DNA from: Naasia sp.
GTDB lineage: Bacteria > Actinomycetota > Actinomycetes > Actinomycetales > Microbacteriaceae
Assembly (NCBI GenBank): GCA_025463675.1
Contig: JAODAX010000023.1
Location: forward strand, 1 to 58,515
Length of the DNA: 58,515 nt
Reading direction: 5' to 3'
The translations under genes and the position numbers were made by a program. A model generated the notes under the pieces. The model was not told where the DNA came from. It saw only the letters and a program-made list of their open reading frames with translations, and ran no database searches. Shown here piece after piece: positions 1-58,515 of this stretch; position 1 is the stretch's first letter; each line of letters begins with the position of its first letter.

Positions 1-345
1 GTGAACCCGAAGACCCAGGACGCGGTCTACCGGGCTGTGGGTCGCGCCGGCGTCGTGCTCATCGCGGAAGGCCCGAAGACCCGCACGAACCGCATGCTGG
101 ACGAGGAGAAGCGCAAGGTGTCGCGCATCCTGCCGAACGTGCCCGTCTCCTCCATCCAGGTCGGACCGGACAAAGACTCCGTGCAACTGCACGACATCAA
201 CCGCCGGCTCGGCAAGTTCAAGCGCAGCCTGACCAAGGCCGAAGTGATGGCGGTGAGCAACCGCCTCAGCTCGCTGTCGAGCAACAACCTGCCCATCCCG
301 AAGGGCATCGACCCGATGAAGGTCCGCCCGCAGCGGATGCGCTGA
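1..345 (+). CDS. DUF4191 domain protein, C-terminal part (start outside window)
   Basis: The reading frame is open from base 1 and encodes about 114 residues matching the cytoplasmic tail of the actinobacterial DUF4191 membrane protein family, with the basic, KGID-MKVRPQRMR-type ending. Family members have N-terminal membrane segments, so the true start lies upstream of the window and the GTG at base 1 is not the start. In mycobacteria this gene lies just after lipB-lipA and just before the RDD gene and glnA. Here the RDD gene and glnA are about 13.7 kb away, beyond an accessory island. The molecular function is unknown. Confidence 0.75.
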   Translation: MNPKTQDAVYRAVGRAGVVLIAEGPKTRTNRMLDEEKRKVSRILPNVPVSSIQVGPDKDSVQLHDINRRLGKFKRSLTKAEVMAVSNRLSSLSSNNLPIPKGIDPMKVRPQRMR

Positions 346-349
346 GCGC

Positions 350-748
350 ATGACCCCCTCCGAAGCCGCATTGCTGCTCGGTGTGGGGCCCTCCGCGTCG
401 CTCGCCGAGGTGCAGCAGGCGTTCACCCGTCAGGCACGGCTCACCCATCCCGACCTCCTGGTCGACGCGACCGACGACGACCGGCACGAAGCCGGGCTCC
501 GCTTCGACCGGCTGCACGAGGCGCGCGCGGTGCTCCTCGAGCACCTCCCCGTGGTCCCCGTGGCCTTCGACTACCCGATCCGCCGGCCGCGAGAGCGGAT
601 GGGCGGCTTCGGCGGCAGCATCCTCGTCTTCCTCATCCTGGCCGCGGTCATCGTGTTCGCGGTGACCACGATGGACGGCTATCGGTTGGACCAGGTGCAG
701 AACCTGCGCGGCGGCGTCGAAACCACCGTGCCCGACCCGGCGCCCTGA
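350..748 (+). CDS. J-domain (DnaJ-like) protein with C-terminal membrane anchor
   Basis: This is a 132-residue protein. Residues 4-62 resemble a J domain, with the HPD tripeptide at residues 33-35 that stimulates Hsp70 ATPase activity. It lacks the Gly/Phe, zinc-finger and substrate-binding regions of true DnaJ. A single hydrophobic helix at about residues 88-107 should anchor it in the membrane with a short Pro/Val-rich tail outside. It starts four bases after the stop of the DUF4191 gene, so the two are probably cotranscribed. A role as a membrane-tethered DnaK co-chaperone is inference from the HPD motif. Confidence 0.7.
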   Translation: MTPSEAALLLGVGPSASLAEVQQAFTRQARLTHPDLLVDATDDDRHEAGLRFDRLHEARAVLLEHLPVVPVAFDYPIRRPRERMGGFGGSILVFLILAAVIVFAVTTMDGYRLDQVQNLRGGVETTVPDPAP

Positions 749-758
749 CGACCGGCGC

Positions 759-2057
759 TCAGCGCGGACGGGACTGGGTTCGCGCTTCGAGCACGTCGGC
801 GGAGCTCAGCTGCGCCCACGGCACCCGCGCGAGGAGCATCCGACGAGCGAGCAGCAGCACCGTCACCGCGGTGCCTGCGTAGAACACCACGACGACGGCC
901 ATCATCGGCACCGGGCCCGGCAGCGGCAGGCCCACCAGCGGGGCGGTCAGCGGGCCGATGCTGAACTGCGCGATCCCGATCAGCGCAGCCGCGGCGCCCG
1001 CGCGGGCAGGGTCCACCGACATCGCCATGGTGATGAGGTTGGGGATCACGAAGCCGAGCAACGACATCAGGAGCGGCATCAGCACCACGACGACCGTGAC
1101 AGGCGCCTCCGCCCAGAACGCGACGGCCAGGCACACCGCGTCGAGCAGCAGCAGGCCCAGCCCGACACTCGCCACGTTCGCCGGATGCCACCGACGCGCG
1201 ATGCGCCCGTTCAGCTGGCTGCAGACCATGAGGCCGCCCGCGGCTCCCGCGGCGACGATGCTGAACGCGCTCGGCGAGAGCCCGTACCCGTTCTGCAACA
1301 CGAAGGCGCTGCCGGTCAGATAGGTGATCATCACCGCGGTGGCGCACGCGGCCAGCACCGCGGGCACGGCGACCTGCGGCTGACGCAGCAGGGCGCGGGA
1401 CACCTCCGGCGACACCTCCGCCGTACCGGCCCCCTGGGCAGCGAGGCGCTTCCGCGGCAGTGTCTCCGGCAGCGCGGTTGCGACCAGGATGAGCGCGACG
1501 ACGCCGCCCCCGCCGATCAGCCAGAAGATCGGCCGCCAGGAATCCGTGACGTCGATGAGGAGTCCGGCCGCGAGCGGCCCGACGATGGCGCCCAGGGCGG
1601 TCAGCGCGGTGAGCCGGGAATAGTAGACAGCCAGCGCGTGCCCGTCGAGTAGGTCCCGGCCGATGGCGCGGGCAGCCGAGAGCGCTGTTATTGCCCCGAT
1701 GCCCTGAGCGAAGCGCGCGATCGTGAGCACGAGCACGCTCGGCGCGAAGAGGCAGGCGGCCGACGCGAGCACGAAGAGGACCAGACCTGCGAGGAGCGGG
1801 GGCCTCCGGCCGAACCGGTCGCTGACGAGCCCGGTGAGGATCTGGCCGACGAGGAGTCCGACGAGGGCAGCGGTGAGGGTGAGCGCGATGATCGGTTCGG
1901 CCGCATCGAACTCGTCCGCCATCACGGGCAGGCCGGGCGTGTACGCGTCGATGGTGAGGGGCACGAGGACGCTGAGGGAGCTTGCCACTCCCACGGTCAC
2001 CCCGACCGACGGGACCACGGTGGCGGCGGCCGCGCGCCGCCAGAGCGGGGTCAGCAT
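759..2057 (-). CDS. MFS transporter, Bcr/CflA-type drug exporter (paralog 1)
   Basis: The 432-residue protein has about 12 membrane helices and Bcr/CflA hallmarks: an IDAYTPGLP motif near the N-terminus, a loop motif GLVSDRFGRRPPL, and a LPETLPRKRL central loop. Such proteins are proton-driven exporters of small molecules. The ATG at 2057 was preferred because GAGGAGG lies at ideal spacing before it; an in-frame ATG at 2099 would add 14 residues. It is closely similar to the MFS gene at 12526-13965. The pair, both on the minus strand, bracket the catabolic island. The substrate is unknown; export of an island metabolite or a toxic acid is possible. Confidence 0.85.
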   Translation of the reverse strand: MLTPLWRRAAAATVVPSVGVTVGVASSLSVLVPLTIDAYTPGLPVMADEFDAAEPIIALTLTAALVGLLVGQILTGLVSDRFGRRPPLLAGLVLFVLASAACLFAPSVLVLTIARFAQGIGAITALSAARAIGRDLLDGHALAVYYSRLTALTALGAIVGPLAAGLLIDVTDSWRPIFWLIGGGGVVALILVATALPETLPRKRLAAQGAGTAEVSPEVSRALLRQPQVAVPAVLAACATAVMITYLTGSAFVLQNGYGLSPSAFSIVAAGAAGGLMVCSQLNGRIARRWHPANVASVGLGLLLLDAVCLAVAFWAEAPVTVVVVLMPLLMSLLGFVIPNLITMAMSVDPARAGAAAALIGIAQFSIGPLTAPLVGLPLPGPVPMMAVVVVFYAGTAVTVLLLARRMLLARVPWAQLSSADVLEARTQSRPR

Positions 2058-2208
2058 GCTGTCCTCCTCGACGGCGGCCGGCGATGGCCGTTGTTCCATG
2101 CTGGGGGGCTCCAGCTCATCTGTAAAGCACGCCTGCTCGGGCAGTCACCGCGGGAAAGCTCGGGAGGGGGCGGACAGGCCGTCCCCGGGTTGCGGCCTGC
2201 AGCCCCGA

Positions 2209-2214
2209 TAGCGT
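2209..2214 (+). promoter_or_regulatory. -10 element TAGCGT, leaderless promoter
   Basis: TAGCGT followed by six bases and then the ATG at 2221. Transcription would start at or next to the A of the start codon, and no Shine-Dalgarno sequence is present. Confidence 0.5.
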
Positions 2215-2220
2215 CACAGG

Positions 2221-3189
2221 ATGACCGTGCTGCCCGCCGCGCCCGCCGACCCACGATCCGTCGTCCTCCAGGTCGGGGCGCTGACCCCCGGAGCGGAGGC
2301 CGCCCTCCTCGCCGAGTTCCGCGTCGTCCGGCTTCCGAAAGATTTTCGGCCGTTCCTCGAGAAGCACGGCGGCGGGATCACCGTGGTCGTGACATCCGCC
2401 ACGGTGGGCGTCCAGCGCCCTGTGATGGAGCTGCTGCCCGACCTGCGGGCGATCGTCAACTTCGGCGTCGGCTACGAGACCACCGATGTCGCCGCCGCGA
2501 CCGAGCTGGGCGTCGCGGTCAGCAACACCCCGGACGTCCTGACCGACTGCGTCGCCGACCTCGCGGTCGGCCTCCTCATCGACGTTCTGCGGCGGATGTC
2601 CGCAGCCGACCGGTTCGTGCGTGCGGGCGGCTGGCCTGCCGGCCCCTACCCCATCGGCACGCAGGTGACCGGCAAGCGGGTGGGCATCGTCGGACTCGGT
2701 CGGATCGGCTCGGCGATCGCCCGGCGCCTCGGCGGCTTCGACACCGAAATCGCTTATCACAGCCGCACACCCGTGTCCGGAAGCGCCTACCCGTACGTCG
2801 GGTCCGTCGCCGAGCTGGCCGCGCGCAGCGACGTCCTCATCCTCGCCCTTGCCGCGGGCCTGGGAACGCAAGCGATGGTCTCCCGAGAGGTGCTCGAGGC
2901 CCTCGGGCCGGCCGGCTACCTGATCAACATCGCCCGCGGGTCCCTGGTCGACGAGGACGCGCTTCTCGCCGCACTCGAGGCCGGGACCATCGCGGGCGCC
3001 GCGCTCGACGTCTTCGCCGCGGAGCCGCACGTGCCGGAGAGGCTGCGGCGCATGGACAACGTGGTGCTGCTCCCGCACATGGGCAGCGCCACGACGGAGA
3101 CCCGCGGCGCCATGGCGGACCTGTTCCTGGCCAATCTGCGGCAGTTCTTGCAGGACGGCAGCCTCCGAACGCCCGTTTCGACGCCCTGA
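2221..3189 (+). CDS. D-isomer-specific 2-hydroxyacid dehydrogenase
   Basis: This 322-residue NAD(P)-dependent oxidoreductase interconverts 2-oxo acids and D-2-hydroxyacids. The Rossmann motif GLGRIG is at residues 158-163. The catalytic Arg (in ARGSLVDE, residue 239), Glu (268) and His (in LPHMGSA, residue 286) are all present, so the enzyme should be active. It resembles glyoxylate/hydroxypyruvate reductases more than PGDH or lactate dehydrogenase, but the substrate cannot be read from sequence. It stands first on the plus strand of the catabolic island, 152 bases before the E1 genes, and probably reduces or oxidises an island 2-oxo/2-hydroxy acid. Confidence 0.85.
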   Translation: MTVLPAAPADPRSVVLQVGALTPGAEAALLAEFRVVRLPKDFRPFLEKHGGGITVVVTSATVGVQRPVMELLPDLRAIVNFGVGYETTDVAAATELGVAVSNTPDVLTDCVADLAVGLLIDVLRRMSAADRFVRAGGWPAGPYPIGTQVTGKRVGIVGLGRIGSAIARRLGGFDTEIAYHSRTPVSGSAYPYVGSVAELAARSDVLILALAAGLGTQAMVSREVLEALGPAGYLINIARGSLVDEDALLAALEAGTIAGAALDVFAAEPHVPERLRRMDNVVLLPHMGSATTETRGAMADLFLANLRQFLQDGSLRTPVSTP

Positions 3190-3208
3190 GGGCCACCCGA
3201 CCGATCAT

Positions 3209-3281
3209 CCTGTACAGGGGTTCCCGGCGCACGCCGCCGCGGTTGTGCAGAGTGATCACCGCCTTCCCACCTGCTTGCAGG
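3209..3281. promoter_or_regulatory. Intergenic palindromes before the E1 operon
   Basis: The 152-base gap before the E1 alpha gene holds two perfect small palindromes: CCTGTACAGG at 3209-3218 and CCTGCTTGCAGG at 3270-3281. They may bind one of the island's regulators, but no protein can be assigned. I see no convincing -35/-10 pair. Confidence 0.25.
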
Positions 3282-3341
3282 CCGGTCGCGCCCGTGGGAC
3301 GTTGCTTACGCGGAACTCCCGTTCCGAGATTGCGAGACCCC

Positions 3342-4385
3342 ATGACCGCCACCGAGTCCCTCCGGACGGGGGCCGGCCTCGACGGAGAGCTGCTGCGCGA
3401 CCTGTATCAGCGCATGCTGCTCACCCGGCAGCTCGACCTGGAATTCGTCACGATGCAGCGCCAGGGGGTGCTTCTCGGCTACGCGCCGCTGCGCGGCCAG
3501 GAGGCGGCCCAGGTGGGCAGCGGGGCCGTCGTCGACCGTGCCCGCGACTTCGTCTTCCCGACCTACCGCGAAGTGGGCGTCGCCGTCGCCATGGACGTCG
3601 ACGTGGTCGGCTACATGGCCACGCACCTCGGCGTCTGGAACGGCGGCGCCTACGACCCGATCGCCTCGCGGTTCGGCGCCGTCAACGCGGTGGTGGCCGG
3701 CAGCGTGCTGCACGCCGTCGGCTGGGCGAAGGGAGAGAAGCTCACCGGATCCGACGGAGTGGCCCTCGCCTACTTCGGCGACGGGGCGAGTTCGCAGGGC
3801 GACGTACACGAGGCGATGAATTTCGCGGGCGTTGATCGGCTCCCCGTCGTCTTCTTCTGCCAGAACAACGGCTGGGCCATTTCGGTGCCGACCGCCCGCC
3901 AGGTCGCCGGCGGATCGGTCAGCGCGCGCGCCGCAGGCTACGGCTTCCCGGGCGTGCGGGTCGACGGCAACGACGTCGAGGCCGTGTACCTGGCGACGCA
4001 GGAGGCGTTCGCACGAGCGCGCGCCGGCGAGGGCCCCACGGTCATCGAGGCGATGACCTACCGCTCCGGCCCGCACTCCACCTCCGACGACCCCGGACGG
4101 TATCGGGAGCTCGTCGAGGAGAACTCCTGGATCGAACGCGACCCCATCACCCGCCTGGCGCTCCGCCTGCGGGAGGAGCACGCCGCCGACGAGGCCTACT
4201 TCGAGGGCGCGCTGGCCGAGGCGCGGGCCGCCACCGAGAGCATCCGCACCGGCATCACCGAGACCGTCGGCCGGCCCGCCGAGGAGATGTTCGACCTGGT
4301 GTTCGCCAACCGACCGACGACCCTCGATCAGCAGCGCGACCTCTGGCGCGCAGCCGCCGAGGGAGAGGAGCGCGGCGATGACTGA
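3342..4385 (+). CDS. TPP-dependent 2-oxoacid/acetoin dehydrogenase E1, alpha subunit
   Basis: The 347-residue protein has the thiamine diphosphate motif, GDGASSQGD ending in QNN about 27 residues later, that binds Mg-TPP. The overall form is that of E1 alpha of pyruvate, branched-chain or acetoin dehydrogenase complexes. E1 decarboxylates a 2-oxo acid, or cleaves an alpha-hydroxyketone, and transfers the two-carbon or acyl unit to lipoate. The ATG at 3342 was chosen over upstream codons because homology begins there. Its stop overlaps the E1 beta start by 8 bases (ATGACTGA), which implies translational coupling. The partner lipoyl protein and hydrolase (5393-6459) suggest an acetoin-dehydrogenase-like complex. 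Confidence 0.85.
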   Translation: MTATESLRTGAGLDGELLRDLYQRMLLTRQLDLEFVTMQRQGVLLGYAPLRGQEAAQVGSGAVVDRARDFVFPTYREVGVAVAMDVDVVGYMATHLGVWNGGAYDPIASRFGAVNAVVAGSVLHAVGWAKGEKLTGSDGVALAYFGDGASSQGDVHEAMNFAGVDRLPVVFFCQNNGWAISVPTARQVAGGSVSARAAGYGFPGVRVDGNDVEAVYLATQEAFARARAGEGPTVIEAMTYRSGPHSTSDDPGRYRELVEENSWIERDPITRLALRLREEHAADEAYFEGALAEARAATESIRTGITETVGRPAEEMFDLVFANRPTTLDQQRDLWRAAAEGEERGDD

Positions 4386-5400
4386 CGCACCGACCACGGC
4401 AGCACCGAGCACGACGCTCAGCATGCAGGCCGCCATCAACCTCGCACTCGAGCACGCGCTGGCCCAAGACGACCGGACGCTCGTCTTCGGCGAGGACGTC
4501 GGCAAGCTGGGCGGCGTCTTCCGCGTGACGGATGGCCTGCAGGAGCGCTTCGGCGCCGACCGGGTCTTCGACACCCCGCTCGCCGAGTCCGCGATCATGG
4601 GCATGGCCGTCGGCCTCGCACTGCACGGCTTCCGCCCGATCCCGGAGATCCAGTTCGACGGCTTCTCCTACCCGGCGATGAATCAGATCATCACGCAGCT
4701 GGCGCGGATGCACTACCGCACCCGCGGCGCCGCACCGATGCCGGTGACGCTGCGGCTGCCCAGCTTCGGCGGCATCCGGTCCCCGGAGATGCACAGCGAA
4801 AGCCTCGAGGCGATCTTCGCCCACGTTCCCGGGCTCAAGGTCGCATCGCCGTCGACGCCGACCGACGCCTACCAGCTGCTGCGCCAGAGCATCGCCGACC
4901 CGGACCCGGTCATCTTCATGGAGCCGAAGGCCCGGTACTGGAACAAGGCGCCGTTCGACGCCGCGATGGCACTCGCGGACACCCCGCCCATCGGGTCGTC
5001 CCGCGTGGTGCGTCCCGGCAAGCACGTAACGCTCGTGGCCTGGGGCGCCATGGTCTCGCGCTGCATCCGGGCGGCGGAGTTCGCCGCCGAGGACGGGGTC
5101 GAGCTCGAGGTCCTCGACCTGCGCTGGCTGAAGCCCATCGACGCAGCGGGACTCGCGGCCTCCGTGGGTCGCACCCGCCGCGCCGTCGTCGTGCACGAGG
5201 CGCCGCTGACCGCCGGCCTCGGCGCGGAGGTGGGCACCCTCATCACCGAGCAGTGCTTCGGCACCCTCCGCGCGCCGGTGCAGCGGGTCACCGGGTACGA
5301 CGTGCCCTATCCGCCCGGCGACCTGGAAGACCACTACCTGCCGAGCACCGACCGCATCCTGTCCGCCGTCCAACGAGTCCTGGAGTACCGCCGTGGCTGA
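4378..5400 (+). CDS. TPP-dependent 2-oxoacid/acetoin dehydrogenase E1, beta subunit
   Basis: This 340-residue transketolase-like E1 beta subunit pairs with the alpha subunit to form an alpha2beta2 enzyme. The N-terminal pyrimidine-binding part (FGEDVGKLGGVFRVT, then TPLAESAIMGMAVGLA with the conserved activating Glu) and the C-terminal domain (ending DVPYPPGDLEDHYLP) are complete. It overlaps the alpha gene by 8 bases and the lipoyl gene by 8 bases, so the three are made together. Substrate class (acetoin, branched-chain or other 2-oxo acid) is not decidable from sequence alone. Confidence 0.85.
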   Translation: MTDAPTTAAPSTTLSMQAAINLALEHALAQDDRTLVFGEDVGKLGGVFRVTDGLQERFGADRVFDTPLAESAIMGMAVGLALHGFRPIPEIQFDGFSYPAMNQIITQLARMHYRTRGAAPMPVTLRLPSFGGIRSPEMHSESLEAIFAHVPGLKVASPSTPTDAYQLLRQSIADPDPVIFMEPKARYWNKAPFDAAMALADTPPIGSSRVVRPGKHVTLVAWGAMVSRCIRAAEFAAEDGVELEVLDLRWLKPIDAAGLAASVGRTRRAVVVHEAPLTAGLGAEVGTLITEQCFGTLRAPVQRVTGYDVPYPPGDLEDHYLPSTDRILSAVQRVLEYRRG

Positions 5401-5725
5401 GATCAGCTTCAACCTGCCCGACCTCGGAGAAGGCCTGATCGACGCGAAGGTCCTGGAGTGGCTTGTGTCCGTCGGTGACTACGTGGAGCGCGGCGCGCCC
5501 ATCGTGGAGGTGGAGACGACGAAGTCTGCCCTCGAACTGCCCTCTCCACGTGCCGGCACCGTCGCGCGCCTGCACGCCGAGGAGGACGAGGACATCAAGG
5601 TGGGCGACCCGCTGATCACCTTCGAGGTGCCCGACGACTCGGCGGGGATCGTCGGGACCGTGCCGCAGCAGGACGCCGAGCCCAAGCGGCGCGTCCGGGT
5701 GCAGCTCCCCGACGACGAAGACTGA
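5393..5725 (+). CDS. Stand-alone lipoyl carrier domain protein (E2-like)
   Basis: A 110-residue protein consisting of one lipoyl domain (residues 2-80) with the modified lysine K44 in ETTKSALELP, then a short charged tail. Normal E2 proteins continue with a subunit-binding domain and a catalytic acyltransferase core; both are missing here. GTG at 5393 is the start. The stop and the start of the following alpha/beta hydrolase share one base (TGATG). AcoC-type E2 proteins of acetoin dehydrogenases fuse a lipoyl domain to an alpha/beta-hydrolase fold, so this gene and the next look like a split version. No E3 gene is nearby; housekeeping dihydrolipoyl dehydrogenase presumably serves. Confidence 0.8.
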   Translation: MAEISFNLPDLGEGLIDAKVLEWLVSVGDYVERGAPIVEVETTKSALELPSPRAGTVARLHAEEDEDIKVGDPLITFEVPDDSAGIVGTVPQQDAEPKRRVRVQLPDDED

Positions 5726-6459
5726 TGGAGGAGCGCGTCGCCGCCGGCGATGGGACCGAGATCGCCTACACCTGGCAGCCGGGCGAACGCCCGGTGCTGC
5801 TCCTGCATGGCTTCGCCACCACTCCCGAACTCACCTGGGAGACGAGCGGTGTGAGCCGCGCCCTCCGGGAGGCCGGCCGTGGCGTGCTCGCCGTCACACT
5901 GCGCGGCCACGGCACCAGCGGCAAGCCGACGGGCGCGGCGCGCTACTCCGCGCGGATCCTCGCGGACGACGCCACGACGGTCCTCGACGCCGCCGGCGTG
6001 GACCGGGTGGACGTCGTCGGCCACTCCCTGGGGTCCCGGGTGGCGTGGGCGTTCGCGCAGTCCTCCGCCGACAGGGTCGGCCGACTCGTCCTCAGCGGGG
6101 TGGGCACCCGGGAGGTCTTCGAGGGCTGGAGCCTCGGCGCGGTCCGGGCGCTGCTGCGCGACGGCGAGCCGATGGCCGACGAGACGGCGACGCGGCTGCT
6201 CACCGGCGCGATGGCATTGCCGGGCGCCGACCCCGACGCGCTGCTCGCGGTGGTGGAGGGGATGTCCGGCAGCGAGCTGGCCGGCCGCGCCGCCGGGCCG
6301 ACGCTCGTGGTCGCCGGCAGCGAGGACGCCCTGGCGGCGGACGCCGACGTGCTCGCCGACGCGATCGGAGCGGATTTCGCCGCCGTGCCGAAGCGCTCGC
6401 ACCTCAACCTGCTGAGCTCCCGCGCGTTCAAGCAGATCCTGCTGCAGTTCCTGACCTGA
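5725..6459 (+). CDS. Alpha/beta hydrolase, probable partner of the lipoyl protein
   Basis: The 244-residue alpha/beta-hydrolase fold has oxyanion motif LLLHGF (26-30), nucleophile S101 in GHSLGS, acid D201 in AGSEDA and H226 in KRSHLN, a complete catalytic triad. It is translationally coupled to the lipoyl gene. By analogy with AcoC it may act on the acyl-dihydrolipoyl intermediate, as transferase or as thioesterase. Alternatively it may hydrolyse a diketo acid produced by the island's dehydratase and SDRs. Both roles are inference. No signal peptide, so cytoplasmic. Confidence 0.8.
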   Translation: MEERVAAGDGTEIAYTWQPGERPVLLLHGFATTPELTWETSGVSRALREAGRGVLAVTLRGHGTSGKPTGAARYSARILADDATTVLDAAGVDRVDVVGHSLGSRVAWAFAQSSADRVGRLVLSGVGTREVFEGWSLGAVRALLRDGEPMADETATRLLTGAMALPGADPDALLAVVEGMSGSELAGRAAGPTLVVAGSEDALAADADVLADAIGADFAAVPKRSHLNLLSSRAFKQILLQFLT

Positions 6460-6477
6460 GCGACGGGCCCCCTGACA

Positions 6478-6492
6478 TATCTCTGTGAGATA
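6478..6492. promoter_or_regulatory. Perfect 15-bp palindrome, candidate operator
   Basis: TATCTC-TGT-GAGATA is a perfect inverted repeat 35 bases before the dehydratase start, in the only gap (67 bases) of the 3342-9659 gene run. CTGACA directly before it could be a -35 element. A dimeric regulator such as the GntR protein at 8961 is the obvious candidate ligand; this is inference. Confidence 0.45.
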
Positions 6493-6526
6493 CTGCAGGC
6501 TCACGTCCAATGGAGGTCGGAGTCCC

Positions 6527-8230
6527 ATGTCCCAGCGCGACCTGGTCCAAGGCGGCGGAGCCCTCTTCCGCGATACGGGGCAGGACGGCCTGATGCACCG
6601 GGCCTTCCTCCGAGCGGAGGGATTCTCCGCGGAGGATGTCCGCCGGAGCCCGGTGATCGGGATCGCGAACAGCGCGAGCGAGTTGAATCCCTGCAACGCT
6701 GGCCTCACCGAGGCGGCCGAGTACGTCAAGGAAGGGATCCGCGAGGCGGGCGGACTGCCGCTGGAGTTCCCCACCATCTCGATCTCCGAACCGTTCTCCC
6801 GACCGACGAGCCTCTATCTGCGCAACCTGATGTCGATGGACGTCGAGGAGATGGTGAGCAGCACGCCGATCGACGGCGTGGTCCTCCTCGGCGGCTGCGA
6901 CAAGACGGTGCCGGCGCAGATCATGGGCGCCCTGAGCGCGAACAAGCCGGCCGTGATGCTCGTGGCAGGGCACCGGCCGGTGTCCTGCTTCAAGCAGAAC
7001 CGGGAGTTCACGGTCGACGACGTCTGGCCGCTCTGCGAGCAGCGCCGCGTCGGCGAAGTGGACGACGCCGACTGGCTCGAGCTGGAGGGCGCGCTGAACA
7101 TCGGCGTCGGCACCTGCAACGTGATGGGCACGGCCACGACCATGGCGGCCGTCGCCGAGCTGCTCGGGTTCGCCCTCCCGGGCTCCGCCCTGCAGCCCGC
7201 GGGCAGCGAGGCGCGCAAGGAGCTCGCCCGGGCCGTCGGCCGCCAGATCGTGGCGAACGTCGCGGCGAACCTCCGCCCGACCGACGTCGTCACCGACGCC
7301 TCGCTGGAGAACGCCTTTCGCATCGTCTGCGCCCTCGGCGGCTCCACGAACGCCGTCATCCACCTCGAGGCCATCGCCGGGCGCGCAGGGCTCAGCATCG
7401 GCGGCGAACGATTCGAGGAGTGGTCGTCGACCACCCCGTACGTCGCGAACGTCCGGCCGGGCGGCAGCCGGCTGCTGACCGAGCTCGACGAAGCGGGAGG
7501 CGTGCCCGCTGTCGTCTCGCACATCCGCGAGCTCCTGCATCTCGACGCCGTCACCGCCGAAGGCCGCACGTGGACCGAGACCCTCAGCGACCGGGTGTAC
7601 GGCGAGCACCCGGCCATTGCGCCGCGATCCGCTCCGCTGTCCGAGCGTGGCGCGCTCGTGATGCTCACCGGCAATCTCGCCCCGCGCGGCGCCGTGTTCA
7701 AGGCGGCCGGGGCGCACGATCCTCGGCTGCAGCAGCACCGTGGCCGCGCCGTCGTGTTCGATGGCATCGCGGACCTGAACGCGCGCATCGACGACCCGGC
7801 GCTCGACGTCGACAGGGACAGCATCCTGGTTCTGCGCGGCATGGGGGTCCTCGGGGCGCCGGGCATGCCCGAGGTCGGTCACATCCCGATTCCCGGGAAG
7901 CTGCACAAGGAGGGGGTCCGCGACATGGTGCGCCTCTCCGACGCGCGGATGAGTGGGACCTCGACCGGCAGCGTGGTGCTGCACATCACCCCCGAGGCGG
8001 TCGCCGGCGGGCCGCTAGGACTGCTGCAGACCGGCGACGAGATCGAGCTGGACGTCGCGAACGGCACCATCCGGCACTTCGTCGACGACGAGGAGCTCGC
8101 CCGCCGCACGCCCTTCGAGAACCGGAACGCTCCTCAGCGGGGCTTCGCCTGGCTGCACCAGAAGCACGTGCTCCAGGCGGACGCCGGCTGCGACTTTGAT
8201 TTCCTGCGCGCGGCGGGAACGTGGGCGTGA
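6527..8230 (+). CDS. IlvD/Edd family dehydratase, sugar-acid dehydratase type
   Basis: The 567-residue Fe-S dehydratase has three conserved cluster cysteines: C56 (SELNPCNAGL), C124 (LGGCDKT) and C197 (GTCNVMGTA). The NPCN and CN-MGTA forms are those of sugar-acid dehydratases (xylonate/arabinonate type) rather than the usual IlvD. It should remove water from an aldonic acid to give a 2-keto-3-deoxy acid. ATG at 6527 follows GGAGG at good spacing; a GTG at 6485 in frame lies inside the palindrome and is unlikely. An SDR overlaps its end by four bases, fitting a dehydratase followed by oxidation. It could instead act on a dihydroxy-acid. Confidence 0.85.
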   Translation: MSQRDLVQGGGALFRDTGQDGLMHRAFLRAEGFSAEDVRRSPVIGIANSASELNPCNAGLTEAAEYVKEGIREAGGLPLEFPTISISEPFSRPTSLYLRNLMSMDVEEMVSSTPIDGVVLLGGCDKTVPAQIMGALSANKPAVMLVAGHRPVSCFKQNREFTVDDVWPLCEQRRVGEVDDADWLELEGALNIGVGTCNVMGTATTMAAVAELLGFALPGSALQPAGSEARKELARAVGRQIVANVAANLRPTDVVTDASLENAFRIVCALGGSTNAVIHLEAIAGRAGLSIGGERFEEWSSTTPYVANVRPGGSRLLTELDEAGGVPAVVSHIRELLHLDAVTAEGRTWTETLSDRVYGEHPAIAPRSAPLSERGALVMLTGNLAPRGAVFKAAGAHDPRLQQHRGRAVVFDGIADLNARIDDPALDVDRDSILVLRGMGVLGAPGMPEVGHIPIPGKLHKEGVRDMVRLSDARMSGTSTGSVVLHITPEAVAGGPLGLLQTGDEIELDVANGTIRHFVDDEELARRTPFENRNAPQRGFAWLHQKHVLQADAGCDFDFLRAAGTWA

Positions 8231-8949
8231 ACGCCCGGGTCGCCGTCGTCACCGGCTCGTCGAGCGGGATCGGGAAGGCCATCGCCTCCCGGCTCTCGCA
8301 CGAGGGCTGGCTGGTCGTGCTGAACGGCTATCGCACCGAGGAGGCGGGCCACGCCCTCGCCGCCAGCCTCCCCGGGGCGGCCTACGTGGACGCCGACGTG
8401 AGCACATCCGACGGTGCCCATCGGCTCGTTGACGCGGCTACCGCGGGCTTCGGGCGACTGGATGCCCTGGTGAACAACGCGGGGATCGCCCGCCAGATCC
8501 CGCACCGCGACCTGGACGCGGTCGACGACGACTTCTGGGATCGGGTGATGTCGGTCAACCTCAAGGGCCCGTGGAATCTGGCCAAGGCGGCACGCCCCCA
8601 CCTGGTCGAGACCCGCGGCCAGATCATCAACAACGCGTCGCTCGCGGGCCTGACGGCCGCGGGCAGCTCGATCCCGTATGCGATCAGCAAGGCGGGGGTC
8701 ATCCACATGACGAAGCTACTGGCGCGCGCGCTCGGTCCGGAGATCCGGGTGAACGCCGTCGCGCCGGGCTATATCGACACCCCGCTCACCCACGACTGGC
8801 AGCCGCTGCGCGAGTCGATCGAGGCCAACTCGCCCGCGCGGCGCCTCGGCGCGCCCGACGACGTGGCGGAGGTGGTGCACGGACTGCTGACCATGAGCTA
8901 CGTCACCGGTGCGGTCATCCCCGTCGACGGCGGGCTGCACCTGCTGTGA
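8227..8949 (+). CDS. Short-chain dehydrogenase/reductase (SDR) 1
   Basis: The classical SDR of about 240 residues has the TGSSSGIG cofactor motif at the N-terminus, NNAG, and the catalytic YAISK (Tyr ~151, Lys ~155). GTG at 8227 overlaps the dehydratase stop by four bases (GTGA) with a GGCGGGA ribosome site; an in-frame GTG at 8221 is possible. Its position right after the dehydratase suggests it oxidises the sugar substrate or the 2-keto-3-deoxy product. The PVDGGLHLL ending is typical of the 3-oxoacyl-reductase/sugar dehydrogenase branch. Confidence 0.82.
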   Translation: MNARVAVVTGSSSGIGKAIASRLSHEGWLVVLNGYRTEEAGHALAASLPGAAYVDADVSTSDGAHRLVDAATAGFGRLDALVNNAGIARQIPHRDLDAVDDDFWDRVMSVNLKGPWNLAKAARPHLVETRGQIINNASLAGLTAAGSSIPYAISKAGVIHMTKLLARALGPEIRVNAVAPGYIDTPLTHDWQPLRESIEANSPARRLGAPDDVAEVVHGLLTMSYVTGAVIPVDGGLHLL

Positions 8950-8960
8950 AGAGAATCGGA

Positions 8961-9659
8961 ATGGACGAGCCGGTCGATTCCGACGAGTCCGCGCCCGGCC
9001 ACCAGTCGCAAGCCGAACGCGTGCGCGAGACGATGGCGGGGCAGATCCTGCGGGCGGAGCTGCGGCCCGGCGAGATCGTCATCGAGTCGGAGCTCGCCCG
9101 CGAGTACGGCGTCTCCAAGACGCCCGTGCGGGAGGCGCTGCAGACGCTGGCGATCGAGGGCCTCGTCACCGTGCTGCCGCGCAAGGGCTACCTGATCCGC
9201 AGCCTCAGCTTCTCCGACATCCGGGACGTCATGGACCTGCGCCTCATCATCGAGCCGCGCCTGCTGCGATCCACCGCCCTCAACTCGACCCCCGCCCTGG
9301 TCGAGGAGCTGCGGACGATTCTGCGCGAGCAGTTCCGCGACGACGCCAGCCTCGACGAGCAGCTCGTCGCCGCCAACGCGTTCCACCTCGCCTGCATCCG
9401 CGCCTCGCGCAACGCTCGCGCCGTCTCGATCGTCGCGATGCTGTCCTACGAGGTTCAGCGGCTGCACTACCTCCTGCCCGTCGTCGGCGGCCACGTCACC
9501 TCTCCCCCGGAGCGGCACGCACACAGTGCCATCGTCGACGCGATCGCGGCCGGCGATGCCGCCGAGGCGGAGACGCGGATGCGCGAGCACCTGACCGAGA
9601 CCAGCGCCGCCATGGTCAAGGCGTTCTATGAGGCCGGGTCCATCCCCGACCTCCCCTGA
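8961..9659 (+). CDS. GntR-family transcriptional regulator (FCD type)
   Basis: The 232-residue protein has an N-terminal winged helix (about residues 15-80, with [17 protein letters not shown] as recognition helix region) and a C-terminal all-helical FCD ligand domain, in which His and Asp/Glu residues usually bind a metal and an organic acid. FCD regulators normally repress catabolic genes for sugar acids and are released by a pathway intermediate. It probably controls this island, perhaps through the palindrome at 6478. ATG at 8961 was chosen; GTG at 8946 in frame overlaps the SDR stop and is an alternative. Confidence 0.85.
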
Positions 9660-9703
9660 CCAGCCTTCCCGACCAGCCCTACTCGACCGATTCGGAGACG
9701 ACG

Positions 9704-10456
9704 ATGACGAACACGCAGAAAGTCGCGGTGGTGACCGGCGCCGGGTCCGGCATCGGCCGCGCCGTCGCCGATGCGATGCTCACCGCGGGCTACCGGGTAG
9801 CCCTCGCGGGCCGGCGGGAGGAGGCCCTCCGGGAAACCGCAGCCGGCCGGGACGACGCGCTCGTGCAGCCCACCGACGTCACGGTGCCCGCCGAGGTGGC
9901 GACGCTCTTCGACCGCACGGTCGAGAAGTGGGGCCGGGTCGACGTGCTGTTCAACAACGCCGGCATCCCGGGGCCCGCCGTCGCCGTCGACGACATCGAG
10001 TTCGACGATTGGCAGGCGGTCGTCGCGGTCAACCTCACCGCGTCGATGCTCTGCGCTCGCGAGGCGGTGCGCATCATGAAGCGGCAGGACCCGCGCGGCG
10101 GCCGGATCATCAACAACGGCTCGATCGCGGCGCACTCGCCGCGACCGCAGTCAGCGGCCTACGCGGCGACGAAGCATGCCATCACCGGGCTCACCAAGTC
10201 GATCGAGCTGGACGGACGAAGCTTCGGCATCAGCTGCGGGCAGATCGACATCGGCAACACCGCGACGCAGATCGCCGACCGCCTCAGCACGGGCCCCGGC
10301 GCCCTGCAGGCGGACGGCCGCCGCATGCCCGAGCCGACCTTCCCGGTCGTGCACGCCGCGGAGGCGGTGCTGTTCATGGCAGGCCTGCCGGCCTCGGCCA
10401 ACGTCACCTCGCTCGTGATCACCGCAGCCGGGATGCCGTTCGTCGGCCGCGGCTGA
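9704..10456 (+). CDS. Short-chain dehydrogenase/reductase (SDR) 2
   Basis: This 250-residue classical SDR has [12 protein letters not shown] at residues 10-21, the NNAGIPGP motif and catalytic Y153/K157 (YAATK). A GGAGACG ribosome site precedes the ATG. It is distinct from SDR 1 (different active-site surroundings and no shared operon overlap), so the island likely has two different alcohol oxidation steps, or one SDR for the sugar and one for the keto-deoxy acid. Substrate unknown. Confidence 0.82.
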
Positions 10457-10498
10457 GCCATGCCTCAAACTCCCTAGCCGACCCCGATCGACGAGAAG

Positions 10499-11734
10499 GT
10501 GCCCGTGCAGCGAACCCTGCCCAAACCGTCCGAGCTCCGGCAGCAGCTGGTCTTCAAGCGGATCGACCCGAATCGCCGCCGCGCACGACTGCGCGGCGCG
10601 ACCGACGTCTGGGACCTGCGCCGCATCGCCAAGCGCCGCACACCGACCGCGGTCTTCGACTACGTGGACGGCGCCGCGTACTCCGAGCACAGCCTGCGCC
10701 GCAACCGCCGGGGGTTCGCGGACCTCGAGTTCGCGCCCGGGGTGCTCCGCGACGTGTCCGCGGTCGACCTCTCCAGCCCGCTCCTCGGCAGCACCATGAG
10801 GATGCCCGTCGGCATCGCGCCCACCGGGCTCACCAGGCTGACTCACAGCGAAGGCGAGATCGCCGGCGTGCGAGCGGCGCAGCGCTTCGGGATCCCGTTC
10901 ACGCTGTCCACGATGGGCACCACCTCCATCGAGCGGGTCGCGGATGAGGCGCCCACCGCCCACCGCTGGTTCCAGCTGTACCTGTGGAAGGACCGCGAGC
11001 GGTCGCTGGAACTCGTTCAGCGCGCCGCCGCGGCCGGCTACCAGGCCCTGATCATCACCGTCGACACCCCGGCCGCCGGGGCGCGCCTCCGCGACGTCCG
11101 CAACGGCATGAGCATGCCCCCGACACTCAGCCTGAAGACGATCCTGGACGCGTCGTACCGGCCGGAATGGTGGTTCAACTACCTGACCACCGAGTCCCTT
11201 CGCTTCGCCAACTTCGACGGCAGCAAGAAGACGCTCTCCGAGCAGGTCAACTCGATGTTCGACGCGACCCTCGACTTCGACGACCTCGACTGGCTGCGCC
11301 AGAACTGGGCCGGTGCGCTCATCGTCAAGGGCGTCCAGACTCCCGAGGACGCGGTGCGGGTGTTCGCCCGCGGAGCCGACGCGATTGTGGTGTCCAACCA
11401 CGGCGGTCGCCAGCTCGACCGGGCGCCGGTTCCGCTGCACTCGCTGTCCTCGATCCGCGCTGCGGTCGGTCCGGAGGCCATCGTGATCCTCGACAGCGGG
11501 ATCATGTGCGGCGGGGACGTGGTCGCCGCCCTCGCGGCCGGGGCCGACTTCACGCTGATCGGCCGCGCCTACCTGTACGGGCTCATGGCCGGCGGCGAGC
11601 AGGGAGTCGAACGGGTGCTGGAGCTGTTCCGGAACGAGATCAAGCTGGTGATGCAGCTCCTCGGGGTCACCTCGCCCGCTCAGTTGACCCCCGACCATGT
11701 GCGGCTGTTCCCGACGCGCCAGGACCGGGCATGA
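10499..11734 (+). CDS. FMN-dependent alpha-hydroxy-acid oxidase/dehydrogenase (LldD-like)
   Basis: The 411-residue TIM-barrel flavoprotein belongs to the lactate/glycolate/mandelate oxidase family. The catalytic His and substrate-binding Arg are in SNHGGRQLD (H301, R304), and the N-terminal FDYVDGAA and FQLY(V/L)WKDR-like signatures are present. It oxidises an L-2-hydroxyacid to the 2-oxo acid with FMN. It is longer at the N-terminus than E. coli LldD by about 30 residues. GTG at 10499 is the start. Its stop overlaps the following small gene (ATGA), so both are coupled. L-lactate is a likely but unproven substrate, since lactate is a known end product of related sugar-acid routes. Confidence 0.83.
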   Translation: MPVQRTLPKPSELRQQLVFKRIDPNRRRARLRGATDVWDLRRIAKRRTPTAVFDYVDGAAYSEHSLRRNRRGFADLEFAPGVLRDVSAVDLSSPLLGSTMRMPVGIAPTGLTRLTHSEGEIAGVRAAQRFGIPFTLSTMGTTSIERVADEAPTAHRWFQLYLWKDRERSLELVQRAAAAGYQALIITVDTPAAGARLRDVRNGMSMPPTLSLKTILDASYRPEWWFNYLTTESLRFANFDGSKKTLSEQVNSMFDATLDFDDLDWLRQNWAGALIVKGVQTPEDAVRVFARGADAIVVSNHGGRQLDRAPVPLHSLSSIRAAVGPEAIVILDSGIMCGGDVVAALAAGADFTLIGRAYLYGLMAGGEQGVERVLELFRNEIKLVMQLLGVTSPAQLTPDHVRLFPTRQDRA

Positions 11735-12045
11735 GCCGGACCACCCAGCTGCGCCGCTACGAGCTCGCGCCGGGGGCCGCTACCGAGTTCACCGCCTGGT
11801 GGCGCGGGCACCTCGTTCCCGCGCGGGTGCGGCACGGCTTCCGCGTCGACTTCGCGTGGCTGCGCACCGACGGCGGCGAGTTCACCTGGGCGGTCAGCGT
11901 CGCGGGCGATGCGGAGGAGTTCGCGCGGGCGGAGGCGGTCTACCTCGAATCCGAGGAGCGCACGGCAGCCTTCGCCGCCGGGGACCCGCTCGCCTGGGTC
12001 ATCCAGCAGCACATCGACATCGTCGACCCGGTCGCGACGCGTTGA
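11731..12045 (+). CDS. Small NIPSNAP/dimeric alpha-beta barrel-like protein
   Basis: A 104-residue soluble protein with the alternating pattern of a ferredoxin-like alpha/beta barrel: RRYELAPGAATEFTAWW, then WLRTDGGEFTWAVSV and a short tail. This resembles NIPSNAP-type and ABM-type domains, but I see no catalytic residues. It overlaps the FMN oxidase gene by four bases. It may be an accessory protein or small isomerase for the oxidase product. The function is not known. Confidence 0.6.
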   Translation: MSRTTQLRRYELAPGAATEFTAWWRGHLVPARVRHGFRVDFAWLRTDGGEFTWAVSVAGDAEEFARAEAVYLESEERTAAFAAGDPLAWVIQQHIDIVDPVATR

Positions 12046-12049
12046 GCCC

Positions 12050-12529
12050 ATGCCGATCGACGACTTCGACGCCCGCCTGCTGACCCTGCTCACCGAGGAG
12101 CCCCGGATCGGGGTCTTCGAGGCGTCTCGTCGCCTCGGAGTGGCGCGAGGCACCGTGCAGGCCCGCCTCGACAAGCTGCAGCGCAGCGGAACAGTGGTCG
12201 ACTTCGCGCCGACCGTCGACACGGTGGCCCTCGGCTACCCGGTGATGGCCTTCGTGACCGCCGAGATCGCACAGGGCCAGCGCAACACGACGGTCATCGA
12301 CCACCTCCGCCGAGTGCCCGAGGTGCTGGAAACCCACACGATCACGGGTCAGGGTGATCTGCTCATCCGGGTCGTGGCCGCGTCCAACGCCGACCTGCAG
12401 CGGGTCATCGACGAGCTCGTCGGGGACCCCAACATCGTTCGGACCTCCACGGTGGTCGTCCTGGACACCCAGATGGCGTACCGTACGCTCCCCCTCGTGT
12501 GGGCGGCGGCCGGAGTGCGGCGACCCTAG
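12050..12529 (+). CDS. Lrp/AsnC-family transcriptional regulator
   Basis: The 159-residue protein has an N-terminal helix-turn-helix (residues 5-50, ASRRLGVARGTVQARLDKL) and a C-terminal RAM ligand-binding domain with the GQGDLLIRV strand. Such proteins respond to amino acids or 2-oxo/hydroxy acids. It starts four bases after the previous stop, so it is cotranscribed with the FMN oxidase. Its 3' end overlaps the convergent MFS gene by four bases. It may be a local regulator of the oxidase and/or the exporter. Confidence 0.85.
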   Translation: MPIDDFDARLLTLLTEEPRIGVFEASRRLGVARGTVQARLDKLQRSGTVVDFAPTVDTVALGYPVMAFVTAEIAQGQRNTTVIDHLRRVPEVLETHTITGQGDLLIRVVAASNADLQRVIDELVGDPNIVRTSTVVVLDTQMAYRTLPLVWAAAGVRRP

Positions 12530-13965
12530 TCTCCGGGTGCCGGGTCGGCCCCGGGCAGGCCGAGCTGCGGCGCCGCGGTGCGCAGCGGTGCGGTCCGGCG
12601 CGCATCCCACGGGACCCTCGTCAGGAGCATCCGGCGGGCGACGAGCACGATGACGACCGCGGTCGCGGTGTAGAACAGCAAGACGTAGGACATCATCGGG
12701 ATCGGCCCGTCCACCGGCACCCCGACGAGGGGAACCGTCAGGGATCCGATGCTGAACTGGGCGACCCCGAGCAGCGCCGCCGCGGTGCCGGCGCGCGAGC
12801 GCTCCACGGTCATGGCCATCGTCATCAGATTGGGCACGGCGAAGCCGAACACCGAGACCAGTGCGAACATCCCGCCGATGACGACCCACACCGGGGCGGA
12901 CACCAGAAAGGCGACCGCGAGTCCGGCCGCGGCGGTGAGCAGCGCGACGAGGCCTGCCGTCGCGAGCGCGGCGGGGTGCCGCCTCCGCGCCAGCAGGCCG
13001 TTCAGCTGGCTGCAGATGACGAGCCCAACCGAGACGACCGCGAACACGACGCTGAAGGCGATGGGGCTCAACCCGTACCGGTTCTGAAGGATGAACGACC
13101 CTCCGGCGAGGTAGGTCAGGAGGATCGCCGAGGTGCACGCCATCAGCAGGATGGAGACGGCCACCTGCGGCTGCCGGAGCACCGCCGCCACTCCGCCGCG
13201 CGACGCACCCGAGGGTGATCCCCGGCTTACCGTCGCCCGGGTCTCGGGCAGGGCGATGATCACCAGGGCGAGGACGATGGCACCGAGGCCGCCGACCACC
13301 CAGAAGGCCGGCCGCCATGACTCCGTGAGGTCGAGCAGGAACCCCGCGGTCAGCGGGCCCACGACGGCGGCGACCGCCGTCAGGGCAGTGAGTCGCGAGT
13401 AGTACGCGGCGAGCGAGTGCCCCTCCAGGAGGTCCCGGCCGATGACCCGCGACGTCGACAGCGCGGCCCCCGCACCGATGCCCTGCAGGAAGCGTCCCAC
13501 GATCAGGACCGGCACGCTCGGCGCGACGAGGCACAGCACGGCCGCGACGACGAACAGGACCAGCCCGACGACCAGCGGCGGCCGGCGGCCGAGCCGGTCG
13601 CTGATCACACCCGTGAACGCCTGACCGACGAGGAGGCCGAGGAGCGCCGCGGTCAGGGTCAGCTGGATGAGGGAGTCCGAGGCCGCGAGATCGACGGCCA
13701 TCGCGGGCAGGCCCGGCGTGTACGCGTCGACCGTGAACGGCAGCAGCGCGGTCAGCACACTGGCGGTGCCAATGGTCAGGCCGAGGGGCCGGGAGAGGGC
13801 GCGTCTCCGCTCCTCGGGGAGCCGGCCGGCGCGCCTCACCGAGCCGCCGCCGATCGACGCGATCGATCGACCGGTGTCCCCATCGTCCGCGTCCCCCCGA
13901 CCCGGACTCGATGTCGAGCCCCGAAGGCGGGCGAGCCAGCCCCTCCGTCGAAGATATACGATCAT
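12526..13965 (-). CDS. MFS transporter, Bcr/CflA-type drug exporter (paralog 2)
   Basis: This 479-residue protein has about 12 membrane helices after a basic N-terminal extension of some 60 residues. It shares long runs with the exporter at 759-2057, for example VDAYTPGLPAMA, SDRLGRRPPL, AYYSRLTALTA and FWVVGG. The two are clear paralogs at the two ends of the island. ATG at 13965 was chosen because the further upstream frame is low-complexity and overlaps the RDD gene. The exported compound is unknown. Confidence 0.83.
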   Translation of the reverse strand: MIVYLRRRGWLARLRGSTSSPGRGDADDGDTGRSIASIGGGSVRRAGRLPEERRRALSRPLGLTIGTASVLTALLPFTVDAYTPGLPAMAVDLAASDSLIQLTLTAALLGLLVGQAFTGVISDRLGRRPPLVVGLVLFVVAAVLCLVAPSVPVLIVGRFLQGIGAGAALSTSRVIGRDLLEGHSLAAYYSRLTALTAVAAVVGPLTAGFLLDLTESWRPAFWVVGGLGAIVLALVIIALPETRATVSRGSPSGASRGGVAAVLRQPQVAVSILLMACTSAILLTYLAGGSFILQNRYGLSPIAFSVVFAVVSVGLVICSQLNGLLARRRHPAALATAGLVALLTAAAGLAVAFLVSAPVWVVIGGMFALVSVFGFAVPNLMTMAMTVERSRAGTAAALLGVAQFSIGSLTVPLVGVPVDGPIPMMSYVLLFYTATAVVIVLVARRMLLTRVPWDARRTAPLRTAAPQLGLPGADPAPGD

Positions 13966-14011
13966 GGCTTCCGCCGGAGCGGACACCGTCGCCTGCCCGG
14001 CGGCGACGCCG

Positions 14012-14419
14012 TCACCGGACGCGGATGAGCACGGTGCCGGCGAAGACGTCGTGCAGCCCCCGCTGATCGGCATCCCAGATGACCGCGGGGATCAGCAGAG
14101 CCAGGAGAACGGTGCGCACGGCTGGTCGCCAGAGCCCCGCCCACGTGTTGTCGAGCTTCACCACACGCATTCCGAGGAGCAGGTGGCCGATGCTGCCGCC
14201 GAACGCGGCGATCAGCACGTACTGCTCGATCGCGAAGATGATGAGGCTCGCGAAGCTGTCGCCGAAGAAGAACATCGCGTAGAACGCGAACGCGAACGCG
14301 AAGTCGATGAGGATGGCGGCGATCCGCACGGCGGGTCGTGCGACGGAGGCGACGCCGCTCTCCGGCCGGCCGAGACGCTCACCCGGCCACCGACCCGAAG
14401 GTGACCCCAGCGCGACCAT
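14012..14419 (-). CDS. RDD-family membrane protein
   Basis: The 135-residue protein begins with a basic/Pro segment and then has three hydrophobic segments, with the RDD-type Arg-Ile-Ala...Asp pattern in the first helix and an internal GMRVVKLD loop. RDD proteins are small membrane proteins of uncertain function, some linked to ion exchange. The gene preceding glnA in mycobacteria is also RDD. There it follows the DUF4191 gene directly; here it faces the opposite way to glnA and is cut off from DUF4191 by the island. Confidence 0.8.
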
Positions 14420-14473
14420 CGGACCAGCCTATCCGGGCACGATCGGCGTCCCGCCGCCGACTCCGAGGCGCGC

Positions 14474-14511
14474 GTAACACCCCCGAAACAAAGGCGACAC
14501 AGGAGGGAAAC
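14474..14511 (+). promoter_or_regulatory. GlnR-like operator upstream of glnA (four half-sites)
   Basis: GTAAC (14474-14478), six bases, GAAAC (14485-14489), six bases, GACAC (14496-14500), six bases, GAAAC (14507-14511). This matches, with one weaker third half-site, the gTnAc-n6-GaAAc-n6-GtnAC-n6-GAAAc pattern described for streptomycete GlnR. The spacing of 11 bases places all half-sites on one helix face. It ends just before the -10 element at 14522. Confidence 0.65.
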
Positions 14512-14521
14512 TGGGTCTGCG

Positions 14522-14527
14522 TAGGGT
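14522..14527 (+). promoter_or_regulatory. glnA -10 element TAGGGT
   Basis: TAGGGT lies 11 bases after the last GlnR half-site, so that half-site covers the expected -35 region. This fits activation by a regulator replacing a weak -35 box. The leader would be about 50 bases. Confidence 0.4.
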
Positions 14528-14583
14528 CGGACCGGCTGCATTCGCTGCCAGATCCATCACGCAACCTACGGAGTCCCTCCTCT

Positions 14584-16020
14584 ATGTCGCATCCGAAATT
14601 CAGTGATTCATCCGAGGTGATCAAGTTCATCAAGGACACTGACGTCAAGTTCCTCGACATCCGGTTCACCGACCTCCCGGGCGTGCAGCAGCACTTCAAC
14701 ATCCCGGCGGCCACGGTGGACGAGGACTTCTTCTCCGTCGGTCAGCTCTTCGATGGCTCGTCCATCCGCGGCTTCGCGAACATCCATGAGTCCGACATGC
14801 AGCTGATCCCGGACATCTCGACGGCGTACCTCGACCCGTTCCGCACCGAGCGCACCCTCATCTGCGTCTTCGACATCTACAACCCGCGCAACGGCGAGAT
14901 CTACGCGAAGGACCCGCGCCAGGTCGCCAAGAAGGCGGAGAAGTACCTGGCGTCGACCGGCATCGCCGACACCGCGTTCTTCGCCCCCGAGGCCGAGTTC
15001 TACATCTTCGACGACGTCCGCTACGAGGTCACCCAGGGCTCCAGCTTCTACAAGGTGGACTCCTCCGAGGCCGCCTGGAACAGCGGCCGCGAGGAGGACG
15101 GCGGCAACCTCGCCAACAAGACGCCCTTCAAAGGCGGCTACTTCCCGGTGAGCCCCGTCGACCAGCACGCCGACCTCCGCGACGAGATCGTGCTCCGCCT
15201 GATGGCCGCCGGCCTCGAGGTCGAGCGCAGCCATCACGAGGTCGGCACCGCCGGCCAGGGCGAGATCAACTACAAGTTCGACACGATGGTCCACGCCGCG
15301 GACGACATCCTGAAGTTCAAATACATCGTCAAGAACACCGCCAACCTGTGGGGCAAGACGGCCACCTTCATGCCGAAGCCGCTCTTCGGCGACAACGGCT
15401 CGGGCATGCACACCCACCAGTCGCTGTGGGACGGCGGCAAGCCGCTGTTCTACGACGAGTCCGGCTACGGCGGCCTCTCCGACATCGCGCGCTGGTACAT
15501 CGGCGGCCTCCTCCGTCACGCGCCCGCGGTGCTCGCCTTCACCAACCCGACGACGAACAGCTACCACCGTCTCGTCCCGGGCTACGAGGCGCCCGTGAAC
15601 CTGGTCTACTCGGCCGGCAACCGGTCCGCGGCGATCCGCATCCCGATCACGGGCACCAACCCGAAGGCTAAGCGCGTGGAGTTCCGCGCGCCCGACGCCT
15701 CGGGCAACCCGTACCTCGCGTTCGCCGCGCAGCTGATGGCGGGCCTCGATGGCATCAAGAACCGCATCGAGCCGCACGAGCCGGTCGACAAGGACCTCTA
15801 CGAACTGCCGCCCGAGGAGGCGAAGCTCATCCCGCAGGTGCCGGGCTCGCTCGACGCCGTCCTCGACGCGCTCGAGGCGGACCACGAGTTCCTCACCGCC
15901 GGCGGCGTGTTCAGCCAGGACCTCATCGACACCTGGATCTCGTACAAGCGCGAGAAGGAGATCAAGCCCCTCGCCGCTCGTCCGCACCCGTTCGAGTACG
16001 AGCTGTACTTCGGGGTGTAG
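14584..16020 (+). CDS. glnA: Glutamine synthetase type I (adenylylation-regulated)
   Basis: The 478-residue enzyme makes glutamine from glutamate, ammonia and ATP as a cytoplasmic dodecamer. Full-length GSI-beta features are present: the FDGSSIRGF motif, the metal-binding EAEFY and [10 protein letters not shown] segments, NRSAAIRIP, and the adenylylation site Y406 in DLYELPPEE. That Tyr is the target of GlnE, whose gene lies 2 kb away. ATG at 14584 gives the normal N-terminus. Control is visible at two levels: the upstream GlnR-like operator and the modifiable Tyr. A strong terminator follows the stop. Confidence 0.97.
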
Positions 16021-16037
16021 TTCTTCGACGTCGACAG

Positions 16038-16070
16038 AAGGGGCCGCGACCTGATCGGTCGCGGCCCCTT
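16038..16070. terminator. Strong hairpin terminator after glnA
   Basis: A perfect 14-bp stem (AAGGGGCCGCGACC and its complement) with a 5-base loop. The stem ends in CTT on the plus strand and begins with AAG, so it can serve glnA and the convergent small membrane protein gene from both sides. Confidence 0.8.
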
Positions 16071-16097
16071 CTCGTCTCCGAAGAGACTGATGTCAGA

Positions 16098-16397
16098 TCA
16101 GTGGTCGTCCCGCGAACGGAAGTGTGCGCCCGCCTTGGCCAGGCCCCGGCTGATCAGGTAGCCGAGCGTGACAAGGGCGACGTAGTTCCAGGCCGACTCG
16201 GCGCCGAAGCCCTGGCCGTCCTCACCGTTGTCCACCATCGCCGCGGCGATGAGGATGGCGAGCGAGACGACGAGCCAGACGTAGAACTCGCTCGTCTTGT
16301 ACGACGGCTTCGTTTCCTGGGTGCGCTCGGTGCGGTGCTCCACGCGCGGGGCAGTGGAGCCGGCTCCGGTCGCGTTACTTCCTCCAAGATTCGTCAT
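16098..16397 (-). CDS. Small two-helix membrane protein
   Basis: The 99-residue protein has a Gly/Ser/Thr-rich, polar N-terminal third, then two hydrophobic helices (about residues 40-56 and 70-85) separated by an acidic EDGQGFGAES loop, and a basic tail. ATG at 16397 follows a GAGGAG ribosome site; an upstream in-frame ATG at 16442 lacks one. I do not recognise the family. It is convergent to glnA behind a shared terminator. Confidence 0.7.
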   Translation of the reverse strand: MTNLGGSNATGAGSTAPRVEHRTERTQETKPSYKTSEFYVWLVVSLAILIAAAMVDNGEDGQGFGAESAWNYVALVTLGYLISRGLAKAGAHFRSRDDH

Positions 16398-16601
16398 GTT
16401 TACTCCTCGGGTTTCTGTGTGAGTCCTGTGATCGGGACGCATTCAACCGTAGGAAGTATTAAGGGAAGCTCACGGGGACTTGACAGACAGCATGAAGAAA
16501 AGCAAGTGTCGCGCGCGCTGGCCGGAGGCGAGCCCCGTCTGCTGATCTTCTTCGTTCGCAACCCCGCCGGCGGATCCTCCCGCCCGAGTTAGCGTCGAGT
16601 C

Positions 16602-16685
16602 ATGAGACATGCGCTCGCAGCCACCGCGGTCGGGATCCTCACAATGCTCAGCCTGAGCGGCTGCCTGATCGTCTGGGGCGGCTGA
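16602..16685 (+). CDS. Tiny lipoprotein-like peptide, 27 residues
   Basis: ATG at 16602 opens a 27-codon frame with a signal-like sequence: short basic start MRH, hydrophobic run, and a lipobox LSGC at residues 18-21. The mature lipopeptide would be only CLIVWGG. The ribosome site is weak (CGAG). A TTGACA box at 16480-16485 could be part of its promoter. The gene would resemble lysis-protein-like or entericidin-like small lipoproteins, but homology is not shown; it could also be a chance frame. Confidence 0.35.
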   Translation: MRHALAATAVGILTMLSLSGCLIVWGG

Positions 16686-16697
16686 TCCTCCCCGCCT

Positions 16698-17129
16698 TTA
16701 GTCGCGCTCGAAGGTCAGCTCGCCGCTCTTGCCGCGGAGGTTGAGAACGTTGCCGTCCACCTCCGCAACGGCGACGTTCGACAGCACGGTGATGTAGCGG
16801 CCCTCGATCGCCATGTGCTCGGTGTCGACGCAGGCCCGTTCCGTGACCGCGCCGATCGTCACCGCGACGGAGCCCGGGCCACCGTCGACCTCCAAAGTGA
16901 TGATGTTGCACGGGCCGTCGCCGCGCGCCCCCTCCTCGTCGATGGAGAGGGTGGCGGCGATGTCGGTGAGGTCCATCGCGCCCCGCCGGTCCGACGCGGC
17001 GGTCAGCACCCAGTCGCCGTAGAGCTCGGCGCCGGCGCCGCGGGTAGCGCAGCCGGCCAGCAGGCAGGAGGCGGCGGCGGCGGCGATCAGCATCCCGACG
17101 AGACCGGCTCCCGCGCGCAACGCACCCAC
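16698..17129 (-). CDS. META/HslJ-like lipoprotein
   Basis: The 143-residue protein has a lipoprotein signal with lipobox LLAGC (residues 23-27) followed by a compact domain starting LYGDWVLTAA and containing MDLTDIAATLSI and GPCNIITLEV. This is the META-domain pattern (GxW-L..., N...), small beta-rich domains often found in heat-inducible or envelope lipoproteins. It should sit on the outer face of the cytoplasmic membrane. The gene is monocistronic in appearance; function is unknown. Confidence 0.7.
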   Translation of the reverse strand: MGALRAGAGLVGMLIAAAAASCLLAGCATRGAGAELYGDWVLTAASDRRGAMDLTDIAATLSIDEEGARGDGPCNIITLEVDGGPGSVAVTIGAVTERACVDTEHMAIEGRYITVLSNVAVAEVDGNVLNLRGKSGELTFERD

Positions 17130-17261
17130 GCCCGCACCCTACGCCCGTCGGCTGCGTCGGCCGCGTCGGCCGCGCGGCACGCTGCGGCCTCACGGCAACT
17201 CTGCAACGTTGCCGTTGAGCCGGAACGTTGCCGTCAGCGGCTTCAGCGGCGCTGCGGACCG

Positions 17262-18015
17262 TTACCGCACGTATCGCGCGGTCCCGTCGAAGACCGGCGT
17301 GTAGTCCCACGAGGTGCCGTTCCGGCGCATCGCATCGCATCGCATCGCATCGCATCGCATCGGCGACGATCGCCCGGGATCGGATGCTTTCCGCGCCTCG
17401 GGCCTCGAGCGCTTCGGGATCGAAGCGGCCGAGGGTTCGTCCACTCCCCCGGGTCGGCCTTCAGGTTGAGAGGAGCCGGTCGTGCCGATGGACGCAGATG
17501 TACTTGAGACTTCCCCGGCTCACCATGGAGCACGGCGCCCGCACCTTCTCAAGGTGGTACTCGGGAAACACCGGCACGTCCTCCCCGACGTCGCCGCCGA
17601 GGATCGGAAGGAGACTGCGCCCGTCGAGACGGGCGCGGCTCTCCGCCGGGACCGCCGCCAGGTCGAGCAGGGTGGGCAGCACGTCGATCAGCGACACCGG
17701 TTCTGGCACGGCCGTCCCCGCGGAGGCGCCGTTAGGGAAGGTCAGCGGGACGCGGACGCTCGGCTCGTAGAAGCAGCGCTTCTGCACCATGCCCCGCTCC
17801 CCCAGCATGTCGCCGTGATCGCTCGTGAACAGGATGACGGTGCGCTCCAGTTCGCCGGACGCCGCGAGCGCGGCGACCAGCTCGCGGACCTTGTCGTCCA
17901 CGTAGCTGAGGGTGGCGTAGTACGCGCGGCGCAGGGTCCGGAGCAGGAAGCGCCACCTGGTCGGCGAGGATCAGGAGGATGTTCGGCCTGCTGCGCCATC
18001 GCCCGCGTTCGCCAT
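17262..18015 (-). pseudogene. Decayed sulfatase (choline-sulfatase/arylsulfatase type)
   Basis: Pieces of one sulfatase appear in order on the minus strand but in different frames. First comes N-terminal RPNILLILADQ near 17995-17963, then, in another frame and without the usual few hundred residues between, WRFLLRTLRRAYYATLSYVD and the long C-terminal part SDHGDMLGERGM...VPLTF...SLIDVLPTLLDLA (17461-17901). The frame then changes again to ADPGEWTN, to RFDPEALEARG, and, after the GCATC array, to NGTSWDYTPVFDGTARYVR with a TAA at 17264. The catalytic Cys/Ser segment near the N-terminus is deleted. It is therefore inactive, a remnant with one large deletion and at least three frameshifts. Confidence 0.75.
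17327..17361. repeat. GCATC pentanucleotide array (7 copies) inside the sulfatase pseudogene
   Basis: Seven perfect GCATC units in tandem (GATGC on the coding strand). They fall within the DAM codons just before the RRNGTSWDY part of the sulfatase, and the frame differs on the two sides. A pentamer array shifts frame with each copy change unless three units are added, so this looks like slippage that broke the gene's 3' end. Confidence 0.85.
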
Positions 18016-18142
18016 GGCTCCGATCTACCACTCTCACCCGCTCGTCGGCGCGGTAGCAACGACCTCGCCGCACCCGATACAACTACCGCGCCGAGGGCGT
18101 TACTACCGCGGCCAGATCAGGGCGCGCGAGTATGCGGCCGGG

Positions 18143-21100
18143 TCAGCGGTCTCCGGGGGTAACCCTGCTGGGCGCACCGTAGAAGAGCCGCTCGAAAACG
18201 GTGCGGGAGCGCCGGGCCACCCGCAGGTACTCCTCTTCGAGGATCGCGGCGGAGCCCGCCGGGTAGCCGAGGAGGCGCGCGATCGCGTCGAGCTGGCGGT
18301 GGTCGGCGGGCAGCAGGTCCGCCGTCCTGTTGGTCCAGATCGTCATCGCCGAACGCAGCCGGGAGGCGAGCAGCCAGGCGGCGCGCAGCCGCTCCGCGTC
18401 GTGCACGTCCAGCAGGCCGGCCGCGGTCGCCGCGGTGAGGGCCTGCATCGTCGACTGGGTGCGCAGGCCCGGCACCGCGTGGGCGTGCCGCATCTGCAGC
18501 AGCTGCACCAGCCACTCGACGTCGCTGAGGGTGCCGCGCCCGAGCTTCAGGTGGCGTGCCGGGTCGGCGCCCTGCGGCAGCCGCTCGTTCTCCACGCGGG
18601 CCTTGATGCGCTTAATTTCGCGCACCTCCGCCTCCGGCACCTCCTGCGGGTAGCGGATCCGGTCAGCGAGGGCGGTGAAGTCGGCGACCAGGTCGTGGTC
18701 ACCCGCGACCCCGCGAGCCCGGAGCAGCGCCTGCGCCTCCCAGGTGAGCGACCAGCGCGCGTAGTACGCCTCGTACGAGCGCAGCGACCGGACGACCGGG
18801 CCGTTCTTGCCCTCCGGCCGGAGGCCGAGGTCGAGCTCCAGCGGCAGCCGGTGGTCGGTCGTCAGCCGCGTGATCTCGGCCACGATGTGTTCCGCCTTCG
18901 TCTGGGCGGAGTCGTTGGTCATGCCGGCGATCGGGCGGTGCACGTACATGATGTCGCTGTCCGAGCCGAAGCCGAGCTCGGCGCCGCCGTACCGGCCCAT
19001 CGCGATGATCGCGATCTCCGGCCACGGCCCGTCGTCACGGCGGATGCTGCGCAGCACCCCGGTCAGCAGCGCGCTCGTGACGCAGGCGAGCGCCTGACCG
19101 AGTTCCTCGATGCGCGCGACGCCGAGGATGCCGGCGAGGGCGAGCCGCAGCACCTCGCGCCGGCGCGCAGCACGCAGCGCGGTCGCCGCCGAGTCCCGGC
19201 TGTCGTGCCGGAGGACGATCGCGCTCGTCTCCTCCCGCAGGGCGTCCCAGCTACGCGGGCGCAGGTCCGCATCGTTCTCGAGCCAGCGCACCGCCTCCGG
19301 GTAGTTCTCGAGCAGCTCGACCACGTAGCGGGAGCCGGACAGTGCGACCGTGAGGCGATACGCCGCCTCCTTCGAGTCGCGCAGCATGCGGAGAAACCAG
19401 TGCGCGTCGCCGAGCGATTCGCTGATCCGCCGGAACGCGAGCAGCCCGCCGTCCGGGTCCGGCCCCTCCGCGAGCCACTGCAGGATCACCGGTAGCAGGG
19501 TGCGCTGGATGGCGGCCCGCCGGGACACCCCGACAGTGAGCGCGGCGATGTGGCCGAGCGCGCCGCGGGGGTCGCGGAAGCCGATGGCGGCGAGTCGCGC
19601 CTCCGCCTGAGCACTGGTGAGGGCGAGCTCCGGGCCGGGCATCCGCGCCACCGCGGACAGCAGCGGGCGGTAGAAGAGCCGCTCGTGCAGGCTGCGCACC
19701 GCCACCTTCGTGCGCAGCCAGCGCTCGCTCAAGTCGTCCGCCGTGCCGGCGAGGCCGGTCGCCCGAGCGAGGACGCGGAGCCGGTCCTCGGCGCGCGGCA
19801 TCAGGTGGGTGCGGCTCAGCCGGGCCAGCTGCAGCCGGTGCTCGAGCAGGCGCAGCAGCTTGTACTCCTCCGCGAACTCCGCGCCCTCCGCGCGGCCGAT
19901 GTAGCCCGCCTCCGCGAGGGCGTCGAGCGCGGTCAGCGTGGCGCGCTCCCGGACGCTCGGGTCGGAGCGCCCGTGCACCAGCTGCAGCAGCTGCACCGTG
20001 AACTCGATGTCGCGCAGCCCGCCGGCGCCGAGCTTCAGCTGCACGTCGGCCTCGTCAGCGGGGATGTTGGCGGTGACGCGCTCCCGCATCCGCTGGACCT
20101 GCTCCACGAAGCTCGGTCGCTCCGCGCTCGACCACACCTTCGGCGCGACCGCTTCGACGTAGCGCTCCCCCAGCTCCCGGTCGCCCGCCATCGCGCGGGC
20201 CTTGAGCAGGGCTTGGAACTCCCAGTCGCGCGCCCACCGCTCGTAATAGGCCAGATGGGAGTCGAGGGTGCGGACAAGCGCGCCGTTCTTGCCCTCCGGG
20301 CGCAGGTTCGCGTCGACTTCCCATAGGGGCGGCTCCACCGAAATCTCGTGGATGCCGCGCATGGTGAGCATGGCGAGCCGGGTGCCGACGGCGACGGCGC
20401 TGTCGACTCCCAGGTCGGTGCCTTGCGCGGGCTCCGCGACGAAGATCACGTCGACGTCGCTCACGTAGTTGAGTTCTCGCGCCCCCGCCTTGCCCATCCC
20501 GATGATCGCCAGGCGGGTGGCCGCGATCTGCTCGGGCGTGAACCGGCCGGGGCCCGCTCCCGGGCAGGCAGCGTCCGCCCGGGCCACGGCGAGAGAGGCG
20601 TCGAGTGCCCCGGCAGCGAGATCGGCGAGCATCCCCGTAACCGGCTGCACGGCCTGCAGGGGCTCGGCCTGCGCGAGATCCCATGCGGCGAGGCGCAGCA
20701 GGTGCCAGCGGTAGCGGGCGCGTAGCGCGATCCTTCCCTCATCTCCGCCGAGAGCCGCCACCCCAGCGTCGTCCGCGCGGACGGAACCGAGCAGGTCGGC
20801 GCGCAGCTGCTGGGCGGTGGGCACGGCGTCGAGCGGCCGGGCCAGCGCCTCGAAGCCCTCCGGCCGGCGCATCAGGTACTCGGCGAGGCCGGTCGACGCG
20901 CCGAGGACGAGCAGCAGCCGGCGTGTGGTGCCCGCCGGCTCCAGCGCCGCCGTCACCTCGGCCGCGTGCCGCCGCGCGAGGCGCAGCAGCGCGTCGAGCG
21001 CCTGATCGGGGTCCGCGACGGTGCCGAGCAGCGGCAGCACCGACTCCGCGGAGGAGCCGGTGATCGCCTCCAGCTCGATGAGGCGGTCGCGGACGGTGCC

Positions 21101-21157
21101 GAGTTCGGCGAAGCCGAGGCGCGCCAGCTCGCTGAGGGTGGTCAGCTCGCGACGCAT
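18143..21157 (-). CDS. glnE: Bifunctional glutamine synthetase adenylyltransferase/deadenylylase
   Basis: The 1004-residue enzyme is close in length to the mycobacterial protein. It attaches and removes AMP on glutamine synthetase Y406. Two nucleotidyltransferase domains are visible: an N-terminal one with MGKAGARELNYVSDVDVIFV, and a C-terminal one with MGRYGGAELGFGSDSDIMYV, each followed by helical linker regions with RIKARVENERLP and RMRERVTANIP. It is transcribed after glnA2 with a 25-base gap, so the two form an operon. Its target glnA lies just beyond the sulfatase remnant in the same block. All key Asp residues are present. Confidence 0.95.
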   Translation of the reverse strand: MRRELTTLSELARLGFAELGTVRDRLIELEAITGSSAESVLPLLGTVADPDQALDALLRLARRHAAEVTAALEPAGTTRRLLLVLGASTGLAEYLMRRPEGFEALARPLDAVPTAQQLRADLLGSVRADDAGVAALGGDEGRIALRARYRWHLLRLAAWDLAQAEPLQAVQPVTGMLADLAAGALDASLAVARADAACPGAGPGRFTPEQIAATRLAIIGMGKAGARELNYVSDVDVIFVAEPAQGTDLGVDSAVAVGTRLAMLTMRGIHEISVEPPLWEVDANLRPEGKNGALVRTLDSHLAYYERWARDWEFQALLKARAMAGDRELGERYVEAVAPKVWSSAERPSFVEQVQRMRERVTANIPADEADVQLKLGAGGLRDIEFTVQLLQLVHGRSDPSVRERATLTALDALAEAGYIGRAEGAEFAEEYKLLRLLEHRLQLARLSRTHLMPRAEDRLRVLARATGLAGTADDLSERWLRTKVAVRSLHERLFYRPLLSAVARMPGPELALTSAQAEARLAAIGFRDPRGALGHIAALTVGVSRRAAIQRTLLPVILQWLAEGPDPDGGLLAFRRISESLGDAHWFLRMLRDSKEAAYRLTVALSGSRYVVELLENYPEAVRWLENDADLRPRSWDALREETSAIVLRHDSRDSAATALRAARRREVLRLALAGILGVARIEELGQALACVTSALLTGVLRSIRRDDGPWPEIAIIAMGRYGGAELGFGSDSDIMYVHRPIAGMTNDSAQTKAEHIVAEITRLTTDHRLPLELDLGLRPEGKNGPVVRSLRSYEAYYARWSLTWEAQALLRARGVAGDHDLVADFTALADRIRYPQEVPEAEVREIKRIKARVENERLPQGADPARHLKLGRGTLSDVEWLVQLLQMRHAHAVPGLRTQSTMQALTAATAAGLLDVHDAERLRAAWLLASRLRSAMTIWTNRTADLLPADHRQLDAIARLLGYPAGSAAILEEEYLRVARRSRTVFERLFYGAPSRVTPGDR

Positions 21158-21182
21158 CGGTGCAGACCGGGACGCGGAGCGG

Positions 21183-22538
21183 TCAGAGCATCTCCAGGTT
21201 CGACCGCAGCTCGTACGGCGTCACCTGGGCTCGGTAGTCGCGCCAGTCGCGGCGCTTGTTGAGCATCACGTAGTTGAAGACCTGCTCGCCGAGGGTCTCG
21301 GCGACCAGCTCCGACTCCTCCATATAGGAAATCGCGTGGTCGAGGCTCGCGGGCAGCGGATCGTAGCCGAGAGCGCGGCGCTCCGGATCGGTGAGCTCCC
21401 ACACGTTGTCTTCGGCCTCGGGCGGCAGCTCGTAGCCTTCCTCGACGCCTTTGAGGCCGGCGGCGAGCAGCAGCGAGAGCGCGAGGTACGGGTTCGCGGC
21501 GGAGTCGATGGCCCGGTATTCGACGCGGGAGGACTGGCCCTTGCCCGGCTTGTAGAGCGGCACGCGGACGAGAGCGGAGCGGTTGTTGTGGCCCCAGGTG
21601 ACGAAGCTCGGTGCCTCGCCCAGCTTGCTGTCGGTGGTGCCCCACAGCCGCTTGTACGAGTTCACGAACTGGTTGGTGACCGCCGTGATCTCGGGCGCGT
21701 GCTTGAGCAGGCCCGCGATGAACTGCCGGCCGATCGTCGACAGCTGGTACTGGGCGCCCGGGTCGAAGAACGCGTTGGTGTCGCCCTCGAACAGCGACAT
21801 GTGCATGTGCATGCCGCTGCCGGGCTCCGTCTGCAGCGGCTTGGGCATGAACGTCGCGTAGACGCCCTGCTCGATGGCCACCTCCTTGATGACGGTGCGG
21901 AAGGTCATGATGTTGTCGGCCGTGGTGAGCGCGTCGGCGTAGCGCAGGTCGATCTCGTTCTGGCCGGGGCCCGCCTCGTGGTGGCTGAACTCCACCGAGA
22001 TGCCGAGATCCTCGAGCATCCGCACGCTGCGGCGGCGGAAGTCGTGGGCGGTGCCGCCGGGGACGTTGTCGAAGTAGCCGGCGGAGTCGACGGGCTCGGG
22101 TCCGTGCGGGCCGAACTGGCTGGACTTCAGCAGGTAGAACTCGATCTCGGGGTGCGTGTAGAAGCTGAAACCGCGGTCCGCGGCCTTCGCCAGCGCGCGC
22201 TTCAGCACGTTGCGCGGGTCGGCCGCGTGCGGCTGGCCGTCCGGCGTGGTGATGTCGCAGAACATGCGCGCGGTCGGGTCGATCTCGCCCCGCCACGGCA
22301 GCACCTGGAAGGTGGTGGGGTCCGGGTGGGCGAGCACGTCCGCCTCGAACGCGCGAGTGAGGCCCTCGATCGCGGAGCCGTCGAAGCCGAGGCCTTCCGC
22401 GAACGCGCCCTCTACCTCGGCCGGCGCGATGGCGACCGACTTCAGGGTGCCGATCACGTCGGTGAACCAGAGGCGCACGAACTTGATGCCGCGTTCCTCG
22501 ATCGTGCGAAGGACGAAGTCGCGCTGCTTGTCGACCAC
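21183..22538 (-). CDS. glnA2: Glutamine synthetase-like ligase (GlnA2 type)
   Basis: A 451-residue GSI-family enzyme with FDGSAIEGL, EIEFYLL, GSGMHMHMSL and the SRVEYRAID region intact, so ligase chemistry (glutamate plus amine plus ATP) is expected. At the place of the adenylylation site it has NVWELTDPERR, with Trp instead of Tyr, so GlnE should not modify it. In Streptomyces, the GlnA2 homolog works as a gamma-glutamylpolyamine synthetase; whether this one makes glutamine or a gamma-glutamyl amine cannot be told here. It heads an operon with glnE, and diverges from nadE with a 65-base intergenic gap. Confidence 0.9.
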   Translation of the reverse strand: MVDKQRDFVLRTIEERGIKFVRLWFTDVIGTLKSVAIAPAEVEGAFAEGLGFDGSAIEGLTRAFEADVLAHPDPTTFQVLPWRGEIDPTARMFCDITTPDGQPHAADPRNVLKRALAKAADRGFSFYTHPEIEFYLLKSSQFGPHGPEPVDSAGYFDNVPGGTAHDFRRRSVRMLEDLGISVEFSHHEAGPGQNEIDLRYADALTTADNIMTFRTVIKEVAIEQGVYATFMPKPLQTEPGSGMHMHMSLFEGDTNAFFDPGAQYQLSTIGRQFIAGLLKHAPEITAVTNQFVNSYKRLWGTTDSKLGEAPSFVTWGHNNRSALVRVPLYKPGKGQSSRVEYRAIDSAANPYLALSLLLAAGLKGVEEGYELPPEAEDNVWELTDPERRALGYDPLPASLDHAISYMEESELVAETLGEQVFNYVMLNKRRDWRDYRAQVTPYELRSNLEML

Positions 22539-22590
22539 GGCTGGGGCCTCTCCTCGGATGGGCCCCAGGGGCCCGGAACTATCGCGTCAT

Positions 22591-22596
22591 TAGGCT
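22591..22596 (+). promoter_or_regulatory. -10 element TAGGCT, leaderless nadE promoter
   Basis: TAGGCT, seven bases, then ATG at 22604. This fixes the start at 22604 rather than the in-frame GTG at 22598, which would lie upstream of the transcription start. Confidence 0.6.
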
Positions 22597-22603
22597 AGTG
22601 GCT

Positions 22604-24334
22604 ATGCCGACAGTCCGCTTGGCGCTCGCCCAGACCAACCCCACCGTCGGCGCCTTCCGCGCGAACGCCGGCCGCATCGTCGAGTACGCGAGACGCGCGG
22701 CCGACGCCGGCGCCGATCTCGCCGTGTTCGGGGAGATGGCTCTCTCCGGCTACCCGATCGAGGACCTGGCGACGCGACCGTCCTTCCTCACCGAGAGCCG
22801 CGACGAGCTGCACCGGCTCGCCGCCCGCCTCGACGACGAAGGCCTCGGCACGCTGCCGGTCATCGTCGGCTTCCCGGACGGGCCGTTCGAGCCCCGCGTC
22901 GCGGGCACCGGGAGCGCGCCCTCCGCCATCGCCCAGAACTGCGCCGCCGTGCTCTACCGCGGCGAACTGGTCGCCCGGCAGGCCAAGTTCCACCTGCCCA
23001 ACTACTCGGTGTTCGACGAGTACCGCAACTTCATCCCAGGCGACGAGCTCACGGTGCTGCGCCTCGGCGACGTCGACGTCGCCCTCGCCATCTGCGAGGA
23101 CATCTGGCGCGACGGCGGCCCGGTGAGCCGGGTTTCCACCGCGGACGCCGGCATCCTCGTGGTGATCAACGGCTCTCCGTACGAGCGCGACAAGGACGAG
23201 GTGCGCCTGCCGCTGGTGCGCCGGCGGGCCGTGGAGACGGACACCGTGGTCGCGTATGTGAACCTCGTGGGCGGCCAGGACGACCTCGTCTTCGACGGCG
23301 ACTCGGTGGTCGTCGACCAGGCCGGCGAGATCCTCGCGCGTGCCCCGCAGTTCACCGAGCACCTCCTCCTCGTCGACGTCGAGGCGGCGGACGTGACCGA
23401 GCCCACCCTGACCCGGGGCATCCGGCACGTCGAGCTGCCCCGCCGGGCGGTGGAACGGCAGCCGCTCCCCCGCGACATCGCCCAGCTGCCGGACGACCGC
23501 GCGCAGGTGTGGAACGCGCTCGTGCTGGGGCTCCGCGACTACGTGGAGAAGAACGGGTTCCCCGGGGTGCTGCTGGGGCTGTCCGGCGGCATCGACTCCT
23601 CCCTCGTCGCCGCGATAGCCGTCGACGCGGTCGGCGCCGACCGGGTGCACGGCGTCTCCATGCCGAGCCGCTGGTCGTCCCAGCATTCGCGGAGCGACGC
23701 CGACGACCTGGCCGAGCGCACCGGGCTGCGCTACCGGACGCAGGCGATCGCCGACCTCGTCGAGCCCTTCGACCGGGAGCTGGCCCTCACCGGCCTCGCC
23801 GCCGAGAACATCCAGGCGCGGGCCCGTGGCATGGTGCTCATGTCGATCTCCAACATGGAGGGCCAGCTCGTGCTGACCACCGGCAACAAGACGGAGCTCG
23901 CGGTCGGCTACTCGACCATCTACGGCGACTCGGTCGGCGGCTTCAACCCGCTCAAGGACGTGCCGAAGACCCTCGTCTGGGAGCTGGCGCGCTGGCGCAA
24001 CGAGGCCGCCGAGGCGCGCGGCGAGACGCCGCCGATCCCGGAGAACTCGATCGTGAAGCCGCCATCGGCGGAACTGCGGCCAGGCCAGACCGACCAGGAT
24101 TCGCTGCCGCCGTACGAGGTGCTCGATGCGATCCTCGACGCGTTCATCGGTCGGCGGTTCGGCCCGACCGACATCGCCGATCTCGGCTACGACCCGCAGC
24201 TCGTCGAGCAGGTGATCCGGCTCGTCGACCGATCCGAGTGGAAGCGCCGACAGAGCGCGATCGGCACGAAGATCTCGCAGATGGCCTTCGGCCGCGACCG
24301 CCGCCTCCCCATCACGTACCGCCACGGCGGCTGA
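22604..24334 (+). CDS. nadE: Glutamine-dependent NAD+ synthase
   Basis: The 576-residue two-domain enzyme amidates nicotinate adenine dinucleotide to NAD+, using glutamine as ammonia source. The N-terminal nitrilase-like glutaminase domain (about 1-270) has E44, K128 and C164 (LAICEDIW). The C-terminal ATP pyrophosphatase domain has the GLSGGIDSS loop (about 325-333) and TGNKTELAVGY. It is shorter than the mycobacterial NadE (about 680 residues). It has its own leaderless promoter. Its last 23 bases overlap the convergent MFS gene. Confidence 0.94.
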   Translation: MPTVRLALAQTNPTVGAFRANAGRIVEYARRAADAGADLAVFGEMALSGYPIEDLATRPSFLTESRDELHRLAARLDDEGLGTLPVIVGFPDGPFEPRVAGTGSAPSAIAQNCAAVLYRGELVARQAKFHLPNYSVFDEYRNFIPGDELTVLRLGDVDVALAICEDIWRDGGPVSRVSTADAGILVVINGSPYERDKDEVRLPLVRRRAVETDTVVAYVNLVGGQDDLVFDGDSVVVDQAGEILARAPQFTEHLLLVDVEAADVTEPTLTRGIRHVELPRRAVERQPLPRDIAQLPDDRAQVWNALVLGLRDYVEKNGFPGVLLGLSGGIDSSLVAAIAVDAVGADRVHGVSMPSRWSSQHSRSDADDLAERTGLRYRTQAIADLVEPFDRELALTGLAAENIQARARGMVLMSISNMEGQLVLTTGNKTELAVGYSTIYGDSVGGFNPLKDVPKTLVWELARWRNEAAEARGETPPIPENSIVKPPSAELRPGQTDQDSLPPYEVLDAILDAFIGRRFGPTDIADLGYDPQLVEQVIRLVDRSEWKRRQSAIGTKISQMAFGRDRRLPITYRHGG

Positions 24335-25616
24335 GGAGGTAGGTGGCGGCGGTGCGGGGGCGCGGGACCGTGATGAGCGCAGCGGCGGTCACAAGGACCA
24401 GGACGCCCGAGGCGACCGAGAGGCCCGGGTAGCCGATCAGCGCGAGAACCGGGCCCGCGACGGCGGCGCCGACCGCGCCGCTCACGTTCATCACGAGGTC
24501 GGTGCGACCCTGCGTGCGCGTGCGGGCGGCGCCTGTCGTGAGGTCCGCGACGAGCGCCGAACCCGCCACCGTCGTCGCACTCCAGCCGAGACCCAGCAGC
24601 GCGAGCCCGACCGTGACGAGCGGCGCCGAGTGCCCGGCCGTCGCGGTCACTGCAACCGCTGCGGCGAGCAACGCCTGGCCGACCAGGATCGTGCGGATCC
24701 TGCCGAACCGGTCGCTCAGCCAGCCGAACACGGGCGACAGCGCGTACATGCCGGCGACGTGGAGGCTGATGCTCACACCGATCACGGTCAGCGAGGTGCC
24801 GCCGTGGACGAGATGCACGGGGCTCATCGACATGACCGACATCATGACCGCGTGGCTCGCGGCGATCGCGGCGATGGCCAGGACCACGAGCGAGCGGGCA
24901 GCGACTCCCCCGCCAGCCACCGGACTCGGCGCGGCCGGCAGCCGACGGCTGAGGAGGAGCGGGTCGGGGCGCAGACCGAAGACGAAGGCGGCGGCCGCGA
25001 GGACCTGTGCCGCGACGGCGATGACGAACGAGCCGGTCAGCTCCGGCATGTGGAGCGCCCCGGCGATGACCTCGCCCGGTCCGAAGAGGTTGGGCCCGGC
25101 GACGGCACCCAGGGTCGTCGACCACACCACGAGGGACAGGTCGCGGCCGCGATGGCGGGGATGGGCGAGGTCGGTGGCGGCGAAGCGGGTCTGGAGGTTG
25201 ACGGCTGCGCCGACGCCGACCAGCCCGAAGCCGACCAGCAGCAGCGGGAAGGACGGCAGGGCAGCCGAGAGAACGGTGAGGATGACGCCGACGGCGGAGA
25301 CGAGGATGCCGCCCGACAGCGCAGCTCTGCGGCCGCGCCGATGGGCGATGCGCGCGAGCGGCACCGCGGCTACGGCCGCGCCGAGGGTGCTCATGGTGGC
25401 GGCGCCGCCCGCCCAGGCCTCCGAGCCGGACACCTCGGTCGCCAGGACCGACCCGACCGAGTAGATCGTGCCGATCGCGACGCCCCCGGTGATCTGCCCG
25501 AAGATCAACACCCCGACGGTGCGCCGCTGCACCCGGACCAGGTCCGGCAGCTGCGCGGCCTCCTGGCTCTCGGGCGTTCCTACGTGACCGGCCACACTGC
25601 CGGCTGCTCGATCCAT
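24312..25616 (-). CDS. MFS transporter
   Basis: The 434-residue protein has about 12 membrane helices, with a SDRFGRIRTIL loop between helices in the second half and GARTRTQGRTDLVMN near helix 10. Both the pattern and the LGLGWSATTVAGSALV helix are typical of a large family of uncharacterised actinobacterial MFS permeases. A leaderless promoter (TAGCGT six bases before the ATG) fixes the start at 25616. It diverges from the lipoprotein at 25741, and its 3' end overlaps nadE by 23 bases. Substrate unknown. Confidence 0.85.
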   Translation of the reverse strand: MDRAAGSVAGHVGTPESQEAAQLPDLVRVQRRTVGVLIFGQITGGVAIGTIYSVGSVLATEVSGSEAWAGGAATMSTLGAAVAAVPLARIAHRRGRRAALSGGILVSAVGVILTVLSAALPSFPLLLVGFGLVGVGAAVNLQTRFAATDLAHPRHRGRDLSLVVWSTTLGAVAGPNLFGPGEVIAGALHMPELTGSFVIAVAAQVLAAAAFVFGLRPDPLLLSRRLPAAPSPVAGGGVAARSLVVLAIAAIAASHAVMMSVMSMSPVHLVHGGTSLTVIGVSISLHVAGMYALSPVFGWLSDRFGRIRTILVGQALLAAAVAVTATAGHSAPLVTVGLALLGLGWSATTVAGSALVADLTTGAARTRTQGRTDLVMNVSGAVGAAVAGPVLALIGYPGLSVASGVLVLVTAAALITVPRPRTAATYLLSRRGGT

Positions 25617-25622
25617 GCCGCC

Positions 25623-25628
25623 ACGCTA
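25623..25628 (-). promoter_or_regulatory. -10 element TAGCGT, leaderless MFS promoter
   Basis: On the minus strand TAGCGT is followed by six bases (GGCGGC) and the ATG at 25616. Confidence 0.5.
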
Positions 25629-25728
25629 GCGCCGCCGCGTCCTCCGCGGACTCCGGACGGGCGGTCCGGACGACAGGCCCGATCAGCGGGCCGTACGCAC
25701 CGGGGTGCCGCGTGTCGCCGGGTGCGCC

Positions 25729-25734
25729 TAGCGT
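25729..25734 (+). promoter_or_regulatory. -10 element TAGCGT, leaderless lipoprotein promoter
   Basis: TAGCGT, six bases, then ATG at 25741. It is divergent from the same hexamer at 25623-25628. Confidence 0.5.
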
Positions 25735-25740
25735 GGATGC

Positions 25741-26508
25741 ATGCGACGACGCGCCATTCCCCGAGCTGCGGCGCTCGCCGCTGCGATCGGCGCTCTCGCC
25801 GGCTGTGCGTCACCGCCGACCACCACGTACACCGCTGCGAACGGCGCGAGCGTCACCGTCGACTGGCGCGAGTACCCCGGGCATGCCGACCAGGACCCGG
25901 ACCAGGTGCTGCAGGCGCCGGTCGCCGAGGAGGTGGCCGAGCGTGCCGAGAACGTCTTGGGGGCGATCGAACGCCGGCTGGCCGAGGAGTTCGGCTTCGA
26001 CTGGGAGGACGGCCCGGGCGAATCGGTGCTCGTGCGCACCGGGGGCAACGGCTACGGCGGCGACAGCCTCTACGTGGTCTACAACTCGACGACGCGCGAA
26101 TCGCTGACGGTGCCCGACTTCGCTGACTGGAATCGGGTGCTGGAGATCGTGGACGCGGTCGCCCCCGCCTACGGGTTCGAGCCGGTCCGGCTCGATTCGG
26201 TGTCGGTCACGGGTGAGGAGTACGGCGTCGGGCCCGAGCAGAAGGACGAGAAAGGAGCCTGGCAGTGGAACGGCGTCGCTCTCGCGCCCGGTCAGTGGCT
26301 GAGCGTCGGCGTCGTCGACGTGGAGCGGGACGCGAGCGGCGAGGCGGCGGAGGAGATGGCGGGGTCGGTCGAGCACGGCTGGAATCCGCGCTCGGTGTCG
26401 CTCTCCTATGGTGCCACCACCCTGCACCACCGCGACCGCGCCTCCTTCCTCGAACGGCTCGCGCCGTTCCAGGGCCTCCCCCGACCGGAGCCGACCACCT
26501 CCGACTGA
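25741..26508 (+). CDS. Putative lipoprotein of unknown function
   Basis: The 255-residue protein has a classical lipoprotein signal: three Arg residues, a hydrophobic stretch and lipobox LAGC (residues 19-22). The mature part is acidic and has a strand-rich pattern, with NGYGGDSLYVVYNSTTRESLTVPDFADWNRV in the centre. No enzyme motif is visible. It lies just upstream of panB but panB has its own promoter. It is exported and membrane-anchored; I do not recognise the family. Confidence 0.75.
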   Translation: MRRRAIPRAAALAAAIGALAGCASPPTTTYTAANGASVTVDWREYPGHADQDPDQVLQAPVAEEVAERAENVLGAIERRLAEEFGFDWEDGPGESVLVRTGGNGYGGDSLYVVYNSTTRESLTVPDFADWNRVLEIVDAVAPAYGFEPVRLDSVSVTGEEYGVGPEQKDEKGAWQWNGVALAPGQWLSVGVVDVERDASGEAAEEMAGSVEHGWNPRSVSLSYGATTLHHRDRASFLERLAPFQGLPRPEPTTSD

Positions 26509-26537
26509 CCGCTCCAGCCGACCTGCCGGCGCCCCCA

Positions 26538-26543
26538 TAGGAT
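26538..26543 (+). promoter_or_regulatory. -10 element TAGGAT, leaderless panB promoter
   Basis: TAGGAT, six bases, then ATG at 26550; no ribosome site precedes the start. Confidence 0.55.
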
Positions 26544-26549
26544 GAGCGC

Positions 26550-27359
26550 ATGAGCGAGCCGGTGAAGCGGGTCCGCAAGCGTCACTTCCAGCAGGCCCGT
26601 GAGAACGGCGTGCCGATCGTGGGACTGACCAGTTACGACGCCCTCTCTGCGGGCATCTTCGACGCCGCGGGGGTCGACTTCCTGCTCGTCGGCGACTCCG
26701 CCGGCCAGGCGGTGTTCGGCTACGACTCGACCGTGCCGGTTACGGTCGAGGAGCTGATCCCCCTCACCCGCGCGGTCGCCCTCGCGGCGAAGCGCGCCTT
26801 CGTCATCGCCGATCTGCCTTTCGGCTCCTACGAGCTCGGGCCCGACCACGCGCTGCAGACGGCGATCCGCTTCATGAAGGAGACCCACGCGCAGGCGGTG
26901 AAGCTCGAGGGCGGCGTGCGCAGCGCAGAGAAGATCCGCCGCATCGTCGACGCCGGTATTCCGGTCATGGCGCACATCGGCTACACCCCGCAGAGCGAAC
27001 ACCAGATCGGCGGCCACGTCGTGCAGGGCCGCGGCGACGGCGCCGACCAGCTGCTCGCGGACGCGCACGCCGTCGAGGACGCGGGCGCGTTCGCGGTGGT
27101 GCTGGAGATGGTGCCGAGCGACGCCGCGCAACGCGTGACCGAGGCCGTCTCGATTCCGACCATCAGCGTCGGGGCCGGCCCGCACTGCTCCGGCCAGCTG
27201 ATGGTCTGGACCGACTTCGCCGGGCTGCAGGGCGGCCGCTACCCGCGCTTCGTCAAGAAGTACGCGGACCTGCGCGGCGTCCTCACCGACGCGGTGACGG
27301 CGTTCCGGCGGGACGTCGAATCCGGCGCCTACCCGGCCGCCGAGCACGAGTACGAGTAG
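26550..27359 (+). CDS. panB: 3-methyl-2-oxobutanoate hydroxymethyltransferase
   Basis: The 269-residue enzyme transfers a hydroxymethyl group from methylene-tetrahydrofolate to 2-oxoisovalerate, giving ketopantoate, the first committed step to pantothenate and coenzyme A. Conserved TIM-barrel segments are present: LTSYDALSAGIFDAAGVDFLLVGDS (metal-binding Asp), KLEGG, HIGYTPQ, and GAGPHCSGQLMVW. Length is normal. The gene lies in the same neighbourhood as in mycobacteria, downstream of the gln genes. Confidence 0.96.
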   Translation: MSEPVKRVRKRHFQQARENGVPIVGLTSYDALSAGIFDAAGVDFLLVGDSAGQAVFGYDSTVPVTVEELIPLTRAVALAAKRAFVIADLPFGSYELGPDHALQTAIRFMKETHAQAVKLEGGVRSAEKIRRIVDAGIPVMAHIGYTPQSEHQIGGHVVQGRGDGADQLLADAHAVEDAGAFAVVLEMVPSDAAQRVTEAVSIPTISVGAGPHCSGQLMVWTDFAGLQGGRYPRFVKKYADLRGVLTDAVTAFRRDVESGAYPAAEHEYE

Positions 27360-27396
27360 CGACCTCGGGCGTCCCCGACCACCGGCTCGCTACGCG

Positions 27397-27582
27397 TCAG
27401 CGGCCCTCGGCCGCGTCCTCCGCCGCCCACCGGTCCGCGTTCTCGCGGAGCTTCTGCGGTGCGCGCTCCGCCTCCTCCCGCGTCACGAACGGGCCGACCC
27501 GGTCGACCGCGTTCGACTGACGCCCCTGCTCGACCTCGCCCGTGCGCGAGTTCCACCACCACTGCTGCTCATCGTCCGCCAT
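27397..27582 (-). CDS. Small conserved SPOR-like protein
   Basis: The 61-residue acidic protein with WWWNSRTGEVEQG and FVTREEAERAPQKL. The pattern (a printed-tag-like trace of Trp residues, then an aligned pair of short helices) is seen in short Microbacteriaceae proteins usually labelled SPOR-like. It lies convergent to panB and divergent from ppgK. Function unknown. Confidence 0.65.
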   Translation of the reverse strand: MADDEQQWWWNSRTGEVEQGRQSNAVDRVGPFVTREEAERAPQKLRENADRWAAEDAAEGR

Positions 27583-27675
27583 GCTCCGGCCTCCTCTTCG
27601 CGCCGCGAAGCGGCTGGGAGGATCCTATGGCCGCAGCCCGGGCGGGGGCCGATGCGCGCTCGCCGGGGGCGCCGG

Positions 27676-27681
27676 TAGGTT
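27676..27681 (+). promoter_or_regulatory. -10 element TAGGTT, leaderless ppgK promoter
   Basis: TAGGTT, six bases, then GTG at 27688. The six bases (GGAGCG) are too close to serve as a ribosome site on a transcript starting there. Confidence 0.5.
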
Positions 27682-27687
27682 GGAGCG

Positions 27688-28491
27688 GTGGGCACTGCGG
27701 CGATCGGCATCGACATCGGCGGCACGGGCATCAAGGGCGCCCTGGTGGACGTGGACACCGGCGGGCTGCTCTCCGAGCGCATCAAAATGCCGACTCCGAA
27801 GGGCGGTCGACCGAACGACATCGTGCAGACGGTGCTCGAGGTGATCGGCAAGGTCCCGCAGCTGCGGGAGGGCGCCCCGGTCGGCGTGTGCTTCCCCGCC
27901 GTCGTGCAGCATGGCCGCACCATGTCCGCGGCCAACGTGTCGGACGAGTGGATCGGCCTCGAGGCGGAGAAGCTCTTCGAGGAGGGCATCGGTCGCGACA
28001 TCACGTTCGTCAACGACGCCGACGCAGCCGGCTACGCCGAATCCCAGTTCGGCGCAGGCAAGGGCCGACCGGGGTTCACTATCCTCACCACCCTCGGCAC
28101 CGGCATCGGGTCCGCTCTCATCTACGAGGGCCTCCTCGTGCCCAACGCCGAGCTCGGCCACCTGGCTCTCGACGGGCACGAGGACTACGAGAAGGTGGCC
28201 TCGTACGCGGCGATGGAGCGCGAGGGGCTCAGCTGGAAGCAGTGGGCGAAGCGCCTACAGAAGTATTACGCCCACCTGGAGATGCTCTTCTCCCCCGACC
28301 TGTTCATCGTCGGCGGTGGGGTGTCCAAGCACTACCAGGAGTTCTTCCCGCTGCTGGACCTGAAGACCGAGATCGTGCCCGCCGCTTTCCGCAACAACGC
28401 GGGCATCCTCGGCTGCGCAGCCCTCGCCGCGCACGCCGCCGGCACGCGCCGCCGCCGGGAGGCCGAGCACGCGGTCGAGGCGACGAACTAG
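27688..28491 (+). CDS. ppgK: Polyphosphate glucokinase
   Basis: The 267-residue ROK-type sugar kinase phosphorylates glucose with inorganic polyphosphate (and often ATP). It has the phosphate loop AIGIDIGGTGIKGALVD at residues 4-20, the catalytic Asp in FVNDADAAGYAE, and LTTLGTGIGSALI followed by NAELGHL. Actinobacterial PpgK proteins of this length use polyphosphate preferentially. It has its own leaderless promoter and ends four bases before the convergent RlmA-like gene. Confidence 0.92.
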   Translation: MGTAAIGIDIGGTGIKGALVDVDTGGLLSERIKMPTPKGGRPNDIVQTVLEVIGKVPQLREGAPVGVCFPAVVQHGRTMSAANVSDEWIGLEAEKLFEEGIGRDITFVNDADAAGYAESQFGAGKGRPGFTILTTLGTGIGSALIYEGLLVPNAELGHLALDGHEDYEKVASYAAMEREGLSWKQWAKRLQKYYAHLEMLFSPDLFIVGGGVSKHYQEFFPLLDLKTEIVPAAFRNNAGILGCAALAAHAAGTRRRREAEHAVEATN

Positions 28492-28495
28492 CCGA

Positions 28496-29164
28496 TCACC
28501 AGACGAGGACCCGCCGCCGCCGCCGAAACCGCAGCACCGCGGTGGGCCTTCCCGCCCCGTCGACCACGCGGGTCTGATCGTGCTCGAACCACGGGTACAC
28601 GTCGTTCATCACCGCCAGCCCCTCCTCCTCCGGCGTCGCCGCTAGGAGCACCCCGCCGGGCGCCAGCACCCGGTGCAGCTCCGCCGGCCGGAGGTCGGCG
28701 AACGCCAGCAGCGCCACGTCCACGGCGGAATCGCGCAGCGGCCACGGGCGCACCGGATCGGCGAGCAGGCCGTCGGCGCCGGAGCGCGTCACTCCGCGTG
28801 CCAGTGACGACGGTGAGCTGCTGACCGCGACGGCGCGCAGGCCCGCTCGCGGAGCCCGTGCCGCCGCGAGGAGGTGACCGAGGTCGGTGCCGGCGTCCAA
28901 CACCCGCAGCTCGACGCCCGCCGGCAGCATCGCGACAACGGCATGCGCGACCGCATCCATGCCGCCCGACGCATAGAGCGCGTCGACGGCGTCGAGTTCG
29001 GCCGCCGGCACCCCGCGGACGAGCGTCGAGCGGCCCCCGACGAGCGCCACGTAGCCGCGCCGGGCCGGCTCGAACCGGTGGCCGCTCGGGCAGGCGAACC
29101 CCGTGCCCTGCTCCTCGAGGTCGCGCCCGCATTTCGGGCACGCGAACCACGCCTCCACCGCCAC
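28496..29164 (-). CDS. RlmA-like methyltransferase family protein, possibly degenerate
   Basis: The 222-residue protein has an N-terminal zinc ribbon (CPKCGRDL and CPSGHRF, residues 9-30) as in the 23S rRNA guanine-N1 methyltransferases RlmA and TlrB, then a SAM-binding-like domain. The SAM motif I is VLDAGTDLGH rather than the usual VLDxGCGxG, and the protein is about 50 residues shorter than RlmA. It may bind but not methylate rRNA, or be a family branch with another role. It is convergent with ppgK. Confidence 0.7.
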   Translation of the reverse strand: MAVEAWFACPKCGRDLEEQGTGFACPSGHRFEPARRGYVALVGGRSTLVRGVPAAELDAVDALYASGGMDAVAHAVVAMLPAGVELRVLDAGTDLGHLLAAARAPRAGLRAVAVSSSPSSLARGVTRSGADGLLADPVRPWPLRDSAVDVALLAFADLRPAELHRVLAPGGVLLAATPEEEGLAVMNDVYPWFEHDQTRVVDGAGRPTAVLRFRRRRRVLVW

Positions 29165-29269
29165 CTCCTCGGCTTTCGCTCAACAGGCTCGACTGCCGGC
29201 ACCAGGCCCACGCCGGCCGTCTCCGCATGGTGACGGCGCGACAGCCTCGTCGGGGCGAGAGGAAGGGGT

Positions 29270-29638
29270 GAATGGGCCGGCTGCTACGCCGGGTTCTGTC
29301 CGGGTGCGCGAGGCACCGTGGACGGTCATCTATCTCGAGTGCACGTTGCCGTACACCTCTAGCGGTCTACCCGAGGACTCGGCGAGCAGCCTCGACGTCC
29401 TCTGCTTGACCTTGCTCCGGGCGAGGTTTACCAAGCAGGCCTGGTCACCCAGGCCCCTGGTGGTCTCTTACACCACCGTTTCACCCTTACCCCGTCGCCG
29501 AGGCGACGTGGCGGTCTGCTTTCTGTTGCACTAGCTCTCGGGTTGCCCCGGGTGGGCGTTACCCACCGCCCTGCTCTGTGGAGCCCGGACGTTCCTCGGC
29601 ATCCTTGCGGATGACGCGACCGTCTTGCCGACCCATTC
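29270..29638 (-). ncRNA. rnpB: RNase P RNA (class A, about 369 nt)
   Basis: On the minus strand the sequence has the classic landmarks in order: GAGGAACGTCCGGGCTCC, GGTGGGTAACGCCCACC, the CAACAGAAAGCAGACCGCC core, GGTGAAACGGTGGTGTAAGAGACCACC, and near the 3' end ACAGAACCCGGC. The 5' terminal GAATGGGTCGGC pairs with the 3' terminal GCCGGCCCATTC to form helix P1, and this set the ends. It processes tRNA 5' ends with RnpA. It is single-copy in this window and lies between the RlmA-like gene and a small structured repeat region. Confidence 0.95.
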
Positions 29639-29659
29639 GGGCGCCGAGTCTACCGGGCG

Positions 29660-29702
29660 GCGAGCTAGATGCCCGACTCCTCGGTGCGGACGAGGACGTG
29701 CA
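29660..29702 (-). repeat. Duplicated 3' end of the DUF164-type gene
   Basis: The stretch around GCTAGATGCCCGACTCCTCG resembles the true 3' end of the gene at 29832, about 166 bases away (CTCCTCGGTGCGGAC identical in both, and most other bases too). It encodes a copy of the last residues, RTEESGI plus stop. It is a non-coding remnant of a local duplication. Confidence 0.6.
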
Positions 29703-29705
29703 TGG

Positions 29706-29789
29706 TTCACCGATCCGGAGAACTCAAGCGACACGCCGTCATCCGGGTGCGTGCCACGGCGTTTCGCACCCGTCCTCCGGATCCGTGAA
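29706..29789. repeat. Nested inverted repeat, structured intergenic element
   Basis: Outer arms TTCACCGATCCGGAG (29706-29720) and CTCCGGATCCGTGAA (29775-29789) pair at 14 of 15 positions. Inner arms CGGGTGCG (29744-29751) and CGCACCCG (29765-29772) pair perfectly. This forms a long two-part stem between the two copies of the duplicated gene end. It could be a structured RNA, a relic of a small mobile element, or a terminator of the minus-strand gene. Confidence 0.5.
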
Positions 29790-29831
29790 CGGTCTCCGGA
29801 TGCGTGAGCACCCCTGGGGCCGCGAGCCGAG

Positions 29832-30572
29832 CTAGATCCCGGACTCCTCGGTGCGGACCAGGATGCAGCCGCTCTCCGGGTCGAGCACGACGACGTCGGC
29901 GGGCGTGCTGCGGATGGCCGCGAGATCGGAGCCGGTGAGGGCGACGTTGCTGCCGCCGGACACGCCGCGGCGCAGGAGGGCGGCGCCGATGCCGTAGCGG
30001 GCGCGCTGCGTCTCGTAGAGGGCCACCAGGTCCTCGGGCAGCGCGGCGACGAGCGCCTCCCGACGCGCGGCCACGTCGGCGGCCTCGGCGTCGAGCGCGC
30101 CGACGGCCTCGTCCCGTGCCGCCGCGAGGGCGGCCTGCCGCTCGGCGAGGGCGGCGCGCTCGGTCTCGATGCCGGCGAGCACCCCCTCCTGCTGTTCGAG
30201 GCGCTCCATCACCCCGAGCTGCATGTCTTCGAGGTCGCTCTGCCGGCGACCGAGCGACGCGATCTCGTGCTCGAGGCCCTGCGCATCCTTCGCTGATGCG
30301 GTGCTCTGCAACCGGGAATTGTCGCGGGCGAGCCGAGTGGCGACCACCTCGACGTCGGCCTCGACGCGGCGCAGTTCGGTGCGGAGGTCCTCGAGGGTGC
30401 CCGTCTCGGCGCCCGCCCGCCGGCGCAGCTGCTCGACTACGGCCGCCACCTGGGCAAGTTCGGCCGCCTGAGGCAGGGTCCGCTTGGCGTGCGCGATCTG
30501 CTGGATGCGCGTGTCGAGCGCCTGGAGATCGAGGAGTCGAGCCTGGTCACTGGGGTCTGCGCGCACCGTCAC
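29832..30572 (-). CDS. DUF164-type coiled-coil protein with degenerate zinc ribbon
   Basis: The 246-residue protein is mainly a long antiparallel coiled coil (about residues 8-190), followed by a C-terminal segment that in the family (Rv2229c-type, C4 zinc ribbon) carries two CxxC pairs. Here the first pair reads RRGVSGGSN, with Ser in place of Cys, and the second LDPESGCILVR, with only one Cys left. Zinc binding should therefore be lost. GTG at 30572 has TACGCT six bases upstream, or GGAGGG as a ribosome site. It neighbours rnpB; family role unknown (some link to YbeD/HflX-type processes is unproven). Confidence 0.8.
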   Translation of the reverse strand: MTVRADPSDQARLLDLQALDTRIQQIAHAKRTLPQAAELAQVAAVVEQLRRRAGAETGTLEDLRTELRRVEADVEVVATRLARDNSRLQSTASAKDAQGLEHEIASLGRRQSDLEDMQLGVMERLEQQEGVLAGIETERAALAERQAALAAARDEAVGALDAEAADVAARREALVAALPEDLVALYETQRARYGIGAALLRRGVSGGSNVALTGSDLAAIRSTPADVVVLDPESGCILVRTEESGI

Positions 30573-30578
30573 CCCTCC

Positions 30579-30584
30579 AGCGTA
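30579..30584 (-). promoter_or_regulatory. -10 element TACGCT before the DUF164-type gene
   Basis: TACGCT, GGAGGG, then GTG at 30572 on the minus strand. The hexamer spacing fits a leaderless start; GGAGGG could also serve as a ribosome site for read-through transcripts. Confidence 0.4.
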
Positions 30585-30588
30585 GCGA

Positions 30589-33500
30589 TCAGGCGGTGCG
30601 CCCCTCCTGCCGGCGGAGCGTCGCGCGACCGGTGAAGGTCGGCGCGACGAGTCCCGCGAGCAGCGCGAGGGGCACGCCGAGGTCGGCGGAGGCGAGCGCG
30701 CCGGCGGAGTCGGCCCCTATGAGGGTCCAGATCCAGCCCGCGAACGGCGCGTACGGGCCGGAGCCGAGCAGCCCGATCCCGATGATGGTCGCGCCGACGA
30801 GGGTGGCGAGGTTGCCCCAGCGCACATCCGCGTAGCGGCCGCCCCGGCGCAGCAGATCCGCCGGGTCGAGCGGGCGGGTGCGCAGGAACAGCTCGGTGGC
30901 GATCACACCCGTCCAGACGGCGACGGGGACGGCGGCCACCGGTACCAAGTCGCGCAGCAGGTCGGCGATATCGGGTGACGCGGCGAGGAGGGCGGCGGCG
31001 CCCCCTGCGGCGACCACCGCGGAGATAACCGTGGTGAACCGGCGGTCGAGAGGCACGCCCGCCGCGGGCAGCGTGAGCCCGCTCGAGTAGAGGACGGTGG
31101 CGAGGGCGGCGACAAGGCCGAGCACCAGGGCGAGCAGCAGCGGCACCCCGTACCAGTCCGGCAGGCGCTCGGCGAGGGCCGCGATGGGGTCGGTGCGGAG
31201 GTCGGTTCCGAGCGCGGGCGATGAGGCGGCGAGCAGGACACCCCAGCAGAGGAGCAGCAGCGCGGGCAGAGCCGCCCCGAGCGAGCCGTACGAGATGGTC
31301 TGCGCACCGGACGAGCGGGGCTGCTGGTAGCGCGCGAGTTCGCCGCCGATCGCCGTCCAGGCGACGGCGAGGAGGCTGAAGACGCCGATGGCGCCGCCGA
31401 TCACGGCGGGCACGGTGCCGTCGGCGACCGCCAGCGCGGTGGGCAGGTCGACCGCCGACCAGGTGCTGACGACCGCGACGCCGACGACGAGCAGCGACAC
31501 TCCGCCGAGCAGCAGGTGCACCCACGCGAGCAGCCCATGCCCGAACACCGCGATCACGCAGGAGACGGCGGCGATCACCGCGACAACCGCGAACCCGATG
31601 ACGGTCGGCGACAGTGTTCCGTCCCAGCCGGCGACCTCGACGAGCCGCGCGATCGCGCTCGCGATCAGCCACACGAGGGCGACCCCCCAGGCCAGGCGGA
31701 CGAGCAGCAGCAGCACGGTCGGCACGATGTTGCCGACGAGGCCGAAGCTCGCGCGCGACACGACGGCTGCCGGCTGGCCGGTGCGCTTGACGGCCATGAC
31801 GTTGGCGGCGAGCGGGACGCACGCGAACACCACTCCGATCACCACGGCGACGAGCGACTGCCGGAGGCTGAGCCCCAGTCCGACGAGGACGGCGCCCACG
31901 GCGACCGTCAGCGCGGAGGCGTTGGGGGCGAACCAGAGCCAGAACTGGGCCACCGGGCGGCGCAGCCGCCGGTCCACCGGCGAGGGGTGCAGGTCGGCCG
32001 GCTCCAGAAGGAACGGGCTCGGCAGGGTGGGCTCCGACGCAGCGAGCGACATCACCTTGGTCGACGCGTCGTCGCCTGCAGCGGCGAGCGGCACAGCCCC
32101 GGTCACCGCCGCCGATGGCCGCGGCGCCGCAGGCACGGCCCCGGTGTCGGAGCCCGCACCGCCGCCGAATCCGTTGCTCGCGAACCCGGTGCCGTATGCC
32201 GGTCCGACAGCCGGGCCGGGACCGAGGGCGAGCGGGCCGGGGGCGGTCGCCACGTCGTCGACGTCGTCGTCGAGGTCGCGATCGAGCGCGGAGGTGATGA
32301 TGGGCAGCGTCCCGGTGTTCAGCACGCCCTCGTCGAGTGTGAGCGGGTCGATGGCCTCCGGGTGCAGAGGCGCCACCTCTTCCGGCTCCTCCTCGGCGGG
32401 CTCGGCTTCCGGTCCGGGCGCCATCGTCAGGAACGCGGCCGACGATGACGCCGGCATCGGTCCGGGCTGCACCGGGACCGGCCGGGAGGAGCCCAGGTCG
32501 GGGCCGCCGGTCCACTTGTCGTCCAAGCGGGGGGCGTCATCCTCGACAAGCTCCGCGTCGATCACATCGTCGTCGCCGGCGGCGGCCTCGGCGGCGTCGA
32601 CCGGCATGGCAAGGAGATCCTGATCGCGCACCGGCGGAGGCGCGAACGCGGTCGCGCCGGTCGGGTTGGGGTCCGTGAGCGGCGGCACGCTCGCACCGAT
32701 CCGGGGCGCCGTCGGCGAAGGGGGTGCCGCGTGGGCGCCGTGCGGCTGCTCCTGGTCGCCGAGGTGCCGCAGCGACTCCTCCCACTCCCGGTAGGTGGAC
32801 TCGTCGAGCCGCACCCGGGCGAGGCGGGCCTGCAGCGCCTGCAGCCGCGCGAGAGGGTCGTCTCCGTCCGCCGGCAACGATTCGATCGGCGCCGCCGAGG
32901 ACGACCGCGGGGATTGGGAAGGCGCGGGCGGCGCGAATGCGGCGCCGGGCGCGGCGGGAGGTGCGGACGCTTCGGGCGGTGCGGCCGCAGGCGGGAACGG
33001 GGGAAGGTCGGGGGCGAAATGCGGGACCGGCGAGGCGAACCGCGGGTCGGCGGCATCCGCGGCGAGGGAACCCACGCCGGACGCATCCGGGCGCGGCACG
33101 TCCCCCGTGCGGAAGGTGCTGCGCCGCCCCGGGTCGGCGCAGGCGGGCGCGGCAGCGGGCGAGATGCGGCGCTCGGCACCCGGCTGCCCGGGATCCGTCG
33201 ACGTGGCACCGGTGGGCGCCGGTCCGGTCGGTAGGCGGGTGGGGCCGGTGGGCGGGCGCACCGGGCCGGTGGGGGTGCGGATCGGTCCGGTCTGGGTCGG
33301 AATGGGCCCCGTGCCGGGATAGGCGCGGCGCGCGAGCGGCTCCGTTCGGCGGTGGGCGCCGATCGACGGCTGAGCGGGGCGACGGGGTGGCAGTGCGGGC
33401 TCGGGCTCCGGCGACGGCGGGGCGGGCGCGGGAGGTGCGGCGGATGAGGGGAGAGCGGGCGGCGCGGGCGCGGGCGCTGCGGCAGGAGCGGCAGCAGCGG

Positions 33501-33732
33501 GGGGCGCCTCGGCAGCAGCGTCGGGCGCAGCTGCGCCCGCGGCGGCCTCCGGCGTCACCGACCGCGGAGCGCGGTCCGCCTCGGCGGCAGCCGGCGGGAT
33601 GATCGGGATGGGTCCGGACGGGGTGAACCGCTCCAACTCGGCGGCGATCGCCGCGGCCAGCTCGTCGTCGTCGTGGATCGCGTCGTCGCGGTCGGTCGAC
33701 GCGTCACGGTGCTGGTCGCGCGCGTCGGACAT
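30589..33732 (-). CDS. NCS1-like permease with very long disordered N-terminus
   Basis: The 1047-residue protein has two very different halves. Residues 1-590 are low-complexity and rich in Pro, Ala, Gly and Asp, including a run of TGP repeats (TGPIPTQTGPIRTPTGPVRP) near residues 130-170, with no enzyme motif. Residues 600-1040 contain about 12 hydrophobic helices, starting FWLWFAPNASALTVAVG, which matches the N-terminal helix of purine-cytosine (NCS1) permeases, with RASFGLVGNIVP and ARYQQPRSS. It should be an integral membrane transporter with a large cytoplasmic unfolded tail. Substrate is uncertain; the nucleobase family is only suggested. A leaderless promoter supports the start. Confidence 0.75.
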   Translation of the reverse strand: MSDARDQHRDASTDRDDAIHDDDELAAAIAAELERFTPSGPIPIIPPAAAEADRAPRSVTPEAAAGAAAPDAAAEAPPAAAAPAAAPAPAPPALPSSAAPPAPAPPSPEPEPALPPRRPAQPSIGAHRRTEPLARRAYPGTGPIPTQTGPIRTPTGPVRPPTGPTRLPTGPAPTGATSTDPGQPGAERRISPAAAPACADPGRRSTFRTGDVPRPDASGVGSLAADAADPRFASPVPHFAPDLPPFPPAAAPPEASAPPAAPGAAFAPPAPSQSPRSSSAAPIESLPADGDDPLARLQALQARLARVRLDESTYREWEESLRHLGDQEQPHGAHAAPPSPTAPRIGASVPPLTDPNPTGATAFAPPPVRDQDLLAMPVDAAEAAAGDDDVIDAELVEDDAPRLDDKWTGGPDLGSSRPVPVQPGPMPASSSAAFLTMAPGPEAEPAEEEPEEVAPLHPEAIDPLTLDEGVLNTGTLPIITSALDRDLDDDVDDVATAPGPLALGPGPAVGPAYGTGFASNGFGGGAGSDTGAVPAAPRPSAAVTGAVPLAAAGDDASTKVMSLAASEPTLPSPFLLEPADLHPSPVDRRLRRPVAQFWLWFAPNASALTVAVGAVLVGLGLSLRQSLVAVVIGVVFACVPLAANVMAVKRTGQPAAVVSRASFGLVGNIVPTVLLLLVRLAWGVALVWLIASAIARLVEVAGWDGTLSPTVIGFAVVAVIAAVSCVIAVFGHGLLAWVHLLLGGVSLLVVGVAVVSTWSAVDLPTALAVADGTVPAVIGGAIGVFSLLAVAWTAIGGELARYQQPRSSGAQTISYGSLGAALPALLLLCWGVLLAASSPALGTDLRTDPIAALAERLPDWYGVPLLLALVLGLVAALATVLYSSGLTLPAAGVPLDRRFTTVISAVVAAGGAAALLAASPDIADLLRDLVPVAAVPVAVWTGVIATELFLRTRPLDPADLLRRGGRYADVRWGNLATLVGATIIGIGLLGSGPYAPFAGWIWTLIGADSAGALASADLGVPLALLAGLVAPTFTGRATLRRQEGRTA

Positions 33733-33738
33733 GGCTGA

Positions 33739-33744
33739 ATGATA
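33739..33744 (-). promoter_or_regulatory. -10 element TATCAT, leaderless permease promoter
   Basis: TATCAT, six bases (TCAGCC), then ATG at 33732 on the minus strand, between the permease and the upstream DMT gene, which ends 19 bases away. Confidence 0.5.
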
Positions 33745-33751
33745 CTGATCC

Positions 33752-34660
33752 TCAGGTTGAACGTTGACGCCCCCGCGCGGACACGAGCAGCAGGATGCCG
33801 GCGAGGACGGTGCCGAGACCTCCCCAGGCGACCGGGCCGAGCCGTTCCCCCACGATCAGCACGGCGAGCGCGGTCGCCCCGACGGGCTCGAGCAGAGTGA
33901 GCGTCGTCGCGGCGCTGGCCCCCGCCGAGCGCAGTCCCGCGCCGAACAGCAGGTAGGCGACGAACATCGGGCCCACCGCGAGGTAGGCGAGGATCGCGAG
34001 GCTGGACGGCGCTGCCAGCAGGGGTGCTCCGGTGACGGCGAGCACGGCCAGGAGCGGCACGGCGCCGACGCCGAACATCGCCCCCATGACGCTGCCCGAG
34101 CCATGCTGCCGCCGCAGCGCCCGCTCCGAGGCGCAGGTGTACAGCGCGTAGCTGGCACCCGCCACGAGCCCGAGGGCGATTCCTGCGCCGGCGCTCCCGC
34201 CATCGTCCCCGCCCGACTGCGGGGTGTGCGCGCCGCCCAGGCCGAGGAGGGCCACCCCCGCGACCGCGAGCGCGGTGGCGGCCGCCCAGCGCCGGGTCAG
34301 CCGCGTGCGGTCGAGCGCGTACTCGAGCAGGGCCGCGAAGACGGGCGCCGAGCCGAGGCTCACCACGTTGCCGATGGCGACGCCGGCGAGGTCCATGGCC
34401 GCGTAGAACGCGAGCGGGTAGGCGACGACCCCGATCGCTCCGATCAGCACCCAGCGGCGGGCGACGGGGTCCCGCAGCACCGCGGTCGCCCTCCGGAAAG
34501 AGACGAGGTAGAGCAGCGCCCCGCCGACGCCCATCGTCGCGGCGCCGGTCGCGAGCGGGCTCACCCCCGGCGGCAGGAAGCTCGCCGCGGTGCCGGTGGT
34601 CCCCCAGAGCAGGCTGGCGAGGACGATGGCGAGCACCCGGCAATCCTGCCGGAGCGTCAC
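33752..34660 (-). CDS. EamA/DMT-family transporter
   Basis: The 302-residue protein has ten hydrophobic helices with the inner repeat of two EamA domains; the N-terminal part has ASLLWGTTGTAASFLPPG, and the second half has SASAATTLTLLEPVGATALAVLIVGE, the family's hallmark glutamate/proline helix (LLEP). Such transporters export amino acids, sugars or metabolites. GTG at 34660 is the start. The frame is close to the upstream DUF72 gene (12 bases), so they may be cotranscribed. Substrate unknown. Confidence 0.85.
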   Translation of the reverse strand: MTLRQDCRVLAIVLASLLWGTTGTAASFLPPGVSPLATGAATMGVGGALLYLVSFRRATAVLRDPVARRWVLIGAIGVVAYPLAFYAAMDLAGVAIGNVVSLGSAPVFAALLEYALDRTRLTRRWAAATALAVAGVALLGLGGAHTPQSGGDDGGSAGAGIALGLVAGASYALYTCASERALRRQHGSGSVMGAMFGVGAVPLLAVLAVTGAPLLAAPSSLAILAYLAVGPMFVAYLLFGAGLRSAGASAATTLTLLEPVGATALAVLIVGERLGPVAWGGLGTVLAGILLLVSARGRQRST

Positions 34661-34672
34661 CGGCGGTGCGGA

Positions 34673-35548
34673 TCAGGCGTCGGTCGGCGAGTAGAACGGC
34701 CGTGCGGTCCGGTCCTCGAGCAGCCGGCGCAGCGTCATGGCGTCCCACGGCGCGAAGCCGCGCGCGTCGTTGTCGAAGTAGACGTACACGTCGCGCCCCC
34801 TGCCGTCCGGGCAGCGCGTGCCGTCGAGGTAGCCGCGCAGCTCCCCGGCCCAGGTCTCGAGCGCGGCATCCGAGTAGCCGCTGAAGTACAGCTCGACGTC
34901 GCCGTGCAGCCGGACGTAGACGTGGTCGCCGGTGATCCGCCGCATCATCGGCCACTGGCCCGCGCCGTCGGAGAGGACGAGCGCGACGCCGTGCCGCTCG
35001 AGCACCGCGGCGGCCTCGTCGCCGGCCCAGCTCTCGTGCCGCGCCTCCAGGGCGTGCCGGATCGGCAGGTCCTCCACTGCGTCGAGGACCGGCTCCACCG
35101 TGAGCTTCTCATCGTGCCCGCGCGCCACAACTCCGGCCTGCCGTGTGCTCCGGGGCAGCCGGGCGAGGAAGTCGTCGACGCGGGCGGAGTCGAACACGTC
35201 GCGCGCCGGCAGCTGCCAGAGCACCGGGCCGAGGCGTCGGCCGAGCGCGAGGATCCCCGAGGCGAAGAAGTTGCCGAGCGCCGCGTCCGTGTTCTGCAGC
35301 CGCAGCATGTGGGTGATGAAGCGGCCGCCTTTCACCGCGAAGACGAAGTCGTCGGGCGTCTGCTCCGCCCAGGCCCGGTAGCTCGAGGGGCGCTGCAGCG
35401 AGTAGAAGGAGCCGTTGATCTCCACCGAGTCGAAGCGCTGAGCGGCGTACTCGAGTTCTCGACGCTGCACCAGCCCCTTCGGGTAGAAGTCACCCCGCCA
35501 GCCCGCGTAGCGCCACCCGGAGGTCCCGATGAACGCGCGGCCGGTCAC
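34673..35548 (-). CDS. DUF72 (YecE-like) protein
   Basis: The 291-residue soluble protein has a TIM-barrel-like form and the DUF72 signature: GTSGWRYAGWRGDFYP near the N-terminus, NGSFYSLQRPSSYRAWAEQTPDDFVFAVKG and, near the end, YFDNDARGFAPWDAMTLRRLL. Function is not established; nucleic-acid-related roles have been proposed for relatives. The leaderless promoter fixes the GTG start at 35548. It precedes the EamA gene on the same strand. Confidence 0.88.
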   Translation of the reverse strand: MTGRAFIGTSGWRYAGWRGDFYPKGLVQRRELEYAAQRFDSVEINGSFYSLQRPSSYRAWAEQTPDDFVFAVKGGRFITHMLRLQNTDAALGNFFASGILALGRRLGPVLWQLPARDVFDSARVDDFLARLPRSTRQAGVVARGHDEKLTVEPVLDAVEDLPIRHALEARHESWAGDEAAAVLERHGVALVLSDGAGQWPMMRRITGDHVYVRLHGDVELYFSGYSDAALETWAGELRGYLDGTRCPDGRGRDVYVYFDNDARGFAPWDAMTLRRLLEDRTARPFYSPTDA

Positions 35549-35554
35549 GCTCCG

Positions 35555-35560
35555 AGGCTA
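35555..35560 (-). promoter_or_regulatory. -10 element TAGCCT, leaderless DUF72 promoter
   Basis: TAGCCT, six bases, then GTG at 35548 on the minus strand. Confidence 0.5.
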
Positions 35561-35612
35561 GCGGCGGCGCGTGGCAGCCCCGGACCCCTTCCGATCGGAG
35601 CCGATGGATGCC

Positions 35613-35618
35613 TACGGT
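35613..35618 (+). promoter_or_regulatory. -10 element TACGGT for the phosphoribosyltransferase gene
   Basis: TACGGT lies 18 bases before the ATG at 35637, with GGAGGGCGGGGAGGGG between. Here a short leader and a ribosome site exist, in contrast to the leaderless neighbours. Confidence 0.4.
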
Positions 35619-35636
35619 GGAGGGCGGGGAGGGGCC

Positions 35637-36260
35637 ATGTTCCGGGATCGCGAGGATGCGGGCGGGCGGCTCGCCGAGCTTGTCGCTCACCTGCGTCTCC
35701 CCGACCCCGTGATCCTGGGACTGCCGCGGGGCGGTGTTCCCGTGGCCGCCCGGGTGGCCCGCCGGCTCGGCGCTCCCCTCGACGTACTGCTGGTGCGCAA
35801 GCTCGGTGCGCCCGGCTACCCGGAGTACGCGATGGGCGCGATCGGCGAGCGCGGCGTGCGCGTGGTCCGGCCGGCGGTGCTGCAGGCACTGTCGGTCGGC
35901 GCGGACGAGCTGGCCGCGATCGAGGGGCGGGAGCGCGGCGAGCTGGGCCGGCGGGCGGAGCGCTACCGCGGCGGGCGGCCGCCGCTCGACCTCACCGGCC
36001 GCTGTGCGGTGGTCGTCGACGACGGCGTCGCGACGGGCGCGACGGCCGAGGCGGCCTGCTCCGTGGCGCGGCTCCTCGGCGCCCGCGAGACGGTGCTCGC
36101 CACCCCGGTGGCCCCGGCCGACTGGGTGGAAGCCCTCGGCGAGGCCGCCGACGAGTACGTGGCCGTCGAGGAGGCGGAGGCGTTCGCGTCTGTCGGCCGC
36201 TTCTACGCCCGGTTCGAGCAGGTCAGCGACGAGGAGGTCGTGCGGCTGCTTGCCAGCTGA
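35637..36260 (+). CDS. Phosphoribosyltransferase family protein
   Basis: The 207-residue protein has the PRPP-binding loop VVVDDGVATGATAEAA (about residues 123-138) and the early segment LGLPRGGVPVAARVARRLGAP typical of a broad actinobacterial phosphoribosyltransferase branch. ATG at 35637 was chosen because it follows a GA-rich ribosome site and starts at the homologous MFRDREDAG; upstream in-frame codons lack a site. It is divergent from DUF72. The base substrate is unknown. Confidence 0.8.
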   Translation: MFRDREDAGGRLAELVAHLRLPDPVILGLPRGGVPVAARVARRLGAPLDVLLVRKLGAPGYPEYAMGAIGERGVRVVRPAVLQALSVGADELAAIEGRERGELGRRAERYRGGRPPLDLTGRCAVVVDDGVATGATAEAACSVARLLGARETVLATPVAPADWVEALGEAADEYVAVEEAEAFASVGRFYARFEQVSDEEVVRLLAS

Positions 36261-36294
36261 CCGCCGCGGCATGGCGGGCGGTGCGTGCTCGGCC

Positions 36295-36300
36295 TAGCCT
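36295..36300 (+). promoter_or_regulatory. -10 element TAGCCT, leaderless hexosaminidase promoter
   Basis: TAGCCT, seven bases, then ATG at 36308, with no ribosome site. Confidence 0.45.
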
Positions 36301-36307
36301 GGCTCCG

Positions 36308-37813
36308 ATGACCGCGCCCGCACTGATCCCCGTTCCCCGACACCTCGAGGAGCGCAGCGGCCGTGTCCTGCTGCGCGGGCCCGACCAGGTCGCCCGCAGC
36401 ATCGACCCGACGCTTCCGGTCGAGGGCTACGTCCTCGAGATCCGCGACGACGCCGTCGTGATCCGCGGCGGGGGCCCGGCCGGCGTCTTCTACGCCGTGC
36501 AGACGCTGCTGCAGCTGCTGCCGCCCGCAGCGGCCGCAACCGCCCACTGCTCTCTCGAGGCCGCGCTCGCCGCCGCCGGCCCCGTGGAGGTGCCCCAGCT
36601 GCTCGTCGAGGACCAGCCGGAGCACGCCTGGCGCGGCTTCCTCCTCGACGTCGCGCGGCACTTTCAGCCGCTCGAGGTGCTGCTGCGGCTGGTGGACCAG
36701 CTGGCCGCGCACAAGCTCAACGTCCTGCACCTGCACCTCACCGACGACCAGGGCTGGCGCTTCCCCGTGCCCGGCTATCCCCGGCTCACCGAGGTGGGCG
36801 GGTGGCGGCGGGAATCCCCGGTCGGCTTCGACCACGAGGGCGACGACTTGAAGCGCGACGGCGTCCGGCACGGCGGCTGGTACACCCGCAGCGACCTCGA
36901 GCATCTGGTCGCGTACGCCGCCGAGCGGCACATCGCGATCGTCCCCGAAGTCGACCTGCCCGGCCACGCGACCGCCGCGATCGCCGCGTACCCCGAACTC
37001 GGCAACGGTGCGCACCACGGTGCCGCCGGCGTGGAGGTGCGCACCCGCTGGGGCATCAGCACCACGATCCTCAACCTGGAGGACGCCACTCTCGCGTTCG
37101 TCGACGCTGTGCTCGACGAGGTGATGGACATCTTCCCCGGCACCTGGATCCACGGCGGCGGCGACGAGGTGCCGAAGGCCGAGTGGCGAGGCTCGGCCCG
37201 AGTGCAGCGCCGGAAGGCGGAGCTCGGTCTCGACGACGAGGAGCAGTTGCAGGGCTGGTTCACCGCGCGCCTGGCCGACACGGTGCGCCGGCGGGGCAGG
37301 CGACTCCTGGCCTGGGACGAGGTGGTCGCGGGCGGAGCACCGCGGGACACCCTCGTGATGGCGTGGCGGAGCGCGGCGCACGGGGTGGCGGCGATCCGAG
37401 CCGGATACGACGTCGTCATGTCGCCGTCCGAGACGCTCTACCTCGACCACCGGCAGTCGCTCGCCCTCGGCGAGCCGGTCACCTTCCCCGGCTCCCCCGT
37501 GACGCTCGCCGACGTTCACGCATTCGAGCCGGTGCCCGCGGAGCTGCGCCCGCCCGCTGCGGGCGACGGCCGGGTGGTCGGCGGGCAGGCGAACCTCTGG
37601 ACCGAGTACGTGCCCACCGCGGAGCACCTCGAGTACATGGCCTTCCCCCGGCTCTGCGCGTTCGCCGAGGCGGTCTGGCGAGCGCCCGCGCCGGCCGACG
37701 GCACGCGCGACTACGCGGGCTTTCTGGGCCGTCTCGAACAGCACCTGGCGCGCCTCGCCGCCGCCGGCATCCGCTACCGGCCCCTCGACGGCACCCCGGG
37801 CGGCGGCGGCTGA
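36308..37813 (+). CDS. Beta-N-acetylhexosaminidase (GH20)
   Basis: The 501-residue enzyme hydrolyses terminal beta-linked N-acetylglucosamine/galactosamine by substrate-assisted catalysis. The catalytic Asp-Glu pair is D286-E287 in HGGGDEVPKAEW. Other GH20 landmarks are present: WRGFLLDVARHF, KLNVLHLHLTDDQGWR, PEVDLPGHATAA. An N-terminal alpha/beta domain (1-105) precedes the barrel. There is no signal peptide, so it probably acts on imported chitooligosaccharides or muropeptide fragments in the cytoplasm. It ends four bases before the convergent amidohydrolase gene. Confidence 0.93.
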   Translation: MTAPALIPVPRHLEERSGRVLLRGPDQVARSIDPTLPVEGYVLEIRDDAVVIRGGGPAGVFYAVQTLLQLLPPAAAATAHCSLEAALAAAGPVEVPQLLVEDQPEHAWRGFLLDVARHFQPLEVLLRLVDQLAAHKLNVLHLHLTDDQGWRFPVPGYPRLTEVGGWRRESPVGFDHEGDDLKRDGVRHGGWYTRSDLEHLVAYAAERHIAIVPEVDLPGHATAAIAAYPELGNGAHHGAAGVEVRTRWGISTTILNLEDATLAFVDAVLDEVMDIFPGTWIHGGGDEVPKAEWRGSARVQRRKAELGLDDEEQLQGWFTARLADTVRRRGRRLLAWDEVVAGGAPRDTLVMAWRSAAHGVAAIRAGYDVVMSPSETLYLDHRQSLALGEPVTFPGSPVTLADVHAFEPVPAELRPPAAGDGRVVGGQANLWTEYVPTAEHLEYMAFPRLCAFAEAVWRAPAPADGTRDYAGFLGRLEQHLARLAAAGIRYRPLDGTPGGGG

Positions 37814-37816
37814 GTC

Positions 37817-38800
37817 TCAGTCGGCTCCGGGGATGCGGACGGGGGCGTCGCTGAACCGCGCCGCCCGCGGGTCGAGCTCGTCGCCCGACCGCTCCGCGAG
37901 CAGGCCGTACAGCTCGGGGCGGCGGCCCCGCATCCAGCGTCGCCCCGTCGAAAGCGGCACGAGGCCGGGGTCGAGGTCCGCAACCACGACCTCGTCCCGG
38001 GCCGCCCACGTCTCCGCGACGATCCGGCCGTACGGGTCCAGGATCATCGCGTTGCCCGTGCGGATCTCGTCGTCGTCCCGCCCCACCCCGTTGGCGAAGA
38101 GGATGAACAGCCCGTTGTCGTGCGCGCGGGCGGGCAGCCAGCGGAGCAGCCACCCCCGCCCGTTCGGGCCCCGGAAGGCCGCCTCGATGGCGGCCGGATC
38201 CTCGTGCCTGCGCTCCCAGAGCTCGGCGGGGACCGGCTTCATCCCGTGCGGGCTGCGGGAGTCGGTGCCGCCGGTCTGGTGCGGGGCGATGAGCACGGTC
38301 GCGCCCAGCAGGGCCGTGGCCCGGACGTTCTCGACCAGGTTGTTGTCCCAGCAGATGAGGATCCCGGCGCGGACGCCCCACGGCGTGTCGAACACGGTGA
38401 ACGCGTCACCGCTCGCGATGGCCTCGTGCTCGAACGCATGCAGCTTGCGGTGCACGTGCACGTCTCCGCCGGGCAGCGCCACAGCGTAGGAGTTGAAGAG
38501 GCGGCCGTCGGCACCGCGCTCGAGGAAGCCCACCCCGATGCCCGCGGCCGACTCGTCCGCGAGGGCGGCCACCGAGCGCACGGTGAAGCCGTCCGCCGGC
38601 TCGGCGAGCTCGTGCAGCCGCTCGGCGCTCAGCCGGCGGAGGTGCCAGTAGCCGAGAGCGCACATCTCCGGGAACGCGATCAATTGCGCGCCCTGCCCGA
38701 CCGCCTCCCGCGCCAGCCGGTCGACGATCGCCAGATTCGCGTCCCGCCCACCGGGCGTCGGCTCGAACTGCACCACCGCCGCACGCAGCGCCCCGTCCAT
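37817..38800 (-). CDS. Carbon-nitrogen hydrolase (nitrilase superfamily)
   Basis: The 327-residue protein carries the complete Glu-Lys-Cys triad: E45 (FPEMCALGY), K119 (VHRKLHAFEHE) and C150 (ILICWDNN). It cleaves an amide or nitrile C-N bond. The substrate is not clear; close relatives include omega-amidases and N-carbamoyl hydrolases. A GAGGAG ribosome site precedes the ATG, with TACGCT at 38824-38829 as a likely -10. Convergent to the hexosaminidase. Confidence 0.87.
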   Translation of the reverse strand: MDGALRAAVVQFEPTPGGRDANLAIVDRLAREAVGQGAQLIAFPEMCALGYWHLRRLSAERLHELAEPADGFTVRSVAALADESAAGIGVGFLERGADGRLFNSYAVALPGGDVHVHRKLHAFEHEAIASGDAFTVFDTPWGVRAGILICWDNNLVENVRATALLGATVLIAPHQTGGTDSRSPHGMKPVPAELWERRHEDPAAIEAAFRGPNGRGWLLRWLPARAHDNGLFILFANGVGRDDDEIRTGNAMILDPYGRIVAETWAARDEVVVADLDPGLVPLSTGRRWMRGRRPELYGLLAERSGDELDPRAARFSDAPVRIPGAD

Positions 38801-38823
38801 GCCTGCTCCTCTCGTCGCGGGCC

Positions 38824-38829
38824 AGCGTA
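38824..38829 (-). promoter_or_regulatory. -10 element TACGCT for the nitrilase-family gene
   Basis: TACGCT on the minus strand, 23 bases before the ATG at 38800, with GAGGAG between as ribosome site. Confidence 0.4.
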
Positions 38830-38928
38830 GACGCGACGGGGGCGCCTACGCCCTGGGCGCCCGCATCGCAACCCGTGGTTGCAGGAGGGCTCACCTTCTT
38901 AGATGGAGCCGGGCCGGAAGGAGCACAC

Positions 38929-39438
38929 ATGGACACGGAATCGGGTTTCCGCCAGGCGAAGCGTCCGGCAAGCGTGATCGCAGGACCTTACGGGCACCCC
39001 ATGCATGCGGTCCTCATCACGCTTCCGATCGGATCCTGGACGGCGTCGCTCGTCTTCGATGTGCTCGCCTTCATCACGGGTGAGCAGGCGTACGCGCTTG
39101 GCGCGACCTGGCTCATCGGCATCGGCATCGTCGGCGCCCTGTTCGCCATGATCTTCGGCTTCATGGACTACAACCGGCTGCCCGCGGGCACCAAGGTCAA
39201 CAAGGTCGCCACCACGCACATGGTGCTCAACATCGCCGCGACCGCGGTGATGTTCGGCAGCGTGCTGGTACGCGTCGTGGTCGGTCCCGAGGAGGTCAAC
39301 TTCCCCGGCTTCGTGCTCAGCGTGCTCGCGATGATCCTCGTCGGCGCCTCCGGCTACCTCGGCGGCAACCTCGCCTACAAGTACGGGGTGCGCGTAGCCG
39401 ACGAGGAGACCCAGCGCCAGGCGTACCAGCAGCCGTGA
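38929..39438 (+). CDS. DUF2231-family membrane protein
   Basis: The 169-residue protein has four hydrophobic helices, starting with HPMHAVLITLPIGSWTASLVFD, which is the family signature (a conserved His pair near the first helix). ATG at 38929 follows AAGGAG at good spacing. Function unknown; redox or heme binding by the His residues has been proposed for the family. It overlaps the following SDR by four bases (GTGA), so both are coupled. Confidence 0.83.
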   Translation: MDTESGFRQAKRPASVIAGPYGHPMHAVLITLPIGSWTASLVFDVLAFITGEQAYALGATWLIGIGIVGALFAMIFGFMDYNRLPAGTKVNKVATTHMVLNIAATAVMFGSVLVRVVVGPEEVNFPGFVLSVLAMILVGASGYLGGNLAYKYGVRVADEETQRQAYQQP

Positions 39439-40439
39439 GCGGTTCCGCGGATCCTCGCAGCGGGGTCGTCGTCGTCGTCGGCGCATCGAGCGGCATCGGT
39501 CGCGCGACCGCCGTCCAGTTCGCCCGGCACGGCGCGAAGCTCGTCCTCGCCGCCCGCAGCCGGGAGAGCCTGAACGAGGTCGCCGAGCAGTGCCGCGAAC
39601 TCGGTGCCGAGGCGTTCGTCGTGCCGACCGATGTAAGCGACGAGACCCAGGTGACGGAGCTCGTCTTCCGCGCCGTCCGAGAGTTCGGCCGCATCGACGT
39701 GTGGGTCGGCGCCGCCTCCGTCTTCGCGTACGGGCGCTTCGAGAAGACGCCGCCCGAGGTGTTCCGGCAGCAGATCGAGACCAACCTGATGGGGCAGGTG
39801 CACAGCGCTCGCGCCGTCCTGCCGGTCTTCAGGCGCCAGGCGGCGGAGCAGAACGGTCGCGTCCGCCGCGGCGCGTCCGGGCGGATCATCTTCGTCGCCT
39901 CCATCTACTCCCGCGTCACCTCGCCGTACGCATCCGGCTACGTCACGAGCAAGCACGGGCTGCTGGGCTTCTCCGACGTGCTCCGCGAGGAGGTGCGGCG
40001 CGACGGCATCGAGGTCGGCTCGGTGCTCCCCGCCACCATCGACACCCCGATCTACCAGCACGCCGCGAACTACAGCGGGCAGCGCGCGCACCCGCTCCCG
40101 CCGATCGTCGCGCCGGAGCGGGTGGCGGCCGCGATCCTCCGGATGACCCGGCACCCCAAGCGGGCGGTGAAGGTCGGCCGGAGTCAGGGCCTGCTGGTGC
40201 CGTTCCGCGATGTGGCGCCCGGGATCTTCTCCCGCGCGGTACGCCCGGCGATGGACACGATGGCGCTGCGCGGCGGTGAGGTGGAGTCCTCCCACGGCAA
40301 CGTGTTCGAGCCGCAGCCTGACCTCAACGCGGTGAGCGGAGGCTGGCGCATCCCGCGCTTCACCCGCCTGCTCCCCGCTGCGGCCACCGCCTCCGCGCTG
40401 CTCCTGCTGGTCGGCCGACGGGCCGCCCGGCGCCCCTGA
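39435..40439 (+). CDS. Membrane-anchored short-chain dehydrogenase
   Basis: The 334-residue protein is longer than a classical SDR. It has GASSGIGRAT near residue 16, catalytic Y169 and K173 (YVTSK), then a C-terminal extension ending in the hydrophobic stretch LLPAAATASALLLLVG and a short basic tail, suggesting a tail anchor. GTG overlaps the DUF2231 stop, so the two membrane proteins are made together. The next gene (aldo/keto reductase) begins eight bases later. Substrate unknown, perhaps a lipid-like carbonyl. Confidence 0.85.
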   Translation: MSGSADPRSGVVVVVGASSGIGRATAVQFARHGAKLVLAARSRESLNEVAEQCRELGAEAFVVPTDVSDETQVTELVFRAVREFGRIDVWVGAASVFAYGRFEKTPPEVFRQQIETNLMGQVHSARAVLPVFRRQAAEQNGRVRRGASGRIIFVASIYSRVTSPYASGYVTSKHGLLGFSDVLREEVRRDGIEVGSVLPATIDTPIYQHAANYSGQRAHPLPPIVAPERVAAAILRMTRHPKRAVKVGRSQGLLVPFRDVAPGIFSRAVRPAMDTMALRGGEVESSHGNVFEPQPDLNAVSGGWRIPRFTRLLPAAATASALLLLVGRRAARRP

Positions 40440-40446
40440 GGAAGAC

Positions 40447-41286
40447 ATGACCGCGATTCCCGTTGTGCCGCTGAACACGGGCGTGGCGATCCCGCAGCTC
40501 GGGCTCGGCACCTGGCCGATGGACGACGCCGAGGTCGCCGACGCGGTGGTCGCGGCGGCGGACCTCGGCTACCGGCACATCGACACCGCGACGGCCTACG
40601 GCAACGAGGCGGGCGTCGCGGAGGGCATCCGGCGCACCGGCATCCCGCGGGAGGAGTTCTTCGTCACCACCAAGCTCGACGGCTCCTTTCAGGGCGGTGA
40701 CCGCGCGGTCGCCGGTCTGCAGGCGGCGCTCGAGCGGATGCGGTTCGACTACGTCGACCTGCTGCTCATCCACTGGCCGTTGCCGAAGCGCGACGAGTAC
40801 GTCTCGACCTGGCGCACCTTCGAACGCCTGCACGCGGGCGGTCTTGCCCGGGCGATCGGTGTGTCCAACTTCAAAGTGCCCCACCTCGAGCGACTGGCGG
40901 CCGAGGCGGACGTCGTGCCCGCCGTGAACCAGGTCGAGCTCGACCCGCGGGTTCCCCGTCCTGCGCAGCGTGAGTACGCCGCGGCGCACGGCATCGTCAC
41001 CGAGAGCTACAGTCCGCTCGGCGGCGCCTCCGGCGCGGCGTCGCTCCTCGCCGATCCGGTGCTCACCGAGCTCGCCGAGCGGCACTCCCGGACGCCTGCG
41101 CAGATCGTGCTGCGCTGGCACGTGCAGCAGGGCATGGTGGCCCTCCCGAAGTCATCGAACCCGAAGCGGATGGCCGAGAACTTGGGCGTCTTCGAGTTCG
41201 AGCTGAGCCCTGCCGACCTCGACCGCCTCGCGCCCCTCGCGGGCGGTCCGGACGCAGGCAACGACTCCGACCGGATCGGCCACTGA
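40447..41286 (+). CDS. Aldo/keto reductase
   Basis: The 279-residue NADPH-dependent TIM-barrel reductase has the catalytic tetrad D46, Y51, K76 and H109 (DTATAYGNE, TTKLDG, LIHWP). Family members reduce 2,5-diketogluconate, methylglyoxal and other carbonyls. The ATG follows GAGGAAG at normal spacing and lies 8 bases after the SDR stop, indicating an operon 38929-41286. A strong terminator follows. Confidence 0.9.
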   Translation: MTAIPVVPLNTGVAIPQLGLGTWPMDDAEVADAVVAAADLGYRHIDTATAYGNEAGVAEGIRRTGIPREEFFVTTKLDGSFQGGDRAVAGLQAALERMRFDYVDLLLIHWPLPKRDEYVSTWRTFERLHAGGLARAIGVSNFKVPHLERLAAEADVVPAVNQVELDPRVPRPAQREYAAAHGIVTESYSPLGGASGAASLLADPVLTELAERHSRTPAQIVLRWHVQQGMVALPKSSNPKRMAENLGVFEFELSPADLDRLAPLAGGPDAGNDSDRIGH

Positions 41287-41380
41287 CGCGCATCTTCCGA
41301 CGGCGCCGGCTCCCCGACTTCGGCAGTTCTGCGCGGATCGGGAAATCGCGCGCCGATCAGGCCCGGTGGGGCGTTCGGGA

Positions 41381-41432
41381 CGCGGATCAGGACGGCCGCG
41401 CCGTGCGGCGCGCGGGGCCGTCCTGACCCGCG
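41381..41432. terminator. Bidirectional hairpin between convergent genes
   Basis: Arms 41381-41397 and 41416-41432 pair at 16 of 17 positions around GACGGCC/GGCCGTC, with a GC-rich inner loop. It lies between the convergent aldo/keto reductase and ABC permease, so it can stop transcription from both. Confidence 0.7.
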
Positions 41433-41441
41433 CAACAGGCG

Positions 41442-42290
41442 TCAGGTGACGTCGCGGCGCCAGTTGGCGAGGTAGCCGATCACGGTGAAGAGCGCCGCGT
41501 AGGCCAGCAGCACCAGGCCGCCCTGCCACCAGTCGAGGCTCTCCGACCCGGCACCGCTCATCACGGTGTAAATGCTCGCGCCCACCAGCGCGTCGCTCGC
41601 GGCGCCCGGCAGGAACTGCGCGACCTGCGCCGCCCAGTCGGCGAAGCCGCCCGCTAGGCGCAGGATCGGCTCCACGAACTGGGTGAACGCGAGGATGATC
41701 ACGATCGAGCCGACCTGGCTCGGCACGATCACGCCGAGGCCGACGCCGACGAGCGCCCACAGCGCCATCGCGAGGACCGCCCGGCCGAACAGCGCCCAGG
41801 TGTCGCTCTCGCCGAGGATCGGATCGAAGCCGAACGCGGTGAGCCCGGCGGCGCCGAGCCCGACCGTGCCGATCAGCGCAGCGATGCCGAACAGGGCACC
41901 GAACGCGAACATCACCACCCACTTCGCCGACAGCACGGCACCGCGCCGGGGCGTAGCGAGGAAGGTCGGCGTCAGCGTCTTGTGCCGGAACTCGTTGGTG
42001 ACGAGCATCGCGCCGAGCAGGGCCGGGAACACGTAGCCGACCGCCGTGGCCAGGCTGTAGACGACCGGGGCGAGCAGGTCGACGGGGATGCCGGCCACCG
42101 TCTCCCCCATGCCGACGGGCCCGGGAGGGGCGTCGTCCTGCCCGGACGCGTCGAGCGCGCCCAACCCGAACGCGATGCCGCCCGCGAGCAGGCCCACGTA
42201 CGCGACGAGGATGATCGCCAGAATCCACCACATGCGGGTGGACAGTGTCTTCGTGAACTCGGCCCTCACGGCCGGGACGAATGCGCTCAC
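41442..42290 (-). CDS. ABC transporter permease
   Basis: The 282-residue protein has six hydrophobic helices, beginning FVPAVRAEFTKTLSTRMWWILAIILVAYVGLLAGG, the classical start of an ABC-2-type permease. The central part has TNEFRHKTLTPTFLATPRRG, the conserved cytoplasmic loop after helix 2. It exports an unknown substrate with the adjacent ATPase, whose frame overlaps it by four bases. Confidence 0.88.
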   Translation of the reverse strand: MSAFVPAVRAEFTKTLSTRMWWILAIILVAYVGLLAGGIAFGLGALDASGQDDAPPGPVGMGETVAGIPVDLLAPVVYSLATAVGYVFPALLGAMLVTNEFRHKTLTPTFLATPRRGAVLSAKWVVMFAFGALFGIAALIGTVGLGAAGLTAFGFDPILGESDTWALFGRAVLAMALWALVGVGLGVIVPSQVGSIVIILAFTQFVEPILRLAGGFADWAAQVAQFLPGAASDALVGASIYTVMSGAGSESLDWWQGGLVLLAYAALFTVIGYLANWRRDVT

Positions 42291-43195
42291 AGCGAGCCCT
42301 CCTCTCCGACGAGCGCGAGGAAGGAGTCCTCCAGCTCGGATGCCGCCTTGCGGCGGTACAGCACGCTGAGCTGGACCCGGGCCGCGAAGGCGACCGCGCC
42401 CACCTGGTCGGGCTCGGCGCCCGTGACGATCAGACCGTCGTCGGCCGGCACCGGCTCCATCCCGGCGGCGGTCAGTGCGTCCGCCAGGGCGGGGCGCGTC
42501 GGCGAGTCGACGACCACCTGGTGCACGGCGTGCGACTCGAGGCTAGCGAGCGGCCCCGTGTGCACGAGGCGGCCCTTCGCGATGATGAGCACCTCGTCGA
42601 CCGTCTGCTGCACCTCGCTGAGCAGGTGACTGGAGACGAGGATGGTGCGGCCCTCGTCGGCGAGCGAGCGGAGGAAGGTGCGGATCCATTTGATGCCCTC
42701 CGGGTCGAGGCCGTTGATCGGCTCGTCGAGGACCAGCACGCCGGGGTCGCCGAGCAGCGCGGTGGCGAGGCCGAGGCGCTGGCGCATGCCGAGCGAGTAG
42801 CCGCTCACCCGGCGCTTCGCGTAGGGGGTGAGGCCGACGGCGTCGAGCACCGTGTCGACCCTGCGGGCGTCGATGCTGCTTGCCTGCGCGTACACCCGCA
42901 AGTGATCGCGGGCGCTGCGGCCCGGGTGGAAGCTCGCGGCTTCCAGCGCGGCGCCCACGGTCGCGAACGGCCGCTCGATCTCCGCGTACGACCGGCCGCC
43001 GATGGTGGCGCGGCCGGACGTAGGTGCGACGAGGCCGAGCAGCATCCGCAGCGAGGTGGTCTTGCCGGCTCCGTTCGGGCCGAGGAAGCCGGTCACCCGG
43101 CCGGGCAGGATCGTGGCGCTGAAGTCCGAGACGGCCGCGACGCTGCCGAAGCGCTTCGTGACCCCGTCGAACTCGATGGGAACGCCTTCTGGCAT
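42287..43195 (-). CDS. ABC transporter ATP-binding protein
   Basis: The 302-residue ATPase has Walker A GPNGAGKTTS, signature SGYSLGMRQRL, Walker B VLVLDEP and the H-loop SSHLLSE, all intact. It is the DrrA/CcmA-like type used with ABC-2 permeases. A GGAGGAG ribosome site precedes the ATG at 43195. It is upstream of and coupled to the permease gene. Upstream lies the decayed regulator at 43357, so the pair may have once been locally controlled. Confidence 0.92.
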   Translation of the reverse strand: MPEGVPIEFDGVTKRFGSVAAVSDFSATILPGRVTGFLGPNGAGKTTSLRMLLGLVAPTSGRATIGGRSYAEIERPFATVGAALEAASFHPGRSARDHLRVYAQASSIDARRVDTVLDAVGLTPYAKRRVSGYSLGMRQRLGLATALLGDPGVLVLDEPINGLDPEGIKWIRTFLRSLADEGRTILVSSHLLSEVQQTVDEVLIIAKGRLVHTGPLASLESHAVHQVVVDSPTRPALADALTAAGMEPVPADDGLIVTGAEPDQVGAVAFAARVQLSVLYRRKAASELEDSFLALVGEEGSL

Positions 43196-43356
43196 GTGAA
43201 ACTCCTCCGGTTCGGCGGTTGTCCCACTCTGCCCGAGTCCGGTCAGCCGACGCGTCCGCCATGCGGAGGATCGTCGCGCTCCCCCGGCGGGTGGAGAGCC
43301 GCGCGGGTCATCCGCTCGCCGCGTCGGCGAGGTAGCGGCGGAACTCGTCGTCGCCC

Positions 43357-43585
43357 ACCACCGAGCAGCACCGGCGCCACCGGAGCGCCTGCGGGGCGCG
43401 CGGGCTGCAGGTGGGCGCCGAGCGTGTGCACCCGCTCACGGAGGGCGGGCGGCAGCACCTGCTCCAGCTTCGCGAGAGCCGTCAGCGTGGTGGCGTCGCC
43501 GTCTGCCAGGCCCTGCGTGGCCGGGACCCGCAGGCCGATCGCCAAGGTGACCGCCATCGTCGGTGAGGAGCAGCGGCGGCCGCGC
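43357..43585 (-). pseudogene. Fragment of a WYL/YafY-type transcriptional regulator
   Basis: On the minus strand a frame reads PPLLLTDD, and then in another frame MAVTLAIGLRVPATQGLADG and KLEQVLPPALRERVHTLGAHL. This is the linker and start of the WYL domain in DeoR/YafY-type regulators, where LLLTDDEA precedes MAVTLAIGLR without a break. The N-terminal helix-turn-helix and the rest of the WYL domain are missing. The remaining 43196-43356 and 43586-43629 hold no recognisable gene, except a frame ending GDDEFRRYLADAASG that I cannot assign. Confidence 0.5.
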
Positions 43586-43629
43586 TCGACCGCATCGCCG
43601 ATCGGCTCGGCGGCTAGCGTCGGCGGCGG

Positions 43630-44736
43630 TCAGCCGAGGTGGCGCTCCTTCGAACCGACGTACTCCGAGAGGGGCCGGATGAGGGCGTTCGCCTCGAGCT
43701 GCTCCATGATGTGCGCGGTCCAGCCGGTGACGCGGCTCGCGACGAACAGCGGCGTGAAGAACTCGGTGTCGAAGCCGAGGATCGCGTAGGCGGGGCCGCT
43801 CGGGTAGTCCAGGTTCGGCTTGATGCCCTTGCGCTCGTCCATCGCCTGCTCGAGCGTCGTGTACAGCTGGAGCAGATCCTCGCGCTGGTGCTCGGCGATC
43901 AGCCGGTCGAGGGCCGCCTTCATGGTCGGCACCCGGGAGTCGCCGCTCTTGTAGACCCGGTGACCGAAGCCCATGATCGTGCGCTTCTCAGCGAGGGCGG
44001 TGTCGAGCCAGTCGGCGGCGCGGTCGGCGGTGCCGATCTCGTCGAACACGTGCATGACCGCCTCGTTCGCTCCGCCGTGCAGCGGGCCCTTCAGCGCGCC
44101 GATAGCCGCGACGACCGCCGAGTGCAGGTCCGCGAGGGTGCTGGTGACGACGCGGGCGGTGAACGTGGAGGCGTTGAAAGAGTGCTCGGCGTAGAGCACC
44201 ATCGAAATGCGGAGGACGTCGGCCGCGACGTCGGTGGGCTCCTCGCCGAAGGTCATCCAGAGGAAGTTGCGGGAGTAGTCGAGGTCGTCGCGCGGCTCCA
44301 CCGGCTCGAGGCCGCGGCGGCGGCGCTGGTCGTAGGCGACGATCGCGGGCAGCGCCGCGAACAGGCGCAGCGACTTCGCGAGGTTGGCCTCGCGGGAGGC
44401 GTCGGCGACCTGTGGGTCGGCGGCACCCAGGACACTCACCGCGGTGCGGACGACGTCCATCGGATGCGCGGTCGTCGGGGTGAGGTCGATGGCTGCGCGG
44501 ACGTTGTTGCCGAGGGCGCGCTGCGACCGCTCCTGCCGCGAGAACTCGGCGAGCTCGTCGGCCGTGGGCAGCTCGCCGTGCCAGAGCAGCCAGGCGACGT
44601 CCTCGAAGGAGCAGTGCTCCGCCAGCTCCTGCACCGGGTAGCCGCGGTAGAGCAGCGAGTTCGTCTCCGGGTTCACCTTGGAGACGGCCGTCGTGTCGAC
44701 GACGACGCCGGCGAGTCCCTTCTTGATCTCCGCCAT
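43630..44736 (-). CDS. prpC: 2-methylcitrate synthase
   Basis: The 368-residue enzyme joins propionyl-CoA and oxaloacetate to 2-methylcitrate, the first step of the methylcitrate cycle. GPLHGGANEAVMHVF, GFGHRVYKSGDSR and the C-terminal catalytic Asp region FDTEFFTPLFVASR are conserved. Residual citrate synthase activity is usual. ATG at 44736 follows GGAAGGA and gives the normal N-terminus MAEIKKGLAG. It is the last of the prpDBC genes, separated from prpB by a hairpin. Confidence 0.93.
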   Translation of the reverse strand: MAEIKKGLAGVVVDTTAVSKVNPETNSLLYRGYPVQELAEHCSFEDVAWLLWHGELPTADELAEFSRQERSQRALGNNVRAAIDLTPTTAHPMDVVRTAVSVLGAADPQVADASREANLAKSLRLFAALPAIVAYDQRRRRGLEPVEPRDDLDYSRNFLWMTFGEEPTDVAADVLRISMVLYAEHSFNASTFTARVVTSTLADLHSAVVAAIGALKGPLHGGANEAVMHVFDEIGTADRAADWLDTALAEKRTIMGFGHRVYKSGDSRVPTMKAALDRLIAEHQREDLLQLYTTLEQAMDERKGIKPNLDYPSGPAYAILGFDTEFFTPLFVASRVTGWTAHIMEQLEANALIRPLSEYVGSKERHLG

Positions 44737-44772
44737 GGAGTTCCTTCCGCTTCTGGTGTGTACGTTCCGGCC

Positions 44773-44800
44773 CCATGTGACCGTTGTGCCGGTCACATGG
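44773..44800. promoter_or_regulatory. Intercistronic hairpin between prpB and prpC
   Basis: Perfect 11-bp inverted repeat, CCATGTGACCG and CGGTCACATGG with a 6-base loop, in the 84-base gap. It lacks a T run, so it may be an RNA processing or stabilising hairpin or an operator rather than a terminator. Confidence 0.6.
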
Positions 44801-44820
44801 CGCCGCACCGTGCACATGAA

Positions 44821-45729
44821 TCAGGCGCGATTGTCGCGCAGGTCGAAGGTGTAGATGCCGGCGTCGAAATCGGAGTAGCCGGCGTAATCGACCAGTTCGT
44901 AGAGGCGGGCGCGGGTCTGCATCGTCGGCACCTCGCCGGCGAGGGTGCCCTCGGCTGCGAGGGCGTCGAGCCCCCGCTCCGCAGCCCCCATCGCCAGCCG
45001 GAGCAGCGACACCGGGAAGATGACGATGTTGATGCCGAGGGCGGCGAGCTGCCGGGTCGTGAACAGCTCACTCTTGCCGAACTCGGTCATGTTCGCCAGC
45101 ACCGGCACGTCGACGGCGGCGCGCACCGCGGCGAACTCCTCGAGCGAGGCCATCGCCTCCGGGAAGATGGCGTCCGCCCCCGCGTCGACCAGCATCTTGG
45201 CCCGGTCGACGGCGGCCGACAGCCCCTCGATCCCGCGGATGTCGGTGCGGGCCATGATGAGGAAGTTCGGGTCGCGGCGTGCCTCCACGGCGGCCCGGAT
45301 GCGCTTGAGGGCGGTGTCATCGTCGACAACCTGCTTGCCGTCGAGGTGGCCGCAGCGCTTCGGGTTGACCTGGTCCTCGAGGTGCATGCCGGCGAGGCCC
45401 GCGTCCTCGAGGATCTGCACCGACCGGGCCACATTCATCGGCTCGCCGAAGCCGGTGTCGGCGTCGACGAGGGCCGGCAGGTCGGTGACCCGCGCGATCT
45501 GACCCGCGCGCTGCGCGACCTCGGTCAGCGTGGTCAGGCCGATGTCGGGCAGCCCGAGGTCGGCGCTCAGCACCGCGCCGGAGATGTACACGCCCTCGAA
45601 GCCCTTGTCCTCGATGAGGCGGGCGCTCAGCGGGTTGAACGCGCCGGGCATGCGGATCAGCTCGCCGCTCGCCAGGCGGGCGCGGAACGCCTCCCGCTTG
45701 GCCGCGGGTGCCACCTTCGAGTGCAGCAT
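44821..45729 (-). CDS. prpB: 2-methylisocitrate lyase
   Basis: The 302-residue isocitrate-lyase-superfamily enzyme splits 2-methylisocitrate into pyruvate and succinate. It has DADTGFGEPMNV, the active-site Cys in KRCGH and metal-binding Asp/Glu residues. The start ATG shares one base with the prpD stop (TGATG), so the two are coupled. Together with prpD and prpC it detoxifies and uses propionyl-CoA from odd-chain fatty acids, branched amino acids or cholesterol-like compounds. Confidence 0.94.
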   Translation of the reverse strand: MLHSKVAPAAKREAFRARLASGELIRMPGAFNPLSARLIEDKGFEGVYISGAVLSADLGLPDIGLTTLTEVAQRAGQIARVTDLPALVDADTGFGEPMNVARSVQILEDAGLAGMHLEDQVNPKRCGHLDGKQVVDDDTALKRIRAAVEARRDPNFLIMARTDIRGIEGLSAAVDRAKMLVDAGADAIFPEAMASLEEFAAVRAAVDVPVLANMTEFGKSELFTTRQLAALGINIVIFPVSLLRLAMGAAERGLDALAAEGTLAGEVPTMQTRARLYELVDYAGYSDFDAGIYTFDLRDNRA

Positions 45730-47225
45730 CAGAGGATTCCCTTCGGCCCTGTCGGCAGACCCGACGCGGTGACCGTCAGCGCGCCGAGTTCGAGCGCGCC
45801 CAGCTCCGGCAGCCGCTGGGCGACGTCGAGGAAGCGCTCCACCTCACGGGGCTCGAGCACGCCATCGGCGAGCTCGCGGAACTTCCGCACGTAGTCGGCG
45901 CGGGCGAACGGCCGGGCCCCGAGCGGGTGCGCGTCCGCGACGGCGATCTCAGCCGTGACGGTCGAGCCGTCGGTCAGCGTGATCTCCGCGCGTCCGCCGA
46001 ACGCCTTCTCCGCCGGGTCGTCCGAGTGGTACCGGCGGGTCCACTCCGCGTCCTCGGCGGTCGTGACCTTGCGCCAGAGGTCGACGGTGTCGGGGCGCGC
46101 GGCCCGCTCCGGCGCGTAGGAGTCGACGTGGTGCCAGCGGCCGTCCTGCAGGGCGACGGCGAAGATGTACGGGATCGAGTGGTCGAGCGTCTCCCGGCTG
46201 GCCGCGGGATCGTACTTCTGGGGGTCGTTCGCACCGGAGCCGATCACGTAGTGGGTGTGGTGGCTCGTGTGCAGGACGACGGACGCGATGCTCGCCGTGT
46301 CGCGCAGCTCGGGCCGGTCGCGGCCGAGGGCACGGGCGAGGTCGATCCAGGCCTGCGCCTGGTACTCGGCCGAGTGCTCCTTGGTGAAGCTCGCGAGGAT
46401 CCCGCGCTTGGCCTCGCCCCGCTCGGGCAGCGGCACCTCGTAGCGGGCGTCCGGGCCGTCGAGCAGCCAGGCGATGACCCCGTCCTCGCCTTCCCAAATG
46501 GGCGAGGGGCTGGTCTGGCCGCGCATCGCCCGGTCGACCGCCTCGATGGCCATCTTCCCGGCGAAGGCCGGCGCGTACGCCTTCCAGGTGGAGATCTCGC
46601 CTTTGCGGGACTGCCGGGTCGCCGTGGTCGTGTGCAGCGCCTGCCCGATCGCCTGGAAGATCGTCTCCTCCGTCAGGTCGAGCAGGGTGCCGAGGCCCGC
46701 GGCGGCGCTGGGCCCGAGGTGCGCGACGTGGTCGATCTTGTGCTTGTGCAGGCTGATCGCTCGAACGAGGTCGATCTGGATCTCGTAGCCGGTGGCGAGC
46801 GCCCGCACGACCGCCGCGCCGTCCTTGCCCGTGTGCTGGGCGACGGCGAGGATCGGCGGAATGTTGTCGCCCGGGTGCGAGTAGTCGGCGGCGAGGAACG
46901 TGTCGTGGAAGTCGAGCTCGCGGACGGCGACCCCGTTCGCCCACGCCGCCCATTCGGGCGCGACACGGGCGGCAGAACCGAACACGGTCGCGCCGGGGGC
47001 TCCGCCGCGCGCCTCCGCCTGCGCCCGGGCAGCGACGACGGGCGCCCGCCCGAGGGATGCGGTGGCGACGGCGGCGTTGTCGATCACCCGGTTGATGATC
47101 ATGTCGACCACCTCCGCCTCCACCTCGACCGGATCGGTGGCGACCTCCGCGATCTTCCACGCCAGCTGCTCCTCCCGGGGAAGGGCCTCGTCGCTGCGAT
47201 AGGCGCGGACGGGGTGATTCTTCAT
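45729..47225 (-). CDS. prpD: 2-methylcitrate dehydratase (PrpD family)
   Basis: The 498-residue MmgE/PrpD-family enzyme removes water from 2-methylcitrate to give cis-2-methylaconitate. Conserved regions include [31 protein letters not shown], and the C-terminal [16 protein letters not shown] at 47225 gives the usual start [11 protein letters not shown]. It is first in the operon prpD-prpB-prpC. A likely -10 TAGACT lies at 47355-47360. No prpR-like or RamB-like regulator gene is next to it. Confidence 0.93.
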
Positions 47226-47354
47226 GAGGCGCCTTCCTGGGCGGGCGGAGCACCCGGTGCCGACCGGGGCGGGGTGGCGTGGGGCCGTGCGGGTGGACGC
47301 ACCTCGCGCCTGCGCGGGCGGACGCGGCGTGGTCACCCGTCACCGGCGCACCCG

Positions 47355-47360
47355 AGTCTA
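47355..47360 (-). promoter_or_regulatory. Candidate prpD -10 element TAGACT
   Basis: TAGACT on the minus strand about 130 bases before prpD, in the 175-base gap after the quinone-reductase gene. It implies a long leader; no riboswitch-like structure was recognised in it. Confidence 0.3.
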
Positions 47361-47400
47361 ACTTCGGCGTGCCCGGAGGTGCCGCTGTCCGGCTCGGCGG

Positions 47401-48405
47401 TCAGGGTTCGAGGACGATCTTCCCCGTCGCCGAGTTCGACTCCATCATCCGGAGAGCGTCGGCCGCGCGCTCGAGCGGCAGGCGAGCCCCGATATGCGGC
47501 CGGATGCCATGCCCGAGCACGAGGTCGAGGAGACCCTGGAAGTCGTCCGCGTTCCCCATCGTCGTGCCGCGGATGTCGATCTGCTTCAGGAAGACGTATG
47601 GCATCACCAGTTCGGGCACCGGGCCGGCGCTGGCCCCCAGCGTGACGAGCCGGCCCCCGGCGCGGAGCGCGCGCAGGAGCTGCGGGAGGAGCGCGCCGCC
47701 GACCGAGTCGACGACGAGGTCGACGCGCGGGGTGAGCTCCTTGAGGCGCGCGGCCCATTTCGGATCCGTCGTGTTGACGCCGCCGACGGCGCCCAGCGAG
47801 CGGGCGAGCTCAAGATTCTCGTCGCGGGTCGACGTCACGAACACACGGGCGCCGAGCGCCGTCGCGATCTGGATGCCGACGCTCGCCACCCCTCCCCCGG
47901 TGCCGGTGACGAGCACGGTCTCGCCCGCCCGCAGCTCGCCGCGGGAGACGAGCGCCCGGTATGCGGTGACGCCCGCGAGTGGCAGCGCCGCGGCCTCCGC
48001 GTGGCTGAGGTGGGCCGGCATGGGGAAGAGGTTCTCCGCCGGCAGCGCCACATATTCGGCGAAAGTCCCATCCTTCGGCACGCCGAGGGTGCGGAAGTCC
48101 CGGGCTTGAACGCGCGGGTCGCTGCCCCAGCCGAGCGACGGGTGGATGACCACGGCCTCTCCCACGGCGCGCGCGCCCGAGTACCCGGCGGGCAGCTCCT
48201 CGATGTGGCCGGCCCCGTCGGAGCCCATCACGCTCGGCAGCACGACGTCGGGGTACTGGCCGTAGGTGATGTACAGGTCCCGTCGGTTCAGCGCCGCTGC
48301 GCCGAGCCGCACCACCACCTCGCCGTCCGCGGTCGTCGGCCGGGGATAGTCCTCGATCACCAGCTTGTCGGGGCCGCCCAGCTCCCGCAGCACCGCCGCC
48401 CTCAT
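47401..48405 (-). CDS. Zinc-binding-dehydrogenase/quinone-reductase-family oxidoreductase
   Basis: The 334-residue MDR-family enzyme begins MRAAVLRELGGPDKL, has the TGTGGGVASVGIQIA NADPH-binding motif and GASAGPVPEL, and lacks the zinc-binding Cys residues of true alcohol dehydrogenases. It probably reduces quinones or enoyl compounds with NADPH. ATG at 48405 was chosen; the stop of a short upstream frame overlaps it by four bases. It lies just upstream of prpD on the same strand, but probably separately transcribed. Confidence 0.87.
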   Translation of the reverse strand: MRAAVLRELGGPDKLVIEDYPRPTTADGEVVVRLGAAALNRRDLYITYGQYPDVVLPSVMGSDGAGHIEELPAGYSGARAVGEAVVIHPSLGWGSDPRVQARDFRTLGVPKDGTFAEYVALPAENLFPMPAHLSHAEAAALPLAGVTAYRALVSRGELRAGETVLVTGTGGGVASVGIQIATALGARVFVTSTRDENLELARSLGAVGGVNTTDPKWAARLKELTPRVDLVVDSVGGALLPQLLRALRAGGRLVTLGASAGPVPELVMPYVFLKQIDIRGTTMGNADDFQGLLDLVLGHGIRPHIGARLPLERAADALRMMESNSATGKIVLEP

Positions 48406-48494
48406 CGGATGCCCCCAGCAGCGAACGCGTCGGCGGTGGCCGGCAGAGCAGCGCCGGCACCCCCCGGACGATGGGCGTCTCGCGGATGGCTCAT
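48402..48494 (-). CDS. Possible 30-residue leader peptide of the oxidoreductase gene
   Basis: ATG at 48494 follows a very good GGGAGGA site and encodes 30 residues (MSHPRDAHRPGGAGAALPAT then ADAFAAGGIR), whose TGA overlaps the ATG of the oxidoreductase (ATGA). The arrangement fits a translational coupling leader. No homology is known, so it could be accidental. The remainder of the 48406-48719 gap holds no recognisable gene. Confidence 0.3.
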   Translation of the reverse strand: MSHPRDAHRPGGAGAALPATADAFAAGGIR

Positions 48495-48707
48495 GTCGGG
48501 TCCTCCCGATTAGTTGCACAGGTGTCGCACCGGCTGGGCTCGATGCCGGTCATCCCGGCGGCTCAATGTGAGGCCGTCGCGGCGGATCAGTTCCTTCGGA
48601 CCGCTGTGGCCCTATTGTCCACTCCGGCGACGTCGTCGACCTCGAGGGTCCTCGGACGGGCCGCGGACGAACCGTCATCTGCTATGACGGAGAAGACGCG
48701 CCGTCGC

Positions 48708-48713
48708 TAGAGT
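48708..48713 (+). promoter_or_regulatory. -10 element TAGAGT, leaderless promoter
   Basis: TAGAGT, six bases, then ATG at 48720. Confidence 0.5.
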
Positions 48714-48719
48714 CCGAGC

Positions 48720-49217
48720 ATGGAGCAGTGGACGAGCCTCCTGATCGGCCTCCTGGGGGCGCTGCTCGGCAGCGCGGTGTCGGCGGCTATCCTGCTCGGC
48801 GGGATTCGGCGTCAGGGTCGGCGCGACGACCAGCTGCGCGCCATCGAGGACATCAACTCCCAGGCGCGGGAGCTGTCTCGGATCCGCGAAGACAATCCGC
48901 CGACAGACGGCGTGGCGCTCCAACCGGAGACGGTGCGGCAGATGAGTCGCGCCACCGCGGCGGTGTCCGCACTGAGCGCGAACCTCAACGACAAGGACGC
49001 GCCGGTCGCCACCTGGACGCTCGGCAAGCTCGTCGACCTCGTGAACGCCGAGACGCCGGCGCGGCGCTTCGGCGTCGTCACGATCATCAACAGCACGCTC
49101 GCCGGCTGGGCGGCGGGCCGGGTGAGCACCGAGTGGTTCGAGAAGGAGAACCGCAGCGCGTCGGCGGCCGCGAGCCCCGAGGCCTCCGCCGATTCCCCCT
49201 CCCCGCCCGGCTCCTGA
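48720..49217 (+). CDS. Small protein with N-terminal membrane helix, unknown function
   Basis: The 165-residue protein has one hydrophobic helix (about residues 6-28, LLIGLLGALLGSAVSAAILL), then a basic, coiled-coil-like stretch (RRQGRRDDQLRAIEDINSQARELSRIRED) and a globular middle, with a Ser/Pro/Ala-rich tail. I do not recognise it. It has its own leaderless promoter and is followed by a long hairpin. Confidence 0.65.
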   Translation: MEQWTSLLIGLLGALLGSAVSAAILLGGIRRQGRRDDQLRAIEDINSQARELSRIREDNPPTDGVALQPETVRQMSRATAAVSALSANLNDKDAPVATWTLGKLVDLVNAETPARRFGVVTIINSTLAGWAAGRVSTEWFEKENRSASAAASPEASADSPSPPGS

Positions 49218-49230
49218 GCGCCCCGCCAGT

Positions 49231-49285
49231 CGCCGAGCGCGGTACCAGGCACCCAGCGCGGGTGGTGCACCTACCGCGCTCGGCG
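49231..49285. terminator. Long hairpin after the 48720 gene
   Basis: Perfect 14-bp arms CGCCGAGCGCGGTA (49231-49244) and TACCGCGCTCGGCG (49272-49285), with further pairing of the inner bases. Located 14 bases after the stop. No T run. CCGAGCGCG occurs again near 49343, so the motif is partly repeated. Confidence 0.6.
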
Positions 49286-49375
49286 TCTCATACCGCGCAC
49301 AGCGGTGGCGGCACCGCGCTCGAGGTTCGGGCACGCCCCTTGCCGAGCGCGAGGCGGCACGTCACGCTACGGAGG

Positions 49376-49972
49376 GTGTCGTTCTTCCCGAATCCCTCTG
49401 CTCCGCCGCCCGAGCCCGAGCACAGCGAGTGGACGCCGCCCGTCTGGTTCCGACCGCCGCGCGACGAGCTGCCGGTCACGGTGCCGCTCGATCGGGTGCT
49501 GCACGGCGATCCGCACCTCGTCGTCTGGCTGCCGCGCGCCGAGGCGTACTCCGACGGCGTCTCGTTCATGCTGCGGTGGCGGATGCGACGCCGCGCCGAG
49601 CAGACGCCGCGCGAGTGGGACGACCTGGTGAATTCGGTGATGCGGATCGGTCCGTTCGGCTCCGCGGATCCGGGAGAGGGGTTCCGCTTCGGTCTGCGCC
49701 TCGCGGACGGCGCACTCCTCTCCAACGAGAACCGCGGCTCCATCGACGTCGAGGCGACGCCGGAGCGCGCGCTCACCCCGCACGACCAGGGCGGCGGAGG
49801 CGACACCTCGTCCTACGAGGGAGGCTGGGACCTGTGGGCCTGGCCCGCACTGCCGCGCGGCCCGCTGGCGCTCGGCGTGTCGTGCGGCGCGATCGGGTTG
49901 CCCGAGACGGTCCTCGACTTCCCGGACACCGAGCCGTTCCGGGTAGCCGCCCCGCGGCCGCTCTGGGGATGA
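49376..49972 (+). CDS. Hypothetical soluble protein
   Basis: The 198-residue protein starts at GTG 49376 after GGAGG and begins SFFPNPSAPPPEPEHSEWTP, a Pro-rich head, followed by a strand-rich body (VTVPLDRVLHGDPHLVVWLP; GGWDLWAWPALPRGPLALGV). It is acidic and Trp-rich, without signal or membrane segments. Its stop overlaps the next start (ATGA). Unknown function; the two neighbours form a pair. Confidence 0.65.
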   Translation: MSFFPNPSAPPPEPEHSEWTPPVWFRPPRDELPVTVPLDRVLHGDPHLVVWLPRAEAYSDGVSFMLRWRMRRRAEQTPREWDDLVNSVMRIGPFGSADPGEGFRFGLRLADGALLSNENRGSIDVEATPERALTPHDQGGGGDTSSYEGGWDLWAWPALPRGPLALGVSCGAIGLPETVLDFPDTEPFRVAAPRPLWG

Positions 49973-50394
49973 GCGACCCCGGCGGGCCCCGCCTGTTCCA
50001 CCCCGATTGGGGCGTCCCTGTGCTGCTGCACCACTCATTCTCCCCCGACCTGCGGGACTACGACCTGCTGGTCCGGCATTTCCGGCCGGACCTCATCTCC
50101 ACCTGGCGCTACCGCTTCACGGAGACGAGCAGCGTCGCCGTCACCTCTCTGCTGTCGGAGGCGGTCCGGGACGAGGCACGGGCCGAGCGGGCGTTCGGCG
50201 GGCCGCTCCTCGACCGGGAAGAGGCAGCGTGGGGTGTGGCGCTCAACCAGGTCCTCGCGGCGTCGATGGAGGAGCCGGGCGCGGAGGCGCATGTGGTGAT
50301 CGAGACGAGTGCGCAGCGCATCTCCCTGCGCTGCCTGACCCTCGAGCTGGAGCCGATCGAGCCCGGCTTCACCCAGTACGTCGTCCCCAACTGA
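49969..50394 (+). CDS. Hypothetical soluble protein, coupled to the preceding gene
   Basis: The 141-residue protein contains RYRFTETSSVAVTSLLSEAV and FTQYVVPN at its end. No motif is recognised. The four-base overlap with the previous gene implies the two are made in equal amounts and may interact. No family can be named. Confidence 0.6.
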   Translation: MSDPGGPRLFHPDWGVPVLLHHSFSPDLRDYDLLVRHFRPDLISTWRYRFTETSSVAVTSLLSEAVRDEARAERAFGGPLLDREEAAWGVALNQVLAASMEEPGAEAHVVIETSAQRISLRCLTLELEPIEPGFTQYVVPN

Positions 50395-50493
50395 GCAGGG
50401 ACGTCATCGAACGCGGTGCTGCCTCCACCGTGCGCAGTCGACGGTCGTCCCGTTCGGGGGCGGGCACCCCTCCCCCGGGCTGCCCGTCGCGGC

Positions 50494-50499
50494 TAGGTT
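50494..50499 (+). promoter_or_regulatory. -10 element TAGGTT, leaderless promoter
   Basis: TAGGTT, six bases, then ATG at 50506. Confidence 0.5.
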
Positions 50500-50505
50500 C
50501 GGACC

Positions 50506-51180
50506 ATGACGGATCCGTCGGGAATCAGCGGGCACTCCCGCGACCTCGAGACGCATGCGGATGCCCCCGTCGCCCCCCGACGGGCCGTCGGCGAGCGGTC
50601 CGATGGCTCGATCCAGCACCTGCGGCGGCGGAGCACCCCGCCACCGCCGCCTCCGCGCCCCCACATGTCCGACAGCACCCCGCCGCCGGTGCCCAAGATC
50701 CAGGGCCCGAGCGGGGCGCTGCTCATCATCCGGTACCTGTGGGTCCTCAGCTTCCTGGTCGGGCTCGGCGCCATCGCGATCGCCTTCCTCTCGCGGGCCC
50801 CGGTCATGGATGCCCTCCTCGACACGATCGACGAGGTCGCGCCGGAGTATTCGACGCAAGTCGTCACGACTGCCGCCTCCATCGTCTTCTGGACGATCCT
50901 CGTGGCCCTCGGTGTCATCATCGGCCTGGAGTCGCTGATTCTTTCCGGGCTCCTGAGCCGACGGCTCGCCGCACGGCTCGGCATGCTGCTGCTCCTCGTC
51001 CTGCACATCGGCGTGGCGCTCATCGCCGACGCGTTCCTCGCCAGCGGCGACAATGGCTTCTACCTGCGCATCTTCCTCGCCGCACAGCTGATGCTTGCGG
51101 CGGCGGGCCTTGTCGTAGCCGTGCTAGACCGCGGACCGCGCCCCGTCGAGGGCCGACGGAGCGCCGATCCCCCGTCCTGA
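50506..51180 (+). CDS. Integral membrane protein with Pro-rich N-terminus
   Basis: The 224-residue protein has a polar N-terminal part of about 65 residues with a PPPPPPRPH run, then four hydrophobic helices between residues 70 and 210 (ALLIIRYLWVLSFLVGLGAI; ASIVFWTILVALGVIIGLES; LLLLVLHIGVALIADAFL; AQLMLAAAGLVVAVL). It resembles uncharacterised actinobacterial membrane proteins. Its last 57 bases overlap the convergent IniC-like gene, so strong expression of both together is unlikely. Function unknown. Confidence 0.7.
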   Translation: MTDPSGISGHSRDLETHADAPVAPRRAVGERSDGSIQHLRRRSTPPPPPPRPHMSDSTPPPVPKIQGPSGALLIIRYLWVLSFLVGLGAIAIAFLSRAPVMDALLDTIDEVAPEYSTQVVTTAASIVFWTILVALGVIIGLESLILSGLLSRRLAARLGMLLLLVLHIGVALIADAFLASGDNGFYLRIFLAAQLMLAAAGLVVAVLDRGPRPVEGRRSADPPS

Positions 51181-52692
51181 CACCGGCTGGCCGTCGCCGC
51201 GGTTCGAGACCGAGCTCGACGCCCCGCCCGGGTCGAGGATCGCCTCCGCGCTGCGGACGACCGTGCGGCACAGTTCCGCGGTCCACCGATCGGTGAACGG
51301 GTTCTCGGCCCGGGTGCGCCACCGCCGGACGGCATCCGCCGCCGCGGCGCGCACCTCGCCGGGCGTCGCGTCATCGGCCAGGCGCAGTCGGACGGCGGAT
51401 TCGACGCCGTCGCAGCCGAGGAGCCGCTCCGCCTCGCCGAGCACTTCCGGCTGCAGCCCGCGATCCTCGGTGCGAAGCGCACCGAGGAGCGCGAGCTCGC
51501 GCAGTCCGTGGTCGCCTGCGGTGATGCGTTCTGCCGCCGCCCGAAGCCGCTCGCCGCCCTGCGGGGGGCGCTCATCGAGGAGTGTGAGCACCGCACCGAG
51601 TGCAGTGCGTGCCTTGAGCTCCTCCGCACGGGCCTGGAATCGCGTCGCTACTGTCCGGCGCAGCTCCTCCAGGCCGCTCCGGCGCACGAGTTCGGCGGAC
51701 AGCTCGGCCGCGCCGGCGAAGCCGCCTCGCTGAAGAGCGGCGCCGAGCCGTATCCCGAACATCCCGAACCGACCGAGCAGCCGACTCCGTGCCTCGGCGG
51801 TCAACGCCACTGGAGCATCGTCGCGGCAGAACCTGTCCGCCGAAACGAGGAGGCGTTCGCGCGCAGCACGGTCGTGTCGCGAGAGCTCGGCGAACGCGTC
51901 GCGCTCGTCCTGCCGGAGAGTGCGCGCCGACTGCGCCAGGAGCCCGGCCACCGGCAGGACGTCGAGCACGAGCCGACGCAGCTGCTCGTCCTTCCGGTAG
52001 CGGTCCGCGATGATCTTGGCCGATAACAGCGCGTCGATGCGACCAGCCCCCACCTCGTCGGCCCGCGACAGCACGGCGACCGCGTTGACGAGCCCGGATC
52101 GACCGGCCGCCGTGTCCCGGAAGGCGCTGAGGAAGCCGACATCCGACGCGTGCAGGTGCCTCATCAGATAGATGACGGCGTCGGCGGCCGAGGGTGCATT
52201 CTCGGGTGTCAGGAAGCGCATAGCGGCCGCCGACACGTCGGCGGAGGCCGAGGCGATGCCCGGTGTGTCGATGAGGGTCAGGTCGCGCAGGCTCGCGAGT
52301 GGCCATTCGACCTCGAGCCGATCGACCTCTTCGACGGGAATGCCGCCCAGGTCGAGGAGAAGCCGTCCGCCGCTGCGGCGCACCGGGAGGTTCACCGCCC
52401 GTGCACCGATCCCGCTCCGCCGGTGCACGGTGACGCGCGGAGTCAGCCCGAATCTGTACCAGGTCACCACTCGGGTGCACTCGCCCGCCCCGGTCGGCGC
52501 GATCTCCTCCCCGAGCAACGCGTTCAGCAGGGTGGACTTGCCCGCCTTCACCATGCCGGCGATTGCGACGCGCATGGGTTCGTCAAGGCGGCGATCCGCT
52601 GCACGCAGGGCCGCAGTCGCCGTCGGGTCCGAGGCATACGCGCGCAGTGCGTCCTGAAGAAGCGCACGCACATCGCCGCTGCGCGCCTCCAT
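51124..52692 (-). CDS. IniC-like dynamin-family GTPase
   Basis: The 522-residue soluble GTPase has G1 GMVKAGKST (about residues 46-54), G3 LIDTPG, G4 SRAD (VLSRADEVG) and a long C-terminal helical part. This organisation is that of bacterial dynamin-like proteins. It starts five bases after the IniA-like stop, and shares order with mycobacterial iniC: B, then A, then C. The lack of a transmembrane hairpin suggests it works with the membrane-bound partner, as a heteromeric membrane-remodelling pair. Its 3' end overlaps the convergent membrane protein by 57 bases. Confidence 0.82.
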   Translation of the reverse strand: MEARSGDVRALLQDALRAYASDPTATAALRAADRRLDEPMRVAIAGMVKAGKSTLLNALLGEEIAPTGAGECTRVVTWYRFGLTPRVTVHRRSGIGARAVNLPVRRSGGRLLLDLGGIPVEEVDRLEVEWPLASLRDLTLIDTPGIASASADVSAAAMRFLTPENAPSAADAVIYLMRHLHASDVGFLSAFRDTAAGRSGLVNAVAVLSRADEVGAGRIDALLSAKIIADRYRKDEQLRRLVLDVLPVAGLLAQSARTLRQDERDAFAELSRHDRAARERLLVSADRFCRDDAPVALTAEARSRLLGRFGMFGIRLGAALQRGGFAGAAELSAELVRRSGLEELRRTVATRFQARAEELKARTALGAVLTLLDERPPQGGERLRAAAERITAGDHGLRELALLGALRTEDRGLQPEVLGEAERLLGCDGVESAVRLRLADDATPGEVRAAAADAVRRWRTRAENPFTDRWTAELCRTVVRSAEAILDPGGASSSVSNRGDGQPVSGRGIGAPSALDGARSAV

Positions 52693-52697
52693 CTCCG

Positions 52698-54629
52698 TCA
52701 GGCCTGCCCGATCGCGGGACGCGCTGACGCGGCCGGAATCACGGTCGGCGGTTCACCGGTCGCCGCGACAGGGCCGCCAGGAGTCGCGTCGACCAGCAGA
52801 GAGCGGCGCAATCCCTCGGTGTGCTGCAGTGCCCGTCGCAGCTCACTGATCCGCGCCTCACGTTGCTGGGAGTACAGGCCCGCAGCCTTCTGCGCGGCGA
52901 CCACCGAATCTTTGAGCGAGCGCGACTGCTCCTCGGCGATCGCCGAGAAATGGTCGCGGATTGTTCGCTGCACCACGCGGAGCCTGTCCTTCAGCTGCTT
53001 GCCGACCTGGAAGACGACGTCGTCGATCAGCCGGTGCACCAGGTTGCGCGCGTCCGTCTGCCGACGCTTCAGCCGGGCGTCCCGATCGTCCTTGAACGCC
53101 TTCCGGCCGATCAGCACGCCCGCGGCCACCGAGAAGGGGTTCACGAGCCCCAACCCGATGAGACCGGTCACGAGCCCCACCATGAGCACCCCGCCGTACG
53201 AGCCGCGCATTCCGATGAGGAGCTTCTGCATGGGGCCGAGCCGGCCCGGATCGAGGTCGTCGAGCAGCTCCACCGGTTCCAGCACGTCATCGGCGCTGCC
53301 CACCTCGAGCCCGGGCAGCGGGACCTCGGACTCGGCGAAGTTGCGCGCCACCTCCTGGGAGAGCCACTCGGAGCGCTCGCTCGTCCAAACGAAGGTGTCG
53401 GAGACGGCGGAGGCGATCCGCTGCTCCAGCCAGTCGGTGAGCTGATCCCAGACGGGACCGGGGTCGCCGTCGCTGATGGCGCTGTCCGCTTCCCGCTGGA
53501 TGATGCGCATCCTGTCGCGCAGGTCGTGCTCCATATCGGAGATGAGGTCGGTCACTCCGTCGTTGAGCGTCACCTGCCACTTCGACGACCGGCGTCTCAG
53601 CTCGTCGGTGCGATCCTTCGCGGCTTCGAGCTCCGCCACCACGCCGGGAGTTCCGGCCGGGTGCAAGAGCGCGCTCAGTTCCGACTGGAGGGCCAGCGCG
53701 AGCTGCTCCGTCGTCGAGCGAAGGTCGTGCACGGCGGAGCGCCGCTGGAGGACGTCGATGCGGCCGACTACCTCCCGGCGCAGGTAGCCGATCAGCTCGG
53801 GAAAGCCTGATTCGGCGTTGAGCTCCTTGTCATTCAGTCGGCCGGCCTGCAGCCGGAGCTCGGAGGACACCGGCAGGAGCGGCACGCCAGGGAGGAGGAG
53901 ATCCAGGTGGCCGCGGTCGAGTTCCGCGATCCGACGCCACTCCGGGTAAAGGTCGGTCTTGGTGAGGACGCAGGCGATGTTGGGCACCATGCGCGCCGCC
54001 TGCCGGAGGAAGGTCAGCTCGGGCTCGGTGAACTCCTGCGACGCGCCGGTGACGAAGAGCAGTGCGTCCGCCGTGGGCAGGGCGGCGAGGGTGGTCAGCG
54101 TGTGCGGCGAGTTGAGGCCGCCGACGCCGGGCGAGTCGATGATCTCCAGCCCGTCCGCGAGCAGCTTGCGCGGGAGGAAGACTTCGGCACCGGCCAGCTT
54201 GCGACGGTTGCCCGGGTTGCCACGCTCGGACACGTGTGCCGGAAGCTCCTCGAGTGGCACAGGCCGCCGCTCGATCGGCGGCTCCGAGTCTGCGCTGCCC
54301 TCCTGTACCGTCCCGGCCTGCGTGGCAAGGACCACGGCCCGGGGCTCAGCGCCGTACCGAACGATGGTCGGGACCGAGGTCGCGATGTCGTCGTCCACCG
54401 GGCACACTTGGGCGTTCACGAGGCCGTTGATCAGCTGGCTCTTGCCCTGCTTGAACTCGCCCACCACGATCACGCGGATGCTCGGCTGGCTGAGCCGCTG
54501 CTGCGTGTGCTGGAGGCGTCGTCGGAGATCTTCACGGCCGCCCGCTGTCGCGAGCTCGATCCCCCGCTCGACGAGCTCGGACAGGTCGGCCAATTGCGTC
54601 TCCTTCGACGGTGGGAAGAATCCTGACAC
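52698..54629 (-). CDS. IniA-like membrane dynamin-family GTPase
   Basis: The 643-residue GTPase has G1 VVGEFKQGKSQLINGL (about residues 57-72), G3 IIDSPGVGG, G4 LTKTD, and a helical middle domain. A hydrophobic hairpin at about residues 473-508 (VLMVGLVTGLIGLGL, then AAGVLIG) should insert into the membrane, as in dynamin-like IniA, and is followed by a long basic coiled-coil tail. In mycobacteria IniA takes part in tolerance of cell-wall-acting drugs and binds and deforms membranes. It follows the IniB-like gene after a 115-base gap containing a strong hairpin. Confidence 0.85.
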   Translation of the reverse strand: MSGFFPPSKETQLADLSELVERGIELATAGGREDLRRRLQHTQQRLSQPSIRVIVVGEFKQGKSQLINGLVNAQVCPVDDDIATSVPTIVRYGAEPRAVVLATQAGTVQEGSADSEPPIERRPVPLEELPAHVSERGNPGNRRKLAGAEVFLPRKLLADGLEIIDSPGVGGLNSPHTLTTLAALPTADALLFVTGASQEFTEPELTFLRQAARMVPNIACVLTKTDLYPEWRRIAELDRGHLDLLLPGVPLLPVSSELRLQAGRLNDKELNAESGFPELIGYLRREVVGRIDVLQRRSAVHDLRSTTEQLALALQSELSALLHPAGTPGVVAELEAAKDRTDELRRRSSKWQVTLNDGVTDLISDMEHDLRDRMRIIQREADSAISDGDPGPVWDQLTDWLEQRIASAVSDTFVWTSERSEWLSQEVARNFAESEVPLPGLEVGSADDVLEPVELLDDLDPGRLGPMQKLLIGMRGSYGGVLMVGLVTGLIGLGLVNPFSVAAGVLIGRKAFKDDRDARLKRRQTDARNLVHRLIDDVVFQVGKQLKDRLRVVQRTIRDHFSAIAEEQSRSLKDSVVAAQKAAGLYSQQREARISELRRALQHTEGLRRSLLVDATPGGPVAATGEPPTVIPAASARPAIGQA

Positions 54630-54702
54630 ACAGCGAATCCAGCGGGAACGGGTATCCCACTGGATGCCGGGCGGCCGCGCGTGGGTGTGGCGCTGCGGGT
54701 CC

Positions 54703-54734
54703 GCCGGGCGGCCTGTCGGGGCAGGCCGCCCGGC
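54703..54734. terminator. Intra-operon hairpin between IniB-like and IniA-like genes
   Basis: Perfect 13-bp stem GCCGGGCGGCCTG/CAGGCCGCCCGGC with a 6-base loop, 11 bases after the IniB-like stop. No T run follows. It could act as a partial terminator or as an RNA 3' stabiliser that gives more of the first gene product than of the GTPases. Confidence 0.55.
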
Positions 54735-54744
54735 GCCGTTCGGG

Positions 54745-55719
54745 TCAGTTCACCTCGTAGTGCGGCTCCAGTTCGACCTCGAGTTCCTCCTCGTTGTAGG
54801 AGTCGTCGTTGTATGCGTCCTCGTTGCCGATGTCCTCGAATTCGTTGGCGACGACAGACTCCTCGTTGCCGAAGTTGGAGTCCTCGTTGCCGATGGCCAC
54901 GTCCTCGACATTGACGCGGACGTCGGTGTCGATTTGCTGGCCATTGTTGAGGTCGTCACCCGCGAGGTTCGTGTCGCCCGAATTGCCGGAGTCGGTGATG
55001 GTGCCGGTGTTGACGGGGCCGCTGTTTCCGGAGATGGTGTCGCCGGAGTTGCCCGAGTCGGTGATGGTGCCGGTGTTCACGTCGCCGCCCGCGTCGATGT
55101 TGTCCCCGGTGCCGGTGTTCACGTCGCCGCCCGCGTCGATGTTGTCCCCGGAGCCCGTGTTGACGCTGCCGCCGCCCGAGTTGATCGAGGTGTCCGCGGA
55201 GGCGTCGACGCTGCCGAAACCGGTGGCGACGTTGTTGTGGTCACCGGAGACGACGGTGGTGTCGACGTCGATGTCCTGGTCGAGGTCCAGGTCGTCGCCC
55301 ACCAGGAAGCTCTGGTTGAGCGACTGATCGAGGATCGTGTCGCGGTCGTCCAGCGACGTGTAGGAGAAATTGTTGACGATGCTCGTCAGCCGCTCCACCG
55401 CGGCGGCGTGATCGGAGCCGCCGGAGCCGCCAGTTCCCCCTGTGCCGCCGACTCCGGCAGCGACGCCGCCGGCCCCGGCGACTGCGCCGCCGTCTCCGCC
55501 GGTCACCGTGTTACCTCCGGTGTGGTACTCGTTCCTGTTCCCGTTGATCGGGGCGTAGTCGAGGAGCAGGGGCATGATCGCGTCCGTGTCCTCGAGGCAC
55601 AGGTTGTGCACGCCATGCGACTCGAGGTACGTGTCCGGGTCGTCGAGGAACGCTGTGGTGGCCTCCGGCTCGCCGAGCAGGCTGAGGAGGAATTGCAAGA
55701 GGGGCGTTGTGACTGCCAT
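54745..55719 (-). CDS. IniB-like repetitive Asp/Asn/Gly-rich protein
   Basis: The 324-residue protein has a compact N-terminal domain (MAVTTPLLQFLLSLLGEPEA to about residue 60) like that of IniB proteins, a Gly/Ala-rich linker (70-102), and a long low-complexity tail. The tail holds perfect repeats: GDNIDAGGDVNTGT at 191-204 and 205-218, and NTGTITDSGNSGDT at 215-228 and 237-250. It is extremely acidic, especially the last 40 residues (EEELEVELEPHYEVN end). There is no signal peptide, one Cys (41) and no membrane helix. ATG follows AAGGAG. A structural or scaffold role next to the dynamins is inference. Confidence 0.75.
   Translation of the reverse strand: MAVTTPLLQFLLSLLGEPEATTAFLDDPDTYLESHGVHNLCLEDTDAIMPLLLDYAPINGNRNEYHTGGNTVTGGDGGAVAGAGGVAAGVGGTGGTGGSGGSDHAAAVERLTSIVNNFSYTSLDDRDTILDQSLNQSFLVGDDLDLDQDIDVDTTVVSGDHNNVATGFGSVDASADTSINSGGGSVNTGSGDNIDAGGDVNTGTGDNIDAGGDVNTGTITDSGNSGDTISGNSGPVNTGTITDSGNSGDTNLAGDDLNNGQQIDTDVRVNVEDVAIGNEDSNFGNEESVVANEFEDIGNEDAYNDDSYNEEELEVELEPHYEVN
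55066..55149 (-). repeat. Two 42-bp direct repeats in the IniB-like gene
   Basis: Repeats at 55108-55149 and 55066-55107 encode GDNIDAGGDVNTGT twice in tandem and are nearly identical in DNA, so the length of this region can change by slippage or recombination without frameshift. Confidence 0.8.
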
Positions 55720-55805
55720 GGGGTGACTCCTTCGGGAGAGGGTTCCGGGATGCCCCGGTGAGGACCACCCTGCCGCCGCCCGATTCGCCGGGCATCGGCG
55801 GCGAG

Positions 55806-55858
55806 CCCCCTACTGGCCCGACCCCGGAGGGGGTTCGCGGGGGCCGACCGTTAGGGGG
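55806..55858. promoter_or_regulatory. Inverted repeat in the IniB-like promoter region
   Basis: CCCCCTA (55806-55812) and TAGGGGG (55852-55858) form a perfect 7-bp inverted repeat with ACCCCGGAGGGGG in the middle. It spans the gap between the regulator stop and the IniB-like gene and partly covers the regulator stop codon. A regulator-binding site is a reasonable guess, unproven. Confidence 0.35.
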
Positions 55859-58460
55859 AGGCGGGGCCGGGCAGTCCGCCGGAGCCTTCGGGGCCCTCAT
55901 CGAGCGCGATCCGCAGCTGCGTGAGCAGATCGGACCGGCTCTGCGCGGACAGCCGCTGCCGAATGCGGGAGACGTGGTGCTCCACTGTGCGCGGCGAGAT
56001 GAAAATGACCTCGCCGATCTCCTTGTAGTTCTTCCCTTCAAGCACCAACCGGGCGACATCCCGTTCTCGGGCGCTCAACAGCTCGCCGCGGCCATCGGCC
56101 GCACGAACCGCGACTGACGCGGGCGACGAAGACCGCGCTGCGGCGTCCGGCTGCGGGGATGCAGGGTGGTTTCGGCTCGCGGCCGGGGGGGCCGGGGCTG
56201 CGTGCAGGTCTCGCGCGCACGCGAGCAGCCGTGACATGTCACGGCGGTCCTCCGCGTGCGCCGCCGCATGCCCGGCGAGGCGAGACCCGTCCCAGGGCAA
56301 GCCGACCCCGACGAGCGAACGCGCCGCCACCTCCACGGCTGCCGCTTCGAACCCGCCGCGAAGCACGGACACCCAGGCGCGACCTGCGCCCGCGAGCACC
56401 GAGGAGAGCCGGCTGGTGGGCGCCCCGGCAGTCAGAGCCGCCACCTGCGGTCCAAGACGTCCGGGCTGCTTGCTGAGGATCGCGGCCTGCACGGCCGCCC
56501 AGTGCAGGGGTGCCGCCCACAGCGGCGGGTCGCCCAACTTGGCGAGGAGGGCGAACGCCGCCTCGGTCTGGAAATCGACGTGAACAGAGTCGCGAAGGCG
56601 GGCGCCCGCGACGGCGAGCTCCGCGAAGGGCAGCAGCGAGTAGAGGTCGACCCCCACATAGAGCACCTCCTGACGAGCCGCCTGCCAGGCACGCAGCAGG
56701 CCCGCTGCGTCGTCACCGCGACGCGCGATCGCTACCTCGAGCGCCAGTCGAAGCATCTGTTCCCGCGGCTGCAGGGGTCCGGACTGCCGGGCCTCCTCCG
56801 CTGCGGCGCGCGCCGTGTCCGGCCTGTCGGCCTGCATGGCCGCCCATGCGCGGGCGAGCAGCAGCCCGGGTCGGGCAGGCAGGCCGCCCTGCTCGCCGGC
56901 GAGAGCGGCGTCGAGCAGCGACTCTGCGGTGCGCAGCTCCCCCGCTCCGAGCGCGAGGGTGGCTGCGAGGACTGCGGGCGCGACGGGCAGCGGCAGGGTG
57001 AGCCCTGAAGAGGTGAACAGGTCGGACGCGCGTACGAGGGTCGGCAGCGCCCGCGGAGCCGCAGCTCCCAGCGAGTCGCGCACCCCTTCCGCCATCATCC
57101 ACACCGCCGTCGATGCGAGGGTCGGGGCACCGTGTCCGCCGGCCGCTGCCAACATCTCGTCAGCGGCGAAACGGTCGCCGACCCCGTACAGGGCGAGCGC
57201 GGCGAGCGGAGCCGATGCCCCCACCGTGTCAGGCCCCCGCCAGCGGTACCCGTCCGCGGCGCCGGTCAGCATCCCGCGTGCGGCCCAGAGCGCGCCCGCG
57301 ACGTCGGTGGCGCGACGTGCCTGCTCAGGATCCGGGGTCGAGAGGGCGGGAGCGAGAGCTCGCCACGCTGCGTCCGCGTTCCCGGCGCCCCACTCCGCCT
57401 GGCCCAGACGGGCGGCGATCTCCTCCTCGCCGGCGCCCGCGGCCAGTGCGTCCGCATAGAGCCCAACTGCCGTATCCGGTCGGGTCTCGAGCACGTGGTC
57501 GGCGGCCGAGGTGAGGCAGCTCGCGACGCGGGGGTCCTGCAATCCGCCGCGCGCGAGCGTCCGACCGACCCGCTCGAGTGCACGGCCGGATTCCGCCAGC
57601 GCGTCCACCAGGGAACGCTGCGCGGCGCGGACACGGTGCAGCGGCGTGGTGCGGAAGACCGCGTCGCGGAGTAGTGGGACGACACTCCCGTCGGGTAGCA
57701 GGAGGCCCGCATCTCGCGCGTCGTCGACCAGCCGGTCGACCGCCGCCGGGTCGTCGGCCGGGAGGAGTGCTCCGCCCGCGCTCGCGTCGAAGCCCAGCGA
57801 GAGGGCGAGCAGCAGATCTTGCTGGGGAGTTGGCAGTTCCGCGAGCTCGTAGCCGAGGCGGTCACCGACCTGCCACGGCACCACCGGGTTCACGGCCCGC
57901 CGGGTGTTCGCCGTGAGCACCCGGTGCACCAGCCACGGCAGCCCGCCGGTCGCCTCGGCGAGCCCCTCGAGGAAGGCCGGCGACGCCGCCGCCCCATCCC
58001 GCGCAGCCGCCGCTGCGAGACCGTCAAGGCCGAGCGGGCCGAGCACCGTGGGGTCGCCATGGCGCGCGAGCGCCTCGACGAGCCGTCGCAGCGCTGGCCG
58101 GTCGGACCGTGCTCGGTAGGCGACCAGCAGGCTGGGACCGTCGCTGGCTGCGAGTTCCCGCAGCTGTTCAAGTTCCTGATCGGCCAGGTCGTGGGCGTCG
58201 TCCACGATCAGCACGGAAGCTGTCGTGGGCTCGGCGGAGCCGTGGTCGCGAGCACGGGCGACGGCGACTCCGGCGGCCGACCAGCAGACCGCAGCATCGT
58301 CGAGGAGCCGCGACTTGCCCGTGCGTCCTGGCCCTGTCACTCCGGCGACCAGCCGCCGTGACGGCGCGGACTGGATCCGGTCGAGGAGCCATGCAGCGGT
58401 GCCATGGACACCGGGGCCGAGGAGAGGCGTCGGGTGCGCCTCCGAGCGGGCGGTCGGCAT
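55851..58460 (-). CDS. Large ATP-binding LuxR-family regulator (IniR-like)
   Basis: The 869-residue protein has an N-terminal AAA/STAND-type ATPase (Walker A GPGRTGKSRLL about residues 43-53, Walker B SVLIVDDAH near 83-90), a long helical TPR-like middle with many Ala/Leu repeats, and a C-terminal LuxR-type helix-turn-helix (LLSARERDVARLVLEGKNYK to TQLRIAL). It directly precedes the IniB-like gene with the same orientation, the position that the iniBAC activator (IniR) takes in mycobacteria. It probably senses a cell-wall or metabolic signal and activates the operon; the ligand is unknown. Confidence 0.8.
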   Translation of the reverse strand: MPTARSEAHPTPLLGPGVHGTAAWLLDRIQSAPSRRLVAGVTGPGRTGKSRLLDDAAVCWSAAGVAVARARDHGSAEPTTASVLIVDDAHDLADQELEQLRELAASDGPSLLVAYRARSDRPALRRLVEALARHGDPTVLGPLGLDGLAAAAARDGAAASPAFLEGLAEATGGLPWLVHRVLTANTRRAVNPVVPWQVGDRLGYELAELPTPQQDLLLALSLGFDASAGGALLPADDPAAVDRLVDDARDAGLLLPDGSVVPLLRDAVFRTTPLHRVRAAQRSLVDALAESGRALERVGRTLARGGLQDPRVASCLTSAADHVLETRPDTAVGLYADALAAGAGEEEIAARLGQAEWGAGNADAAWRALAPALSTPDPEQARRATDVAGALWAARGMLTGAADGYRWRGPDTVGASAPLAALALYGVGDRFAADEMLAAAGGHGAPTLASTAVWMMAEGVRDSLGAAAPRALPTLVRASDLFTSSGLTLPLPVAPAVLAATLALGAGELRTAESLLDAALAGEQGGLPARPGLLLARAWAAMQADRPDTARAAAEEARQSGPLQPREQMLRLALEVAIARRGDDAAGLLRAWQAARQEVLYVGVDLYSLLPFAELAVAGARLRDSVHVDFQTEAAFALLAKLGDPPLWAAPLHWAAVQAAILSKQPGRLGPQVAALTAGAPTSRLSSVLAGAGRAWVSVLRGGFEAAAVEVAARSLVGVGLPWDGSRLAGHAAAHAEDRRDMSRLLACARDLHAAPAPPAASRNHPASPQPDAAARSSSPASVAVRAADGRGELLSARERDVARLVLEGKNYKEIGEVIFISPRTVEHHVSRIRQRLSAQSRSDLLTQLRIALDEGPEGSGGLPGPASP

Positions 58461-58462
58461 CC

Positions 58463-58515
58463 TCAGACGGCGACCACCGGCGGGAGATCCTCCGCCGGGG
58501 GCGAGGGAGCGGGCT
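58463..58515 (-). CDS. End of an upstream minus-strand gene (partial)
   Basis: A frame running off the window edge ends PPAEDLPPVVAV with TGA at 58465-58463, two bases before the regulator ATG. If real, the regulator is not the first gene of its operon. The fragment is too short to identify. Confidence 0.3.
   Translation of the reverse strand, partial: PAPSPPAEDLPPVVAV

Follow-up and report, generated by a model that had tools for sequence, protein, structure and literature searches.

The window (the whole stretch of 58,515 nucleotides analysed) comes from a draft genome of the genus Naasia, Microbacteriaceae, that is 68.8% complete. Four minus-strand genes near its end encode an IniR-like regulator, an IniB-like acidic protein and two dynamin-family GTPases resembling IniA and IniC, accompanied by a putative operator and a convergent membrane-protein gene (Table 1). 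The four open reading frames (869, 324, 643 and 522 aa) and the gaps separating iniR from iniB (131 bases), iniB from iniA (115) and iniA from iniC (5) are all as an earlier sequence-only reading had given them. That reading also called the locus complete, which does not hold because the contig ends 55 bp before the start of iniR and the gene usually found upstream is cut off. It made no mention of the convergent membrane-protein gene, the boxes, the iniB-iniA hairpin or the Hsp70-like gene seen in relatives.

Table 1. Features at and around the iniR-iniBAC locus of the window
Feature	Position	Strand	Basis
IniR-like STAND ATPase / LuxR-type regulator, 869 aa	55851..58460	-	NCBIfam IniR NF038181 and GerE HTH
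IniB-like acidic protein, 324 aa	54745..55719	-	NCBIfam IniB_NTERM, AlphaFold2 model, family alignment of 29
IniA-like dynamin GTPase with membrane hairpin, 643 aa	52698..54629	-	PDB 6j72 match, Dynamin_N, tree
IniC-like soluble dynamin-family GTPase, 522 aa	51124..52692	-	Dynamin_N, identity to mycobacterial-type IniC, model matches, tree
Putative IniR operator, inverted CCCCTA boxes 45 bp apart	55807..55857	-	Pattern searches
iniB-iniA gap with 14-bp perfect hairpin stem	54630..54744	-	Sequence
Convergent proline-rich four-helix membrane protein, 224 aa	50506..51180	+	Homologues in named loci, hydropathy
Possible 3' end of truncated Hsp70-like membrane gene	58463..58515	-	Sequence and frame

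Proteins and layout of the locus

Residues 25-854 of the regulator match the NCBIfam IniR model NF038181 with 368.7 bits, below the equivalog cut-off of 750, and the protein is therefore classed as an IniR homologue rather than an IniR equivalog. Scores of at least 750 were reached by 18 of the 38 class genomes with a match, all belonging to a single genus (g63). Its description as an ATPase-LuxR protein is borne out by a Walker A motif (GPGRTGKS) at residue 43 and a LuxR/GerE HTH at residues 794-846. The HTH is the best conserved of the three IniR parts compared, being 55-75% identical to 14 relatives versus 15-51% for the other two.

The N-terminus of the acidic protein, which had been taken to be homologous to IniB, matches the IniB N-terminal model (NF038175, IniB_NTERM) with 40.9 bits, just above the cut-off of 40 (44.7 bits in the genome search). 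The protein carries a net charge of -58, and its AlphaFold2 model comprises a helical N-domain (residues 4-55), a helix at 102-117 and disordered acidic repeats, with pLDDT below 50 at 221 of 324 residues; the proposal that this partner is unfolded thus agrees with a prediction of extensive disorder. A comparison with the PDB gave a single meaningless match (E 9.4), an outcome that carries no inference because the model is mostly of low confidence.

The first GTPase matches the solved IniA of M. smegmatis (PDB 6j72) over residues 17-600 of 643 at E 1.1e-130, compared with 9.7e-13 for the second-best family, which upholds its assignment to IniA. It also has a Dynamin_N match (75.3 bits), the motifs GEFKQGKS, DSPG and TKTD, and one hydrophobic stretch at residues 478-496 (KD 1.99), in keeping with the membrane hairpin ascribed to it. 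The second GTPase contains GMVKAGKS and DTPG motifs, and its best 19-mer reaches a KD of only 1.36, so that it is soluble by this hydropathy measure, as had been proposed. It matches Dynamin_N PF00350 with 51.3 bits (cut-off 27), is 41-43% identical to three mycobacterial-type IniC proteins, and has the GTPase domain and helical bundle of the dynamin superfamily. Its structural model (mean pLDDT 71.8) was matched by mitofusin, BDLP and IniA structures, including 5gnt (Z 15.8, rmsd 5.8, 277 aligned) and IniA 6j73 (Z 12.7, rmsd 6.0, 250 aligned). Foldseek likewise ranked IniA and BDLP first, with TM-scores of only 0.25-0.28, which makes the model unreliable as to domain arrangement. In a tree confined to IniA- and IniC-type sequences, the GTPases form one IniA clade and one IniC clade, each with mycobacterial-type members; to that extent the expected kinship with the mycobacterial-type pair stands. 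Profile comparison of IniA with IniC gave a probability of 99.2% across the GTPase domain.

An IniB N-domain, a near-full-length IniA, an adjoining IniC homologue and a linked IniR-type regulator, the features taken here to define an iniBAC system, are all present in the window. The sequence-only reading was right that the genes follow the mycobacterial order, but the orientation differs: iniR is co-directional with iniBAC in the window and divergent in all 18 mycobacterial-type loci. These 18 loci also have two IniB-domain genes after iniR, versus one in the window; the divergent iniR and the second IniB-domain gene, neither of which the window has, were treated as layout and not as defining the system. 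Of the 75 loci compared for the stem between iniB and iniA, 38 have one shorter than 9 bp. Downstream, the four-helix membrane gene overlaps the 3' end of iniC, and a homologue stands tail-to-tail with iniC at 74 of the 80 named loci; the window protein has four hydrophobic 19-mers (KD 2.32-2.51), and Pfam gave no match for it at E values up to 0.1.

Distribution and the upstream Hsp70-like gene

Among 394 genomes of the class, IniR (E<=1e-60) occurs in 38, all of which encode IniA (E<=1e-60) and 37 of which have IniB over the cut-off, and every one of the 37 genomes with IniB over the cut-off has IniR. All four genes are present in 75 of the 80 named loci found with IniA, the other five meeting a contig end, which removes the rarity outside mycobacteria that had been implied. 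NCBIfam already models IniB_NTERM and IniR; a search of the open-licence PMC literature for "IniB N-terminal domain" found no paper. The IniB domain is absent in four of the eight same-genus genomes searched, indicating that the system is dispensable, and IniA-IniC pairs also occur in genomes without IniR, five of which were read.

Thirteen iniBAC genomes of the same order, the window genome included, have no Pks13 over the cut-off. Only this cut-off was used, since weaker matches appeared in most control genomes as well as in 12 further genomes. Arabinosyltransferase PF04602 was discarded as an indicator of a mycobacterial wall because it was not clean: it matched 5 of 16 genomes, among them two from the same genus (G002 and G006). 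Mycobacterial IniR is activated by trehalose and is both necessary and sufficient for induction of iniBAC, in front of which it binds, according to PMC5760070. Given iniBAC genomes without a Pks13-level mycolate synthase, the trehalose trigger may not carry over to them, and the original trigger need not have been a sugar of the mycolate cycle.

The last bases of the contig contain 16 codons reading PAPSPPAEDLPPVVAV, followed by a stop at 58465-58463, 2 nt and the iniR ATG. These codons, too few to prove homology, may encode the end of an Hsp70-like gene. A search for its remainder in the draft genome gave one match at 31% identity, on contig C71, which is perhaps DnaK itself. Among relatives, 71 named loci are testable for the gene upstream of iniR, and 70 of them have an Hsp70-like gene there (the exception being L097); it is within 300 bp in 68 of these, and 0-60 bp separate the model matches in 44 of the 70. 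In its product, the ATPase domain is followed by a hydrophobic helix near residues 370-480 and then by a proline-rich tail. In five such proteins the Hsp70 nucleotide-binding domain was recognized by PF00012 with 46-152 bits (cut-off 20.6), the best stretch stopping at profile position 372-374 of 599, and the DxG and DLGGG motifs are invariant or nearly so in 18 proteins. This conservation suggests that an unstudied, membrane-anchored Hsp70-like protein is the usual companion of the iniBAC genes in the relatives; nothing was found in the open-licence PMC literature on Hsp70 with IniR and iniB, or on an Hsp70-like transmembrane protein with dynamin in Actinobacteria.

The gene might instead be a neighbour of unrelated function that stands outside the response, as its absence beside iniR in L097 and in three of the 18 mycobacterial-type loci, all three retaining IniR and the boxes, would allow. 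However, its presence in nearly all testable loci, mostly close to iniR, its retention in both arrangements of the genes, and its occurrence near two of the five IniA-IniC pairs without IniR make an unrelated role rather unlikely. Its absence beside iniR in some mycobacteria, seen in those three loci and in the text of a published locus figure, may explain why this candidate has been overlooked.

A CCCCTA box array upstream of iniB

Two inverted CCCCTA boxes precede iniB, the first spanning the stop codon of iniR. Across part of the window and 80 loci, the 260 nt preceding iniB contain 6.92 CCCCTA boxes per kb versus 0.097 per kb elsewhere, an enrichment of about 70-fold. At least one box is found in 66 of 80 iniB upstreams, compared with 1/81 for iniA, 0/81 for iniC and 3/76 for iniR; 13 of 69 upstreams of the Hsp70-like gene also carry one. 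The inverted pair was found in five of eight genomes, once each and at iniB, and that at the Naasia iniB promoter is the single occurrence in the 2.08 Mb searched of the draft. A reversed control pattern matched in three of the eight genomes, so the pattern alone is weak evidence and it is the position of the matches that counts. No report of such an array upstream of iniB was found in the open-licence PMC literature, and older promoter work on iniBAC may describe one.

The boxes could be a site for a sigma factor or another regulator, or could simply reflect inheritance of the iniR stop codon (CCC TAA), which would suit the overlap with the stop codon in the window and the 14 of 80 iniB upstreams lacking an exact box (3 among the 55 co-directional loci, 11 among the 25 convergent ones). 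However, mycobacterial-type loci carry boxes in 36 of 36 upstreams, in front of both IniB-domain genes, despite their divergent iniR, and in four of them (L193, L194, L196 and L200) boxes also precede a second Hsp70-like gene. No box lies upstream of iniA in the five IniA-IniC pairs without IniR, and ChIP in M. tuberculosis places IniR directly upstream of iniBAC according to PMC5760070, where the peak may or may not coincide with the boxes. These explanations are therefore improbable, and the array is best regarded as a putative IniR operator common to the window and the mycobacterial-type loci.

Proposed function and comparison with known systems

The locus is probably the IniR-IniBAC envelope-stress regulon in a form found outside mycobacteria, and common ancestry with mycobacterial iniR-iniBAC is supported by the protein family matches and the GTPase tree. 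In the proposed mechanism, envelope damage would be sensed by the ligand region of IniR, by the Hsp70-like protein through an outward proline-rich tail, or by both, whereupon IniR would assemble on the CCCCTA boxes and activate iniB. The iniB-iniA hairpin would keep the output of IniB above that of IniA and IniC. IniA, whose mycobacterial counterpart has membrane fission activity according to PMC6715688, would insert its hairpin into the cell membrane, which it would bend, cut or reseal together with IniC, the disordered acidic IniB serving as a scaffold or spacer.

An ordinary role of the dynamin pair in division or septum membrane work, as reported for DynA/DynB of Streptomyces, with the regulator only tuning it, is quite improbable. 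Both IniA/IniC and DynA/DynB are tandem dynamin pairs of actinobacteria, as PMC6715688 describes, and the five pairs in genomes without IniR would fit such a role; however, the linked regulator, the concentration of boxes at iniB and the absence of the system from half of the same-genus genomes searched argue against housekeeping. Anti-phage defence of the Eleos (LeoA/LeoBC dynamin) type is very improbable and was rejected: the distribution is patchy and PADLOC profiles for LeoA and LeoBC match both GTPases, but weakly (E 6.9e-16 to 4.3e-9) and not as the best dynamin match, the IniA match being far stronger (in the PDB set, a different database), PADLOC matched neither IniB, the four-helix protein nor the Hsp70-like protein of L077, and the regulator is of a stress type with a conserved promoter.

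Returning to the envelope-stress regulon, a broader and decidedly tentative extension by analogy is that IniBAC may be an old actinobacterial envelope-repair system with the membrane Hsp70-like ATPase as an overlooked core component. Its tail would sense the wall, and its cytoplasmic ATPase domain would gate IniR or load and unload a coat of IniA/IniC and IniB, a role comparable to that of Hsc70 in the turnover of eukaryotic coats; on this view, mycobacteria would have acquired trehalose sensing only afterwards. Mycobacterial iniBAC is the classic read-out for stress from cell-wall drugs, and the role of IniB, the target of IniA and IniC and the switching of IniR could be addressed outside pathogens in the versions from harmless, fast-growing genera of soil type such as Arthrobacter and Microbacterium. 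Should the boxes prove to form the IniR operator, any genome could be scanned for the regulon, and if the Hsp70-like protein belongs to the response, it is a candidate sensor or coat chaperone.

Compared with mycobacterial iniR-iniBAC, the window locus shares the four protein families, the order B-A-C, the boxes upstream of iniB, the IniR HTH and an IniB with a conserved N-domain and low-complexity remainder. It differs in its co-directional iniR with no second IniB-domain gene between, in an IniR that outside the HTH is 28-36% identical to four mycobacterial-type IniR proteins, and in a host order of which 13 iniBAC genomes, including that of the window, have no Pks13 over the cut-off. Compared by description only, DynA/DynB of Streptomyces is likewise a tandem bacterial dynamin pair in an actinobacterium; neither IniB nor IniR is known to accompany it. 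MalT of E. coli acts at arrays of asymmetric boxes. It has been likened to IniR (PMC5760070), with which it shares a STAND-type ATPase, a helical sensor region, a LuxR-type HTH and asymmetric box arrays, but it differs in box sequence and regulon. Like DnaK/Hsp70, the upstream protein of the relatives has an ATPase domain with conserved phosphate-binding motifs, but its best Pfam stretch ends with that domain and is followed by a hydrophobic helix and a proline-rich tail.

Identity of the locus and its proteins

The four same-strand genes proposed in the sequence-only reading, ordered iniR, iniB, iniA and iniC, were confirmed at their positions on the minus strand, with intergenic gaps of 131, 115 and 5 bases. 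The window is an entire contig of a 2.08 Mb draft genome (122 contigs, 68.8% complete), and its glnA and glnE genes point to an ordinary chromosomal setting.

Features of the window
Feature	Position	Strand	Basis
iniR	58460-55851	-	
iniB	55719-54745	-	
iniA	54629-52698	-	
iniC	52692-51124	-	
Four-helix membrane protein gene, proline-rich N-terminus	50506-51180	+	ORF, hydrophobic helices
Consecutive prpC-, prpB-, prpD-like genes (methylcitrate cycle)	43630-47336	-	Translations, by eye
glnE adenylyltransferase	18143-21157		1267 bits, cut-off 625
glnA	14338-16020		646.8 bits, cut-off 429

Residues 17-600 of IniA match the M. smegmatis IniA crystal structure (E 1.1e-130; runner-up BDLP, E 9.7e-13), and the protein clusters with IniA of Naasia sp. 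SYSU D00057 and SYSU D00948 (SH-aLRT 99). IniC carries a dynamin domain and is 41-43% identical to three mycobacterial-type IniC proteins; its predicted structure (mean pLDDT 71.8) best matches mitofusin 1 (Z 15.8, rmsd 5.8, 277 aligned), with IniA 6j73 at Z 12.7. Profile-profile alignment joins IniA and IniC at 99.2% probability over 235 columns, within the GTPase domain only. The earlier assignment of the GTPases to IniA and IniC, and not to unrelated dynamin branches, stood in its first part: a quick, midpoint-rooted tree restricted to 42 IniA and 41 IniC sequences, with long branches flagged by the tool, places them as one clade each on opposite sides of one branch (support 100), leaving the place of the window IniC within its set unsettled. 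The proposed IniB homology of the acidic protein's N-terminus held, at 40.9 bits for IniB_NTERM, just above the cut-off of 40; confident helices are predicted at residues 4-55 and 102-117 only, the remainder being low-confidence. The IniR model covers residues 25-854 at 368.7 bits, short of the equivalog cut-off of 750, and its HTH shares 55-75% identity with 14 relatives, against 15-51% for the ATPase and middle parts.

Distribution, layouts and linked genes

The IniB domain occurs in 8 of 60 relatives, including four of eight same-genus genomes, and IniA in 11. In class-wide searches of 394 genomes, with the window's own genome listed among the matches, the IniB domain was found in 40 (37 above cut-off), IniA in 48 and IniR in 38 (both E<=1e-60); 18 of the IniR matches exceed the equivalog cut-off, every one in genus g63. 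All 38 IniR genomes contain IniA and 37 contain IniB above cut-off (exception G065), all 37 genomes with such an IniB carry IniR, and ten have IniA without IniR, at weaker scores. We label g63 mycobacterial-type because only its genomes passed the Pks13 cut-off (three of the 16 iniBAC genomes tested); none of the other 13, the window's draft included, gave Pks13 above cut-off.

The best 80 named loci among the matches listed, from one scan of named genomes, include Naasia, Agromyces, Agreia, Arthrobacter and relatives, Georgenia, Microbacterium and Propionibacteriaceae. All 80 hold IniA and IniC and 75 hold all four genes, the other five each meeting a contig end. Two layouts occur: all genes co-directional, as in the window, or iniA-iniC convergent with iniR-iniB. 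Homologues of the four-helix membrane protein, which has no Pfam match, lie at the iniC 3' end on the opposite strand in 74 of the 80 (search model of four sequences, one of them from L016, a duplicate of locus L102). Extra acidic Asp/Asn/Ser-repeat ORFs, without the IniB N-domain, adjoin iniA in convergent loci L058, L067, L069 and L070 (in L070 at 3306-4202 and at 2327-3223, the latter without Pfam or NCBIfam match). Very long IniB-domain proteins with Asn/Gly/Leu repeats occur in L065 (11557-14442, 961 aa), L066 (2013-6674, about 1550 aa) and, away from any iniA, L072 (8972-11905, 977 aa). In L012, L081 and L107, iniR, iniA or the Hsp70-like gene is broken into overlapping frames, possibly by sequencing error or decay.

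Among the same best 80 listed, an Hsp70-like gene lies co-directionally upstream of iniR in 70 of the 71 loci with enough sequence (nine are cut), being absent only in L097; the distance is within 300 bp in 68, and 605 and 1226 bp in the others, the last being the broken gene of L107. Of 18 mycobacterial-type loci, 15 have such a gene separating iniR from the IniB-domain genes, and where the genome lacks IniR it is found near two of five IniA-IniC pairs. Pfam scans of five of the proteins gave a best HSP70 segment that stops at profile position 372-374 of 599, where the ATPase domain ends, and phosphate-binding residues are invariant across 18 aligned proteins. The most hydrophobic 19-mer has a KD of at least 1.6 and a start at 330-520 in 81 of 95 Hsp70-like proteins, a count that includes loci read twice; the tails beyond it are proline-rich. 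The 16 codons ahead of the window's iniR read PAPSPPAEDLPPVVAV-stop, ending two bases before the ATG; this looks like such a tail, in 50 bases that are too short for proof. Excerpts of PMC5760070 mention a dnaK-like gene next to iniR of M. smegmatis. Four mycobacterial-type loci (L193, L194, L196, L200) have a further Hsp70-like gene on the downstream side of iniR; CCCCTA boxes precede this gene too, which suggests that it belongs to the same regulon. A role of the Hsp70-like protein as sensor or coat chaperone would be a bold reading.

CCCCTA boxes and the iniB-iniA hairpin

Counted over the window part and the best 80 named loci listed, the 260 nt preceding the IniB domain contain CCCCTA/TAGGGG at 6.92 per kb, versus 0.097 elsewhere in the same sequences (7.89 versus 0.085 in 14 loci from other families). 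CCCCTA tops 30 permutations of its letters, with 144 against 66 for the second, the overlapping ATCCCC, and a median of 19. The box is present in 66 of 80 iniB upstreams, and among other upstreams it precedes iniR in 3/76, the Hsp70-like gene in 13/69, iniA in 1/81 and iniC in 0/81; mycobacterial-type iniB upstreams carry it in 36 of 36, twice or more in 35. Across 107 upstreams, box pairs favour an inverted arrangement at 45 bp (22 cases), then direct arrangements at 9 bp (16) and 23 bp (15). The window holds six copies (7.96 expected), two of them inverted and 45 bp apart in the iniR-iniB gap. The spaced inverted pair was found in five of eight genomes, including the window's, once each and always at iniB; a reversed control pattern matched in three of eight.

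Because of this enrichment and placement at iniB and the well-conserved IniR HTH, we read the boxes as a putative IniR operator common to these loci. That they are something other than an IniR operator appears improbable; it gains weight from the convergent layout, where 11 of 25 iniB upstreams lack the exact box (present in 14/25, versus 52/55 co-directional). In the 107 upstreams CCGATG occurs 76 times, some 10 bp past the inverted box, mostly at a distance of 80-110 nt from the IniB domain and often with a TAnnGTT-like element about 27 bp further on; the two are possibly the -35/-10 of a promoter.

The window's iniB-iniA gap contains a perfect 14 bp stem. Perfect stems of at least 9 bp occur in 37 of 75 loci tested, three of which were read twice, and the mean best stem is 7.6 versus 1.0 in mononucleotide shuffles; position is kept between groups while the sequence varies. 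RNA-seq in excerpts of PMC5760070 suggests that IniB exceeds IniA and IniC, an excess that attenuation at this hairpin would explain.

Proposed mechanism and comparison with known systems

In mycobacteria, IniR is required for iniBAC induction and able to drive it, binding directly upstream with trehalose as activator (excerpts of PMC5760070), and IniA cuts membranes (excerpts of PMC6715688). In this locus, a stress signal would reach IniR, which would assemble on the box array; iniB would be expressed strongly and iniA-iniC more weakly, and the IniA-IniC pair may remodel the membrane with IniB as a disordered partner. An IniR-IniBAC system is probably the best explanation as a whole; the convergent loci without an exact box lowered our confidence in it and raised that in a different role for the boxes.

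The literature searched (open-licence PMC) yielded no description of the linked Hsp70-like gene, convergent gene, boxes or hairpin, beyond the dnaK-like gene mentioned in PMC5760070 excerpts. The HpoR palindrome in the BCG promoter, as given in excerpts of PMC13413693, differs from the CCCCTA boxes. The locus is real, an iniBAC-stock member from a lineage outside the mycobacteria, and is therefore not new as such; it merits study as a variant with a linked membrane Hsp70-like gene, a convergent membrane gene, a box array and a hairpin.
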